A stretch of 42,157 nucleotides of DNA, taken from Burkholderiales bacterium. GTDB taxonomy: Bacteria > Pseudomonadota > Gammaproteobacteria > Burkholderiales > Usitatibacteraceae. The notes under the pieces were generated by a model. It did not search any database, was not told where the DNA came from, and saw only the letters and a list, made by a program, of their open reading frames with translations. Of the stretch, positions 1 to 42,157 are shown piece after piece. The DNA is taken from NCBI GenBank assembly GCA_025360815.1, contig JANYBL010000065.1, positions 1 to 42,157 on the forward strand. Reading direction: 5' to 3'. Numbering within the stretch: the first letter of the stretch is position 1; every line of letters begins with the position of its first letter. Made by a program: the position numbers and the translations under genes.

Positions 1-20
1 GCCTTTTTTATTTTATAAAG

Positions 21-275
21 TTAATCAAACTTTAACTTCATCACAATCACGGAAAGCGCTAGCACCAGCGTGACAATGTTGCAGCCGATAATCGGCCATG
101 AGACCAACATTAAACCGTAAGCCAACCATAACAGCACGCCAGCCGTGAAGATCACATACATTGGCATCGACACACTACTGGCCGAGCGCGTACGCCAAAT
201 TTGGATCACTTGCGGGACAAAAGCGAGTGTAGTAAAAAGTGCGGCGACGGTTCCGACTACATCAACGAATGCCAT
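21..275 (-). CDS. SemiSWEET-family sugar transporter (MtN3/PQ-loop)
   Basis: An 84-residue inner-membrane protein with three predicted transmembrane helices (about residues 5-25, 38-58 and 61-80). The Pro-Gln pair at 21-22 closing helix 1 is the hallmark of the MtN3/SWEET/PQ-loop family. Bacterial SemiSWEETs are half-size transporters that dimerise to make a uniporter for small sugars; the substrate here cannot be read from sequence. The length fits the family (about 85-100 residues). The ATG at 275 has a modest AAGG ribosome site. It lies 33 bases downstream of the yhhQ-like gene on the same strand, so the two may be co-transcribed, but no functional link is evident. Confidence 0.85.
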   Translation of the reverse strand: MAFVDVVGTVAALFTTLAFVPQVIQIWRTRSASSVSMPMYVIFTAGVLLWLAYGLMLVSWPIIGCNIVTLVLALSVIVMKLKFD

Positions 276-308
276 TGTTGACTGCCTTTATGTTTTAAAT
301 TTCAGATG

Positions 309-1040
309 CTAAGTTTTAAGCGAGAACGGTGTAAATGCCGTATCACGATCATAGTAGTCTTCTGTTTCAGCTTTTTTAAGAGCATTCACAATGGCAATCG
401 TGGCGGGCAGCATAACAATTTCTACCAGCACTTTGAGTCCCCACTGCGCGGCCATCACTTTGAGTAGCAAATCGTTCCCCCACATCCCGTAAAATGCGAT
501 GGGGTAGAAAAGCAGTGAATCAACACCCTCCCCAAACACAGTAGACACGACAAATCGAACCCCCATGCGCTTGCCGTCAGCCGCGACTTTCATTTTGGCG
601 AGCACATAAGAATTCACAAATTCGCCGCAAAAATAGGCAGTCATCGATGCCGCCACAATCCGCCAAGTTTGGCCAAACACGGTTTCATACGCGCCCTGAT
701 TTGGCCAATCTGGTGCGGGTGGCAAGGCCACCACTACCGTCGCCATGATCGCCGCAAACAGCATCGCGCCAAACCCTGCCCAAATCACCTTACGTGCCCG
801 AGCGTAACCATAAACTTCAGTCAAAATATCGCCAAATACATAAGAGAGCGGGAAGAAAAGCACTCCCGCGCCAAAGGTAAATGCCCCGATAAACGGCAGC
901 TGAATCTGCGCCGCTTTGGCGGGTCCGATTAAGTTTGAGCAAAGATAAACTGCCACAAAACCAACCATGACCAATTCGTAGTAGCGATAACTGCGCTGCA
1001 TATTGGACTGGCTCGCGGTTGCGGATGGAGTTTTATTCAC
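309..1040 (-). CDS. Queuosine precursor transporter, YhhQ/DUF165 (VUT) family
   Basis: A 243-residue polytopic inner-membrane protein of the DUF165 family. Members import the queuosine precursors preQ0/preQ1, which are used to modify the wobble base of certain tRNAs. Family features visible are the early helix with N-L-I-G-P-A-K, the PLSYVFGDILTEVYGY-type signature around residues 64-80, and the conserved GEFVNSYVLAKMK segment around 138-150. Six to seven hydrophobic helices are apparent and the length is normal. The start is GTG at 1040, chosen because a GGAG ribosome site sits about 8 bases upstream. No queuosine biosynthesis gene is nearby. Family assignment is firm; the exact precursor is not. 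Confidence 0.85.
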   Translation of the reverse strand: MNKTPSATASQSNMQRSYRYYELVMVGFVAVYLCSNLIGPAKAAQIQLPFIGAFTFGAGVLFFPLSYVFGDILTEVYGYARARKVIWAGFGAMLFAAIMATVVVALPPAPDWPNQGAYETVFGQTWRIVAASMTAYFCGEFVNSYVLAKMKVAADGKRMGVRFVVSTVFGEGVDSLLFYPIAFYGMWGNDLLLKVMAAQWGLKVLVEIVMLPATIAIVNALKKAETEDYYDRDTAFTPFSLKT

Positions 1041-1179
1041 GAGGGGTGCTCCGACTCATGGGAACGTAACGATGTACGTTCTGTTTAGGCGAAATAGCCG
1101 ACACTTCAGTTTTGAAATAGTTTAGCGTCCAACAATTATCGTTGAAGCAAGTTTCAACCACGAATTTTTAATGCGAATT

Positions 1180-2004
1180 TTACACACAACCCCGCTGCCT
1201 CACCATCTCGAACAAGGCAATTGCCGCACAGGCCGCCGCGTTTAAGGACTCTATTTGGCCGGGCATCGGGATGGTTGCTTTTATCGAGGCAGCGTCGATC
1301 AGCTCAGGTGATAAGCCACTGCCCTCGTTGCCAATTAACAGCGCCGTGGACTGCTGTAAATCACATTTGTATAAAGTCATCAAGGCAGTTGTCGAGGGCA
1401 TAGTCGTGGTCGTGGCCGTAGCCGATGCCTTGGGAACCAGCGCCAGTGCTTGGCCTTGGAAGGTTTTTAACCACAAAACAAGATCGACACCCTCATTAAT
1501 ATTCAATATAAAATGTGCGCCCTGCCCTGCCCGCAAAACTTTGGGTGACCATGCGAAGGCGCAAGTATTCGAGAGCACGACTTCGCGCACGCCGGCAGCT
1601 GCTGCGCTACGCAACATCGAGCCAACATTGCCGGGGTCTTGAACATCCTCCAACACCAAGACGGCAGACGCGTTTGATGGCGTCGGTGAAGCATCCGGCG
1701 TGGCCACGAGTGCGAGCACGTTGGCGGGTGAATCCAAGCTCGATGCTTGCGCCATGAGCGGTTCGGCCAATACATTGATGTGCCGCTCATCGTGGCGCGA
1801 GATTAACGCTCTCACTTCCGGTTCGTTCAATGCGGATTCTGCTACCGCAAGCGCATGCACCGCGCCCAACGCGTCGGTGTATGCCTGCACAAGGTGGATG
1901 CCATCCAACACCGTAAGCCTCGCCTTCTTGCGCTCGCGCGACGAATGCGCCAAAGCAATAAGTTGTTTGACAAAAGGGTTTTCGCGGGAGGTAATGACTT
2001 TCAT
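1180..2004 (-). CDS. TrmH/SpoU-family RNA 2'-O-methyltransferase
   Basis: A 274-residue SPOUT methyltransferase that would transfer a methyl group from S-adenosylmethionine to a ribose 2'-OH in rRNA or tRNA. An N-terminal substrate-binding domain (about 1-100) precedes the knotted catalytic domain. SpoU motif 1 (L-E-D-V-Q-D-P-G-N-V-G, then LRSAAAAG) is at about 118-138, motif 2 (IGNEGSGLS) at 224-232, and motif 3 (IPMPGQIESLNAAA) at about 245-258. A Thr/Ala-rich low-complexity stretch at about 193-206 interrupts the catalytic domain and probably forms a loop. It lies 24 bases downstream of rnhB in the same direction, an arrangement common in betaproteobacteria. The target nucleotide cannot be assigned from sequence. 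Confidence 0.88.
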   Translation of the reverse strand: MKVITSRENPFVKQLIALAHSSRERKKARLTVLDGIHLVQAYTDALGAVHALAVAESALNEPEVRALISRHDERHINVLAEPLMAQASSLDSPANVLALVATPDASPTPSNASAVLVLEDVQDPGNVGSMLRSAAAAGVREVVLSNTCAFAWSPKVLRAGQGAHFILNINEGVDLVLWLKTFQGQALALVPKASATATTTTMPSTTALMTLYKCDLQQSTALLIGNEGSGLSPELIDAASIKATIPMPGQIESLNAAACAAIALFEMVRQRGCV

Positions 2005-2028
2005 GTGGATTTCACAGATTTTTTATTT

Positions 2029-2691
2029 CTATCGCACCGCTAAATCGAGCTGCGCTTGCGCGAGCATTAACCGCAGCGGCGCAAAGCTGCGACGGTGCTG
2101 TGGGCAGGGGCCGTGTTCTTTGAGCGCTGCGACATGCTGGGCGGTGCCATAGCCTTTGTGTTTGGCAAAACCATATTGCGGGTAGCGGTCATGAAGCTGC
2201 TTCATCTCGGCATCACGCGCCGTTTTCGCCAATATCGACGCAGCTGAAATTTCTTGAATCAGCCGGTCACCTTCGACAACAGCGCGGCTTTGGTAAGCGA
2301 TTTTCGGGACATGTAGGCCATCAACAATGACCTCTATGGGGCTGTGCTGCGTTGCGTCCTTATTTGCGTGCCCATTTACGAAGGTGAGCCCTTCGACGGC
2401 CCGTTTCATCGCGAGCAACGTGGCCTGCAAAATGTTAATCGTATCGATTTCGGCCACATCCGCCGAGGCAATGCAGTACGCCACTGCATGCTCTCGAATT
2501 TCAACCGCCAATTGATCGCGACGTTTCTCAGTGAGAACTTTGGAATCTGCCAAGCCGATGATGGGCCGCGCAGCATTTAAAATGACCGCCGCCGCAAACA
2601 CCGCACCCGCCAAAGGTCCACGGCCTGCTTCGTCTACGCCACAGATCAGCACGGCGGGCTGGTTATGCGGCACGTTTGCTAACCGCAGCAT
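2029..2691 (-). CDS. rnhB: Ribonuclease HII
   Basis: Ribonuclease HII (220 residues) nicks RNA-DNA hybrids, chiefly to remove misincorporated ribonucleotides from DNA. The catalytic acidic residues are recognisable: Asp20 and Glu21 in the [13 protein letters not shown] motif, Asp124 in VIVDG, and Asp160 in the AKTARDAEM motif. An upstream TTG at 2703 is in frame, but the ATG at 2691 matches the family start better. Either way the start lies inside the 3' end of lpxB, so translation is probably coupled. The lpxB-rnhB order is classic for the lpx block of proteobacteria. Confidence 0.93.
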
Positions 2692-3838
2692 TGCCGTCAA
2701 CAATTCGCGATAAAAATGGCCTCAGCGCATCCCGAACGCGCGCCATATTATTCACCGCCAACGAGGCGTGAATATCGGCAAACCGATCCCGCAAGCGCTG
2801 CGCGGCGTCTTTGTGTGTGAGCCAGTTGCCGAGCGCACGCGCCAGGTTGTCCGGTGTCGCATCGTCTTGCAAAAGCTCGGGCACCAGCCACTCGCCTGCC
2901 AAAATATTGGGCAAGCCGACGTAGGGCAGATACGCTTTTTTCTTCATCAGGCGATAGGTGGTGGGCGACATGCGATACGCAACCACATGCGGGCAACGCA
3001 GCAGCGCTGCTTCCAGCGTGGCAGTTCCACTGGCTACTAGCGCAACATCGGCAGCAGCCAGCGCAAAATTCGCGTGCCCGAAAAGAATTTGCAACGGTAA
3101 GTCTTGCGCGTTTAATTTCCATCGCGCAGCCTCGAATTGTTCGCGGGTTTCGCGGGTGGCGAGCGGTACCAAGAAGCGGGCATGCGGAAAGGCTTTGAGT
3201 AATTCCTTCGCGGTTTCGATGAATAATTCTGCGTGATAATCGAGCTCGGTCTGGCGGCTGCCGGGCAGTAGCGCAACGATGGTTTCATCTGCCTTGATCC
3301 GTAATTGTGCCCGCGCAGCGTTTTTCTGGGAGGCCTGTGGCACATTGTCTGCCGTTGGGTGGCCGACAAAGGTAGCGGGGATGCCCTCCTTGGCATAAAG
3401 CGCAGGCTCGAACGGAAACACGGTGAGCATATGGTCAACGGCCCCTTTTATTTTGTGAATGCGTTCGCCACGCCACGCCCATATAGACGGGCTCACATAG
3501 TGGATCGCCGGAATGCCCGCCGCCTTCAAGGCACGTTCCAAACCGAGATTGAAATCAGGCGCATCAATGCCAATAAACGCAGCCGGACGATCTTTTAAAA
3601 AGCGATCTCTGAGGCTATTGCGGATCGACAAAATTTCGCGGTAGTGCTTGAGCACCTCGATGTAGCCGCGCACCGCAAGCTTTTCCATCGAGTACCAAGA
3701 AACAGCTCCAGCGGACTGCATCTTCGGTCCGGCAATGCCCACAAATTCGAGTGACGGATATTCTTCTTTAAGCGCTTTGATCAACAACGCACCCAGTAAA
3801 TCGCCGGAGGTTTCGCCGGCAACAATGCCAATTTTCAT
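2663..3838 (-). CDS. lpxB: Lipid-A-disaccharide synthase
   Basis: LpxB (391 residues) joins 2,3-diacylglucosamine-1-phosphate to its UDP-linked form, giving lipid A disaccharide-1-phosphate at the cytoplasmic face of the inner membrane. The N-terminal motif [11 protein letters not shown] (about residues 6-16) is the family signature. Further GT19 segments follow, including [10 protein letters not shown] around 118-127, LPGSRQTE around 210-217, and [12 protein letters not shown] around 285-296. Length is normal. It follows lpxA by 38 bases on the minus strand, and its 3' end overlaps rnhB. The Raetz pathway genes lpxD, fabZ, lpxA and lpxB are contiguous here. Confidence 0.96.
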
Positions 3839-3876
3839 ATTTAATAGTTCTTAATAAACGATGCCGCGCGCTTGGC

Positions 3877-4668
3877 TCAACGAACAATTCCGCGTTGACT
3901 GGCGGCAAGAAAATCTGATAGCGTTTTTATCTCCGGCAGCATTTCGCCCTCAGCCGCCAATGCGTGCTTTGCTTCGGCGAAGGTTAGGCCAGAGCGATAA
4001 ACGGTTTTGTAAGCCCGTTTGATATTCACGATCTGCTCCGGCGTGTAACCACGCCGCTTCAGGCCCTCAGAATTGATCCCAGCCGCGACGATGGGCTGGC
4101 CACCAACCGTCACATAAGGCGGAATATCCATCAACACCACACTCGACACCCCGCACATTGCGTGCGCGCCGATTTTGACAAACTGATGCACGCCTGTAAA
4201 CCCGCCCAGCGTAGCCCAATCGCCCACAGTCACATGACCAGCTAGCTGAGTGCAATTGGCAATGGTTACGTTGCTGCCGACTTGGCAATCATGCGCGATA
4301 TGAACATAGGCCATGAGCCAGTTATCGTTGCCGATTCTTGTCACACCTTGGTCTTGCACCGTGCCGCGATTAAAGCTGCAATATTCACGGATGGTATTGC
4401 GGTCACCGATGTGAAGTTCCGTCGCCTCACCTTGGTATTTTTTATCCTGATTCGCTTCGCCGAGCGAGACAAAGTGAAAAATACGATTGTCCCGACCGAT
4501 TTTTGTTTGCCCAGTGATCACGCCGTGATGGCCAATCGTCGTGCCCTCATCGATTTCAACAGCGCCATCGATGATCGTGTATGCCCCGACACTTACGGTA
4601 GCGCCCAGCATGGCGCGTGGATCGATAATGGCGGTGGGATGGATCAAGCTCGCTTTTTCCATGGGCAT
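3877..4668 (-). CDS. lpxA: UDP-N-acetylglucosamine acyltransferase
   Basis: LpxA (263 residues) catalyses the first lipid A step, moving a 3-hydroxyacyl chain from ACP to the 3-OH of UDP-GlcNAc. Residues 10-190 show hexapeptide repeats forming a left-handed beta helix; the helical tail begins with GLKRRGYTPEQI around 202-213. The HIAHD motif holds the catalytic His126. By eye, Gly190 aligns with the chain-length-ruler residue Gly173 of E. coli LpxA, suggesting room for a longer acyl chain; this is inference. The ATG at 4668 shares a base with the fabZ stop (TAATG), and 263 residues match the family. A longer reading frame reaching 4710 is unlikely to be translated. Confidence 0.96.
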   Translation of the reverse strand: MPMEKASLIHPTAIIDPRAMLGATVSVGAYTIIDGAVEIDEGTTIGHHGVITGQTKIGRDNRIFHFVSLGEANQDKKYQGEATELHIGDRNTIREYCSFNRGTVQDQGVTRIGNDNWLMAYVHIAHDCQVGSNVTIANCTQLAGHVTVGDWATLGGFTGVHQFVKIGAHAMCGVSSVVLMDIPPYVTVGGQPIVAAGINSEGLKRRGYTPEQIVNIKRAYKTVYRSGLTFAEAKHALAAEGEMLPEIKTLSDFLAASQRGIVR

Positions 4669-5180
4669 TAATCCAGCGTCCGCATCGTACAAAGTAACTC
4701 GGCCTCGCAAGTGAGCTTGCCATCGACGTGCGCCTGCACGGCGAATTTCACAATGCCGCGTTTATTCAGCAAAATTTTGGCCGTCATTGCCAATGTGTCG
4801 CCCGGCACAACGGGGCGCTTGAAGCGGGCGCCATCGATGCCCGCGAGATACACCACGCTCTTGGCATCTGATTTTTGATCGGTACTCTTTAGCGATAGCA
4901 GCGCCGCCGTTTGCGCGAGCGCTTCCACAATCAACACACCGGGCATCACCGCGTAATGCGGGAAATGACCTTGGAAAAACGGCTCGTTACTGCTAACGTT
5001 TTTGATCGCTTTGATGTGCATTCCCGGTGTGAATTCAATCACACGGTCAACCAGCAGAAACGGGTAGCGGTGCGGCAAGTATTGCTTGATCTCATCGCTT
5101 TGCATAATGAACGCCGTCGCCAAGCACGCTGACGGAGACGGCGCACTACTCGTGGATAAAATGGCGTCAGCGTCGTTCAT
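4668..5180 (-). CDS. fabZ: 3-hydroxyacyl-[ACP] dehydratase
   Basis: FabZ (170 residues) dehydrates 3-hydroxyacyl-ACP in fatty acid elongation and competes with LpxA/LpxD for the same substrate, which explains its place between them. The hot-dog domain carries [11 protein letters not shown] (36-46) and the active-site stretch [10 protein letters not shown]...PGVLIVEA with His72 and Glu86. The start at 5180 overlaps the lpxD stop (ATGA) and has a GGAG ribosome site. That adds about 25 residues before the conserved core compared with E. coli. An internal ATG at 5105 would give a protein of usual size, but the coupled start is better supported by context. Confidence 0.95.
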
Positions 5181-6241
5181 TGTGAATCTCCAGATTTTTT
5201 ACGCGTGTTTGTTGCGGCGTTTATTCTCGTTTTCGACACCGCTTTTGACATTGTATCGAGGTTCCGAACATGCACAATATTCTTTAGCCAATCGCGATGT
5301 ACCATATGCGGAATGCCCGAAGTGTAGGTGCCGGGCTCGGTGATTGATTTGGTCACAAACGTTGTCGCCGAGATAATGGCGTGATCGCAGATCGATAAGT
5401 GTCCTACTATCGATACCGCACCCCCGATCATCACGTGGCGGCCAATGTGCGTGCTACCCGCGATGCCCGTACACCCTGAAATCACGGTATGGTCGCCGAT
5501 TGTGCTGTTGTGGCCGACCTGCACTTGATTGTCGATTTTCACGCCACAGCCAATGGTCGTATTGTCAATTGCGCCGCGATCTACCGTAGTATTAGCTCCC
5601 AATTCGCAATCGTCGCCAATAATGACGCGTCCGGTTTGTGGAATTTTAATCCACTCGCCCGCGTTACCGGCAACATCAAAAGCAAAATCAGGCGCAAAAC
5701 CGAAACCGTCAGCACCGATAACGACCCCAGCATGCAACACCGTTCGCGAGCCAATCTGGCAGCCCTCATAGACCACTACCCGCGGCGCCAACACGGCACC
5801 GGCACCAATCACAACATTTTCGCCAATCACGCAACCCGCACCAATACTGGTACCCTCGCCGACGATTGCGCCACGTCCGATAGAAACAAATTCAGCCACC
5901 TCGGCCGTCGCCGCAACCGTCGCGCTCGAATGAATAACCGCACTGGGGTGAATGCCCGAAGATGCCCGCCTGGCGGGGCTAAACAGCTGGGCGACCTTTG
6001 CAAAGTAGGCATAAGGATTCGCGGTGACAATGCGCGGCTTTTCGACTACGTCGCGGTCGTTGCGCCCCACAATCACAGCGCCGGCCGATGAGGATGCCAA
6101 TGCCGCGCGATAACGTGGATTCGCCAAAAACGTAATGTGTTGGATCGAGGCATTTTCGATCGTGCCGACCCCGATCAGCGGCAAACCGGTTTCACCAACG
6201 GCCTCGCCGCCTAGTTTCAAGATGAGATCGCGAAGGTGCAT
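5177..6241 (-). CDS. lpxD: UDP-3-O-(3-hydroxyacyl)glucosamine N-acyltransferase
   Basis: LpxD (354 residues) adds the second 3-hydroxyacyl chain, N-linked at C2, in lipid A synthesis. An N-terminal uridine-binding domain (about 1-95) leads into a long run of hexapeptide repeats (about 98-310). The catalytic His is expected at 244, in the [13 protein letters not shown] segment aligned with E. coli His239. [12 protein letters not shown] marks the conserved end of the helix, followed by a C-terminal alpha-helical tail. It follows skp by 128 bases and is coupled to fabZ through an ATGA overlap. The tail ends with a basic stretch and is slightly longer than in E. coli. Confidence 0.96.
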
Positions 6242-6369
6242 ATTCTATTTATCTGTGCTTTGCGACACGGCAGAACGTCGGAAAATATGACGATAAGAAA
6301 GGTAACGGTCGCTTCTAATGTTTCTTAATATCGCTATTTATCACTAACTATTGACAACGCGGCGCGCGG

Positions 6370-6909
6370 TTATTTGTCGGCCAGTGCCTTGATGACTTTA
6401 TCGGTGATGTCCACACGCGGACTAAAGAAAACAACATCCTGCAAGATAAGGTCGAACTTCTCTTTTTCGGCGATTTCGATGATCACTTTTTGCGCCCGTT
6501 CCTGCAAAGATACAAACTCCTCCTGCTGGCGGAGAGTGAAGTCTTCACGATATTCGCGCTGGATGCGCTGGAAGTCACGCGTGATTTGCGATAGCTGGCG
6601 TTCCTTCACCATACGATCTGATTCGGGCAGTGTTACGGCCTCCTTTTGCAGCGTAATTTCCAAATCACGTCCTTGCTTCTGCAATTTATCAAGATCAGCT
6701 TTGCGGACTGAAAACTCTTTTTCGAGTTTTGCCTGTGAGCGCTTGGCGGGAGCTGATTCACGCACAATCCGTTCGCGATCTACAAAGCCGATTTTGGCAT
6801 CTGTTGCGTTTGCAATCGCCGACGATGACATTGTCCCCGCTGCGAAAAATGCAAACACCGACGCTAACAAGCATGCAAACGTATATTTCGATTTATTCAA
6901 TTGCATCAT
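6370..6909 (-). CDS. skp: OmpH/Skp-family periplasmic chaperone
   Basis: A Skp (OmpH) chaperone of 179 residues that holds unfolded outer-membrane proteins in the periplasm and passes them to the BAM complex. A hydrophobic signal peptide occupies about the first 30 residues, ending near SSSAIA. The mature protein starts with the family pattern KIGFVDRERIVRESAPAKR, followed by a long Lys/Glu/Gln-rich coiled coil. It ends with FDLILQDVVFFSPRVDITDKVIKAL, typical of the family. I chose the ATG at 6909 because it puts the signal peptide at the N-terminus and has a GAGG ribosome site; an in-frame extension to 6990 would bury the signal. It sits just downstream of bamA, as is usual. Confidence 0.92.
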   Translation of the reverse strand: MMQLNKSKYTFACLLASVFAFFAAGTMSSSAIANATDAKIGFVDRERIVRESAPAKRSQAKLEKEFSVRKADLDKLQKQGRDLEITLQKEAVTLPESDRMVKERQLSQITRDFQRIQREYREDFTLRQQEEFVSLQERAQKVIIEIAEKEKFDLILQDVVFFSPRVDITDKVIKALADK

Positions 6910-7069
6910 TTTTGTCGCTGCCGCCTCTATCAGTCGAGTTTCGTTCAGCATCGCTTCAGTACACACTGCTTTTGTCCACATACCGGCCACCTATTTTCTA
7001 AACCATGCGTTTTTGTTGCAAGCTGCAGCTGTAAATGCCAACTATCATAACGAATAGTATAGCGACTCG

Positions 7070-9448
7070 CTAGAATGCGCGCCCCAACAAGAACTGGAAG
7101 CGCTCAACGCGATCGCCAGCCACGGTGTGCAGCGGTTTTGCCAAGCTGAATTTTAACGGTCCCACTGGAGAATACCAGCTCACCGCAACACCATAAGACG
7201 AACGCAAATCCGCAAAGGTGATGCGCTCATTAGCGCCGAACACGTTGCCGGCATCAATGAACGCTGAGAGGCGCACCGATTTATCCGTTTTCACGCCCGG
7301 CATCGGGAATAGCAGCTCCAAATTACTCACGAAACGCTTGGTACCGCCCAGAAACTCGCCGGTTGGGGCAAATCCTAGCGTATCGCGCGGACCAAGTGAA
7401 CTGGCCAAATAACCACGCACCGAATCAACACCGCCCGCGTAAAAATTCTTGAAGAATGGCAGCGGTTTGCCACCATAACCACCTGCGTAGCCCACTTCCA
7501 CATTGGCCGACAACACAATCGGTCCCCAGACAGGACGCAGGTAATTGACCTTACTTTGAAGGCGATAGTATTTAATATCACCGCCCGGCAAGCCCGCTTC
7601 ACCGCCGATTTCAATCAGATAGCCGCGTGATGGGAAATAAATACTGTCGCGTGTATCGCGTGCGTAGCCAAGCGAGCCACGAATTGTCTGGCTCTTGGTG
7701 CCAAATTGATTTTTGTAATCAACATAGCGCTGCGGACTAAATTGATCGATCCCCAAGTTGGTTTGTTCCCAGCCCACACCAAAATTGATCGAGTCGTATT
7801 CCGTGACTGGCACACCGAAGCGCACGCCCACACCGGACGTAGTCGAGCTGAAATTACCGGTAGACAATGTTGCGGTATCCAAAGTGCGATGGAAGACATC
7901 GATGCCACGCGAGATGCCATCTGCTGTCCAATAGGGATCTAAAAACGATACTGAATAAACTTTGCTGACGCGGCTATTGTTCACCTGAAATTGCAACTGA
8001 TTGCCGGTACCAAAAATGTTGGCCTGCGAAACGGAAGCGTTCACACTTAACTTTTCAGATTGTGAAAAGCCAACCCCGAACTGCAAGCTGCCGGTGTTGC
8101 GCTCTTTCACCGTGATATTGATGTCTCGCTGATCTGCTGTGCCGCCGACCGGCGGCGTATCCACCGTGACTTCTTCAAAATAGCCGGTACGTTCTAAGCG
8201 CTCTTTGGAGCGGTTGATTTTATCAATTGAATACCAGCCAGCCTCGAGCTGACGAATCTCGCGGCGCACCACCTCGTCGCGCGTGCGCGAGTTGCCCTGC
8301 ACGTTGATGCGACGCACATAAATCCGCTTGCCCGGATCAACGAACATCGTGAAGGTGGCAGTGCGCTTTTCTTTATCCAACTCGGGAACTGGGTTGATGT
8401 TTGAATCGGAATAGCCGTCGTTACCCAAGCGATCCGTAATCTGCTTCACGGAATCGACAATTCTTTGCCGTGAGAAAGTATCGCCCGCCTTAAACAACAA
8501 GAGGGAACGCATTTCTTCTTCGGGGATTTTTAATTCGCCTTGAAATTTTACACCGGCAATCTTATAAATCGGGCCTTCGGTAATGTTGAGCGTGATAAAG
8601 ATTTTTTCTTTGTCTGGTGTGATCGACACCTGGGTCGAATCAATCGTAAATTCTAAATAGCCACGGTTCAAATAGTAGGAACGCAGTTTTTCCAAATCGC
8701 CCGACAGCTTCTGTTTCGAATACTGATCGTCTTTAGTGAAAAACGAGAACCAGCCGCCAGTGGAAAGCTCGAATTCTTTGAGGATAGTGCTCTCGGATAT
8801 CGCCGATGCGCCGATGATGTTAATGTCAACAATTTTAGAAACATCGCCCTCGTCAATAGTGAACGTGAGTGAAATCCGGTTACGTTCTAATGGCGTAACG
8901 GTTGTGGTGACTTTAGCAGAGTAAAAACCACGGCTGGTGTATTGACGTTTGATTTCTTTTTCGGCGCGATCCAGCAACGAGCGGTCAAAAATTTTAGCCT
9001 CGGAAATGCCCGCTGATTTTAAACCGTCTTTCAAATTGTCTTTGGTGAATTCCTTGGCACCGTTTAAATCAATCTGGGCAATCGCGGGACGCTCGACCAC
9101 AAACACGACAAGCACATCGTTCTCAACCTCCAAACGCACATCCGTGTAAAAACCGGTGGCATAAAGCGCTTTAATTGCGGCAGCCGCTTTGTCATCGTCA
9201 ATCCGTTCGCCGACTTTGATCGGCAAATAGCTGAACACTGTACCGGCTTCGGTACGTTGAATGCCTTCGACCCGGATATCCTTGATGACAAACGGCTGGA
9301 TCGCGAAGGCGGCTATCGAAAACGCCGCGCTGAAAGCAGTAACAGTCGTGACAAAAATTCCGCTCAGCAGCGAGGCGAGTAATTTGGAGGGTGGGCGGGG
9401 ATGTTTGGACAACGATCGTGCTGTTGATGTGGGCAATAAAAAACGCAT
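7070..9448 (-). CDS. bamA: Outer membrane protein assembly factor BamA
   Basis: BamA (792 residues) is the Omp85 core that inserts beta-barrel proteins into the outer membrane. A signal peptide covers about residues 1-49. Five POTRA domains follow (about 50-450), the first opening with FVIKDIRVEGIQRTEAG. The C-terminal 16-stranded barrel includes the conserved loop-6 motif V-R-G-Y in GGVDSVRGYLAS and ends in a terminal Phe (LLGRAF), the usual BAM recognition end. The N-terminal region is a little longer than usual but the start ATG is unambiguous. rseP lies immediately upstream and skp downstream, an outer-membrane quality-control cluster. Confidence 0.97.
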   Translation of the reverse strand: MRFLLPTSTARSLSKHPRPPSKLLASLLSGIFVTTVTAFSAAFSIAAFAIQPFVIKDIRVEGIQRTEAGTVFSYLPIKVGERIDDDKAAAAIKALYATGFYTDVRLEVENDVLVVFVVERPAIAQIDLNGAKEFTKDNLKDGLKSAGISEAKIFDRSLLDRAEKEIKRQYTSRGFYSAKVTTTVTPLERNRISLTFTIDEGDVSKIVDINIIGASAISESTILKEFELSTGGWFSFFTKDDQYSKQKLSGDLEKLRSYYLNRGYLEFTIDSTQVSITPDKEKIFITLNITEGPIYKIAGVKFQGELKIPEEEMRSLLLFKAGDTFSRQRIVDSVKQITDRLGNDGYSDSNINPVPELDKEKRTATFTMFVDPGKRIYVRRINVQGNSRTRDEVVRREIRQLEAGWYSIDKINRSKERLERTGYFEEVTVDTPPVGGTADQRDINITVKERNTGSLQFGVGFSQSEKLSVNASVSQANIFGTGNQLQFQVNNSRVSKVYSVSFLDPYWTADGISRGIDVFHRTLDTATLSTGNFSSTTSGVGVRFGVPVTEYDSINFGVGWEQTNLGIDQFSPQRYVDYKNQFGTKSQTIRGSLGYARDTRDSIYFPSRGYLIEIGGEAGLPGGDIKYYRLQSKVNYLRPVWGPIVLSANVEVGYAGGYGGKPLPFFKNFYAGGVDSVRGYLASSLGPRDTLGFAPTGEFLGGTKRFVSNLELLFPMPGVKTDKSVRLSAFIDAGNVFGANERITFADLRSSYGVAVSWYSPVGPLKFSLAKPLHTVAGDRVERFQFLLGRAF

Positions 9449-9487
9449 TAAATTTTAACCTGTGCATCTGCCTTTAATCACCGATAA

Positions 9488-10921
9488 CTAGCCGGCAACC
9501 AAGCGATGTATATCGTTATAAAAAGCGAAGGCAGTCATGCCCAGCAGTAGTGTCAAGCCAATTTGTTGGCCTATTTCCATGGTGCGCTCAGACACGGGGC
9601 TACCTTTGAAAACTTCAGCCATATAATACATCAACTGCCCCCCATCCAAGACAGGGATGGGTAGCAAATTGAGTACGCCCAAGCTCACGCTAATCAAGGC
9701 CAAGAAACCGACATACCAGACCAAGCCCCGCTCGGCTGCTTTACCAGCAAATTCAGCAATGGCGAGCGGACCAGACAGGTTTTTCCATGAAATATCGCCA
9801 ACAATCATGTGCCCCATCATCTTTAGGCTAAAAATCGATTTACCCCACACTTCAATCCAGGCATAGCCGATGGCAGCAAAGGGGCTGTAGCGCACCGTTG
9901 TTTTGAGCTTTTCTTCAAGGGTTTTGTCAAAACTGGGGCCTATGCCGATGCGGCCAAGTGTTTTGCCATTCTCGGTCCAACTATCGGGTGTCACCGTTTT
10001 TTCCAATTGGTGACCGTCTCGCTCGATGATAAAAACGAGCGGCTTGCCCGCATTTTGAGTGACGATCGCAACCATCTCTTGCCAATTGTTAAGCACCGTA
10101 AACTGCGCTTCCGGTATCCCCAGCGATTGCCCGCCAATCGCCAATATTCGGTCGCCAACTTTCAAGCCGGCTTTCGATGCCGCGCCGCTGGGCGTTAATT
10201 GCTCGGCTACCAGCAACGGTTTCAACCGTAAGTCGCGCAACCCTAATGTTGCTAAGAAATCCTTATCCAAATCCTCTTTGACCAAACTACTCAACATTAA
10301 TCGCTTGTTGACTCGCTGACCCGCGTTGTTGTCAACCTCGATTTCAACCGACGCATCTGAGCCCCCTGAACCATCCGATCCGCGCCCGACCGCCGCTTCC
10401 AGCAGCGCCATCCGCGCGTCGCTCCAAGTCTTAACTTCGCGATCCCCGACTTTGGTGATGAGGTCAAATTCGGCGAAGCCCGCGCGCTCGGCGACGCTAC
10501 CGGCAACGGGTGGTGCCAGATATGGCTTCACGCCCGGCGTGCCGACCACGAACAATGTCCAATAAAAAAAGGCGGCCAAGATGAAATTTGCCACCGGCCC
10601 GGCCAACACAATCGCGATTCGCTGCCACACTGGCTTATTGTTGAAGGCGCGTTTTTTCGTAGCCACTGGCGCGTCGGCTTCCGCACTGCCGTCGCGTTCG
10701 TCTGCCATCTTGACGTAACCGCCCAGTGGAATCGCTGCGATCACCCATTCCGTTTGATCCGGCCCGAAGCGCCGCATCCAGAGCGGCTTTCCAAAACCGA
10801 CCGAGAATCGGAGTATTTTTACATCGCACCACCGGGCAACCCAATAATGTCCTAATTCGTGAATGGTCACCAGCACGCCGATGGCGACGATGAATGCGGG
10901 GAATGTATACCAAGTAAACAT
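9488..10921 (-). CDS. rseP: Site-2 intramembrane zinc metalloprotease RseP
   Basis: RseP (477 residues) is the inner-membrane site-2 protease that cuts the anti-sigma factor RseA after DegS, releasing sigmaE during envelope stress. The zinc motif HELGH is at residues 21-25, with His21, His25 and catalytic Glu22. The third ligand motif NLLPIPVLDGGQL lies near the C-terminus. Two PDZ-like periplasmic domains are seen between about 120 and 330, e.g. SGAASKAGLKVGDRILAI. Four transmembrane helices fit the family. The start is five bases after the dxr stop, so the two are co-translated from one mRNA. rseA itself is not in the window. Confidence 0.96.
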   Translation of the reverse strand: MFTWYTFPAFIVAIGVLVTIHELGHYWVARWCDVKILRFSVGFGKPLWMRRFGPDQTEWVIAAIPLGGYVKMADERDGSAEADAPVATKKRAFNNKPVWQRIAIVLAGPVANFILAAFFYWTLFVVGTPGVKPYLAPPVAGSVAERAGFAEFDLITKVGDREVKTWSDARMALLEAAVGRGSDGSGGSDASVEIEVDNNAGQRVNKRLMLSSLVKEDLDKDFLATLGLRDLRLKPLLVAEQLTPSGAASKAGLKVGDRILAIGGQSLGIPEAQFTVLNNWQEMVAIVTQNAGKPLVFIIERDGHQLEKTVTPDSWTENGKTLGRIGIGPSFDKTLEEKLKTTVRYSPFAAIGYAWIEVWGKSIFSLKMMGHMIVGDISWKNLSGPLAIAEFAGKAAERGLVWYVGFLALISVSLGVLNLLPIPVLDGGQLMYYMAEVFKGSPVSERTMEIGQQIGLTLLLGMTAFAFYNDIHRLVAG

Positions 10922-10926
10922 ATTAT

Positions 10927-12117
10927 TTAGAGCTTCGAAAACGTTTTACGTTCAACGACCCGAATCTTGGCGGCTGTGCGCGCGTACGCATCAGCCGCCA
11001 TAATTTCGTCCAACGATGCGGCCTCCGATACCATCATGTTTGCCATCACGTCCTCCAAAATATCAGCAATCTCGGTGAACCGGATTTGATGACCTAAAAA
11101 TGCTTCCACCGCTACCTCGTTGGCCGCGTTGAGTTGCACCGCGGCCGTACCACCACGTTTGAGGGCGTCGTAAGCGAGCTGCACGCAGGGGAACCTTGTC
11201 ATATCGAGCGCTTCAAATTCCAACTTACCCGCGGACACCAAATCGAGCGTACTCACCCCGGCATCAATGCGTTCCGGGAATCCCAACCCGTACGCGATTG
11301 GTGTACGCATGTCAGGATTGCCAAGCTGTGCCATTACCGAGCCGTCCAAATACTCCACCATTGAGTGAATAATCGATTGCGGGTGAATCACCACCTCAAT
11401 TTGCGCGGGCATCGCATCAAATAGCCAACGCGCTTCAATTACTTCCAAGCCTTTGTTCATCATGGTGGCAGAATCGACCGAGATTTTGCGACCCATCACC
11501 CAGTTCGGATGGGAGCAGGCTTCGTCTGGCGTGACAGCGGCCAAGGCTGAAATCGGACGGGTACGGAACGGACCACCGGACGCGGTAAGGATGATTTTTT
11601 TGACGCCGACTTGCTTAAAACCGTCCGCAAAATTGCGTGGCAATGATTGAAAAATAGCGTTGTGTTCGCTATCAATGGGAAGCAACACCGCGCCACCTTC
11701 TTTGACGGCATCCATAAACAATTGCCCGGCCATCACCAGCGCTTCCTTGTTGGCGAGCAACACTCTCTTGCCCGATTGCGCAGCGGCCAGCGTCGGACGC
11801 AAACCCGCAGCGCCCACGATGGCGGCCATGACGGCATCGCAATCGGGATGCGCGGCGACAAATTCTAATTGTTCCGAACCCGCTAACACGGACGTGGCAC
11901 AACCCAGCTCGCGCAAACGAATCTGCAGCTGACTGGCTGCCGCCACCGGCATCACCGCAAAACGTGGACCAAAGGTTTTACATTGCTGTGCCAATTCTTC
12001 AACACGCGAATGTGCCGATAGGGCGAAAACCGAAAAGCGATCCGGATGCCGAGCAATCACGTCGAGCGTACTCACACCGATGGACCCGGTAGAACCTAGT
12101 ATGGTAATTTTTTGCAT
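10927..12117 (-). CDS. dxr: 1-deoxy-D-xylulose-5-phosphate reductoisomerase
   Basis: Dxr (IspC, 396 residues) converts DXP to MEP using NADPH, the committed step of the non-mevalonate isoprenoid pathway, and so feeds UppS in the same operon. The Rossmann motif [13 protein letters not shown] is at about 7-19, and [12 protein letters not shown] around 120. SGGPFR and the metal/substrate segment [18 protein letters not shown] lie near 185-230. Two ATGs are possible: 12126, which overlaps the cdsA stop as TGATG, and 12117, which matches the family N-terminus [11 protein letters not shown]. Neither has a clear ribosome site, so coupling to cdsA is likely. I prefer 12117. Confidence 0.95.
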
Positions 12118-12125
12118 AGTCGGCA

Positions 12126-12977
12126 TCAAATTAAGCGGGCAAACAGAAACAAGACATAAAGCCCGGCGACCGGCAATGTGGAAGTCAACGCATCAATCCG
12201 ATCCAGAATGCCGCCATGTCCCGGCAGCAGATTGCTGGAATCTTTTAAGTTTGCGCCGCGCTTCATCCACGATTCAAACAAATCACCCTGCACGGATAGC
12301 ACGCCGAGCAACACAAAAACTGCGAGCAGCCAGTAGCCTTGCGCTTGCAGCTGCAAAACCCAAGTCTCAACACGAAATGGTTCTGTTTGGGCAAGCAATT
12401 GCCACAAGAAAAAATACAACACCACCCCCGCCATGCCACCTAGCGCGCCTTCAATCGTCTTGCCGGGACTAATCGCCGGCGCTAGTTTATTTTTGCCAAT
12501 GGCTTTGCCGACAAAGTATGCAAACACATCCGCCACCCAAACAATGACCGCAAAGGTCAGCAATAGCCATGGGCTGATATCGTGCAACACCAAAAGCGCC
12601 AACCAAGTCGGGAAAATAATTACCCAGCCGGTTAACGTTTTCACCGTATAGGATTGCGGCCGGGCGGAACGTGCCAACCAGACCGGCGCGACGACAAACC
12701 AAAAAATAGCACCAAAAGTAAAGCCAATCAGGGCGATGGAGACAATCGATTTGCCATCAAGGTAAGCGTAGAAAATCGCCCCGCACAGCAATGTCGAAAA
12801 TATAAAATAGCGTATTTTATGCGGGGCTTCAAACTGGCAAAAACGGCTCCATTCCCAACATGCCGCTAACACGATGCCCAACGTAAAAATATCCCACGCC
12901 CAATTCGGGAACGCGAATAGCGCCACTAACACGATCGGCAAGACGGCGAGTGCCGTGATGATGCGGGTTTTTAGCAC
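12126..12977 (-). CDS. cdsA: Phosphatidate cytidylyltransferase (CDP-diglyceride synthase)
   Basis: CdsA makes CDP-diacylglycerol from phosphatidic acid and CTP, the branch point for all phospholipids. It is an eight-helix inner-membrane protein. The C-terminal signature S-x-x-K-R-x4-K-D-x-S-x2-L-P-G-H-G-G-x-x-D-R-x-D is present (starting at [11 protein letters not shown]). The frame is open back to an ATG at 13031. The GTG at 12977, which begins [10 protein letters not shown], gives 283 residues and matches the family N-terminus, whereas the extra upstream 18 residues are polar and unlike a signal. No clear ribosome site favours either. It lies between uppS and dxr. Confidence 0.93.
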
Positions 12978-13094
12978 GGCTCGCGCACCGCTGAGAAATC
13001 CATTGGGATAAGTTCGTCCATTGGGCACCATCGACTATGTCGCGCGCGATTGTGCAATGCGACGCAATGCACCACACACCACATCGACTGCACC

Positions 13095-13961
13095 TCAGGC
13101 GGCAGTCGCATTGACGGGATTCGTTAAATCAATCACATCGCCGGCGTTTAGCTGCTCACTGGTGCGACCAAAGCGGCGCTCGCGCATCCGATAGGATTGA
13201 ACCGCTTTTACCAAACTGTCGCGATTAAAATCGGGCCAGAGTTCTTGGGTGAAATAAAACTCTGTGTAGGCCAGCTGCCAAAGTAGGAAATTACTGATGC
13301 GCTCTTCGCCGCCGGTCCGAATGAATAGATCGGGCTCCGGGGCGAAAACCATCGCGAGATTGGCACTCAGCTCGGATTCGGTAATGGGTTCTAATTTCTC
13401 CGGGAACTCTAGCGTTGGCGGGCTTCTCGAAGAACTTTTGGCCTGCAACGCCCGCGCATCCTGGCGTTTTATTTCTACCGCCTTGTTTACCGCCTGCAAA
13501 ATATCCCAGCGACCGCCGTAATTGACGGCCACCGTCAGCGTCAGTTTTTGATTGTCCTTGGTGAGTTCGACCGCATTGTGAATGAGTTCAACAATGCGCT
13601 TATCGAATGGTGCGAGATCGCCAATCACCTTAAAGCGGATTTCTGCGCTATGCAGTTTGGCGACTTCTTGTTCAAGCGCGCGTAAAAAAAGCTGCATCAG
13701 CACGGTGACTTCATCGGTCGGACGACGCCAGTTTTCAGACGAAAACGCGAATAGTGTCAAATATTGGACACCCAACTCGCCACACGCTTTGACCGTTTCC
13801 CGCACCGCCGTAACGCCGCGCTTGTGCCCCGCAACACGCGGCATGAAGCGGCTGCGTGCCCAGCGGCCATTGCCATCCATGATGATCGCGACGTGGCGCG
13901 GCACATCGCCGACTTCCGGAATCGTTTGGGTTGAGCTGATCGCGTTTGGGGGCTGAACCAT
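13095..13961 (-). CDS. uppS: Undecaprenyl diphosphate synthase (cis-prenyltransferase)
   Basis: UppS (288 residues) elongates farnesyl-PP with isopentenyl-PP to C55-PP, the carrier for peptidoglycan and O-antigen. The catalytic stretch [13 protein letters not shown] contains Asp29. FSSENWRRP lies at about 73-82, and the C-terminal substrate signature [21 protein letters not shown] near 218-240 is intact. Compared with E. coli there is an insertion of about 20 residues, rich in Ser, Lys and Pro, around 170-195 ([17 protein letters not shown]), outside the recognised catalytic motifs. The start ATG at 13961 has a poor ribosome site. It lies between frr and cdsA as usual. Confidence 0.96.
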
Positions 13962-14064
13962 TTTTTATGTTGACGTGTAATAGTTGACGACGCTAGCAAA
14001 CTGATCAAACGCAGTGAACTTGGTGAAACGCACTTGGCAAAGACCACACATCACCGGGCGATCA

Positions 14065-14625
14065 CTAAACGGACATTAATTCGCGTTCTTTTTCACCGAT
14101 TACTTTATCGATTTCAGCGATAAATTTATCAGTCATTTTTTGCATATCGTCCTGTGCACGCTTTTCGTCATCTTCCGAAATCGTCTTGGCTTTTAGCGCG
14201 TCTTTGAACGTGCTGTTGGCATCGCGGCGGATGTTGCGCACCGCCACTTTTGCATCTTCGCCTTCGCCCTTGACGACTTTTGCCAATTCCTTTCGACGCT
14301 CTTCAGTTAGAGCCGGCATTGGAATCCGGATGATGTCACCGACTGTTGATGGATTCAAGCCTAAGTTTGCATCGCGAATGGCTTTCTCAATCGCCAAGCT
14401 CATTTTCTTCTCGAACGGTTGCACGTTGATGGTGCGCGAATCCGCCAGGATCATGTTACCAACTTGCGAAATCGGCACCATTGATCCGTAGTACTCGACT
14501 TGCACATGCTCTAACAACCCGGTGTGGGCACGACCCGTACGAACTTTATTGAGGCCGTTTTTCAGCGACTCAACTGACTTGATCATTTTTTGTTCAGCTT
14601 GTTTTTTTTGGTCTGGGATATTCAT
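14065..14625 (-). CDS. frr: Ribosome recycling factor
   Basis: Frr (186 residues) splits the post-termination ribosome together with EF-G. The length and the full three-helix-bundle pattern are standard. Family segments include [23 protein letters not shown] near 25-47, the hinge [21 protein letters not shown] near 91-111, and the ending [14 protein letters not shown]. The ATG at 14625 is preceded by a good AGGAG ribosome site 6 bases away. It lies downstream of pyrH with a 138-base gap in which I see no strong terminator, consistent with a shared transcript. Confidence 0.97.
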
Positions 14626-14763
14626 GTTGCGCTCCTGCCTTGTTCTGCTGGTTTTTTCTGCTGCGTTTTGGATTGTGTTTGAATCATTGTACCGAAGCCA
14701 GCTTAAATTGCCGGGCCGACCATTGACATGGGCGCTGACGCTGACGGTGACGATCCTGGCCCG

Positions 14764-15477
14764 TCATGCATGGACCAGCGTGCCTTCATCTTCGCCCATC
14801 ACCACGCGCTTCAATGCGCCTTCTTTAAAAATTGAGAACACGTTAATCGGCAGTTTTTGGTCACGGCACAATGCGAGCGCGGTCGCATCCATGACTTTCA
14901 GGTTCTTGATGATGGCTTCGTCGAAGGTTAGTGACTGATAACGTGTTGCCGCCGTATCCAGTTTGGGATCGGCCGTGTAAACGCCATCGACCTTGGTCGC
15001 TTTCAAGACAATTTCCGCCTCGATTTCACGGCCACGCAAGGCGGCAGCAGTGTCGGTGGTGAAAAATGGGTTTCCGGTGCCGGCGGCAAAGACAACAACT
15101 TTACCTTCCTCCAAATATCGCATCGTTTTGCCGCGAATATAGGGCTCGACAACGGGTTCAATATTGATCGCCGATTGCACGCGCGGCACCAAGCCAGCTT
15201 TAGCCAATGCGTCTTGCAGCGCAAGCGAATTGATTACCGTCGCTAGCATGCCCATGTAGTCGGCTGTCGCCCGATCCATGCCTGCCGCACTCGACGAAAC
15301 ACCGCGAAAAATATTGCCCCCTCCGATGACGATCCCGATTGCCACGCCCATCTGGGAGACCTCTTTGATCTCGTTAACAATCCGCTCGATTGTCGGGCGG
15401 TTAATGCCGAATGCATCGTCGCCCATCAGTGCTTCGCCAGAAAGTTTGAGCAAAATCCGTTGATACTTGGGGCGCAT
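14764..15477 (-). CDS. pyrH: UMP kinase
   Basis: PyrH (237 residues) phosphorylates UMP to UDP, the committed step toward CTP, UTP and UDP-sugars (UDP-GlcNAc feeds LpxA in this block). It is a hexameric amino-acid-kinase-fold enzyme. Recognisable segments are [13 protein letters not shown] at 5-17, the glycine-rich [12 protein letters not shown] at about 48-59, and [20 protein letters not shown] near 134-153. The start at 15477 has a strong AGGAG site 7 bases upstream. The leader is unusual in carrying three copies of a 9-base repeat, listed separately. Confidence 0.97.
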
Positions 15478-15508
15478 GTGGTGATCTCCTATGCATTGCA
15501 GTCGTTAC

Positions 15509-15535
15509 GTTAATTGCGTTAATTGCGTTTATTGC
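15509..15535 (-). repeat. Three tandem 9-bp repeats in the pyrH leader
   Basis: Plus-strand copies GTTAATTGC (15509-15517), GTTAATTGC (15518-15526) and GTTTATTGC (15527-15535, one mismatch). They lie 32-58 bases upstream of the pyrH start codon, inside its 5' untranslated region if transcription comes from tsf. No function is recognised. They could be simple replication slippage. Confidence 0.8.
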
Positions 15536-15677
15536 GTCGAGCCGGCTGCAACTTCTGGTTTGACAAATGTAACGACATTGGAACTACTGAAACGGGACGC
15601 TCGCTCGTTTGATTTCGGTCGTACAATTTTAACGAGCAACAAAACCTAAGTTCAAATTCGATTGACTCTGATTGTGA

Positions 15678-15743
15678 AAAACCCTAGATCAAGAGCCGGT
15701 TTTGAAGCATTTTTGCCTCAAACCCCACGCCAGAACTAGGGTT
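15678..15743 (-). terminator. Nested inverted repeat downstream of tsf (terminator or attenuator-like)
   Basis: An outer perfect 8-bp inverted repeat (AACCCTAG at 15681-15688, CTAGGGTT at 15736-15743) encloses an inner hairpin between GGTTTTGAAGC (15699-15709) and GCCTCAAACC (15716-15725), which pairs with one bulge and one mismatch. Read on the minus strand, the outer stem ends in a run of five T, like an intrinsic terminator. The 47-base enclosed region makes it weaker than a classic one, so partial termination or RNA processing between tsf and pyrH is equally possible. Confidence 0.5.
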
Positions 15744-15800
15744 CTATTTTCGCACTATCCTATTTCACCCTGCCAAAACACGTTCGCAATCCCTGCGCGA

Positions 15801-16712
15801 TTAAACGCCCTTGGCGGCCGCAGCCGCTTCGGCTACTTCTGCGGCGAAATCAGTTACTTTTTTCTCGATATCCTTACCAACAACGACCAAGTTAAAGGCG
15901 TTAATCGTGGCGCCTTTTGATTTGAGCAATTGCTCGATAGTCATTTTATCGTCTTTAACAAACGGCTGGCTGACGAGGGCGACTTCTTTTAAAAATTTTG
16001 CAACGGAACCTTCAACCATTTTGGCTGCAATATCGGCCGACTTTCCAGACTCAACCGCTTTCAAACGGGCCACTTCACGTTCAGCTTCGATCAGCTTCGC
16101 TGGCACTTCGGAGGCCAACATCGCCGCAGGCTTCGAGGCCGCCACGTGCATGGCGATATCTTTTGCCAAGGTCGCATCACCGCCGGTGATGTCGACCAAT
16201 ACGCCAACTTTTGCACCACCATGCAGATATTGCGTGAGCAAACCTGTTGCGGGAATACGCTTGAAGCCGCGAATCGACATGTTTTCACCGATCTTGCCGA
16301 TCAACGCTTTGCGAGATTCTTCAACGGTGGTGGCGCCGTGTGGCATCGCTGACAATGCGGCCACATCGGCTGGATTTTGTGTAGCAACCAGCTCAGCGAG
16401 CTTGGCTGAAAGGGCTAAAAAATCATCGTTTTTAGCCACAAAATCAGTTTCGCAATTGACTTCCACCATCGCGCCCAATTTTTGATCTGGCGAAATATAG
16501 ATCGCCACGACACCTTCAGCAGCCACGCGAGAGGCGGCTTTCGACGCTTTGCTACCAAGCTTGACGCGCAAAATTTCCTCGGCTTTTTCCATTAGCTCGC
16601 CAGCGTTGGTGGCTATTGCGGCCGCCTCGGTGAGCGCTTTCTTACATTCCATCATCGGCGCGTCGGTTTTTTCGCGCAATTCTTTGACCATTGTTGCGGT
16701 AATGTCAGCCAT
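15801..16712 (-). CDS. tsf: Translation elongation factor Ts
   Basis: EF-Ts (303 residues) is the nucleotide exchange factor that regenerates EF-Tu-GTP. The N-terminal UBA-like module with [21 protein letters not shown] and MECKKAL is intact. The core segment [15 protein letters not shown] around 80-95 is the family signature, and a full-length C-terminal dimerisation part follows. I chose the ATG at 16712, which has an AGGGA ribosome site 8 bases away; an in-frame TTG two codons earlier is not needed. It lies downstream of rpsB with a strong hairpin between them. Confidence 0.97.
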
Positions 16713-16735
16713 TTCCAAATCCCTAACTTAATTTC

Positions 16736-16759
16736 TTGATTGCTTGATTGATTGATTGA
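16736..16759 (-). repeat. TTGA tetranucleotide repeat in the tsf leader
   Basis: Four perfect tandem TTGA units on the plus strand at 16744-16759, with another unit at 16736-16739 after a short break. They lie 24-47 bases upstream of the tsf start codon, between the rpsB-tsf hairpin and the ribosome site. On the mRNA this is a run of UCAA, likely single-stranded. Such runs can slip, but no evidence of phase variation is visible. Confidence 0.8.
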
Positions 16760-16784
16760 TATTGCGTTACTAAATTTCATGTTC

Positions 16785-16811
16785 AAAAAAAAGGGGCCGG
16801 AGCCCCTTTTT
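16785..16811. terminator. Intrinsic terminator/attenuator between rpsB and tsf
   Basis: A perfect 10-bp stem: AAAAAGGGGC at 16788-16797, tetraloop at 16798-16801, GCCCCTTTTT at 16802-16811. On the minus strand it is followed by T residues continuing to 16785, giving a textbook intrinsic terminator 13-36 bases past the rpsB stop. Partial termination would let rpsB be made in excess of tsf. The stem is A/T-flanked on both sides, so it could act in either direction. Confidence 0.85.
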
Positions 16812-16823
16812 CAGGTTTTCAGC

Positions 16824-17579
16824 TTACTGCGTCGTATGGGCTTCTTCGCCAGTGACTTCAACCATTTCTTCGCCTTCCGGCGCGACCATTTCTGCGATCA
16901 CAGCGCTCTTGCCCTCAAGGATCGCATCGGCGATTCCACGAGCATACAAGCGGATCGCGCGGGTTGAGTCATCATTTCCCGGGATGACGTAGTCGACACC
17001 GTCCAGCGAATTGTTGGTATCAACAATACCGATGATCGGCACGCCCAACTTCTTGGCTTCGGTCACGGCAATTTTATGGTAGCCCACGTCCACGACAAAA
17101 ATCGCGTCTGGCACGCCGCCCATGTCCTTAATGCCGCCCATTGAGCGCTGGAGTTTTTCCAATTCGCGGGTGACCATCAAGCCTTCTTTTTTGCTCAATT
17201 TTTCGATCGATCCGTCTTCAACCATTTGCTCGAGATCTTTTAAACGTTTGATCGAGCCTTTTACGGTTTTGTAGTTGGTCATCATGCCGCCGAGCCAACG
17301 GAAATCAACGTACGGCATACCGGCGCGCTGCGCTTCTTCCATGATGATTTCACGGGCTTGACGCTTGGTACCGACGAACAATACGGTGCCTTTGTTAGCG
17401 GCCAATTGGCGTACAAACTTGAGCGCGTCCTGGTACATCGGGAGCGATTTCTCAAGATTAATAATGTGGATTTTATTACGCGCACCGAAGATATACGGTG
17501 CCATTTTTGGGTTCCAGAAGCGGGTTTGGTGGCCGAAGTGGACACCAGCTTCCAGCATTTGACGCATGGTTACTGACAT
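16824..17579 (-). CDS. rpsB: 30S ribosomal protein S2
   Basis: S2 (251 residues) binds late on the 30S head-platform junction and is needed for S1 binding. Family segments [22 protein letters not shown] at the N-terminus, FVGTKRQA near 68-75, [12 protein letters not shown] near 95-106, and [22 protein letters not shown] near 180-201 are intact. The ATG at 17579 was chosen over an in-frame upstream start at 17624 because it has a GGAG site and begins the conserved sequence. It opens the large minus-strand operon and has its own promoter and structured leader. Confidence 0.97.
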
Positions 17580-17608
17580 TTTTAATACTCCAAAGTTAAG
17601 GTTAGCAA

Positions 17609-17675
17609 ACACTCGGGAGACCAAAACCGCATAAACTGCAAAAAATGCGGTTAAGGACCTTAACGGGCCAAGTGT
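17609..17675 (-). promoter_or_regulatory. Structured rpsB leader RNA, candidate S2 autoregulatory element
   Basis: Between the predicted start site and the rpsB ATG the RNA can fold into an outer stem (ACACUUGG, from 17675-17668, with CCGAGUGU, from 17616-17609; 8 pairs including one G-U). This encloses an inner hairpin whose perfect 8-bp arms lie at 17645-17652 and 17625-17632. The palindrome GTTAAGG-A-CCTTAAC at 17650-17664 overlaps the inner arm and so offers an alternative fold. E. coli S2 is known to repress rpsB-tsf through its leader; whether this is the equivalent element is inference. Confidence 0.5.
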
Positions 17676-17747
17676 GAGGATTTACGCGAATGTATCTAGA
17701 ATCAAAACAATGACTACAATAACGGCATAAATTTCGCGTAGCCTTCG

Positions 17748-17777
17748 ATTATAAGCCGAAAACACTAAATCAATCAA
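17748..17777 (-). promoter_or_regulatory. Predicted sigma70 promoter of rpsB
   Basis: Minus-strand TTGATT at 17777-17772 and a perfect TATAAT at 17753-17748, separated by 18 bases. Transcription would start near 17741, giving a leader of about 160 bases ahead of the rpsB ATG at 17579. The promoter lies only 8 bases from the start codon of the divergent membrane-protein gene at 17785. Confidence 0.6.
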
Positions 17778-17784
17778 TATCCTG

Positions 17785-18360
17785 ATGAAATTTCGACCCA
17801 AAGCGCCAGATATGGAACTTACCGCCCAGCGCTTCGTTTGGATGGTGCTTTGGAGGCTCGCGGTGGCGGCGCTGATTATCAGCGGATTTTTTCGGTTCCG
17901 GGGCACTGACACCATGGCTTTGTTTATGTTGGCAGTTCCGGCGATTGGCGTACTCGCGGCTGGGCCGATCATGATTGTCGTCAGCGCTTGGCTCCACTGG
18001 CAGCGCGGCCAACCCCACCAAAAATGGCAGGGCAATTATTATGAATTTGCGAACATTCAAATTCGCGTTCTTGAAATTCCCAATGACCTACCGGACGAGA
18101 CCGGACAACTCATCCCAACCAAGCTTTGGTTTGTCGATAAAGACGTCCTCAAGGTGCTCGGCAGAAAACCCACACTTCAGCTAAAGGCCATGTTCAAAAC
18201 CACCGACTATCGCGACTTTTCGGATGAAAACGTGTGGGCATTTTCTGAAGTCGGCGTGAAAAAAATACTGATGATCTCGACCCATCCTGAGTCTAAAAAA
18301 ATGATGCTCTGGATTGAGCGCGAGTTGATTAAAGTGCATCGGCGGCGTTTGGAACGTTAA
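17785..18360 (+). CDS. Uncharacterised two-helix membrane protein
   Basis: A 191-residue protein I do not recognise. The first 15 residues are basic and two hydrophobic helices follow (about 21-40 and 47-70). A soluble C-terminal domain of about 120 residues contains a region of alternating hydrophobic residues (RVLEIPNDLP, TKLWFVDKDVLKVLG) and ends in a very basic helix (ELIKVHRRRLER). No enzyme motif is evident. It is divergent from rpsB and the start lies beside the rpsB promoter with no clear ribosome site; an internal ATG at 17812 is an alternative. It is convergent with the cytochrome gene and appears to stand alone. It is probably a real gene because the frame is long and the protein is well composed. 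Confidence 0.65.
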   Translation: MKFRPKAPDMELTAQRFVWMVLWRLAVAALIISGFFRFRGTDTMALFMLAVPAIGVLAAGPIMIVVSAWLHWQRGQPHQKWQGNYYEFANIQIRVLEIPNDLPDETGQLIPTKLWFVDKDVLKVLGRKPTLQLKAMFKTTDYRDFSDENVWAFSEVGVKKILMISTHPESKKMMLWIERELIKVHRRRLER

Positions 18361-18392
18361 TGTGGAGAATGTCAATCAACACTGTGGCTACC

Positions 18393-18857
18393 CTAGCAAG
18401 TTTTAGACCCTGCATTTCGAGCGCGCCGCCCCAACGCAATATGACCCATCAACATCAGCATAAGCGCACTCCCCAACGTCCAATGCGCCCAACTGATAAA
18501 CGGACGCAATTCTTCGCCGCCAATGTAGTAGAGCCCATAGCCCGTTAGCGTAAGTACAATCATGGCAGCAACCATCACAGCACCGGAACCACGATTTTTT
18601 CGATGATGCCATGCACGGCGAATATGGATGGGCATCAGGCTGCCAAAGATAATGAGCGCCGCCATCGCCACCAAGCCGTGCAGCTTCAGCCACCATACTT
18701 CTAGCGGGTGCGGCACTTGACCAAAATCAGTCGTAACGGAAAGGAAATAATGAAAATATAACCAGCCCAATCCTGTCAAGATCAACACACCAAAACACGC
18801 GTAGGTCAGGCGTCGGTGAATAATGCCTAGGCGGTTCGATAACAAGTTTTTATGCAT
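18393..18857 (-). CDS. Small cytochrome b561-like four-helix membrane protein
   Basis: A 154-residue inner-membrane protein with four predicted helices (about 18-38, 57-77, 93-112, 124-142). His60 and His78 bracket helix 2, and His125 and His139 lie at the ends of helix 4. This is the arrangement expected for two stacked b-type haems coordinated between two helices. It resembles the b561/DUF4405-type membrane cytochromes that move electrons between quinol and periplasmic acceptors. It is the last gene of the five-gene cassette, 101 bases after apbE. I infer a role in feeding electrons to the FMN-binding protein of the cassette. Haem binding is inferred from spacing only. Confidence 0.65.
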   Translation of the reverse strand: MHKNLLSNRLGIIHRRLTYACFGVLILTGLGWLYFHYFLSVTTDFGQVPHPLEVWWLKLHGLVAMAALIIFGSLMPIHIRRAWHHRKNRGSGAVMVAAMIVLTLTGYGLYYIGGEELRPFISWAHWTLGSALMLMLMGHIALGRRARNAGSKTC

Positions 18858-18958
18858 GATGAATACGGCAGATATCTAGAAATTACAGAGAGGAATGGCA
18901 GACCCGACAAATAGAACAAAAAAAAGAATCAAAAAGCAAATCCCAAAAGTGAAACTAT

Positions 18959-19981
18959 TCATCGCCGCATCACCTCGCCCGCTGCGTTGATCAGCGCTGC
19001 GCTTGCTTGGTAATGCTGCAAAATATCATGGATTTCGATGCTGTTCGGGTCGCCGAGCCATACTACTTTCGTGAGCGCATCGGCAACGGCGCAGCATGGC
19101 GCAAAAACACTCACTGATTCGAATTTTACGTTACCTTGTGTGCTGCGCCGCACATCAACAAGATGGCTTGGTTTTTCGATTGAATGGCTCCTAACTTCAG
19201 CATTATTTGCGGTATTTAAAAAATAAGTGGCTGTCGTCGCGCAGCTTAGTTCTCGAATAGCAGCAACTGGCATCGCCAAATGTGGCGCACTGGGCACACG
19301 CACGCTGACAACGTGCTCCAAATCGCCAAACACGGCCAGATCACCACCGGCGTTAACGATGCCGCTTACCAGACCACTCGTCGCATCACCCGCTGTTGTG
19401 AACCCTCTGAGCACCTTGATCGCTTGATCGACTGCGTAACCTTTGGCGATGCCGCCTAAATCGATCCAGACTGGCGCCTGAAGACGAAGACGGTCATTTC
19501 CTGCGAGCGCGATACTGCTGTGTAAACTTTGTATTGGCGGTACTGGCAGACACTCTGAGTGTAAGCGCTGCGCATTCAGTTTTTGCACACCAACGCGTCC
19601 CACAATATGGTTTGATGTGCCATTGAAGCTCCCACTTGGCGTCATTGGTCTAGGCAACAAGCCGCGTCGCACCAGCTCGGGCGCTACGGTCGGATTAAAA
19701 ATGCCATTACTCCGCGCTTCGATATCTAATGCCAGCGCCAACGTGTTCCATGTGTCGGCTGCAATCGCAAGAACTTCGCCACGCTTGGCGTTTGCGATAC
19801 GCGATAAATCACTGTCAGGCGCATGAAAACTCATGGCGTTGTGAATCGCCTCAAGGCGAGAGAACGCGGCATCTGTTGCCCGAACAAATGCACTTTCATC
19901 GGTTACGGTTAGTGAGATTTCAACCACCGTACCGAGTAAGGGCTTTGCCCGCTTCAAGGTTTGCAGGTCGCCTCGGTTCAA
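18959..19981 (-). CDS. apbE: FAD:protein FMN transferase (ApbE), cassette copy
   Basis: ApbE (340 residues) attaches FMN from FAD through a phosphoester to Thr in SGAT-type motifs of periplasmic proteins. The family motifs are present: PLLGTVVEISL near 14-24, FNPTVAPELV near 97-106, DLGGIAKGYAVDQA near 171-184, NAGGDLAVFGD near 213-223, and CAVADALTKVV near 303-313, where Asp is the usual metal ligand. No signal peptide or lipobox is obvious, which is unusual as the reaction occurs outside the cytoplasm. The start is TTG at 19981, overlapping the stop of the FMN-binding gene (TTGA), with AGGA upstream. This tight coupling to its probable substrate supports the assignment. Confidence 0.9.
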   Translation of the reverse strand: MNRGDLQTLKRAKPLLGTVVEISLTVTDESAFVRATDAAFSRLEAIHNAMSFHAPDSDLSRIANAKRGEVLAIAADTWNTLALALDIEARSNGIFNPTVAPELVRRGLLPRPMTPSGSFNGTSNHIVGRVGVQKLNAQRLHSECLPVPPIQSLHSSIALAGNDRLRLQAPVWIDLGGIAKGYAVDQAIKVLRGFTTAGDATSGLVSGIVNAGGDLAVFGDLEHVVSVRVPSAPHLAMPVAAIRELSCATTATYFLNTANNAEVRSHSIEKPSHLVDVRRSTQGNVKFESVSVFAPCCAVADALTKVVWLGDPNSIEIHDILQHYQASAALINAAGEVMRR

Positions 19982-20529
19982 AGCTTTCCTAAAAGCTTTA
20001 GTTGGTCTACCACCCTCACAATGCGTCGAACACCATCGGTAATATGGGTAGCACTCATCGTCGCCCCGCTGATGGTAGAAATATCATCACTCACGCGTAA
20101 TTTGCTGGATTTATTTTTGCCAACAAATTGTTTGCGCCATGCCGGCAACCGCACCTCGTAGCCGTGGCTTTCGCGGTAAGCCAAAATTTCGACATTGCGA
20201 ATATTGCCGTCTATCCCAATGCCTACCGCGTAATCAATCAATTCAAATTTGCCGATCACGCTATCAAAAACCACGATACCAATTGCCTTCTCGGCATTGA
20301 ATGCAATCACAGAACGCCAGAGAATGGGCTTATCTGGCAATTCTGATTGTGTCGAGACCGCGCGGCTTTGTTCGGCATTTAGTTGAAACACATTTTCTTT
20401 AAATGTTGTTGCCTCGGGGAACGTGCGCCGCGCCGCTTCGTCCGCGGTGGCGTATTGGCCCGCATAAACATAGACCGGCGTTACGGCCACCAACAAAGTA
20501 GCCGGCAGCCATGTAAGGTTAGATTTCAT
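19978..20529 (-). CDS. Periplasmic FMN-binding domain protein (covalent flavoprotein)
   Basis: A 183-residue exported protein with a signal peptide (about 1-23, ending VYVYAG) and one FMN-binding domain of the RnfG/NqrC/NosR type. Typical family segments are the YRESHGYEVRLPAW...QF stretch near 118-135 and the flavinylation motif S154-G-A-T157, followed by a helix (ITDGVRRIVRVVDQL). Thr157 is the expected FMN attachment site. The Asp that usually lies six residues before it is Ser151 here, with Asp148-Asp149 slightly earlier. The gene is translationally coupled to apbE, its likely modifying enzyme. The domain carries electrons in the periplasm; the acceptor is unknown and ferric iron is my inference. 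Confidence 0.85.
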   Translation of the reverse strand: MKSNLTWLPATLLVAVTPVYVYAGQYATADEAARRTFPEATTFKENVFQLNAEQSRAVSTQSELPDKPILWRSVIAFNAEKAIGIVVFDSVIGKFELIDYAVGIGIDGNIRNVEILAYRESHGYEVRLPAWRKQFVGKNKSSKLRVSDDISTISGATMSATHITDGVRRIVRVVDQLKLLGKL

Positions 20530-20568
20530 TGCATAACCAACAGCATGTTAAAAAATTAGAGCGGAAAT

Positions 20569-20607
20569 AAAATGAAAAATTAAAAATTAAAAATGAAAAA
20601 TTAAAAC
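20569..20607. repeat. A/T-rich imperfect repeat between porin and FMN-binding genes
   Basis: Two copies of ATGAAAAATTAAAA (20572-20585 and 20593-20606) are joined by a related A/T spacer. The run ends at the stop codon of the porin gene. On the minus strand it is a T-rich tract, which could reduce transcription past the porin or lie as an unstructured RNA upstream of the FMN-binding gene. No protein-binding consensus is recognised. Confidence 0.6.
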
Positions 20608-21941
20608 GAAAAACCCAAACCTAAATTTAAGCGGTCAGAATCTTTCGCAATTTTGTTTTTCTGATAGTCTGCCTTCAATACCACCGTCGGCGCAATATTG
20701 AAGTTAACACCGTAAGTTAAAATCGATTCGGTATCATAGGCATTCACATTCAGCCCCGCCACCACGCCATCAAAACTTCGCCCCGTGTTGATCTGCTCAT
20801 AACGAACAAACGGAGACAATACATAGTCTCCGTCCAGGCGCTGCTTATAAGCCGCTTGGCCATACCAGCCGCCAAATGATTTCGGCACCAAATAGGGCGC
20901 ACCAGCAAAAGTTGTATTCAACGCACCGGCACCGGAAATAGTACCGCGGGCATAAACTGCCGCGAAATCCCATGCGCCGGGCGTCCACTGCACATGCATG
21001 TCGGCTAGTGTGGTGCGCGCGTTTACAGCCGCGAAACCTTTATTGCCATGCCCCGCTTTCCCTGACGTAAACCCTGCACCAATACGCAAACCCGGCATGC
21101 CGCGCCAGTCAGCAGCGGCAAAGAACGATAAATCTTTAGATTTGGCGAGTTGCCCCTCTTGATGCAGGGTACGTAGCGGTGATTCCACACCTTCGGCATT
21201 GAGCGGATCCCACTTGGTTAAATCAAATCCGGTCGTGATGCCCATGCTCCACGAAACACCATTATCGTGCTCTCCAAATAGCTGCACACCCGCTTCGCGC
21301 AAGGTAGACGGAATGATTGATGTTTCAACAGTCGGACGATTTACACCATAAAAAGTATGGGGCTCATGGTTTTGGTTAATCAACCCAAGCGGAATCAAAA
21401 ACAAGCCAGCGCGTGCGCCAACGGTATCATTTAGCCGATGCTCAACATAGGCCTGCTCAACGGCTACTTCACCGTTGTCGGTCGAGGAAGTCACGGCATG
21501 TTCTACTTCAAGCTCGGCTACCACTTTGGTTTTTGCATCAAAACGATGTTGGAAACCCAGCACAAAGCGCGCTACATCGGCTTGAGTAGACGATGTATCG
21601 GTTCGAGGTCGGGTGTAGTTAATTTCGCCGTAAGCGGTCAGTTGAGTAGGGGATGAGAATGGAGTCGAAGATAAAGGTACGGATGCGGATGGTGATGGTG
21701 AGGCTGCCACCGGAACCGGCAAAGCATCCTGCTTTTGCTTCATTTGTTTTAGCTCGGCCTTCACCCGGTCGAGCTCCGCAGCGAGCTGTTCCAATCGATT
21801 CAACAGCTTAGTTTCAGCCGTTTGGATAGCAGGGGAAGATTGTCCAAACGCTTCGCCAGGCGCGGCGTTTAAGGCAATTGCTGTTAGCACTGCAGCCACG
21901 GATGACGCTATTTTTTTAGGGGCTGATGGAATCGAGTTCAT
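20601..21941 (-). CDS. Outer membrane porin, OprO/OprP-like
   Basis: A 446-residue outer-membrane protein. A signal peptide covers about 1-33 (ending EAFGQ). A short heptad-rich coiled coil (about 40-70, LLNRLEQLAAELDRVKAELKQMK) may mediate trimer packing, and a Pro/Ser/Ala linker follows. The barrel begins with LTAYGEINYTRP and ends in Phe (LGLGFSF), the usual C-terminal signal for BAM. Segments such as RFDAKTKVVAELEVEHA and RAGLFLIPLG resemble the phosphate-selective porin O/P group, but the substrate cannot be inferred. The start at 21941 was chosen to place the signal peptide first; a longer frame to 22145 overlaps the neighbour. It is gene 2 of the cassette. Confidence 0.82.
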   Translation of the reverse strand: MNSIPSAPKKIASSVAAVLTAIALNAAPGEAFGQSSPAIQTAETKLLNRLEQLAAELDRVKAELKQMKQKQDALPVPVAASPSPSASVPLSSTPFSSPTQLTAYGEINYTRPRTDTSSTQADVARFVLGFQHRFDAKTKVVAELEVEHAVTSSTDNGEVAVEQAYVEHRLNDTVGARAGLFLIPLGLINQNHEPHTFYGVNRPTVETSIIPSTLREAGVQLFGEHDNGVSWSMGITTGFDLTKWDPLNAEGVESPLRTLHQEGQLAKSKDLSFFAAADWRGMPGLRIGAGFTSGKAGHGNKGFAAVNARTTLADMHVQWTPGAWDFAAVYARGTISGAGALNTTFAGAPYLVPKSFGGWYGQAAYKQRLDGDYVLSPFVRYEQINTGRSFDGVVAGLNVNAYDTESILTYGVNFNIAPTVVLKADYQKNKIAKDSDRLNLGLGFSF

Positions 21942-22032
21942 TTTTTTGACGCCTGTATTTGTAGAATGAGTGAAATGGGGTGGATGAAGCGATAAGGCTA
22001 GAAGACGTTTTAATTGCACAATATGAGATGAC

Positions 22033-23403
22033 TCACGCGCGATCACCGATATAGCGTAGAGACCCAAACAACCCCGCCGTTTCGCCTTCAGTGCCGGCAG
22101 CAAAATAAAGCGCATTTGTATCACCAAGGCTTGCGCCATTGCCAAATATGAGACCCCAAGTACCGTCTAAACCAATGACATCACCAAGCGGGCCGCGCAT
22201 GTAGTCGATAAAGCGGCCTGTCGTTTGATTAAACGCCGCGATTTTGCCCGCACCGCCGAAGTTGCCAACCAACAACATATTAGATAACAAACCAAAATTA
22301 GCGGGCGCAATGGCAACACCCCAAGGTGCATTCAGTCTGCCAAGATCCTCATAGATTCGCAGCAACTCGCCTTTCAAGTTATATTCAACCAGCTTGCCGC
22401 GATGAGGAAAGCTCCCTGTTTTGGCTTCAGCAGCAGTATCGATTGAGTCTTCTGAAGACGCTAAAAATTGCCGCGCATCGATGATAAAACCTTGTTCGTT
22501 ACGCAATACGCTGCTAATCGCATACATAACAAAAACACGGCCATTGGCGACCTGAATATTGAACGGCACTGGCTCGCCGGGGCGCGGCTTGTTGCCTAGA
22601 CTGGGGTTTGTTTCATCGCGTAAATCTCCCGTGGCGAAAGGGTTGATAAAACCTTGCGTGGGCACAAGCTCCCATTGGCTATTGAATTGGCGAATTTGCG
22701 GATCAATCCCAAAATCAGCAGTCCACATGACATCCCACGTATCGGTTTTAACCGCAACGCCAAAAAACGACATGCCTTGATTACTGCCATCAAATACAAG
22801 CTGCGATGGGCCATTAACACGCACGGTGCCACCATCGGAGGCACGATCCGTCCAAGCAGAAATGATCCCAGAATCGGTGACAAAAATGAACTTGGCCGAG
22901 CCGCTGAAAGAAACACGTTGCCCGTTCACCAATGCCGTTTGTTGGCTAACCAAAAACGAGTCAGCGGTAATCGCCGCGCCATTAAACGCGGTACCCGTCA
23001 CTTTGCCTAAGCTATTGGTGGTACTTAATGCGTCAGCCCCAGGAATATAAACCTCGGCTAAGCCGTCTTGAAATAACGTTCGCAAATTAACATTCGGCGA
23101 TGCCGTGACGTCGCCGACGAATTGATAGGAGGTTCCGCCCGCTGTGACCCAAAAATGGCCGCCTGCGCCTGCCGGTCGAATTGCAATTCCCCAAGCATCA
23201 ACCATGCCTTCGAAGGTATATTTTGCGCCATACGCTGTTTTACTCGCTGCCAGATTGGTTTGCGTATAAGCATTGCGCGTTTTCATCAACGGCACCACGC
23301 TTCGGGCTGCCTGGCTAACGGCTGGGAAATTGGCCCCTAATGCGCCCGCGCCCATGGACAACAGAAATTGCCGGCGCTTTAATTTGATTGTTTTTGTCGT
23401 CAT
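22033..23403 (-). CDS. Tat-exported TIGR03118-like beta-propeller-type protein
   Basis: A 456-residue protein whose N-terminus carries a twin-arginine signal: K-R-R-Q-F-L-L, a hydrophobic stretch GAGALGANF, then SQA. The mature part has repeated motifs such as AWGIAIRPAGAGGHFWVTAGGTS, APWGVAIAPANFG and LDGTWGLIFGNG. These match the pattern of the TIGR03118 family of unknown function and suggest an NHL-like propeller with several G-W-G-x-A repeats. Tat export hints at folding or cofactor loading in the cytoplasm. I chose the ATG at 23403 because AAGG sits 7 bases upstream; an ATG at 23409 is in frame. It is the first gene of the cassette, directly behind a Fur-like operator. Its function is unknown. 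Confidence 0.75.
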   Translation of the reverse strand: MTTKTIKLKRRQFLLSMGAGALGANFPAVSQAARSVVPLMKTRNAYTQTNLAASKTAYGAKYTFEGMVDAWGIAIRPAGAGGHFWVTAGGTSYQFVGDVTASPNVNLRTLFQDGLAEVYIPGADALSTTNSLGKVTGTAFNGAAITADSFLVSQQTALVNGQRVSFSGSAKFIFVTDSGIISAWTDRASDGGTVRVNGPSQLVFDGSNQGMSFFGVAVKTDTWDVMWTADFGIDPQIRQFNSQWELVPTQGFINPFATGDLRDETNPSLGNKPRPGEPVPFNIQVANGRVFVMYAISSVLRNEQGFIIDARQFLASSEDSIDTAAEAKTGSFPHRGKLVEYNLKGELLRIYEDLGRLNAPWGVAIAPANFGLLSNMLLVGNFGGAGKIAAFNQTTGRFIDYMRGPLGDVIGLDGTWGLIFGNGASLGDTNALYFAAGTEGETAGLFGSLRYIGDRA

Positions 23404-23416
23404 GGCCATACCTTAA

Positions 23417-23431
23417 TAAGAATAATTATCA
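23417..23431 (-). promoter_or_regulatory. Fur-like operator of the FMN/porin cassette
   Basis: Plus-strand TAAGAAT-A-ATTATCA, a 7-1-7 arrangement of the Fur type. Read on the minus strand, 14 of 19 positions match the classical Fur consensus in a by-eye alignment. It spans the predicted transcription start and leaves only 13 bases to the start codon, a position suited to repression. The left half-site is identical to that of the feoA operator. Confidence 0.65.
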
Positions 23432-23433
23432 TT

Positions 23434-23462
23434 AAGATATAGATTTAACGTTTAGCTGTCAA
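23434..23462 (-). promoter_or_regulatory. Predicted sigma70 promoter of the FMN/porin cassette
   Basis: Minus-strand TTGACA (23462-23457, perfect -35), a 17-base spacer and TATCTT (23439-23434, four of six for -10). The start site would be near 23427, inside the Fur-like operator. The resulting leader is only about 24 bases. Confidence 0.65.
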
Positions 23463-23596
23463 ATGTTTTTAAGCTTCGCTGCGTGATTCATTTGCGTCTC
23501 TTATCTATCACCGCGCCCAAAAATAGTTAAATATGCCATCCAAGCCTTTGAAAATAAAACTTAAATCCAAAACTACCCGCTATTGAGATTGGCATT

Positions 23597-23616
23597 GCTA
23601 TAATGAATAATCATTA
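23597..23616 (+). promoter_or_regulatory. Extended -10 promoter of map overlapping a palindrome
   Basis: TGC-TATAAT (23597 is the G of TG; TATAAT at 23599-23604) is an extended -10 element about 35 bases from the map start codon; no good -35 is seen. The perfect palindrome TAATGA-ATAA-TCATTA (23601-23616) overlaps it and could bind a repressor. It resembles the A/T-rich Fur type but does not fit the 7-1-7 spacing of the two better operators. Confidence 0.5.
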
Positions 23617-23638
23617 AAAAAGTTTTAAAGGTTCGACT

Positions 23639-24481
23639 GTGAGCTTCACCATCAAAAATAATACTGACATCGTCGGCATGCGTGTTGCGGGCCGCTTGGG
23701 CTCCGAAGTGCTGGATTACATTACGCCATTCATTAAAGCAGGCGTGACGACGCGCCAGCTAGATGAGCTTTGCCATGATTACATGGTAGACGTGCAAGGT
23801 ACGATTCCGGCCACGCTGAACTACGCACCGCCCGGCCACAAACCTTATCCAGCCTCAAGCTGTACCTCCGTCAATCATCAGGTGTGCCACGGCATTCCCG
23901 GCGATAAGGTGCTCAAAAATGGCGATATTTTGAATATTGACATCACCGTTATTAAAGATGGCTATCACGGCGACAATAGCCGGATGTTTTATATCGGCGA
24001 GCCGTCCATACAAGCCAAGCGGCTTTGTGAAATTACTTTTCAGGCGATGTGGCGTGGCATTGATCAGGTTCGTCCTGGTGGCACGTTGGGTGATATCGGC
24101 CACGCGATTCAATCGTTCGCCGAAAAAGCGGGTTATAGCGTAGTGCGCGAATTTTGCGGCCATGGAATTGGCAAAAAATTCCACGAAGAGCCACAAATTT
24201 TGCACTACGGTAAACGCGGCTCGGGCATGGTGATGAAGCCTGGCATGATGTTCACGGTTGAGCCGATGATTAATGCAGGGCGTCGTGAGATCCGTATGTT
24301 GGGCGATGGCTGGGGCGTGGTTACTGCCGACCACTCCCTGAGTGCACAATGGGAACACACTGTGCTGGTGACGGATGATGGCTTTGAAGTGATGACGCTA
24401 TCAGCAGGTTCGCCCGAGCGGCCGCCGATGACAATGCCGCCTGCCACCGCCACGACAACGCCTATTACAACGACGGTTTAG
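23639..24481 (+). CDS. map: Type I methionine aminopeptidase
   Basis: Map (280 residues) removes the initiator methionine from nascent proteins after deformylation. All five metal ligands are in place: Asp101, Asp112, His175, Glu208 and Glu239, each four residues later than in E. coli. His84 in NHQVCHGIPG and His182 in FHEEPQ are also conserved. The start is GTG at 23639 with an AAAGG site 8 bases upstream. A C-terminal extension of about 25 residues made of Pro and Thr (from SPERPPM onward) is not part of the catalytic fold and looks disordered. It lies 29 bases upstream of glnD in the same direction, an order common in proteobacteria. Confidence 0.96.
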   Translation: MSFTIKNNTDIVGMRVAGRLGSEVLDYITPFIKAGVTTRQLDELCHDYMVDVQGTIPATLNYAPPGHKPYPASSCTSVNHQVCHGIPGDKVLKNGDILNIDITVIKDGYHGDNSRMFYIGEPSIQAKRLCEITFQAMWRGIDQVRPGGTLGDIGHAIQSFAEKAGYSVVREFCGHGIGKKFHEEPQILHYGKRGSGMVMKPGMMFTVEPMINAGRREIRMLGDGWGVVTADHSLSAQWEHTVLVTDDGFEVMTLSAGSPERPPMTMPPATATTTPITTTV

Positions 24482-24510
24482 TTTCGTTTAATCATTGATG
24501 AGCGCCCCTC

Positions 24511-27261
24511 ATGGCTAAGCCTTTGCGCTCGCGGCTGAAAGCCAGCGCGGGCTCCAACACCGAATCAGACACCGCGGCTGCACAAATCGAAACGCTTGTC
24601 GACGCCAAAAGCGCGGAATACATCAGCGCATGGCGCCTGTGCATGACGGATGCGAGGGCTGATTTAAAGCAGCGCTATTTTGAACGCCCCGAGCCATCGC
24701 GCCATCTGCGCGCCTTGGCCTCATTGACCGATAATTTATTGCAACGCTTGGCGACTGATATGGCGCTGCCAGCGCATTGCGCACTCGTGGCCGTCGGCGG
24801 CTACGGACGTGGCGATTTGTACCCATCGTCGGATGTCGATATTTTGATTCTGCTGCCTGATAGTGAGACCGCGGGTTCTGCCGCAGGCGAGATCGTTGAG
24901 CAATTCGTCACGCTGCTATGGGATGTGGGCTTGGAGCCGGGCATTGCAGTTCGCACAATTGCTGAATGTTTAGAAGAGGCCGCAAAGGATGTCACGGTTG
25001 ATACCAGTATGCTCGAAGCTCGCGCCATTTGGGGCGATTGCGAATTGGTGAGCGAGCTTTCAGCACAACTTTGCAAACAACGAAACCTTCAAACATTTTT
25101 CGCTGCCAAAATCGATGAGCAAAAAAAACGCCATGCTCGGCATCTTGATGTCGCTCTCAACCTTGAGCCAAACATCAAAGAAAGCCCAGGTGGTTTGCGT
25201 GATTTGCAAATGATGCTTTGGCTTTCCAAAGCGGCTGGTTTGGGTAACGACTGGAAGGCGCTCGCTAGCCAAAATATCATCACTACCGCCGAGGCCAAAC
25301 ACATCGCCCGGCATGAACGTATCCTCATGGATTTGCGAATTCGCCTACATTATTTGTCGGGTCGCCGCGAGGATCGACTGGTGTTCGATCATCAATCGGC
25401 CTTGGCGGCGGAGTTAAAACTTGATGCCGGAAAACACAAGCTCGCCTCCGAGGCGCTGATGCGCCGCTACTATCTTACTGCCAAAGCCATTTGGCAAATG
25501 AACTCAATTTTGCTCATCAATTTAATTGAGCGGATATCGAACCGTAAAAAAGACGTTGTGCGTGAAATTGATGACGACTTTGACCTCATTAATGGCAACA
25601 TTGAAGCGCGTGATGAGACAATTTTCCAACGCGATCCGCATGCGATTTTTCGCGCTTTCTTGGCACTACAACGCGTCAACGAAGCTGAATTTTTCGCGCC
25701 TGAAACCTTGCGCTCGCTATGGCGCGCAGTGCCCAAGATTGATCGGGCGTTTCGCGAAGATGCGGAAACAAATCGCTTATTTTTGGCAATTTTGAAAAGC
25801 GAAAAAGTGAGTTTTACACTGCGCCGCATGAGCCGTTATGGAGTGCTGGGCCGCTATATTCCCGCCTTTGGCCGCATTGTCGGGCAAATGCAGCACGATC
25901 TGTTTCACGTTTATTCGGTGGACGAACATATCCTGATGGTGGTACGCAATTTGCGGCGCCTAGTATTGCCGCGGTTCGCGCATGAATTCCCGTTTTGCCA
26001 CGAACTTGCCCGCGATTTTGAGCGGCCGGAAATATTGTATCTCGCCGCCCTCTTTCACGATATCGCCAAAGGACGGGGCGGCGATCATTCGGAGCTCGGC
26101 AAAAATGATGCGCGATTATTCTGCAAAAAACTCATCCCGATCGGATTAAGCCGCGCTGATGCCGATCTCGTTTCATGGATTGTTGAAATGCATTTGCAAA
26201 TGTCGGCTATTGCGCAAAAGCAGGATTTATCAGACATCGATGTGATTGCAGAGTTTGCCACGAAGGTACGGACGGAGCGGCGTCTGGTCGCGTTGTACTT
26301 ATTTACCGTCGCTGATATTCGCGGCACCAGCCCGCACGTGTGGAACAGTTGGAAAGCAAAATTACTGGAGCAATTATTCCGCGCCGCGTTAAAACTGTTG
26401 CGCGGTGAAGCGGTGCCCAATGAGCGCTGGATTGAGAACAAAAAGTCCGAAGCGTTGGTGTTGTTTCGAGAACTTAACAATAATAATGAAGCCACACCGA
26501 CGCTCTGGCCGCAGATGGATATCAGTTATTTCCAACGATTCGAGCCGGCGGAGATGATGCTACACGCGGCAATGTTGGGTGATGCCAATGTGCATACGCT
26601 CGCCGCACTTTCTAGCGCATTAGTCAGTGTGCAAGTTCCGGAAGCCTTAGATGGCACGATGGACGGCAAGAGTGGCAGCATCACCGACGACGGCTTCATC
26701 GTCATCGTCATAACGCGCGACCAGCCGGGCTTGTTCGCTCGCATTACCGGCTATTTTGAACGCCTCACCTTCGATATCGCCTCTGCGAAAATTTTTACTG
26801 CGCCCACCGAAGGCAGTAAAACCGGCATCGCCTTCGACACATTCCAAGTGCTCCCCAAACGAGGCAAGGCATCTAGCTACCGCAACTTAGCCCGCACCAT
26901 CGAACTCGATCTAGCCAAGCTGCTCGACACTCAAGCGCCGGTCACCGATGCCGCCGCAGGCCGACTATCCCGCCAGGTCAAACATTTCCCGATCCAACCG
27001 AAAATTACCCTCACACCGTCACGCCGTAAAACGTTTTACGAGCTTTCCATCAGTTGTGCGGACCGCCCGGGATTGCTATCCGCCATTGCGAGGTTGCTCA
27101 TTAAATTCGACATCAATCTGCACGATGCAAGAGTCAGCACGCTAGGCCAACGGGCGGAGGACGCGTTTGTGATTGAAAATATTGACTTGAGTGATGCGGA
27201 ATTTAGAGCGCGCTTTCAGGGGAAGTTAGTGGAAATCGTTTTAGGTGAGGCCGGGAAATGA
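24511..27261 (+). CDS. glnD: Bifunctional uridylyltransferase/uridylyl-removing enzyme GlnD
   Basis: GlnD (916 residues) is the glutamine sensor that adds UMP to PII protein at low glutamine and removes it at high glutamine. The nucleotidyltransferase motif GGYGRGDLYPSSDVDILIL is near 95-113. The HD hydrolase domain has FHDIAKGRGGDHSELG near 514-530. Two C-terminal ACT domains (about 725-810 and 845-916) include the typical ITRDQPGLFARITGYF and CADRPGLLSAIARLLI. The length is normal. An inverted repeat overlaps its stop codon. The PII gene is not in the window. Confidence 0.97.
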   Translation: MAKPLRSRLKASAGSNTESDTAAAQIETLVDAKSAEYISAWRLCMTDARADLKQRYFERPEPSRHLRALASLTDNLLQRLATDMALPAHCALVAVGGYGRGDLYPSSDVDILILLPDSETAGSAAGEIVEQFVTLLWDVGLEPGIAVRTIAECLEEAAKDVTVDTSMLEARAIWGDCELVSELSAQLCKQRNLQTFFAAKIDEQKKRHARHLDVALNLEPNIKESPGGLRDLQMMLWLSKAAGLGNDWKALASQNIITTAEAKHIARHERILMDLRIRLHYLSGRREDRLVFDHQSALAAELKLDAGKHKLASEALMRRYYLTAKAIWQMNSILLINLIERISNRKKDVVREIDDDFDLINGNIEARDETIFQRDPHAIFRAFLALQRVNEAEFFAPETLRSLWRAVPKIDRAFREDAETNRLFLAILKSEKVSFTLRRMSRYGVLGRYIPAFGRIVGQMQHDLFHVYSVDEHILMVVRNLRRLVLPRFAHEFPFCHELARDFERPEILYLAALFHDIAKGRGGDHSELGKNDARLFCKKLIPIGLSRADADLVSWIVEMHLQMSAIAQKQDLSDIDVIAEFATKVRTERRLVALYLFTVADIRGTSPHVWNSWKAKLLEQLFRAALKLLRGEAVPNERWIENKKSEALVLFRELNNNNEATPTLWPQMDISYFQRFEPAEMMLHAAMLGDANVHTLAALSSALVSVQVPEALDGTMDGKSGSITDDGFIVIVITRDQPGLFARITGYFERLTFDIASAKIFTAPTEGSKTGIAFDTFQVLPKRGKASSYRNLARTIELDLAKLLDTQAPVTDAAAGRLSRQVKHFPIQPKITLTPSRRKTFYELSISCADRPGLLSAIARLLIKFDINLHDARVSTLGQRAEDAFVIENIDLSDAEFRARFQGKLVEIVLGEAGK

Positions 27262-27348
27262 GGTTAGAAATGACGCCTGCTTGAGAGATACATGCTCAAA
27301 CTCTAGCATTGGCGGGGCGTTGGGGGAGAGCGCTCGAATTTCCCGGCC
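27249..27348 (+). other. 11-bp perfect inverted repeat across the glnD stop codon
   Basis: GGCCGGGAAAT (27249-27259) and ATTTCCCGGCC (27338-27348) are perfect complements 78 bases apart. The left arm includes the last glnD sense codons and the first T of its stop. A short inner hairpin TTGAG/CTCAA at 27282-27300 lies between them, and a run of seven T is found about 20 bases past the right arm. This fits a structured 3' end of the glnD transcript. The 185-base gap to the next gene otherwise holds no gene. Confidence 0.5.
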
Positions 27349-27446
27349 AATAAACGATTTTGGTCATTTTTTTCAGTTGATTTGTCAAGTCCACTCCTTC
27401 GCATCGGTCAATGCAGCGCGGCAGCGCCCAGTGCTATCTTCGGTAA

Positions 27447-28691
27447 ATGTCCTCCGTTCCCGCCCCCACGTCGAACTCCCCCGCCACACTACCCAAAGTC
27501 GCCCCCATCGCATTCATTGTCTTGTCGTTAGCCGCATTCGGTAGCGGTGTTTCGCAACGGGTGACGGATCCGCTCTTGCCGCGCATGGCCAGCGAATTCT
27601 CGGTGACGTTGGCGGCGGCTTCTTGGGTGGTGACATTGTTTACGATCGGTTATGGATGTAACCAATTGTTCTTCGGCCCTTTGGGGGATCGATTTGGCAA
27701 GTATCGTGTAATCGCTTGGGCGACGGTAGCCTGTGCAGTGGCGACCTTGCTGTGCGCAGCCGCACCGAATTTCAATTTTCTGCTGGCAGCGCGGCTTATT
27801 GCGGGCTCAATGGCCGCGGCGATTATCCCGCTGGCAATGGCGTGGATTGGTGATGTGGTGCCCTATGAGGAACGTCAGCCGGTATTAGCGCGCTTTTTGA
27901 TCGGGCAAATTTTGGGCGTGGCGGCGGGGCAATTGCTCGGCGGGGTCACGGCAGATTATCTTAAATGGCAGGTGCCGTTTTTATTGATTGCAACGGGCTT
28001 TGCAGGGGTCAGCTTTTTACTGTTCGCGACACAACGGCAGCTGCCGCCGCATGCATTAGCCGCGCGTGCATCGACGATCAATGATGGCCACGCAATCGAG
28101 CGCATGTTCCGCGAATTCGCAGAGGTGCTAAAAAAACCGTGGGCGCGGGTGGTTGTTATGACGGTTTTCCTTGAAGGCGCATGTGTGTTCGGTGGCTTCG
28201 CGTTTTTTGCCACGCATTTGCACACCATGCACGGGCTGGCGCTGTCCACTTCTGGCATGGTGGTGATGCTATTTGGCTTTGGCGGATTTTTGTTTGCATC
28301 AGCCTCGGCAACATTCGTGAGACGGCTTGGCGAAACGGGTTTGGCACGCGTTGGCGGCATGCTCCTATTCGTGTCGATGCTCGTGATGGCCGTAGCGCCT
28401 TGCTGGCAATGGGCGATTCCTGCGTGCTTCATGACCGGCTTGGGTTTTTATATGCTGCACAACACACTCCAAACCAACGCCACACAAATGGCTCCCGAAC
28501 GGCGTGGCGCAGCCGTTTCGGCCTTCGCAGCAGCGTACTTCATCGGCCAGTCGTGCGGCGTGGCGCTGGCGGGGCTTGGCACAGCTTACATAGGCACGGT
28601 CGGGGTGATTATGGCGGGCGGGATTGGCGTGATGCTGGTGGCGATTAACTTTGCGCGGTTGAAGGCACGGACATTAGGCAGTAAAAATTAA
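27447..28691 (+). CDS. MFS transporter (drug/metabolite exporter type)
   Basis: A 414-residue major facilitator protein with 12 predicted helices. The loop 2-3 signature is visible in NQLFFGPLGDRFGKYRVI (about 72-89, pattern G-x-L-x-D-R-x-G-x-x). The early segment QRVTDPLLPRMASEFSVT is typical of DHA1-like exporters such as those annotated for arabinose or multidrug efflux. The substrate cannot be assigned. It follows glnD by 185 bases and is convergent with the GT28 glycosyltransferase gene. The ribosome site before the ATG is weak. Nothing ties it to iron or flavin functions nearby. Confidence 0.85.
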   Translation: MSSVPAPTSNSPATLPKVAPIAFIVLSLAAFGSGVSQRVTDPLLPRMASEFSVTLAAASWVVTLFTIGYGCNQLFFGPLGDRFGKYRVIAWATVACAVATLLCAAAPNFNFLLAARLIAGSMAAAIIPLAMAWIGDVVPYEERQPVLARFLIGQILGVAAGQLLGGVTADYLKWQVPFLLIATGFAGVSFLLFATQRQLPPHALAARASTINDGHAIERMFREFAEVLKKPWARVVVMTVFLEGACVFGGFAFFATHLHTMHGLALSTSGMVVMLFGFGGFLFASASATFVRRLGETGLARVGGMLLFVSMLVMAVAPCWQWAIPACFMTGLGFYMLHNTLQTNATQMAPERRGAAVSAFAAAYFIGQSCGVALAGLGTAYIGTVGVIMAGGIGVMLVAINFARLKARTLGSKN

Positions 28692-28701
28692 TAACCCGGC
28701 G

Positions 28702-28741
28702 TTTGATGCGGCGTTCGACATCAAAATGGCTTGAACGCCGC
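28702..28741. terminator. Overlapping hairpins between convergent genes
   Basis: TTTGATG (28702-28708) pairs with CATCAAA (28719-28725), and GCGGCGTTC (28708-28716) pairs with GAACGCCGC (28733-28741). The two hairpins share bases and so cannot form together. They fill the 64-base space between the MFS and glycosyltransferase stop codons and probably mark the 3' ends of both transcripts. There is no U-run, so this is not a classical intrinsic terminator. Confidence 0.45.
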
Positions 28742-28755
28742 GCCAGGGCTTGACT

Positions 28756-29907
28756 TCAGCTGTTTGCCAGCACATGCAACAGCACATCCCGGGCCGCAAA
28801 TGGCCGCCCAATCGTCTTAGCCTTTGCGCACATATCGGCGAGCTTGGCGGGATTGTCCAGCAAAAAACTAATACGATATTCCAGCGCTTCTTCATCGCAA
28901 GCTTTGAGCGCCACACCCTGCTCCAACAAAAAATCAGCATTGCGTTCTTCTTGGCCGGGGATCGGCGCATTCACAATAATGGGCAAGCCCATCGCCAAAC
29001 ATTCCGATGTTGTTAGGCCGCCCGGCTTGGTAATGATGAGATCAGCGCACGCCATTAGCCGCTCAACGTGATTGGTGAAGCCCTGTGCAACTAAGCGAGT
29101 AGGATGTGATGATGCCAAGGTTTGCAATTTGGCGAGCGCATCGGCGTTTTTACCGGCCAACACAATCAGCTGGAAATCACCGACAAGCCTAAGCAGACGA
29201 GCGGCAACGCTGTCCAAACTCCCCAGCCCCGCGCCGCCACCCATCAATAAAAATGTCGTCTTGGCGGGATCAAGCCCAAACTCGTTTGCGCATACCTTGC
29301 GATCCAATTTTTGAGCAAACGCAGGCATGATCGGGATGCCCGTCACGCGAATCGCCTCAGCCGCAACGCCCATCGCTCGCATCCGAAAAGCGACTTCGTC
29401 ATTCGCCGCAAAGTAACCTCGCATGCGCTCGTGTACCCACATGCGATGCAAATCAAAATCAGTCACCTGCACCCAGACGGGGCAATCGAGATCGCCTTTG
29501 CGAATCATGCGCGATAAAATTTCTGCAGGTAGAAAATGTGTACAAATAATGGCATCTGGTTTGAACGCTGTGATTTCTTTGCGCAGCGCTTTAGTGTTCA
29601 GCCGCTCCAACCCGCGCCGCAGTTTTTCCATCCCACTATCGGCTTCAGCTTCGTTGCTTAAGCGATAGAGATAACCCCACAACGCTGGCGCTTTGTTGAC
29701 GAGCTTGATATAAAAATCAGTATAGAGCTTACGAAAACCAGATGGCACAAAATCCATGACATCGAAATGGGTGGCATCAATCCGGATGGCGGCCGTATTA
29801 AATTCCGGAAGATTTGCATAAGCACGAATTGCCTCTGCCGCCCGCATGTGGCCAGCACCGGCTGAAACACTGAGAAGAAGAATTTTTTTAGGGGCCATGC
29901 TCGTCAT
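28756..29907 (-). CDS. GT28 glycosyltransferase, MGDG synthase/UgtP-like
   Basis: A 383-residue glycosyltransferase with a GT-B fold. The N-terminal half has the MGDG-synthase motif LSVSAGAGHMRAAEAI (about 12-27). The C-terminal half has the nucleotide-sugar-binding region LMGGGAGLG near 227-235 and TKPGGLTTSECLAMGLP near 301-317, typical of GT28 enzymes such as MurG and diacylglycerol glycosyltransferases. Likely activity is transfer of a hexose from a UDP-sugar to diacylglycerol or a similar lipid; the acceptor is inferred from family only. It lies downstream of the FeoB-associated protein by 15 bases and so may be read from the feo promoter. The start may be the ATG at 29907 or at 29898; neither has a strong ribosome site. 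Confidence 0.8.
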   Translation of the reverse strand: MTSMAPKKILLLSVSAGAGHMRAAEAIRAYANLPEFNTAAIRIDATHFDVMDFVPSGFRKLYTDFYIKLVNKAPALWGYLYRLSNEAEADSGMEKLRRGLERLNTKALRKEITAFKPDAIICTHFLPAEILSRMIRKGDLDCPVWVQVTDFDLHRMWVHERMRGYFAANDEVAFRMRAMGVAAEAIRVTGIPIMPAFAQKLDRKVCANEFGLDPAKTTFLLMGGGAGLGSLDSVAARLLRLVGDFQLIVLAGKNADALAKLQTLASSHPTRLVAQGFTNHVERLMACADLIITKPGGLTTSECLAMGLPIIVNAPIPGQEERNADFLLEQGVALKACDEEALEYRISFLLDNPAKLADMCAKAKTIGRPFAARDVLLHVLANS

Positions 29908-29922
29908 TGGGGCAGCGCCGTT

Positions 29923-30240
29923 TTAATTTTTATGAGAAATGGCAATGACGGGGTATTTTTGGGGAAAACGATGCTCTTGCCCGGCGGGGTCAGGTTGAGC
30001 CGCGTCTGAATTGCCGCATCCGCCACAACGCCCGCATCCGCTGCCGCACGATTTCCCTGTCGGTGATTCGACTGTCCATGTTTGCGCGATACGGTTTGAA
30101 ATGCTGACCAAACCAACCGCGTCCATGCCTGTTGAGGACCAGGCTCCCAGCTTCCGTACCAGCCATTTTGGCGCGTAGCGTTTGATCACATAGAGCGCTG
30201 CGACAAGCACGATGACGGCGACGATGATGGTTTGAATCAT
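29923..30240 (-). CDS. FeoB-associated Cys-rich membrane protein
   Basis: A 105-residue protein with one N-terminal helix (about 3-19) followed by a basic stretch and a C-x3-C-x2-C-x2-C cluster at Cys65, 69, 72 and 75 (CGSGCGRCGGC). A single helix plus a Gly/Cys cluster, placed directly behind feoB, is the hallmark of the small FeoB-associated proteins (Pfam FeoB_associated or DUF6587 type). They are thought to help FeoB by binding metal or an Fe-S cluster. The ATG is 10 bases after the feoB stop, with AGGGG overlapping that stop region. The C-terminal 30 residues have no recognisable motif. Function is inferred from context. Confidence 0.7.
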   Translation of the reverse strand: MIQTIIVAVIVLVAALYVIKRYAPKWLVRKLGAWSSTGMDAVGLVSISNRIAQTWTVESPTGKSCGSGCGRCGGCGNSDAAQPDPAGQEHRFPQKYPVIAISHKN

Positions 30241-30250
30241 ACGGGAACCC

Positions 30251-32143
30251 CTAGGTGCCGGCCATCGCTAGCGCGACGCGGTAGGTGATGAACGAGGCTA
30301 CATATGCCAAGCCAAACAAATACGCGGCCATGAGGACCGGATATTTCCAGCCATTAGTTTCACGTTTAACAGCGCTCAATGTGGCCACGCATTGCGGTGC
30401 AAACACGTACCATGCGAGCAGTGATAGCGCAGTGGGCAAACTCCAGCTATTTGCGATGATGGGTGTGAGCTCGGTCGCGAGCGCATCGCCTGTTTGTGAG
30501 ATCGCATAAACCGTGCCCAATGCGCCAACGGCAACCTCGCGCGCCGCCAAACCTGGAACAAGCGCGATGCAAATTTGCCAGTTGAAGCCAATCGGCGCGA
30601 AGATTACTTCCAAGCCACGTCCCATAATCCCCGCCAGACTGTAGTAGATCGCGGGGTGGGTTGCGCCTTCGGGTGCGCCGGGGAAGCTCGATAAAAACCA
30701 AAGCAAGATCATGAGCGACAAAATAATCGTACCGACCCGCATGAGAAAAATCTTTACCCGCTCCCATAACCCAAGCATGAGATTTTGCAGATGCGGCCAA
30801 TGGTAATCGGGCAGTTCCAACATCAACGCTTGATGCACTTTGCGGCCCGCAAACCATTTGAATGCGTAAGCCACAGCCATGGCCGACACGATCCCCGCCA
30901 CGTAGAGCACGAACAACACCACACCCTGCAAATTAAAAATATGCCATACCGTTTTATCGGGAATAAATGCCGCGATGATCAGCGCATAAACCGGAAGCCG
31001 CGCAGAGCACGTCATGAGGGGCGCGATCATGATCGTCGCCAGCCGGTCTCGCGGATTCTGGATTGTGCGCGTTGCCATGATGCCCGGAATCGCGCAGGCA
31101 AAGCTGGATAACAGTGGAATAAATGCGCGGCCAGACAAACCAACCCTTCCCATCAGGTGATCCAGCAAAAACGCGGCGCGGGGCAAATAGCCGGAATCCT
31201 CCAGCGCCAAAATAAAGAAAAACAAAATCAAAATCTGCGGCAAAAAAACCAGTACTGCACCCACGCCACCCAGCATGCCATCGACCAGCAAACTGTTGAG
31301 CATACCCGGTGGCAACGTGGAGCCGATCAGCGCAGCCACCCATTCAACGCCGTATTTGATCGTATCCATAGGCCATTTTGCCCAACTAAACACGGCCTGA
31401 AACACGCAGAACATCAACACCGCCAATATGACAATTCCCCACACCGGGTGCAGCACAATGGCATCAATTTTTTCGGTCGCGCGGTGGATTTTTTTGGTGT
31501 CCGCTGATTCCTCGACGCAAAGCGTCAACAGCCTGCGAACTTCTTGTTGCGTGTCAGCCAATGCATTGGATGATTCAGCAATCGCGCTGGGAATATGGTT
31601 TGCGACGAGTGTTGCCTCATCAATTTGATCAAGCGCCGCCACGAGGTTTGCTTCGCCGCCATTGCGAACCGCTACCGTCGCGACCACCGGTACGCCGATT
31701 TCGCAGCTTAATTTTTCGCGATCAATGTTGATACCGCGTTTAGCAGCGACATCGCTCATGTTGAGCGCGATCACCATCGGTTTGCCGAGGCGTTTCAATT
31801 CCAGCGCCATCCGTAAATTAAGCCGCAAATTGGTGGCGTCCACCACGCAGACAATGCCTGCGGGCGTGGCTTCATCCGGACGCAATCCATACACCACATC
31901 GCGGGTAATGGCCTCATCTGGCGTGGTCGCCACCAGGCTATAGGCACCGGGCAGATCGAGCACTTGCCAAGTGCGGCCTCCGGGCGAGGTAAAGCTACCC
32001 TCTTTGCGTTCGACGGTGACACCCGCGTAATTGGCGACTTTCTGGCGTGCGCCAGTAAGACGGTTGAACAGTGCGGTCTTACCGCAGTTCGGGTTACCGA
32101 CTAAGGCGATTAGAGAAATCAAAGATGGTGCGGGAGCATTCAT
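30251..32143 (-). CDS. feoB: Ferrous iron transport protein B
   Basis: FeoB (630 residues) imports Fe(II) across the inner membrane, controlled by an N-terminal G domain. G1 GNPNCGKT is at 16-23, followed by the switch region ANYAGVTVERKEG, G3 DLPGAYS and G4 NMSD. The membrane part shows two Gate-type regions, including GLSGRAFIPLLSSFACAIPGIMATRTI and a C-terminal partner with VAALSAVKRETN-like sequence. It is shorter than the roughly 770-residue E. coli protein, mainly in the linker and C-terminus, but similar to other betaproteobacterial FeoBs. feoA precedes it and a Cys-rich partner follows. Confidence 0.95.
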   Translation of the reverse strand: MNAPAPSLISLIALVGNPNCGKTALFNRLTGARQKVANYAGVTVERKEGSFTSPGGRTWQVLDLPGAYSLVATTPDEAITRDVVYGLRPDEATPAGIVCVVDATNLRLNLRMALELKRLGKPMVIALNMSDVAAKRGINIDREKLSCEIGVPVVATVAVRNGGEANLVAALDQIDEATLVANHIPSAIAESSNALADTQQEVRRLLTLCVEESADTKKIHRATEKIDAIVLHPVWGIVILAVLMFCVFQAVFSWAKWPMDTIKYGVEWVAALIGSTLPPGMLNSLLVDGMLGGVGAVLVFLPQILILFFFILALEDSGYLPRAAFLLDHLMGRVGLSGRAFIPLLSSFACAIPGIMATRTIQNPRDRLATIMIAPLMTCSARLPVYALIIAAFIPDKTVWHIFNLQGVVLFVLYVAGIVSAMAVAYAFKWFAGRKVHQALMLELPDYHWPHLQNLMLGLWERVKIFLMRVGTIILSLMILLWFLSSFPGAPEGATHPAIYYSLAGIMGRGLEVIFAPIGFNWQICIALVPGLAAREVAVGALGTVYAISQTGDALATELTPIIANSWSLPTALSLLAWYVFAPQCVATLSAVKRETNGWKYPVLMAAYLFGLAYVASFITYRVALAMAGT

Positions 32144-32194
32144 GAAAAACCTGGCTAGCGCTTTCTCTTTCGCGTTGTTTATTAAAACTACGGC

Positions 32195-32497
32195 TTAGGC
32201 GGGTCGCAGCGTGACGGCGATTTGCGCCGCTTCGAATCGCCGCAACGCAAAAGTGCTGCTGCCGTGACCGTGCTGCGCATCGCCAATTCGTACCGCAATC
32301 GGCTCGCCTGACCAAAACCCTTTGGCCAAGATGGTCACGGATTCACCATTGACAAAGCCAAGCTCCATCAAGCGGCGCGAATAATCTGTGCCGCCTTCTT
32401 CCACATGGGCAGCCACATGCGTGACGATGGCCGATTGGCCTTTGCGCAATTGATCGAGGGTCAGTTTGGGTGCAGCTTTTTGAGAGCCAGATTTCAC
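32195..32497 (-). CDS. feoA: Ferrous iron transport protein A
   Basis: FeoA is a small cytosolic SH3-like protein needed for FeoB function. The core runs from LTLDQLRKGQSAIVTHV through SRRLMELGFVNGESVTIL to IAVRIGD and FALRRFEAAQIAV, the full family pattern. The frame has no ATG. I prefer the GTG at 32497, which gives 100 residues; a GTG at 32563 would give 122, and the frame stays open to about 32641. None has a clear ribosome site. It is the first gene of the feo operon, 51 bases ahead of feoB, with a long repeat-containing leader. Confidence 0.88.
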   Translation of the reverse strand: MKSGSQKAAPKLTLDQLRKGQSAIVTHVAAHVEEGGTDYSRRLMELGFVNGESVTILAKGFWSGEPIAVRIGDAQHGHGSSTFALRRFEAAQIAVTLRPA

Positions 32498-32560
32498 GGT
32501 TGAGCCACGTTGATAAAGACGGTTGGGATAATTTTGATGTACTGTCGGACAATGATGCCG

Positions 32561-32576
32561 CACTGCTGCAGCAGTG
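32561..32576. repeat. 16-bp perfect palindrome in the feoA leader
   Basis: CACTGCTGCAGCAGTG, a perfect palindrome with no spacer, at the downstream end of the tandem-repeat block and overlapping the alternative GTG start of feoA. It could be a dimeric-protein site or a short RNA hairpin. No regulator is recognised from it. Confidence 0.6.
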
Positions 32577-32642
32577 TTGAAGCGGCGCTGTTGAAACGGT
32601 GCTGTTGAAACGGTGATTTTGACACGGCGATTATTGAAGCGT
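32573..32642 (-). repeat. Five degenerate 14-bp tandem repeats in the feoA leader
   Basis: Consecutive plus-strand 14-mers start at 32573, 32587, 32601, 32615 and 32629. Copies 2 and 3 are identical (GCTGTTGAAACGGT); the others share the core TTGA-AxCGG with a few changes. The block fills the space between the predicted feoA transcription start and the first possible start codon. The repeat length is not a multiple of three and there is no upstream start codon, so it is unlikely to be coding. Confidence 0.75.
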
Positions 32643-32646
32643 TAAC

Positions 32647-32661
32647 TAAGAATCATTCTTA
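32647..32661 (-). promoter_or_regulatory. Fur-like operator of feoAB
   Basis: TAAGAAT-C-ATTCTTA, a perfect 7-1-7 palindrome. It shares its left half-site with the operator of the FMN/porin cassette and covers the predicted feoA transcription start. feo operons are commonly Fur-repressed, so this is a strong candidate for Fur. Confidence 0.75.
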
Positions 32662-32667
32662 TTTATA

Positions 32668-32696
32668 ATAATATCCTTAATGACAATTATTCGCAA
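32668..32696 (-). promoter_or_regulatory. Predicted sigma70 promoter of feoAB
   Basis: Minus-strand TTGCGA (32696-32691), a 17-base spacer and TATTAT (32673-32668). The start would be near 32661, at the edge of the Fur-like operator. The leader to the preferred GTG start is about 165 bases. Confidence 0.55.
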
Positions 32697-32860
32697 CAAC
32701 TGCCCGCTTTTCTGGTGCCAACGGTTTGCCAATGCAATCGTTCCTGTTTTTCACGGACACAACGCCACTGGAAAAATCGATTGCCACATAAAAAACGCCT
32801 AGGAAAGTGTCCTTGGCGTTGCTTTGCGCTTCTAAAAATTTGCAGATTGCTCGAGCAGGT
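32697..32860. other. Spacer upstream of feoAB
   Basis: The non-coding stretch from the feoA start to the next gene (32498-32860, 363 bases) holds the leader repeats, operator and promoter listed above. In this right-hand part I see the terminator of the upstream membrane-protein gene and no gene. Confidence 0.7.
32788..32820 (-). terminator. Intrinsic terminator of the small membrane-protein gene
   Basis: AACGCCTAGGA (32794-32804) and TCCTTGGCGTT (32810-32820) form an 11-bp stem with one mismatch and a 5-base loop. On the minus strand the stem is followed by a run of T, 41 bases past the stop of the gene at 32861-33280. It should isolate the feo operon from upstream transcription. Confidence 0.8.
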
Positions 32861-33280
32861 TTATTGCATTGGTCTTCTTTCGTTCAGCGTCAACCAGCCG
32901 CGAATGACACGATACAAATACCAAACAAATACGGCAACGGGAAGAATCCATAAAACAGCCATGCCAATCCCCAGTGTTAGCAAGCCTAGAACCCAAAACA
33001 CGCACCAAGCCGCGAGCCACCATAAAAGACCCCACCAAAACGTGCGCGAAAGATAGCCAAAATGCGAGTCAAGAAAACTACCCCGCACATCATCGCGTTT
33101 CACAGCACCAACGATCATCGCCACAATGGCTAGCGTCCAAAGCGTGAACGGCGCAATGGCATGCATGCCGTAAAGTACGTGTGTGAGTGTCATCGACGAA
33201 GAAACATCGGGTTCACCGCCATTGGTGCTCCCGCCGCCGCTACTACTCGTACTGGGCGTTACATCAATTGTTTCAGCCAT
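32861..33280 (-). CDS. Small uncharacterised membrane protein (DUF4870-like)
   Basis: A 139-residue protein with a Ser/Gly/Thr-rich N-terminus (1-30) and three predicted helices (about 40-60, 83-103, 105-123). The segment S-H-F-G-Y-L-S-R-T-F-W-W around 72-83, between helices 1 and 2, resembles the loop of DUF4870-like membrane proteins. The ribosome site GGGA is 6 bases before the ATG. It follows the deformylase gene by 33 bases and ends in its own terminator. Function is unknown. Confidence 0.7.
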   Translation of the reverse strand: MAETIDVTPSTSSSGGGSTNGGEPDVSSSMTLTHVLYGMHAIAPFTLWTLAIVAMIVGAVKRDDVRGSFLDSHFGYLSRTFWWGLLWWLAAWCVFWVLGLLTLGIGMAVLWILPVAVFVWYLYRVIRGWLTLNERRPMQ

Positions 33281-33313
33281 ATGGATTCCCTTTTTTGTGA
33301 TTCGATGAACAGG

Positions 33314-33853
33314 CTAGTCGTCGTCTTGCCCGACGAGCTCTGGAAACAACACTTCGGTGAAACCGAATTGTGACATATCGGTCATCCGCATGGGATACAA
33401 CACACCATCGAGATGATCACATTCATGCTGCACCACGCGCGCATGCCAGCCTGAAACGGTGCGATCTATTTTCTGCCCTGCCGCATCGAAGCCGGTATAA
33501 CGAAGCGCTTTCAGGCGCGGCACCAAACCGCGCATCGCGGGAACTGACAAACAGCCTTCCCAACCGTCGTCTTGCTCATCAGAAATCGGCAGCAATTCAG
33601 GATTAATCAAAACCGTGAACGGCACGGGTTCTGCATCTGGGTAGCGCGGATTATTTTTGATTTCGAAAATCACCACGCGAATATTTTCACCAATCTGCGG
33701 CGCAGCCAAGCCCGCCCCTTTGGCCGCGATCATCGTCTCTTGCATATCCGCAATCAAAGCGTGCAATTCGGGTGAGTTGAAGGCAGAGCTTGGTAGCGGC
33801 AGGGATGCTTGCATCAAGCTCGGCGTGCCCATTTTTAGGATCGGACGGATCAT
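33314..33853 (-). CDS. def: Peptide deformylase
   Basis: A peptide deformylase (179 residues) removing the formyl group from nascent proteins before Map acts. The three catalytic motifs are present: [10 protein letters not shown] near 46-55, EGCLSVP near 104-110 with a metal-binding Cys, and QHECDHLDG near 148-156 with two His ligands and catalytic Glu. The gene is not linked to fmt, and the sequence after motif 3 ([15 protein letters not shown]) resembles the secondary deformylases found in many betaproteobacteria. It may therefore be a paralogue of the housekeeping copy; that is inference. The start has a GAGAG site. Confidence 0.93.
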
Positions 33854-33920
33854 TGTTCTCTCATTCGAGTTTAAGGGTTGATCGTTCCGGCGAAGTTGCC
33901 TGAGGCTTAGGAAGGACGCG

Positions 33921-34703
33921 TTACTTAAACCCCCGCACCTCAGCAGGCATTGCTGAATGTAACTCGACTGCTTTCGCCAGAAGTGTGCGAATTTTTTCCA
34001 TACCGACTTTCAATATCGCTTCGGCATCTTCGAGCTTGATGCCGTCGCTTGAGGTGCCGCGACCGGCAGCGTGGTTCATCGAAAGCGCGAGTGTTGCGTA
34101 CGATAAATCTAGCTCACGTGCAAGCGCGGCTTCCGGGGCAGTGGTCATGCCTACCATCGTGCAACCGTCGCGCTCCATGCGGTTTACCTCGGCACGAGTT
34201 TCCAGCCGCGGACCTTGCGTCACACCGAGTACGCCGGAATCTTCAATCGGAATGCCCGCGGCTTTCGCCGCAGCCAAATACAAAAGGCGTGCGCGGCTGC
34301 AATAGGGAAACGTGAAATCAATGTGGGTGACCGGCTTGTCGCCCTCAAAAAAAGTATGCTTGCGCCCCGATGTGTAATCGATGATTTGATCAGGCACGGC
34401 GATCACGCCTGGTCCCATATTGGCCGCCACGCCGCCGACCGAATTTACTGCCAGCACCCGCGTCGCGCCGAGCGAATGCAGTGCCCAAATATTGGCGCGA
34501 TAATTGACCTCATGCGGCGGAATCGTATGCCCATAGCCGTGCCGTGCTAGAAAAATCACTTCCGCTTTTTGCGCGCCCGTTTTAAGTTCGCCAATCGTGA
34601 GATGGCCGGAAGGCTCACCATAAGGCGTGCGCACAACTTCGCGGCGCGTAATGTCGAGATTGGCAAGATTGGTTAAGCCGGTTCCACCGATGATTGCGAG
34701 CAT
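33921..34703 (-). CDS. S-methyl-5'-thioinosine phosphorylase (MTAP/PNP family)
   Basis: A 260-residue purine nucleoside phosphorylase of the MTAP group. The sequence begins IIGGTGLT and contains [20 protein letters not shown], which places it closer to the methylthioinosine phosphorylase of Pseudomonas (PA3004) than to classic methylthioadenosine phosphorylases. VNSVGG, YTSGR and [12 protein letters not shown] are also shared. It would recycle the methylthio sugar left after polyamine synthesis, following deamination of methylthioadenosine. MTAP activity remains possible. The upstream 500 bases hold no convincing gene. Confidence 0.88.
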
Positions 34704-35203
34704 GTTTTAATCACTTCTATAAAAAATCATTGTCTACCACATTGCTTTTCGTTCGTTCACGATGTTTTTTGCGGCGCTAAGTGCGACGCGACCGCCTGAT
34801 TCGCCGACCGCATCAAGTTACCACCGCTGTTGGCGAACTAATCATAATCTTAGCAATTTTTCGTCGAGGAATTGCACCGCTGATTTACGCGGTTGAGCGC
34901 GTTGGCCGATTGCTTAAACGTTTTCACCGCTCGCTCCTTTTGATCTGCGCATAAACGCAACGTTAACCTGAACGGGCAGAACGTTTTCAACGCCGAGGTG
35001 CCTAGATAACGCTAAAACAATGGGGGCACGATGATCGAACCATAGCATTTGACAAAATGCGTGGCCTCGACAAACCCAGGCAATGTTGTATCCATCAGAA
35101 AGCCTAAAATTACTCCATTTTATTTTACAAAAATCGTAAAACGCTCGGAAAGAAAGTCGTTTCCAGCCATTTTTTCCTACAGATCGACGTGCTTCGGCCA
35201 CGA
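34704..35203. other. 500-base region without a convincing gene
   Basis: This lies between the phosphorylase start and the riboflavin synthase stop. A 95-codon minus-strand frame (34914-35201, GTG start) is present but has no ribosome site and no family resemblance. Short inverted repeats occur (TTCGCC at 34799 with GGCGAA at 34834; ACCGC/GCGGT near 34880). I see no riboswitch consensus. It could be decayed coding sequence. Confidence 0.6.
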
Positions 35204-35800
35204 TCAGCCCAACATCCGCTCAATATATCGCGCCACTAAGTCGATTTCCAGATTCACCTTCGAGCCCGTTTGCAAGCCGCGTATGGTTGTAACTTGATGA
35301 GTATGGGGGATGATGTTAATTTCAAATAGCGCTTCGCCTTGCTGCAAATCTTTCACGCTATTTACCGTTAGCGAAATGCCATTGACAGTGATCGAGCCTT
35401 TGCGGGCAACATATTTGGCGAGCTCGCTCGGCGCTCTGATTTCGAGCCGCCACGATGCCCCCAGATCTTCCATCGCAGTGACGGTGCCCAAGCCGTCCAC
35501 GTGGCCGCTTACTAAATGGCCGCCCAATCGATCGCCGAACCTTAATGATTTTTCTAAATTTACTTCATTGCCTAGTTTTAAGCCGGTCGTCAGAGACAGT
35601 GTTTCGTTGGAAACATCGACAGCAAACGTTTCGCTTGTTTTCTCAACGACAGTTAGGCAAACGCCGCTGACGGCAACCGAATCACCGATGGCGACATTGT
35701 GCAGCCCTAGACGCTGCGCCTCGATCACGAGGCGGGTATTTTCGGGATTCACTTCTGCCTGTTGGATCGTACCTGTCGTTTCAATAATGCCGGTAAACAC
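35204..35800 (-). CDS. ribE: Riboflavin synthase, alpha subunit
   Basis: Riboflavin synthase (198 residues) dismutates two 6,7-dimethyl-8-ribityllumazines to riboflavin. It starts with the invariant MFTGIIE and has two lumazine-binding repeats, the first with SVAVSGVCLTVV near 40-51 and the second with SITVNGISLTVN near 136-147. GGHLVSGHVDG links them. It lies 50 bases downstream of ribD. Riboflavin is the precursor of FMN and FAD, which the two ApbE proteins in this window use. The gene is also called ribC in some systems. Confidence 0.95.
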   Translation of the reverse strand: MFTGIIETTGTIQQAEVNPENTRLVIEAQRLGLHNVAIGDSVAVSGVCLTVVEKTSETFAVDVSNETLSLTTGLKLGNEVNLEKSLRFGDRLGGHLVSGHVDGLGTVTAMEDLGASWRLEIRAPSELAKYVARKGSITVNGISLTVNSVKDLQQGEALFEINIIPHTHQVTTIRGLQTGSKVNLEIDLVARYIERMLG

Positions 35801-35850
35801 GTTGATGTTTCCTATCTATGCTGTTTGTTGAGCCCGGCTGTTTAGGCCGT

Positions 35851-37062
35851 TTATAAAAGTTGCTTGTTTTGAACCAGCGCGGTGATGCGCAAATCGCCTC
35901 CCACCATGCGTTGATCCGTGATCGTTAATGCTATTTTATCGCGCAACCGCTCAAGCTCCTGCATCGCAAATATGCCGCGCGCAGAACCGCCCAGAATGCT
36001 CGGCCCCATATAAAAAATAATTTCATCAACCACGCCAGCTTCGAGCAGTGAGCCATTCAGCTTTGCGCCAGTTTCTACCATGATGTGATTTAGTGCTCTG
36101 GCAGGTCGTTTCGCCAGCATTTTCATCATCGCGGCCAAATCCACTTTGCCTTTTACCGGTTCCGTCGGCACACACACCACTTCAACACCCATCGCGACCA
36201 GCGCTGCCGCGCGCACTTTATTGTCGGATGCCGTCATGATCATGGTGTTGCCGCCTTCCAACACCTTCATCCCATCACGCACATCAAGTCTGCTATCAAG
36301 CAGAATTCGTAATGGCTGGCGTTCAATTTTTAGCGCGTCGTTTCCACGATTATCGCCCGGTAGATTGCGCACCGTCAGTTCGGGGTCATCAGCTAAAGCC
36401 GTACCAATGCCCGTCATTACTGCACACACTTTGGATCGCAACAAATGCACATCGCGCCGGGCGTCGTCGCCAGTAATCCATTTCGATTCACCGTTTGCCA
36501 ATGCGGTTTTACCATCCATGCTTGCCGCAACTTTCAATGTCACCCACGGTTTGTGTTGGGTCACACGTTTTAAAAACGCCTTCAATTGATCTGCCGCCAG
36601 CGCCGCCATCAGACCGATTTCAACCTGAATACCCGCCTCGCGCAGATTGTCGTGGCCTGCCCCATCGACACCATGAAACGGATCGTGCAATGCGGAAACA
36701 ACTCGCGCCACTTTTGCGTTGATCAACAAATCAGAACAGGCTGGCCCACGTGAATTGGCGTGCAGGCTGCATGGCTCAAGCGTCGAGTAAACGGTCGCAC
36801 CAATGGTTGATTCGCCATTCATGGCGCACATCGCCAACGCCGCCGCCTCCGCGTGCGGACGACCACCGGCTTGGGTAAAGCCGCGGCCAATGATGCGCCC
36901 TGCGTTCACGATCACGCAACCAACATGCGGGTTCGGTGAGGCAATCCCGCGACCCCGCTCCGCGAGACGCAAGGCTTCCGCCATCATGGCGTGGTCTGTA
37001 GCGCTAAACACCGCGGTGGCGATAAGCCCTTCGGTTGCGCGAAATGACGTTACGACTGACAT
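35851..37062 (-). CDS. ribD: Bifunctional riboflavin deaminase/reductase RibD
   Basis: RibD (403 residues) carries out two steps of riboflavin synthesis. The N-terminal deaminase domain has the zinc motif PHAEAAAL near 68-75 and TLEPCSLHANSRGPACSD near 95-112. The C-terminal reductase domain starts with PWVTLKVAASMDGK near 169-182 and includes the WITGDDAR segment. The first 25 residues are longer than in most homologues, so a later start is possible. It follows nrdR by 25 bases. No FMN riboswitch precedes it. Confidence 0.95.
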   Translation of the reverse strand: MSVVTSFRATEGLIATAVFSATDHAMMAEALRLAERGRGIASPNPHVGCVIVNAGRIIGRGFTQAGGRPHAEAAALAMCAMNGESTIGATVYSTLEPCSLHANSRGPACSDLLINAKVARVVSALHDPFHGVDGAGHDNLREAGIQVEIGLMAALAADQLKAFLKRVTQHKPWVTLKVAASMDGKTALANGESKWITGDDARRDVHLLRSKVCAVMTGIGTALADDPELTVRNLPGDNRGNDALKIERQPLRILLDSRLDVRDGMKVLEGGNTMIMTASDNKVRAAALVAMGVEVVCVPTEPVKGKVDLAAMMKMLAKRPARALNHIMVETGAKLNGSLLEAGVVDEIIFYMGPSILGGSARGIFAMQELERLRDKIALTITDQRMVGGDLRITALVQNKQLL

Positions 37063-37087
37063 TGATTCTGCACTTTACTTCTGCGCT

Positions 37088-37537
37088 TCACTTCTGAACT
37101 TCGCGAATGGCCGTTTTGAATTCTTCCACATCGGAAAAACTACGGTAGACAGACGCAAATCGCACATAACCCACTTCGTCCATTTGCTTTAATTCGGCCA
37201 TCACCATTTCACCCACTTTGCGTGAGCCCAGCTCACGCTTGGCCTCGTTCAACAATGTTTGCTCAATGCGATCAATCGCGGCGGCGACATGCTCCTCGCC
37301 CACCGGCCGCTTGTGCAACGCACGGTGAAAACTCGTCTCTAATTTTTTACGCGAAAAATCCTCCCGTTGGCCGTTGGATTTGACAATCGTCGGCATCCGC
37401 AGTTCAGCCGTCTCATAGGTAGTAAATCGCTTGTGGCAGACAGTGCAACGGCGGCGGCGGCGAACAACATCCCCTTCCTCGGACACGCGAGAATCAATGA
37501 CTTGTGTCTCTTGGGCGCTACAGAAGGGGCATTTCAT
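37088..37537 (-). CDS. nrdR: Transcriptional repressor NrdR
   Basis: NrdR (149 residues) represses ribonucleotide reductase genes in response to ATP/dATP. The N-terminal zinc ribbon has the four Cys in CPFC (3-6) and CTVC (about 31-34), followed by the basic helix and RFTTYE. The ATP-cone domain follows (about 49-139, [15 protein letters not shown] onward). It starts 13 bases after glyA, the usual order. Its targets are outside the window. Confidence 0.96.
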
Positions 37538-37550
37538 TATTTGTTACAGA

Positions 37551-38795
37551 CTATCCGTAAACCGGAAACTGCTTGGTCAACGCATGTACTCGTGCTTTGA
37601 CCGCAGCTAGTTTGGTCGGATCACTCGCACCTTCGAGCGCATCGGCGACTAGATTGGCTGTAAGTTCGGCCTCAGCCTCCTTGAATCCACGCGTCGTCAT
37701 TGCGGGTGAGCCCAAGCGAATCCCAGAGGTAACGAACGGCTTTTCAGGATCGTTTGGAATCGCGTTTTTATTGACCGTGATGTGTGCCTCGCCCAGCGCT
37801 GCTTCCGCAGCCTTACCAGTGATCGATTTAGCGCGGAGATCAACCAACATCACGTGCGATTCGGTGCGATCCGAAACAATCCGCAAGCCGCGTTTCTTCA
37901 ACGTCTCGGCCATCACATGCGCGTTCTTCAATACCTGGTGTTGATACGCTTTAAATTCTGGCTGCAGCGCCTCGTGGAATGCGACTGCCTTACCGGCGAT
38001 CACATGCATCAGTGGGCCGCCCTGAATGCCAGGGAAAATCGCGGAATTGATTTTTTTCTCGTGCTCGGCTTTCATCAAAATAATGCCGCCTCTCGGGCCA
38101 CGTAAGCCTTTGTGCGTCGTCGTCGTAACCACATCGGCGTGCGGTACCGGGTTCGGGTACGCTCCGCCAGCAATAAGGCCGGAGTAATGCGCCATATCGA
38201 CCATGAAAATAGCGCCGACATCGTTGGCGATCTTTGCGAAGCGCTCAAAATCAATCTTCAGCGAATAAGCCGATGCGCCTGCCAAAATGAGCTTCGGACT
38301 GCTCTCGTGCGCGAGGCGCTCGACTTGGTCGTAATCGATTTCTTCTTTCGCGTTTAAGCCGTACGAAACCGGCTTAAACCATTTGCCCGACATATTGAGC
38401 GGCATCCCGTGCGTCAAATGACCGCCCTCCGCCAAGCTCATGCCGAGGAACGTATCGCCTGGATTCAACAGCGCAAAAAACACCGCCTGATTGGCCTGCG
38501 AGCCGCTATTGGGCTGCACATTTGCCGCCTCGGCACCAAACAATTTTTTGACACGATCAATCGCTAGGGTTTCGACAATATCAACGAACTCGCAGCCACC
38601 GTAATAGCGCTTGCCGGGATATCCCTCGGCGTATTTATTGGTGAGCTGGCTGCCCTGCGCCTCCATCACTGCGGGGCTGGTGTAATTCTCGGAAGCGATC
38701 AGCTCGATATGGTCTTGCTGGCGCTGGTTTTCTTGGGTGATTGCCGCAAAAATTTCGGAGTCAGTTTTTTGGATGGTGTCTTGGCGTGAAAACAT
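37551..38795 (-). CDS. glyA: Serine hydroxymethyltransferase
   Basis: GlyA (414 residues) interconverts serine and glycine with tetrahydrofolate, supplying one-carbon units. The PLP lysine lies in [14 protein letters not shown] (about 223-236). Other family segments are [16 protein letters not shown] near the N-terminus, [16 protein letters not shown] near 54-69, and [13 protein letters not shown] near 195-207. The length is normal. It heads the glyA-nrdR-ribD-ribE run. The 121 bases upstream hold no recognisable riboswitch. Confidence 0.97.
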
Positions 38796-38916
38796 GGTGT
38801 GGATGCTCGGTGAGTAGCGCGTGATAGCGGTTTAGGAAGTATTGCTGCATTCAATTTACGATCGAGTAATTTTAACATGCCGCCCACAACCGTAGGCTAG
38901 CAACTTCGTTTAACCA

Positions 38917-39831
38917 CTATGGGTTGTGGATTAGTCGTTCAATTCTGCCGCCAGCAGCATCGACGGCCAAATAGCGGGCCCCGCATTGGGCGAGCCATTC
39001 TGCACCCTTATTTCCCTCGTGGAGCATCGCAATCGTCGAAATACTCCCCGCCACCAGACAGCTCGGCGCGAACACTGTCACGCTCTGCAAACCATGCACC
39101 GATTCGCCTGTCTTGGGATTCAGGATGTGGGAATGTCGCCGACCCGCAAAATCAATGAACCGCTCGTAATCACCACTGGTGGCGACAGCGCCTGAGGCAA
39201 TTGGAAACGTGGCGAGTAAGGCGTTTTCATCGCGCGGATGGCGAATACCAAGCTGCCAAGGCTCGCCGTTGGCGTGTGGGCCTGTCACCACCACATCGCC
39301 ACCCAAATTCACGAAACCATGACGAATGCCGTAAGACAGCAACACCGCCGCAGCTCGATCCGCGGCGTATTCTTTGCCGAAGCCGCCAAAATCGATCTCC
39401 ATGCCGGTTTTCGGGAGGAAGATGGTTTGTTTTTGCGCAATTACTGTGCGCTCGACCGAGTGCCAAGCGATCAAAGGCAGCAGCGGCGCGACAGCATCAG
39501 CACTCGGTGGCCGATCTAATTTGAAGTTCCAAACGCGCCGCAAAACCCCCGATGTGATGTCAAATCGCCGATCTGATTGCTGATAGCAAATATCGGCAAA
39601 GTCAAGCAACTGCGCAGTCTCTGGGTCGATCTCGATTTTTTCAAAACCTGCAGCGCGATTGATTTTTGTGATGACGCTGTCAGCTTGATAGCGGGAATAT
39701 TTCGCTTCGATCCGCTTCACTTCAGCAATCGCTACGGCGGCTGCACGGTCGGCCGCCTCGTGCGATTCGGCATATAGCTCGATGATGTTTTCGCCGGCCA
39801 TCGCGCGAAAGTGGTGGATGGTGTGTTGCAT
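38917..39831 (-). CDS. apbE: FAD:protein FMN transferase-like protein (second ApbE)
   Basis: A second ApbE-family protein (304 residues from the ATG at 39831; a TTG at 39867 is also in frame). It has FRAMAGENIIELYA near the N-terminus, FDITSGVLRRVW near 91-102, EIDFGGFGKEYAADRAA near 146-162, and NLGGDVVVTG near 179-188. The C-terminal motif reads V-A-G-S-I-S-T where typical ApbE has A-D-A-x-x-T, so the metal-binding Asp appears to be Gly. It may belong to a variant subfamily. There is no signal peptide and no FMN-binding target gene beside it. It differs clearly from the cassette copy. Confidence 0.82.
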   Translation of the reverse strand: MQHTIHHFRAMAGENIIELYAESHEAADRAAAVAIAEVKRIEAKYSRYQADSVITKINRAAGFEKIEIDPETAQLLDFADICYQQSDRRFDITSGVLRRVWNFKLDRPPSADAVAPLLPLIAWHSVERTVIAQKQTIFLPKTGMEIDFGGFGKEYAADRAAAVLLSYGIRHGFVNLGGDVVVTGPHANGEPWQLGIRHPRDENALLATFPIASGAVATSGDYERFIDFAGRRHSHILNPKTGESVHGLQSVTVFAPSCLVAGSISTIAMLHEGNKGAEWLAQCGARYLAVDAAGGRIERLIHNP

Positions 39832-39994
39832 GAACTGAGCGTAACTTATTATTAAAACAGTTTGCAAATCAGTGTGGTCATCAAAGCACCCTAGTCTAGG
39901 TTGCGACGCCGCCTGAACGACGTCAAACGCGAGCTATACCTCTTGGAACGCCCCGCCGGTGCTAGAGTCTGGTGATTGTTATAAAAGCAAACAA

Positions 39995-40030
39995 AATAAA
40001 AAGCCGCATGAAATCATGCGGCTTTTTATT
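39995..40030. terminator. Bidirectional intrinsic terminator downstream of typA
   Basis: Perfect 17-bp arms: 39995-40011 and 40014-40030, with GCCGCATGA/TCATGCGGC as the core and A/T runs on both outer sides. It stands 24 bases past the typA stop and should end typA transcription before the second apbE gene. Confidence 0.9.
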
Positions 40031-40053
40031 TTACCTAACAGCCTTCTTAGACA

Positions 40054-41868
40054 CTAAGCCGCTTCGCGCGATGCCTTCTTGCGCTCATGCTCGAGCAAGA
40101 ATCGCTTGCGGATACGAATGTTTTTTGGTGTGATTTCTACCAACTCATCATCATCAATAAACTCAATCGCGGACTCCAACGTCATTTGAATTGGCGGCAC
40201 CAAGGCAACCGCTTCATCAGTACCAGAAGAACGCACATTGGTAAGCTGTTTACCTTTGATTGGATTCACAACAAGATCGTTATCACGGCTATGGATACCG
40301 ATGACCATGCCGTTATACAAACGCTCGCCCGGCGTAACAAACATCCGGCCACGGTCTTGCAGTTTCCATAGCGCGTAAGCGACGGCATCGCCTTGTTCAC
40401 CGGAGATCAAAACACCGTTGCGACGTGAGGCGATTTCGCCGCGCATCGGTGCGTATTCGTCGAACACATGGCTTTTCAAGCCGGTGCCACGCGTTAAGTT
40501 CATAAATTCAGTTTGGAAGCCGATCAAACCACGGGCTGGAATACGGTAGTCAAGGCGTGTACGGCCACGGCCATCAGACACCATATCGACCATATCGCCA
40601 CGGCGTGCACCGATAGCTTCCATGACAGGGCCTTGATGAACTTCTTCAACATCAAGCGTGAGCATTTCAAACGGTTCACATTTTTCGCCGTTGATTTCTT
40701 TAATCATGACGCGGGGTTTACCGACCGCCAATTCATAGCCCTCGCGGCGCATGTTTTCCAGCAAAATCGTCAAGTGTAGTTCACCACGGCCGGAGACCAT
40801 GAATGAATCGGTGTCTTCTGTCTCAGCCACTTTCAACGCCACGTTAACGAGCAACTCTTTATCCAGGCGCTCACGCAACTGGCGTGATGTAACAAATTTA
40901 CCTTCCTGGCCGGCAAACGGTGATTTGTTTACCTGGAAATTCATGGTCAAGGTCGGCTCATCCACGCCCAAAATTGGCAGTGCTTCCGGCTTGTCCATAT
41001 CGGCCAAAGTACAGCCAATTGCCAAATCCTCAATACCGGAAATCAGCACGATCTCGCCTGCTTCGGCGATATCCAGCGGCACTTTGTTCAAGCCTTGGAA
41101 GCCTTGCACAGCATTTACGCGCGCTTTTTTCGGCGGCTTATCGCCAATCATTACCATCACATCTTGCGCGGGTTTGATCGAGCCACGGCGCACGCGGCCA
41201 ATGCCGATCCGGCCCACATAGGTCGAATAATCAAGTGCTGAAATTTGTAATTGCAGCGGCGCATCCGCATCGCAATCCGGCGCTGGAACGTACTTCAAGA
41301 CCGTTTCAAACAGCGCACGCATATCGGTTGCGGGCTCTTTCAAATCGAGCATCGCGTAGCCGTTCAATGCCGAGGCGTAAACAACCGGAAAATCAAGCTG
41401 CTCTTCGGTTGCACCCAGCTTGTCCATCAATTCAAACGTCGCGTTGATGACCCAATCCGGACGTGCACCGTCGCGGTCAACTTTGTTAATCACAACGATC
41501 GGCTTCAAGCCAAGCGCCAGGGCTTTTTTAGTCACAAAACGCGTTTGTGGCATCGGGCCTTCAACCGCATCCACCAGCAACAACACGCCATCGACCATCG
41601 ACAATACACGCTCAACTTCTCCGCCGAAATCGGCGTGGCCTGGGGTATCAACGATGTTGATGTGCACCCCTTCAAAATCAATCGCCGTGTTCTTGGCAAG
41701 AATGGTAATGCCCCGCTCTTTTTCGAGATCGTTAGAATCCATCACGCGCTCGGCAATATGCTGATGCGCCGCAAACGATCCGGCTTGGTGAAGGAGCTTA
41801 TCGACAAGGGTAGTTTTACCGTGGTCAACGTGGGCAATAATGGCGATGTTTCTAAGGGCGCGTGGCAT
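40054..41868 (-). CDS. typA: Ribosome-associated GTPase TypA/BipA
   Basis: TypA (604 residues) is an EF-G-like translational GTPase that aids 50S assembly and stress or cold adaptation. G1 AHVDHGKTT is near 12-20, the switch region ERGITI near 51-56, G3 DTPGHADF near 74-81 and G4 NKVD near 128-131. It lacks the EF-G domain IV and has the BipA-specific C-terminal domain ([19 protein letters not shown]). The length is normal. The start has a poor ribosome site. An IS200/IS605 element lies about 220 bases upstream. Confidence 0.97.
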
Positions 41869-42084
41869 GGAATTCGGTTTCGGTTAAAAGTTGCGAGTGT
41901 GGAGCAATTAAATTGCCATAAATTGTTAAGACAACTCGATATTTTAGCACGCCATTATGACAAGTTCGAGCTATTTGTGCGGCGCATCAAATTAGGAAAG
42001 ACGATTGTGGCGATAGCAACCAATCTGAGCGGGGTTCGAAATTGTAGACGGACAACTCACTTAGTTATGTGTACAAGACACAAC

Positions 42085-42157
42085 TTGACATCCTCCCCGC
42101 TCTAAAGGACGGGGATTCCTACGGCGCTGCACGATGATTTGCGTAGTCGCTTCGGTG
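42085..42157 (-). mobile_element. Right end of an IS200/IS605-family element
   Basis: CATCCTCCCCG followed by CGGGGATTCC is the characteristic subterminal hairpin of IS200/IS605-family right ends. Stem 42094-42102 pairs with 42107-42115 with one mismatch and a TAAA loop. On the minus strand the element would end just after it, with TCAA at 42088-42085 as a plausible cleavage tetranucleotide. The element continues beyond the window; the left end and any tnpA are not visible. Confidence 0.7.
42102..42157 (-). CDS. tnpB: C-terminal end of a TnpB (IS605 OrfB) gene, cut by the window edge
   Basis: The minus-strand frame entering at the right edge ends with PKRLRKSSCSAVGIPVL and a TAG at 42104-42102. 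The stop lies inside the hairpin that marks the right end of IS200/IS605-family elements. In these elements tnpB typically ends right at this hairpin. TnpB is an RNA-guided DNA nuclease. Only 18 codons are seen and none of the catalytic residues, so the assignment rests on position. The rest lies outside the window. Confidence 0.5.
   Translation of the reverse strand, partial: PKRLRKSSCSAVGIPVL

Follow-up and report, generated by a model that had tools for sequence, protein, structure and literature searches.

A candidate Fur-controlled flavin electron-transfer gene set with a b561-like cytochrome in a Burkholderiales genome

Described flavin-based systems and the gene set in the window

In ApbE-dependent systems, export of ApbE is usual, not universal. 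The available text of PMC8238504 describes flavin-based systems that have links to iron and use NapH, MsrQ, PepSY, DsbD and Nqr/Rnf-type membrane partners; a class of DUF4405-like cytochromes, described in 2024 in a paper reportedly with Huang as first author (PMC11334425), adds to these. Cytosolic ApbEs, for example for a soluble fumarate reductase, are given in the available text of PMC12052999. The iron-responsive Fur-regulated genes of Caulobacter were found to include DUF2271, DUF4198 and ApbE genes (PMC3751524, available part), and a study of iron uptake in Bifidobacterium mentions the FMN-binding protein SifE (PMC5449479, available part). The term 'b561' was absent from the main text of PMC8238504 and PMC11334425. 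A literature search for TIGR03118, DUF6662 and combinations of ApbE, b561 and FMN-binding, covering mostly papers open without subscription, returned no description of the gene set reported here.

The window (the whole stretch of DNA that was analysed, one contig of 42,157 nucleotides from a Burkholderiales genome) was found to contain five genes on the minus strand at 18393-23409, coding for a TIGR03118 protein, a porin-like barrel, an FMN_bind protein, ApbE and a b561-like cytochrome (Table 1). An earlier note on this DNA had claimed five co-directional genes with the FMN-binding gene and apbE fused, and both claims held: all five ORFs were found in the same direction, and the stop of the FMN gene and the TTG start of apbE overlapped by 4 bases (TTGA). 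The intergenic gaps were 91, 71 and 101 bases. These five genes, the cassette, are read here as a Fur-controlled electron branch for iron assimilation, in which electrons would pass from quinol through the cytochrome and FMN to Fe(III), and Fe(II) would go to FeoB; this reading is held with moderate confidence.

The cassette was located between a small plus-strand gene (17785-18360) and map. The small gene was found near map in 8 of the 10 other genomes of the genus with a map match, 7 of which also showed rpsB, and cassette genes were found in none of the 10 within the 1.5 kb flank on the small-gene side of map. In two genomes of the genus, the cassette was found after glnD (G004) and on another contig (G005). 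Since its position in the genome differs while the gene order is kept, the cassette is an accessory block.

Table 1. Positions of the genes, promoter and Fur-like sites in the window; scores are in bits with the family cut-off after "vs"
Feature	Position	Strand	Basis
b561-like cytochrome, four hydrophobic segments, His60/78/125/139	18393..18857	-	Ni_hydr_CYTB/b561 28.4 vs 30.1
ApbE flavin transferase, TTG start, no signal peptide	18959..19981	-	PF02424 112.8 vs 25.6
FMN_bind protein, Sec-type signal peptide (by inspection), ISGATMS	19978..20529	-	PF04205 36.5 vs 22
Porin-like outer-membrane barrel, signal peptide (by inspection), 446 aa from ATG	20601..21941	-	L041 homologue passes Porin_O_P (38.3)
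TIGR03118 protein, 458 aa, Tat-like signal KRRQFLL (by inspection)	22033..23409	-	NCBIfam TIGR03118 204.4 vs 79.95
Fur-like operator CTTAATGATAATTATTCTT, 19-mer	23418..23436	-	rank 2 of all window positions by relatives' motif
Sigma-70-like promoter TTGACA-17-TATCTT	23434..23462	-	sequence match before first cassette gene
feoB	30251..32143	-	TIGR00437 above cut-off
feoA (start uncertain)	32195..32563	-	ORF; named by resemblance to L016 FeoA, which matches PF04023
Fur-like site upstream of feoA	32676..32694	+	top of all window positions by relatives' motif

Core module and outer partners

With a profile built from alignment A1 (threshold E<=1e-10), a relative of the FMN protein was found in 69 of the 399 Burkholderiales genomes. 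The table of 79 loci leaves out the weak paralogues L024-L026, the loci L032-L034 (their genomes are those of L015-L017) and, from G245, two fragments at contig edges. FMN, ApbE and b561 genes were found together in 63 of the 79 loci; the b561 match was missing in 12, and 4 more contained b561 with no ApbE match. A porin-family gene was present in 33 loci and an upstream barrel cluster whose representative matches DUF6662 in 27. TIGR03118 was found above cut-off in 8 of the 399 genomes and on the contig of the FMN gene only in two genomes of the window's own genus, and the five-gene set was rejected as a general arrangement on this account. From these comparisons the portable unit appears to be the three genes for the FMN protein, ApbE and the cytochrome, the exact five-gene set being lineage-restricted. 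Outside the order, the annotations of Methylocystis heyeri and Bradyrhizobium plasmids show an FMN protein and an FMN transferase, with a 'hypothetical protein' where the cytochrome would be; this protein gave a b561 match below cut-off in Methylocystis and no Pfam match in Bradyrhizobium. In Ideonella dechloratans the order was CCP, barrel, FMN, ApbE and a cytochrome-type protein, the last again annotated as a 'hypothetical protein'.

At E<=0.001 the genome had no FMN_bind match other than the cassette FMN protein, and the SGAT motif claimed for this protein by the earlier note was present. The flavinylation motif [ST]GA[TS]-x-[ST] was canonical in 69 of the 78 homologues, with one SSAT variant and eight sequences unmatched by the pattern. 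The FMN protein of locus L047 was found to contain a twin-arginine N-terminus, which would suit export after modification; the other complete N-termini in the alignment were Sec-type by inspection.

Among the features of an ApbE-dependent flavin system, the substrate motif and an apbE adjoining the substrate gene were present and an exported ApbE was not found. The window ApbE starts almost directly at the conserved RAKPLLGT segment. N-termini were compared by the mean hydropathy over 14 residues at a threshold of 1.6 chosen by the analyst, leaving out the 17 of 78 FMN ORFs and 1 of 65 ApbE sequences without the placing motif. None of the 64 ApbE sequences reached the threshold before the LGT motif (highest 1.52), and 51 of the 61 FMN proteins reached it near the N-terminus (1.85 in the window). 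Only two ApbE matches were found in the genome, both within the window, and the second was also without a signal peptide (hydropathy at most 1.07 in the first 40 residues). Because neither ApbE contains a signal peptide, ApbE probably works in the cytoplasm before the FMN protein is exported. As read from the N-termini, a signal-less ApbE conflicts with periplasmic flavinylation: either FMN would be attached before export or ApbE would exit by an unfamiliar route. The earlier note makes no mention of the missing export signal.

The cytochrome fell just below the cut-off of the prokaryotic cytochrome b561 family (PF01292), and its profile had no sequence relative in the PDB at E<=1. His60, His78, His125 and His139 were invariant in all 65 aligned sequences, window included, which bears out the two His pairs reported earlier; His36 was present in 61. 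Four hydrophobic segments were found in 62 of the 65 cytochromes and three in the other 3. His60 and His78 flank segment two, followed by His125 and His139 in or before segment four. This anatomy is that predicted for a two-haem transmembrane conduit of b561-like type. If the N and C termini are cytoplasmic, as positive charges suggest, His60 and His125 would hold the outer haem and His78 and His139 the inner haem.

Among the loci examined, the cassette was led by TIGR03118 only in the window, in three genomes of the same genus and in L036, a Rhizobacter MAG. The relatives in L032, L033, L034 (open part) and L036 were 71-81% identical to the window protein, in which Pfam TAT_signal remained below cut-off (12.7 vs 22.7); no convincing sequence relative was found in the PDB (best E 0.53). 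The window porin was below the Porin_O_P cut-off (14.1 vs 20.9). A MauG/BthA-like di-haem CCP gene was found in 17 of the 79 loci (two partial, L035 and L123), always with a porin, and it preceded the porin in 17 of the 33 porin clusters. The 16 clustered CCP proteins were found to contain the lipobox pattern (16/16), two CXXCH motifs (15/16, none in the partial L123) and a C-terminal DGY (11/16). For the L040 protein the best PDB match had E 9.6e-74, the nearest entries being 6nx0 and 6v59, which we take to be BthA. In the genus of the window, TIGR03118 holds the place of the di-haem CCP before the porin.

A peroxide role is suggested by the peroxidase-like di-haem gene that precedes the porin in about half of its clusters. 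The cassette could thus be a quinol-driven branch for peroxide removal, in which the cytochrome and the FMN protein feed a BthA-like di-haem peroxidase in the envelope, TIGR03118 is another acceptor in the window's genus, and induction goes with iron because Fenton damage and iron uptake coincide. The haem motifs and the L040 match agree with this, and the available text of PMC6405878 describes BthA as an efficient peroxidase of unknown physiological role, with Tyr-His ligation of one haem in both MauG and BthA. However, the window cassette is without a di-haem gene, no CCP locus was found among the 27 loci of the DUF6662 cluster, the single CCP_MauG match of the genome lies on a different contig and shares 25-28% identity with three cassette CCPs, and the adjacency to feoB is left without a direct explanation; this account is considered unlikely. 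The varied partners (porin, DUF6662, CCP, TIGR03118 or none detected) would also suit a general flavin/haem shuttle for several periplasmic acceptors, placed under iron regulation in some lineages within a wider iron-saving response. This is thought quite improbable: the conserved cytochrome itself requires haem, and the feoB adjacency is again unexplained.

Promoters, iron genes and the proposed route of electrons

The preferred reading, an iron-assimilation branch under Fur control, is concerned first with the promoter. Promoter-like matches as a class were no more frequent than chance (7 vs 6.9). Three bases of the Fur-like 19-mer belong also to the -10 hexamer of the cassette promoter, and the operator placed there by the earlier note was thus confirmed in the sequence as overlapping the hexamer. 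The best local match to the E. coli Fur consensus was 14/19, a value reached in 1.8-2.7% of the intergenic shuffles. A motif was also built from the sites of 17 relatives with the window excluded, one of them (L017) from the window's genus; 5 of the 22 non-window sites were omitted, namely four identical copies and L122, which was unlike the others. By this motif the promoters of feoA (18.7; site about 110 bases upstream of the feoA ORF) and of the cassette (18.5) were first and second among all window positions, and the maximum in 30 simulated windows was 16.7. The motif is Fur-like by design because its sites were chosen by likeness to the E. coli Fur consensus, and the independent part of this evidence is the ranking of window positions. 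For the putative site of the cassette, the motif derived from relatives is the stronger evidence, compared with the E. coli consensus match, and a predicted Fur box, as looked for in a Fur regulon, is present at the cassette promoter.

Of the 80 promoters (79 loci and the window), four were too short for the test (L015, L046, L081 and L110). Fur-like sites at p<=0.05 were found in 23 of the other 76 (3.8 expected), 15 of them at p<=0.01. All 23 were among the 49 clusters that start with a CCP, porin, DUF6662 or TIGR03118 gene, the other 26 of which had no site at this level, whereas none was found in the 27 clusters led by FMN or b561 (near-misses L104 with 0.057 and L095 with 0.077). For 23/49 against 0/27 the Fisher test gave 4e-6, which, like the p values for feoB below, is overstated because relatives are not independent and these statistics were not corrected for phylogeny. 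Eighteen of the 23 promoters were in genomes with family codes, from 9 families, and five were in named records; the effective number is smaller because several come from one genus. In the window's own genus, the window and L017 passed the site test and L016 failed (p 0.27); the cassette of L036 also failed (p 0.52). The earlier note had held that homologous clusters without Fur sites would speak against it: this was not the case for clusters led by barrel, di-haem or TIGR03118 genes but was the case, at p<=0.05, for those with FMN or b561 in front. In some homologues the module may therefore serve something other than iron.

These 27 clusters, together with the Methylocystis heyeri module, which adjoins multicopper oxidases and a ferritin-like protein, would fit the reduction of another metal or substrate, such as Cu(II), iron-type control being confined to some lineages. 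Against this, Burkholderiales loci repeatedly show iron genes and Fur-like sites, and the pairing of cassette and feoB is exact in the genus; this alternative is given a low probability.

The feoB match of the window was 9.8 kb from the FMN match on the same contig. For the count, the 9 of 69 order genomes with weak matches only (E above 1e-50) were removed first; feoB was then found at <=12.1 kb from the cassette in 6 of the 60 genomes (0.5 expected), and without the own genus in 4 of 58 (Poisson p 0.0017). In the genus, the FMN protein, TIGR03118 and feoB were found in the same 4 of 13 genomes (Fisher 0.0014): at E<=1e-60, feoB was present in 4/4 cassette genomes vs 0/9 others, three of the nine being at least 99% complete. 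Across the order the same threshold gave 48 of the 60 cassette genomes vs 169 of the 339 others, and at E<=1e-30 no feoB was found in 10 of the 60. A preference of barrel clusters for feoB genomes was tested with lists of barrel loci and feoB-less genomes compiled by hand and was unsupported (37/43 vs 13/17, p 0.45).

In another genome of the genus (G007), a 5' fragment of TIGR03118 and feoB were found on the same contig, separated by about 2.9 kb or less. A feoB, ferritin-type or VIT1 gene was present in 15 of the 79 loci (ferritin-type in 9, VIT1 in 1, both as raw counts). The most telling locus for the iron link is L036, which contains a ferritin match and a BFD-like ferredoxin (PF04324), followed by TIGR03118-porin-FMN-ApbE-b561 and then feoA and feoB. 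The link to iron proposed earlier is thus well supported by Fur-like sites, feoAB and ferritin-type neighbours and exact co-occurrence with feoB in the genus, but not for every homologue; of the expected conservation of the five-gene order with feoAB, the co-occurrence was exact in the genus but the full order was lineage-restricted.

Under the preferred reading, iron limitation would derepress the five genes together with feoAB from the sites observed. Quinol, as the proposed donor, would reduce the b561-like cytochrome, and its two bis-His haems, with ligands assigned by conservation, would pass the electrons across the inner membrane to the periplasmic FMN protein, presumably flavinylated by ApbE at the observed motif. 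The FMN would then reduce Fe(III) or an Fe(III) chelate, and the Fe(II) would be taken up by FeoB. Small iron complexes probably pass through or dock at the barrel, and TIGR03118, or the MauG/BthA-like lipoprotein found in that position in relatives, may be an exchangeable outer partner.

A wider proposal, considered doubtful, is that Burkholderiales and bacteria outside the order share a distinct, widespread class of iron reductases under Fur control. In this class a mini four-helix two-haem cytochrome would reduce an FMN protein that receives its flavin from a signal-less ApbE in the cytoplasm and is exported with the cofactor already attached. A barrel in the outer membrane would take the chemistry outward, and a BthA-like di-haem lipoprotein or a haem-sparing Tat-exported TIGR03118 would be the interchangeable outer partner.

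Comparison with known systems

If the preferred reading is true, flavin-based iron reductases gain another membrane module. It offers a testable function for TIGR03118, DUF6662 and the small cytochrome, and BthA-like di-haem peroxidases may find a context in it. The lack of a signal peptide on ApbE also poses the question of whether export can follow modification in a protein that bears FMN.

The FMN_bind domain and the SGAT-type motif are held in common with RnfG and NqrC, the PDB entries of which were the nearest solved sequence relatives. An Rnf/Nqr fragment was rejected, since the rnfG score was 20.7 vs 102 bits and no other Rnf or Nqr subunit was found among the Pfam matches of the cassette. 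The PepSY/DUF2271/DUF4198/ApbE systems, as given in the available text of PMC8238504, are alike in ApbE-based electron transfer tied to iron and Fur; this system was rejected, as no PepSY, DUF2271 or DUF4198 match was found in the five window proteins. BthA/BthB of Burkholderia resemble the relatives in the CCP_MauG-type gene before the porin (17 of 33 porin clusters), whereas the published neighbour of bthA in the available text of PMC6405878 is a phosphatase and the di-haem gene is absent from the window.

The DUF4405-like cytochromes, as far as the available text of PMC11334425 goes, are alike in being small apbE-linked membrane cytochromes with four conserved His. That class is six-helix, whereas four hydrophobic segments and no six-helix arrangement were found in the cassette cytochromes, and its clusters contain Flavodoxin_4 and a flavin transporter where FMN_bind and an outer-membrane barrel are present here. 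The window cytochrome was below the DUF4405 cut-off (14.5 vs 26.7 bits) and matched b561 better; in alignment A3, weak DUF4405 matches (E<=0.01) were found in 5 of 16 sequences and b561 matches in 4 of 16. Flavin-based extracytosolic electron transfer is thus known, and what is new is a variant with FMN_bind, ApbE and a four-helix b561-like cytochrome.

Small gene and second ApbE of the window

The small gene beside the cassette was found to encode a product of membrane type, as judged by inspection, with no Pfam match above the cut-off, and was present near map, the gene flanking the cassette, in eight of the ten other genomes of the genus having a map match. The second ApbE was found to be without an apparent signal peptide by N-terminal hydropathy, and a profile search of the genome encoding it returned a single FMN_bind match overall.

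Coordinates of the genes and regions discussed
Feature	Location	Strand	Remark
Small gene	window 17785-18360	+	between rpsB and cassette
Second ApbE	window 38917-39867	-	241 bits
L017 (G005) cassette region	4461-7308		with TIGR03118 and FMN protein
L047 FMN_bind protein	9929-10489		twin-arginine N-terminus NRRQSLQR

Same-genus cassette L017

The TIGR03118 gene of L017 was found to contain an in-frame TAG stop, with the family match starting only at residue 152, and in the alignment of FMN proteins the one from this cassette was found to have SSAT in place of the SGAT flavinylation motif. This cassette is perhaps a decaying copy.

Variation among related clusters

Two barrels each were found in clusters L083, L084, L085, L088, L093 and L100, where the DUF6662 gene precedes the FMN_bind, apbE and cytochrome triad and the porin gene follows it. 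On a Methylocystis heyeri plasmid (L162), multicopper oxidases and a ferritin-like gene were found to flank the FMN, ApbE and cytochrome-type genes. The FMN_bind protein of cluster L047 was set apart from its Sec-type relatives by its twin-arginine start.
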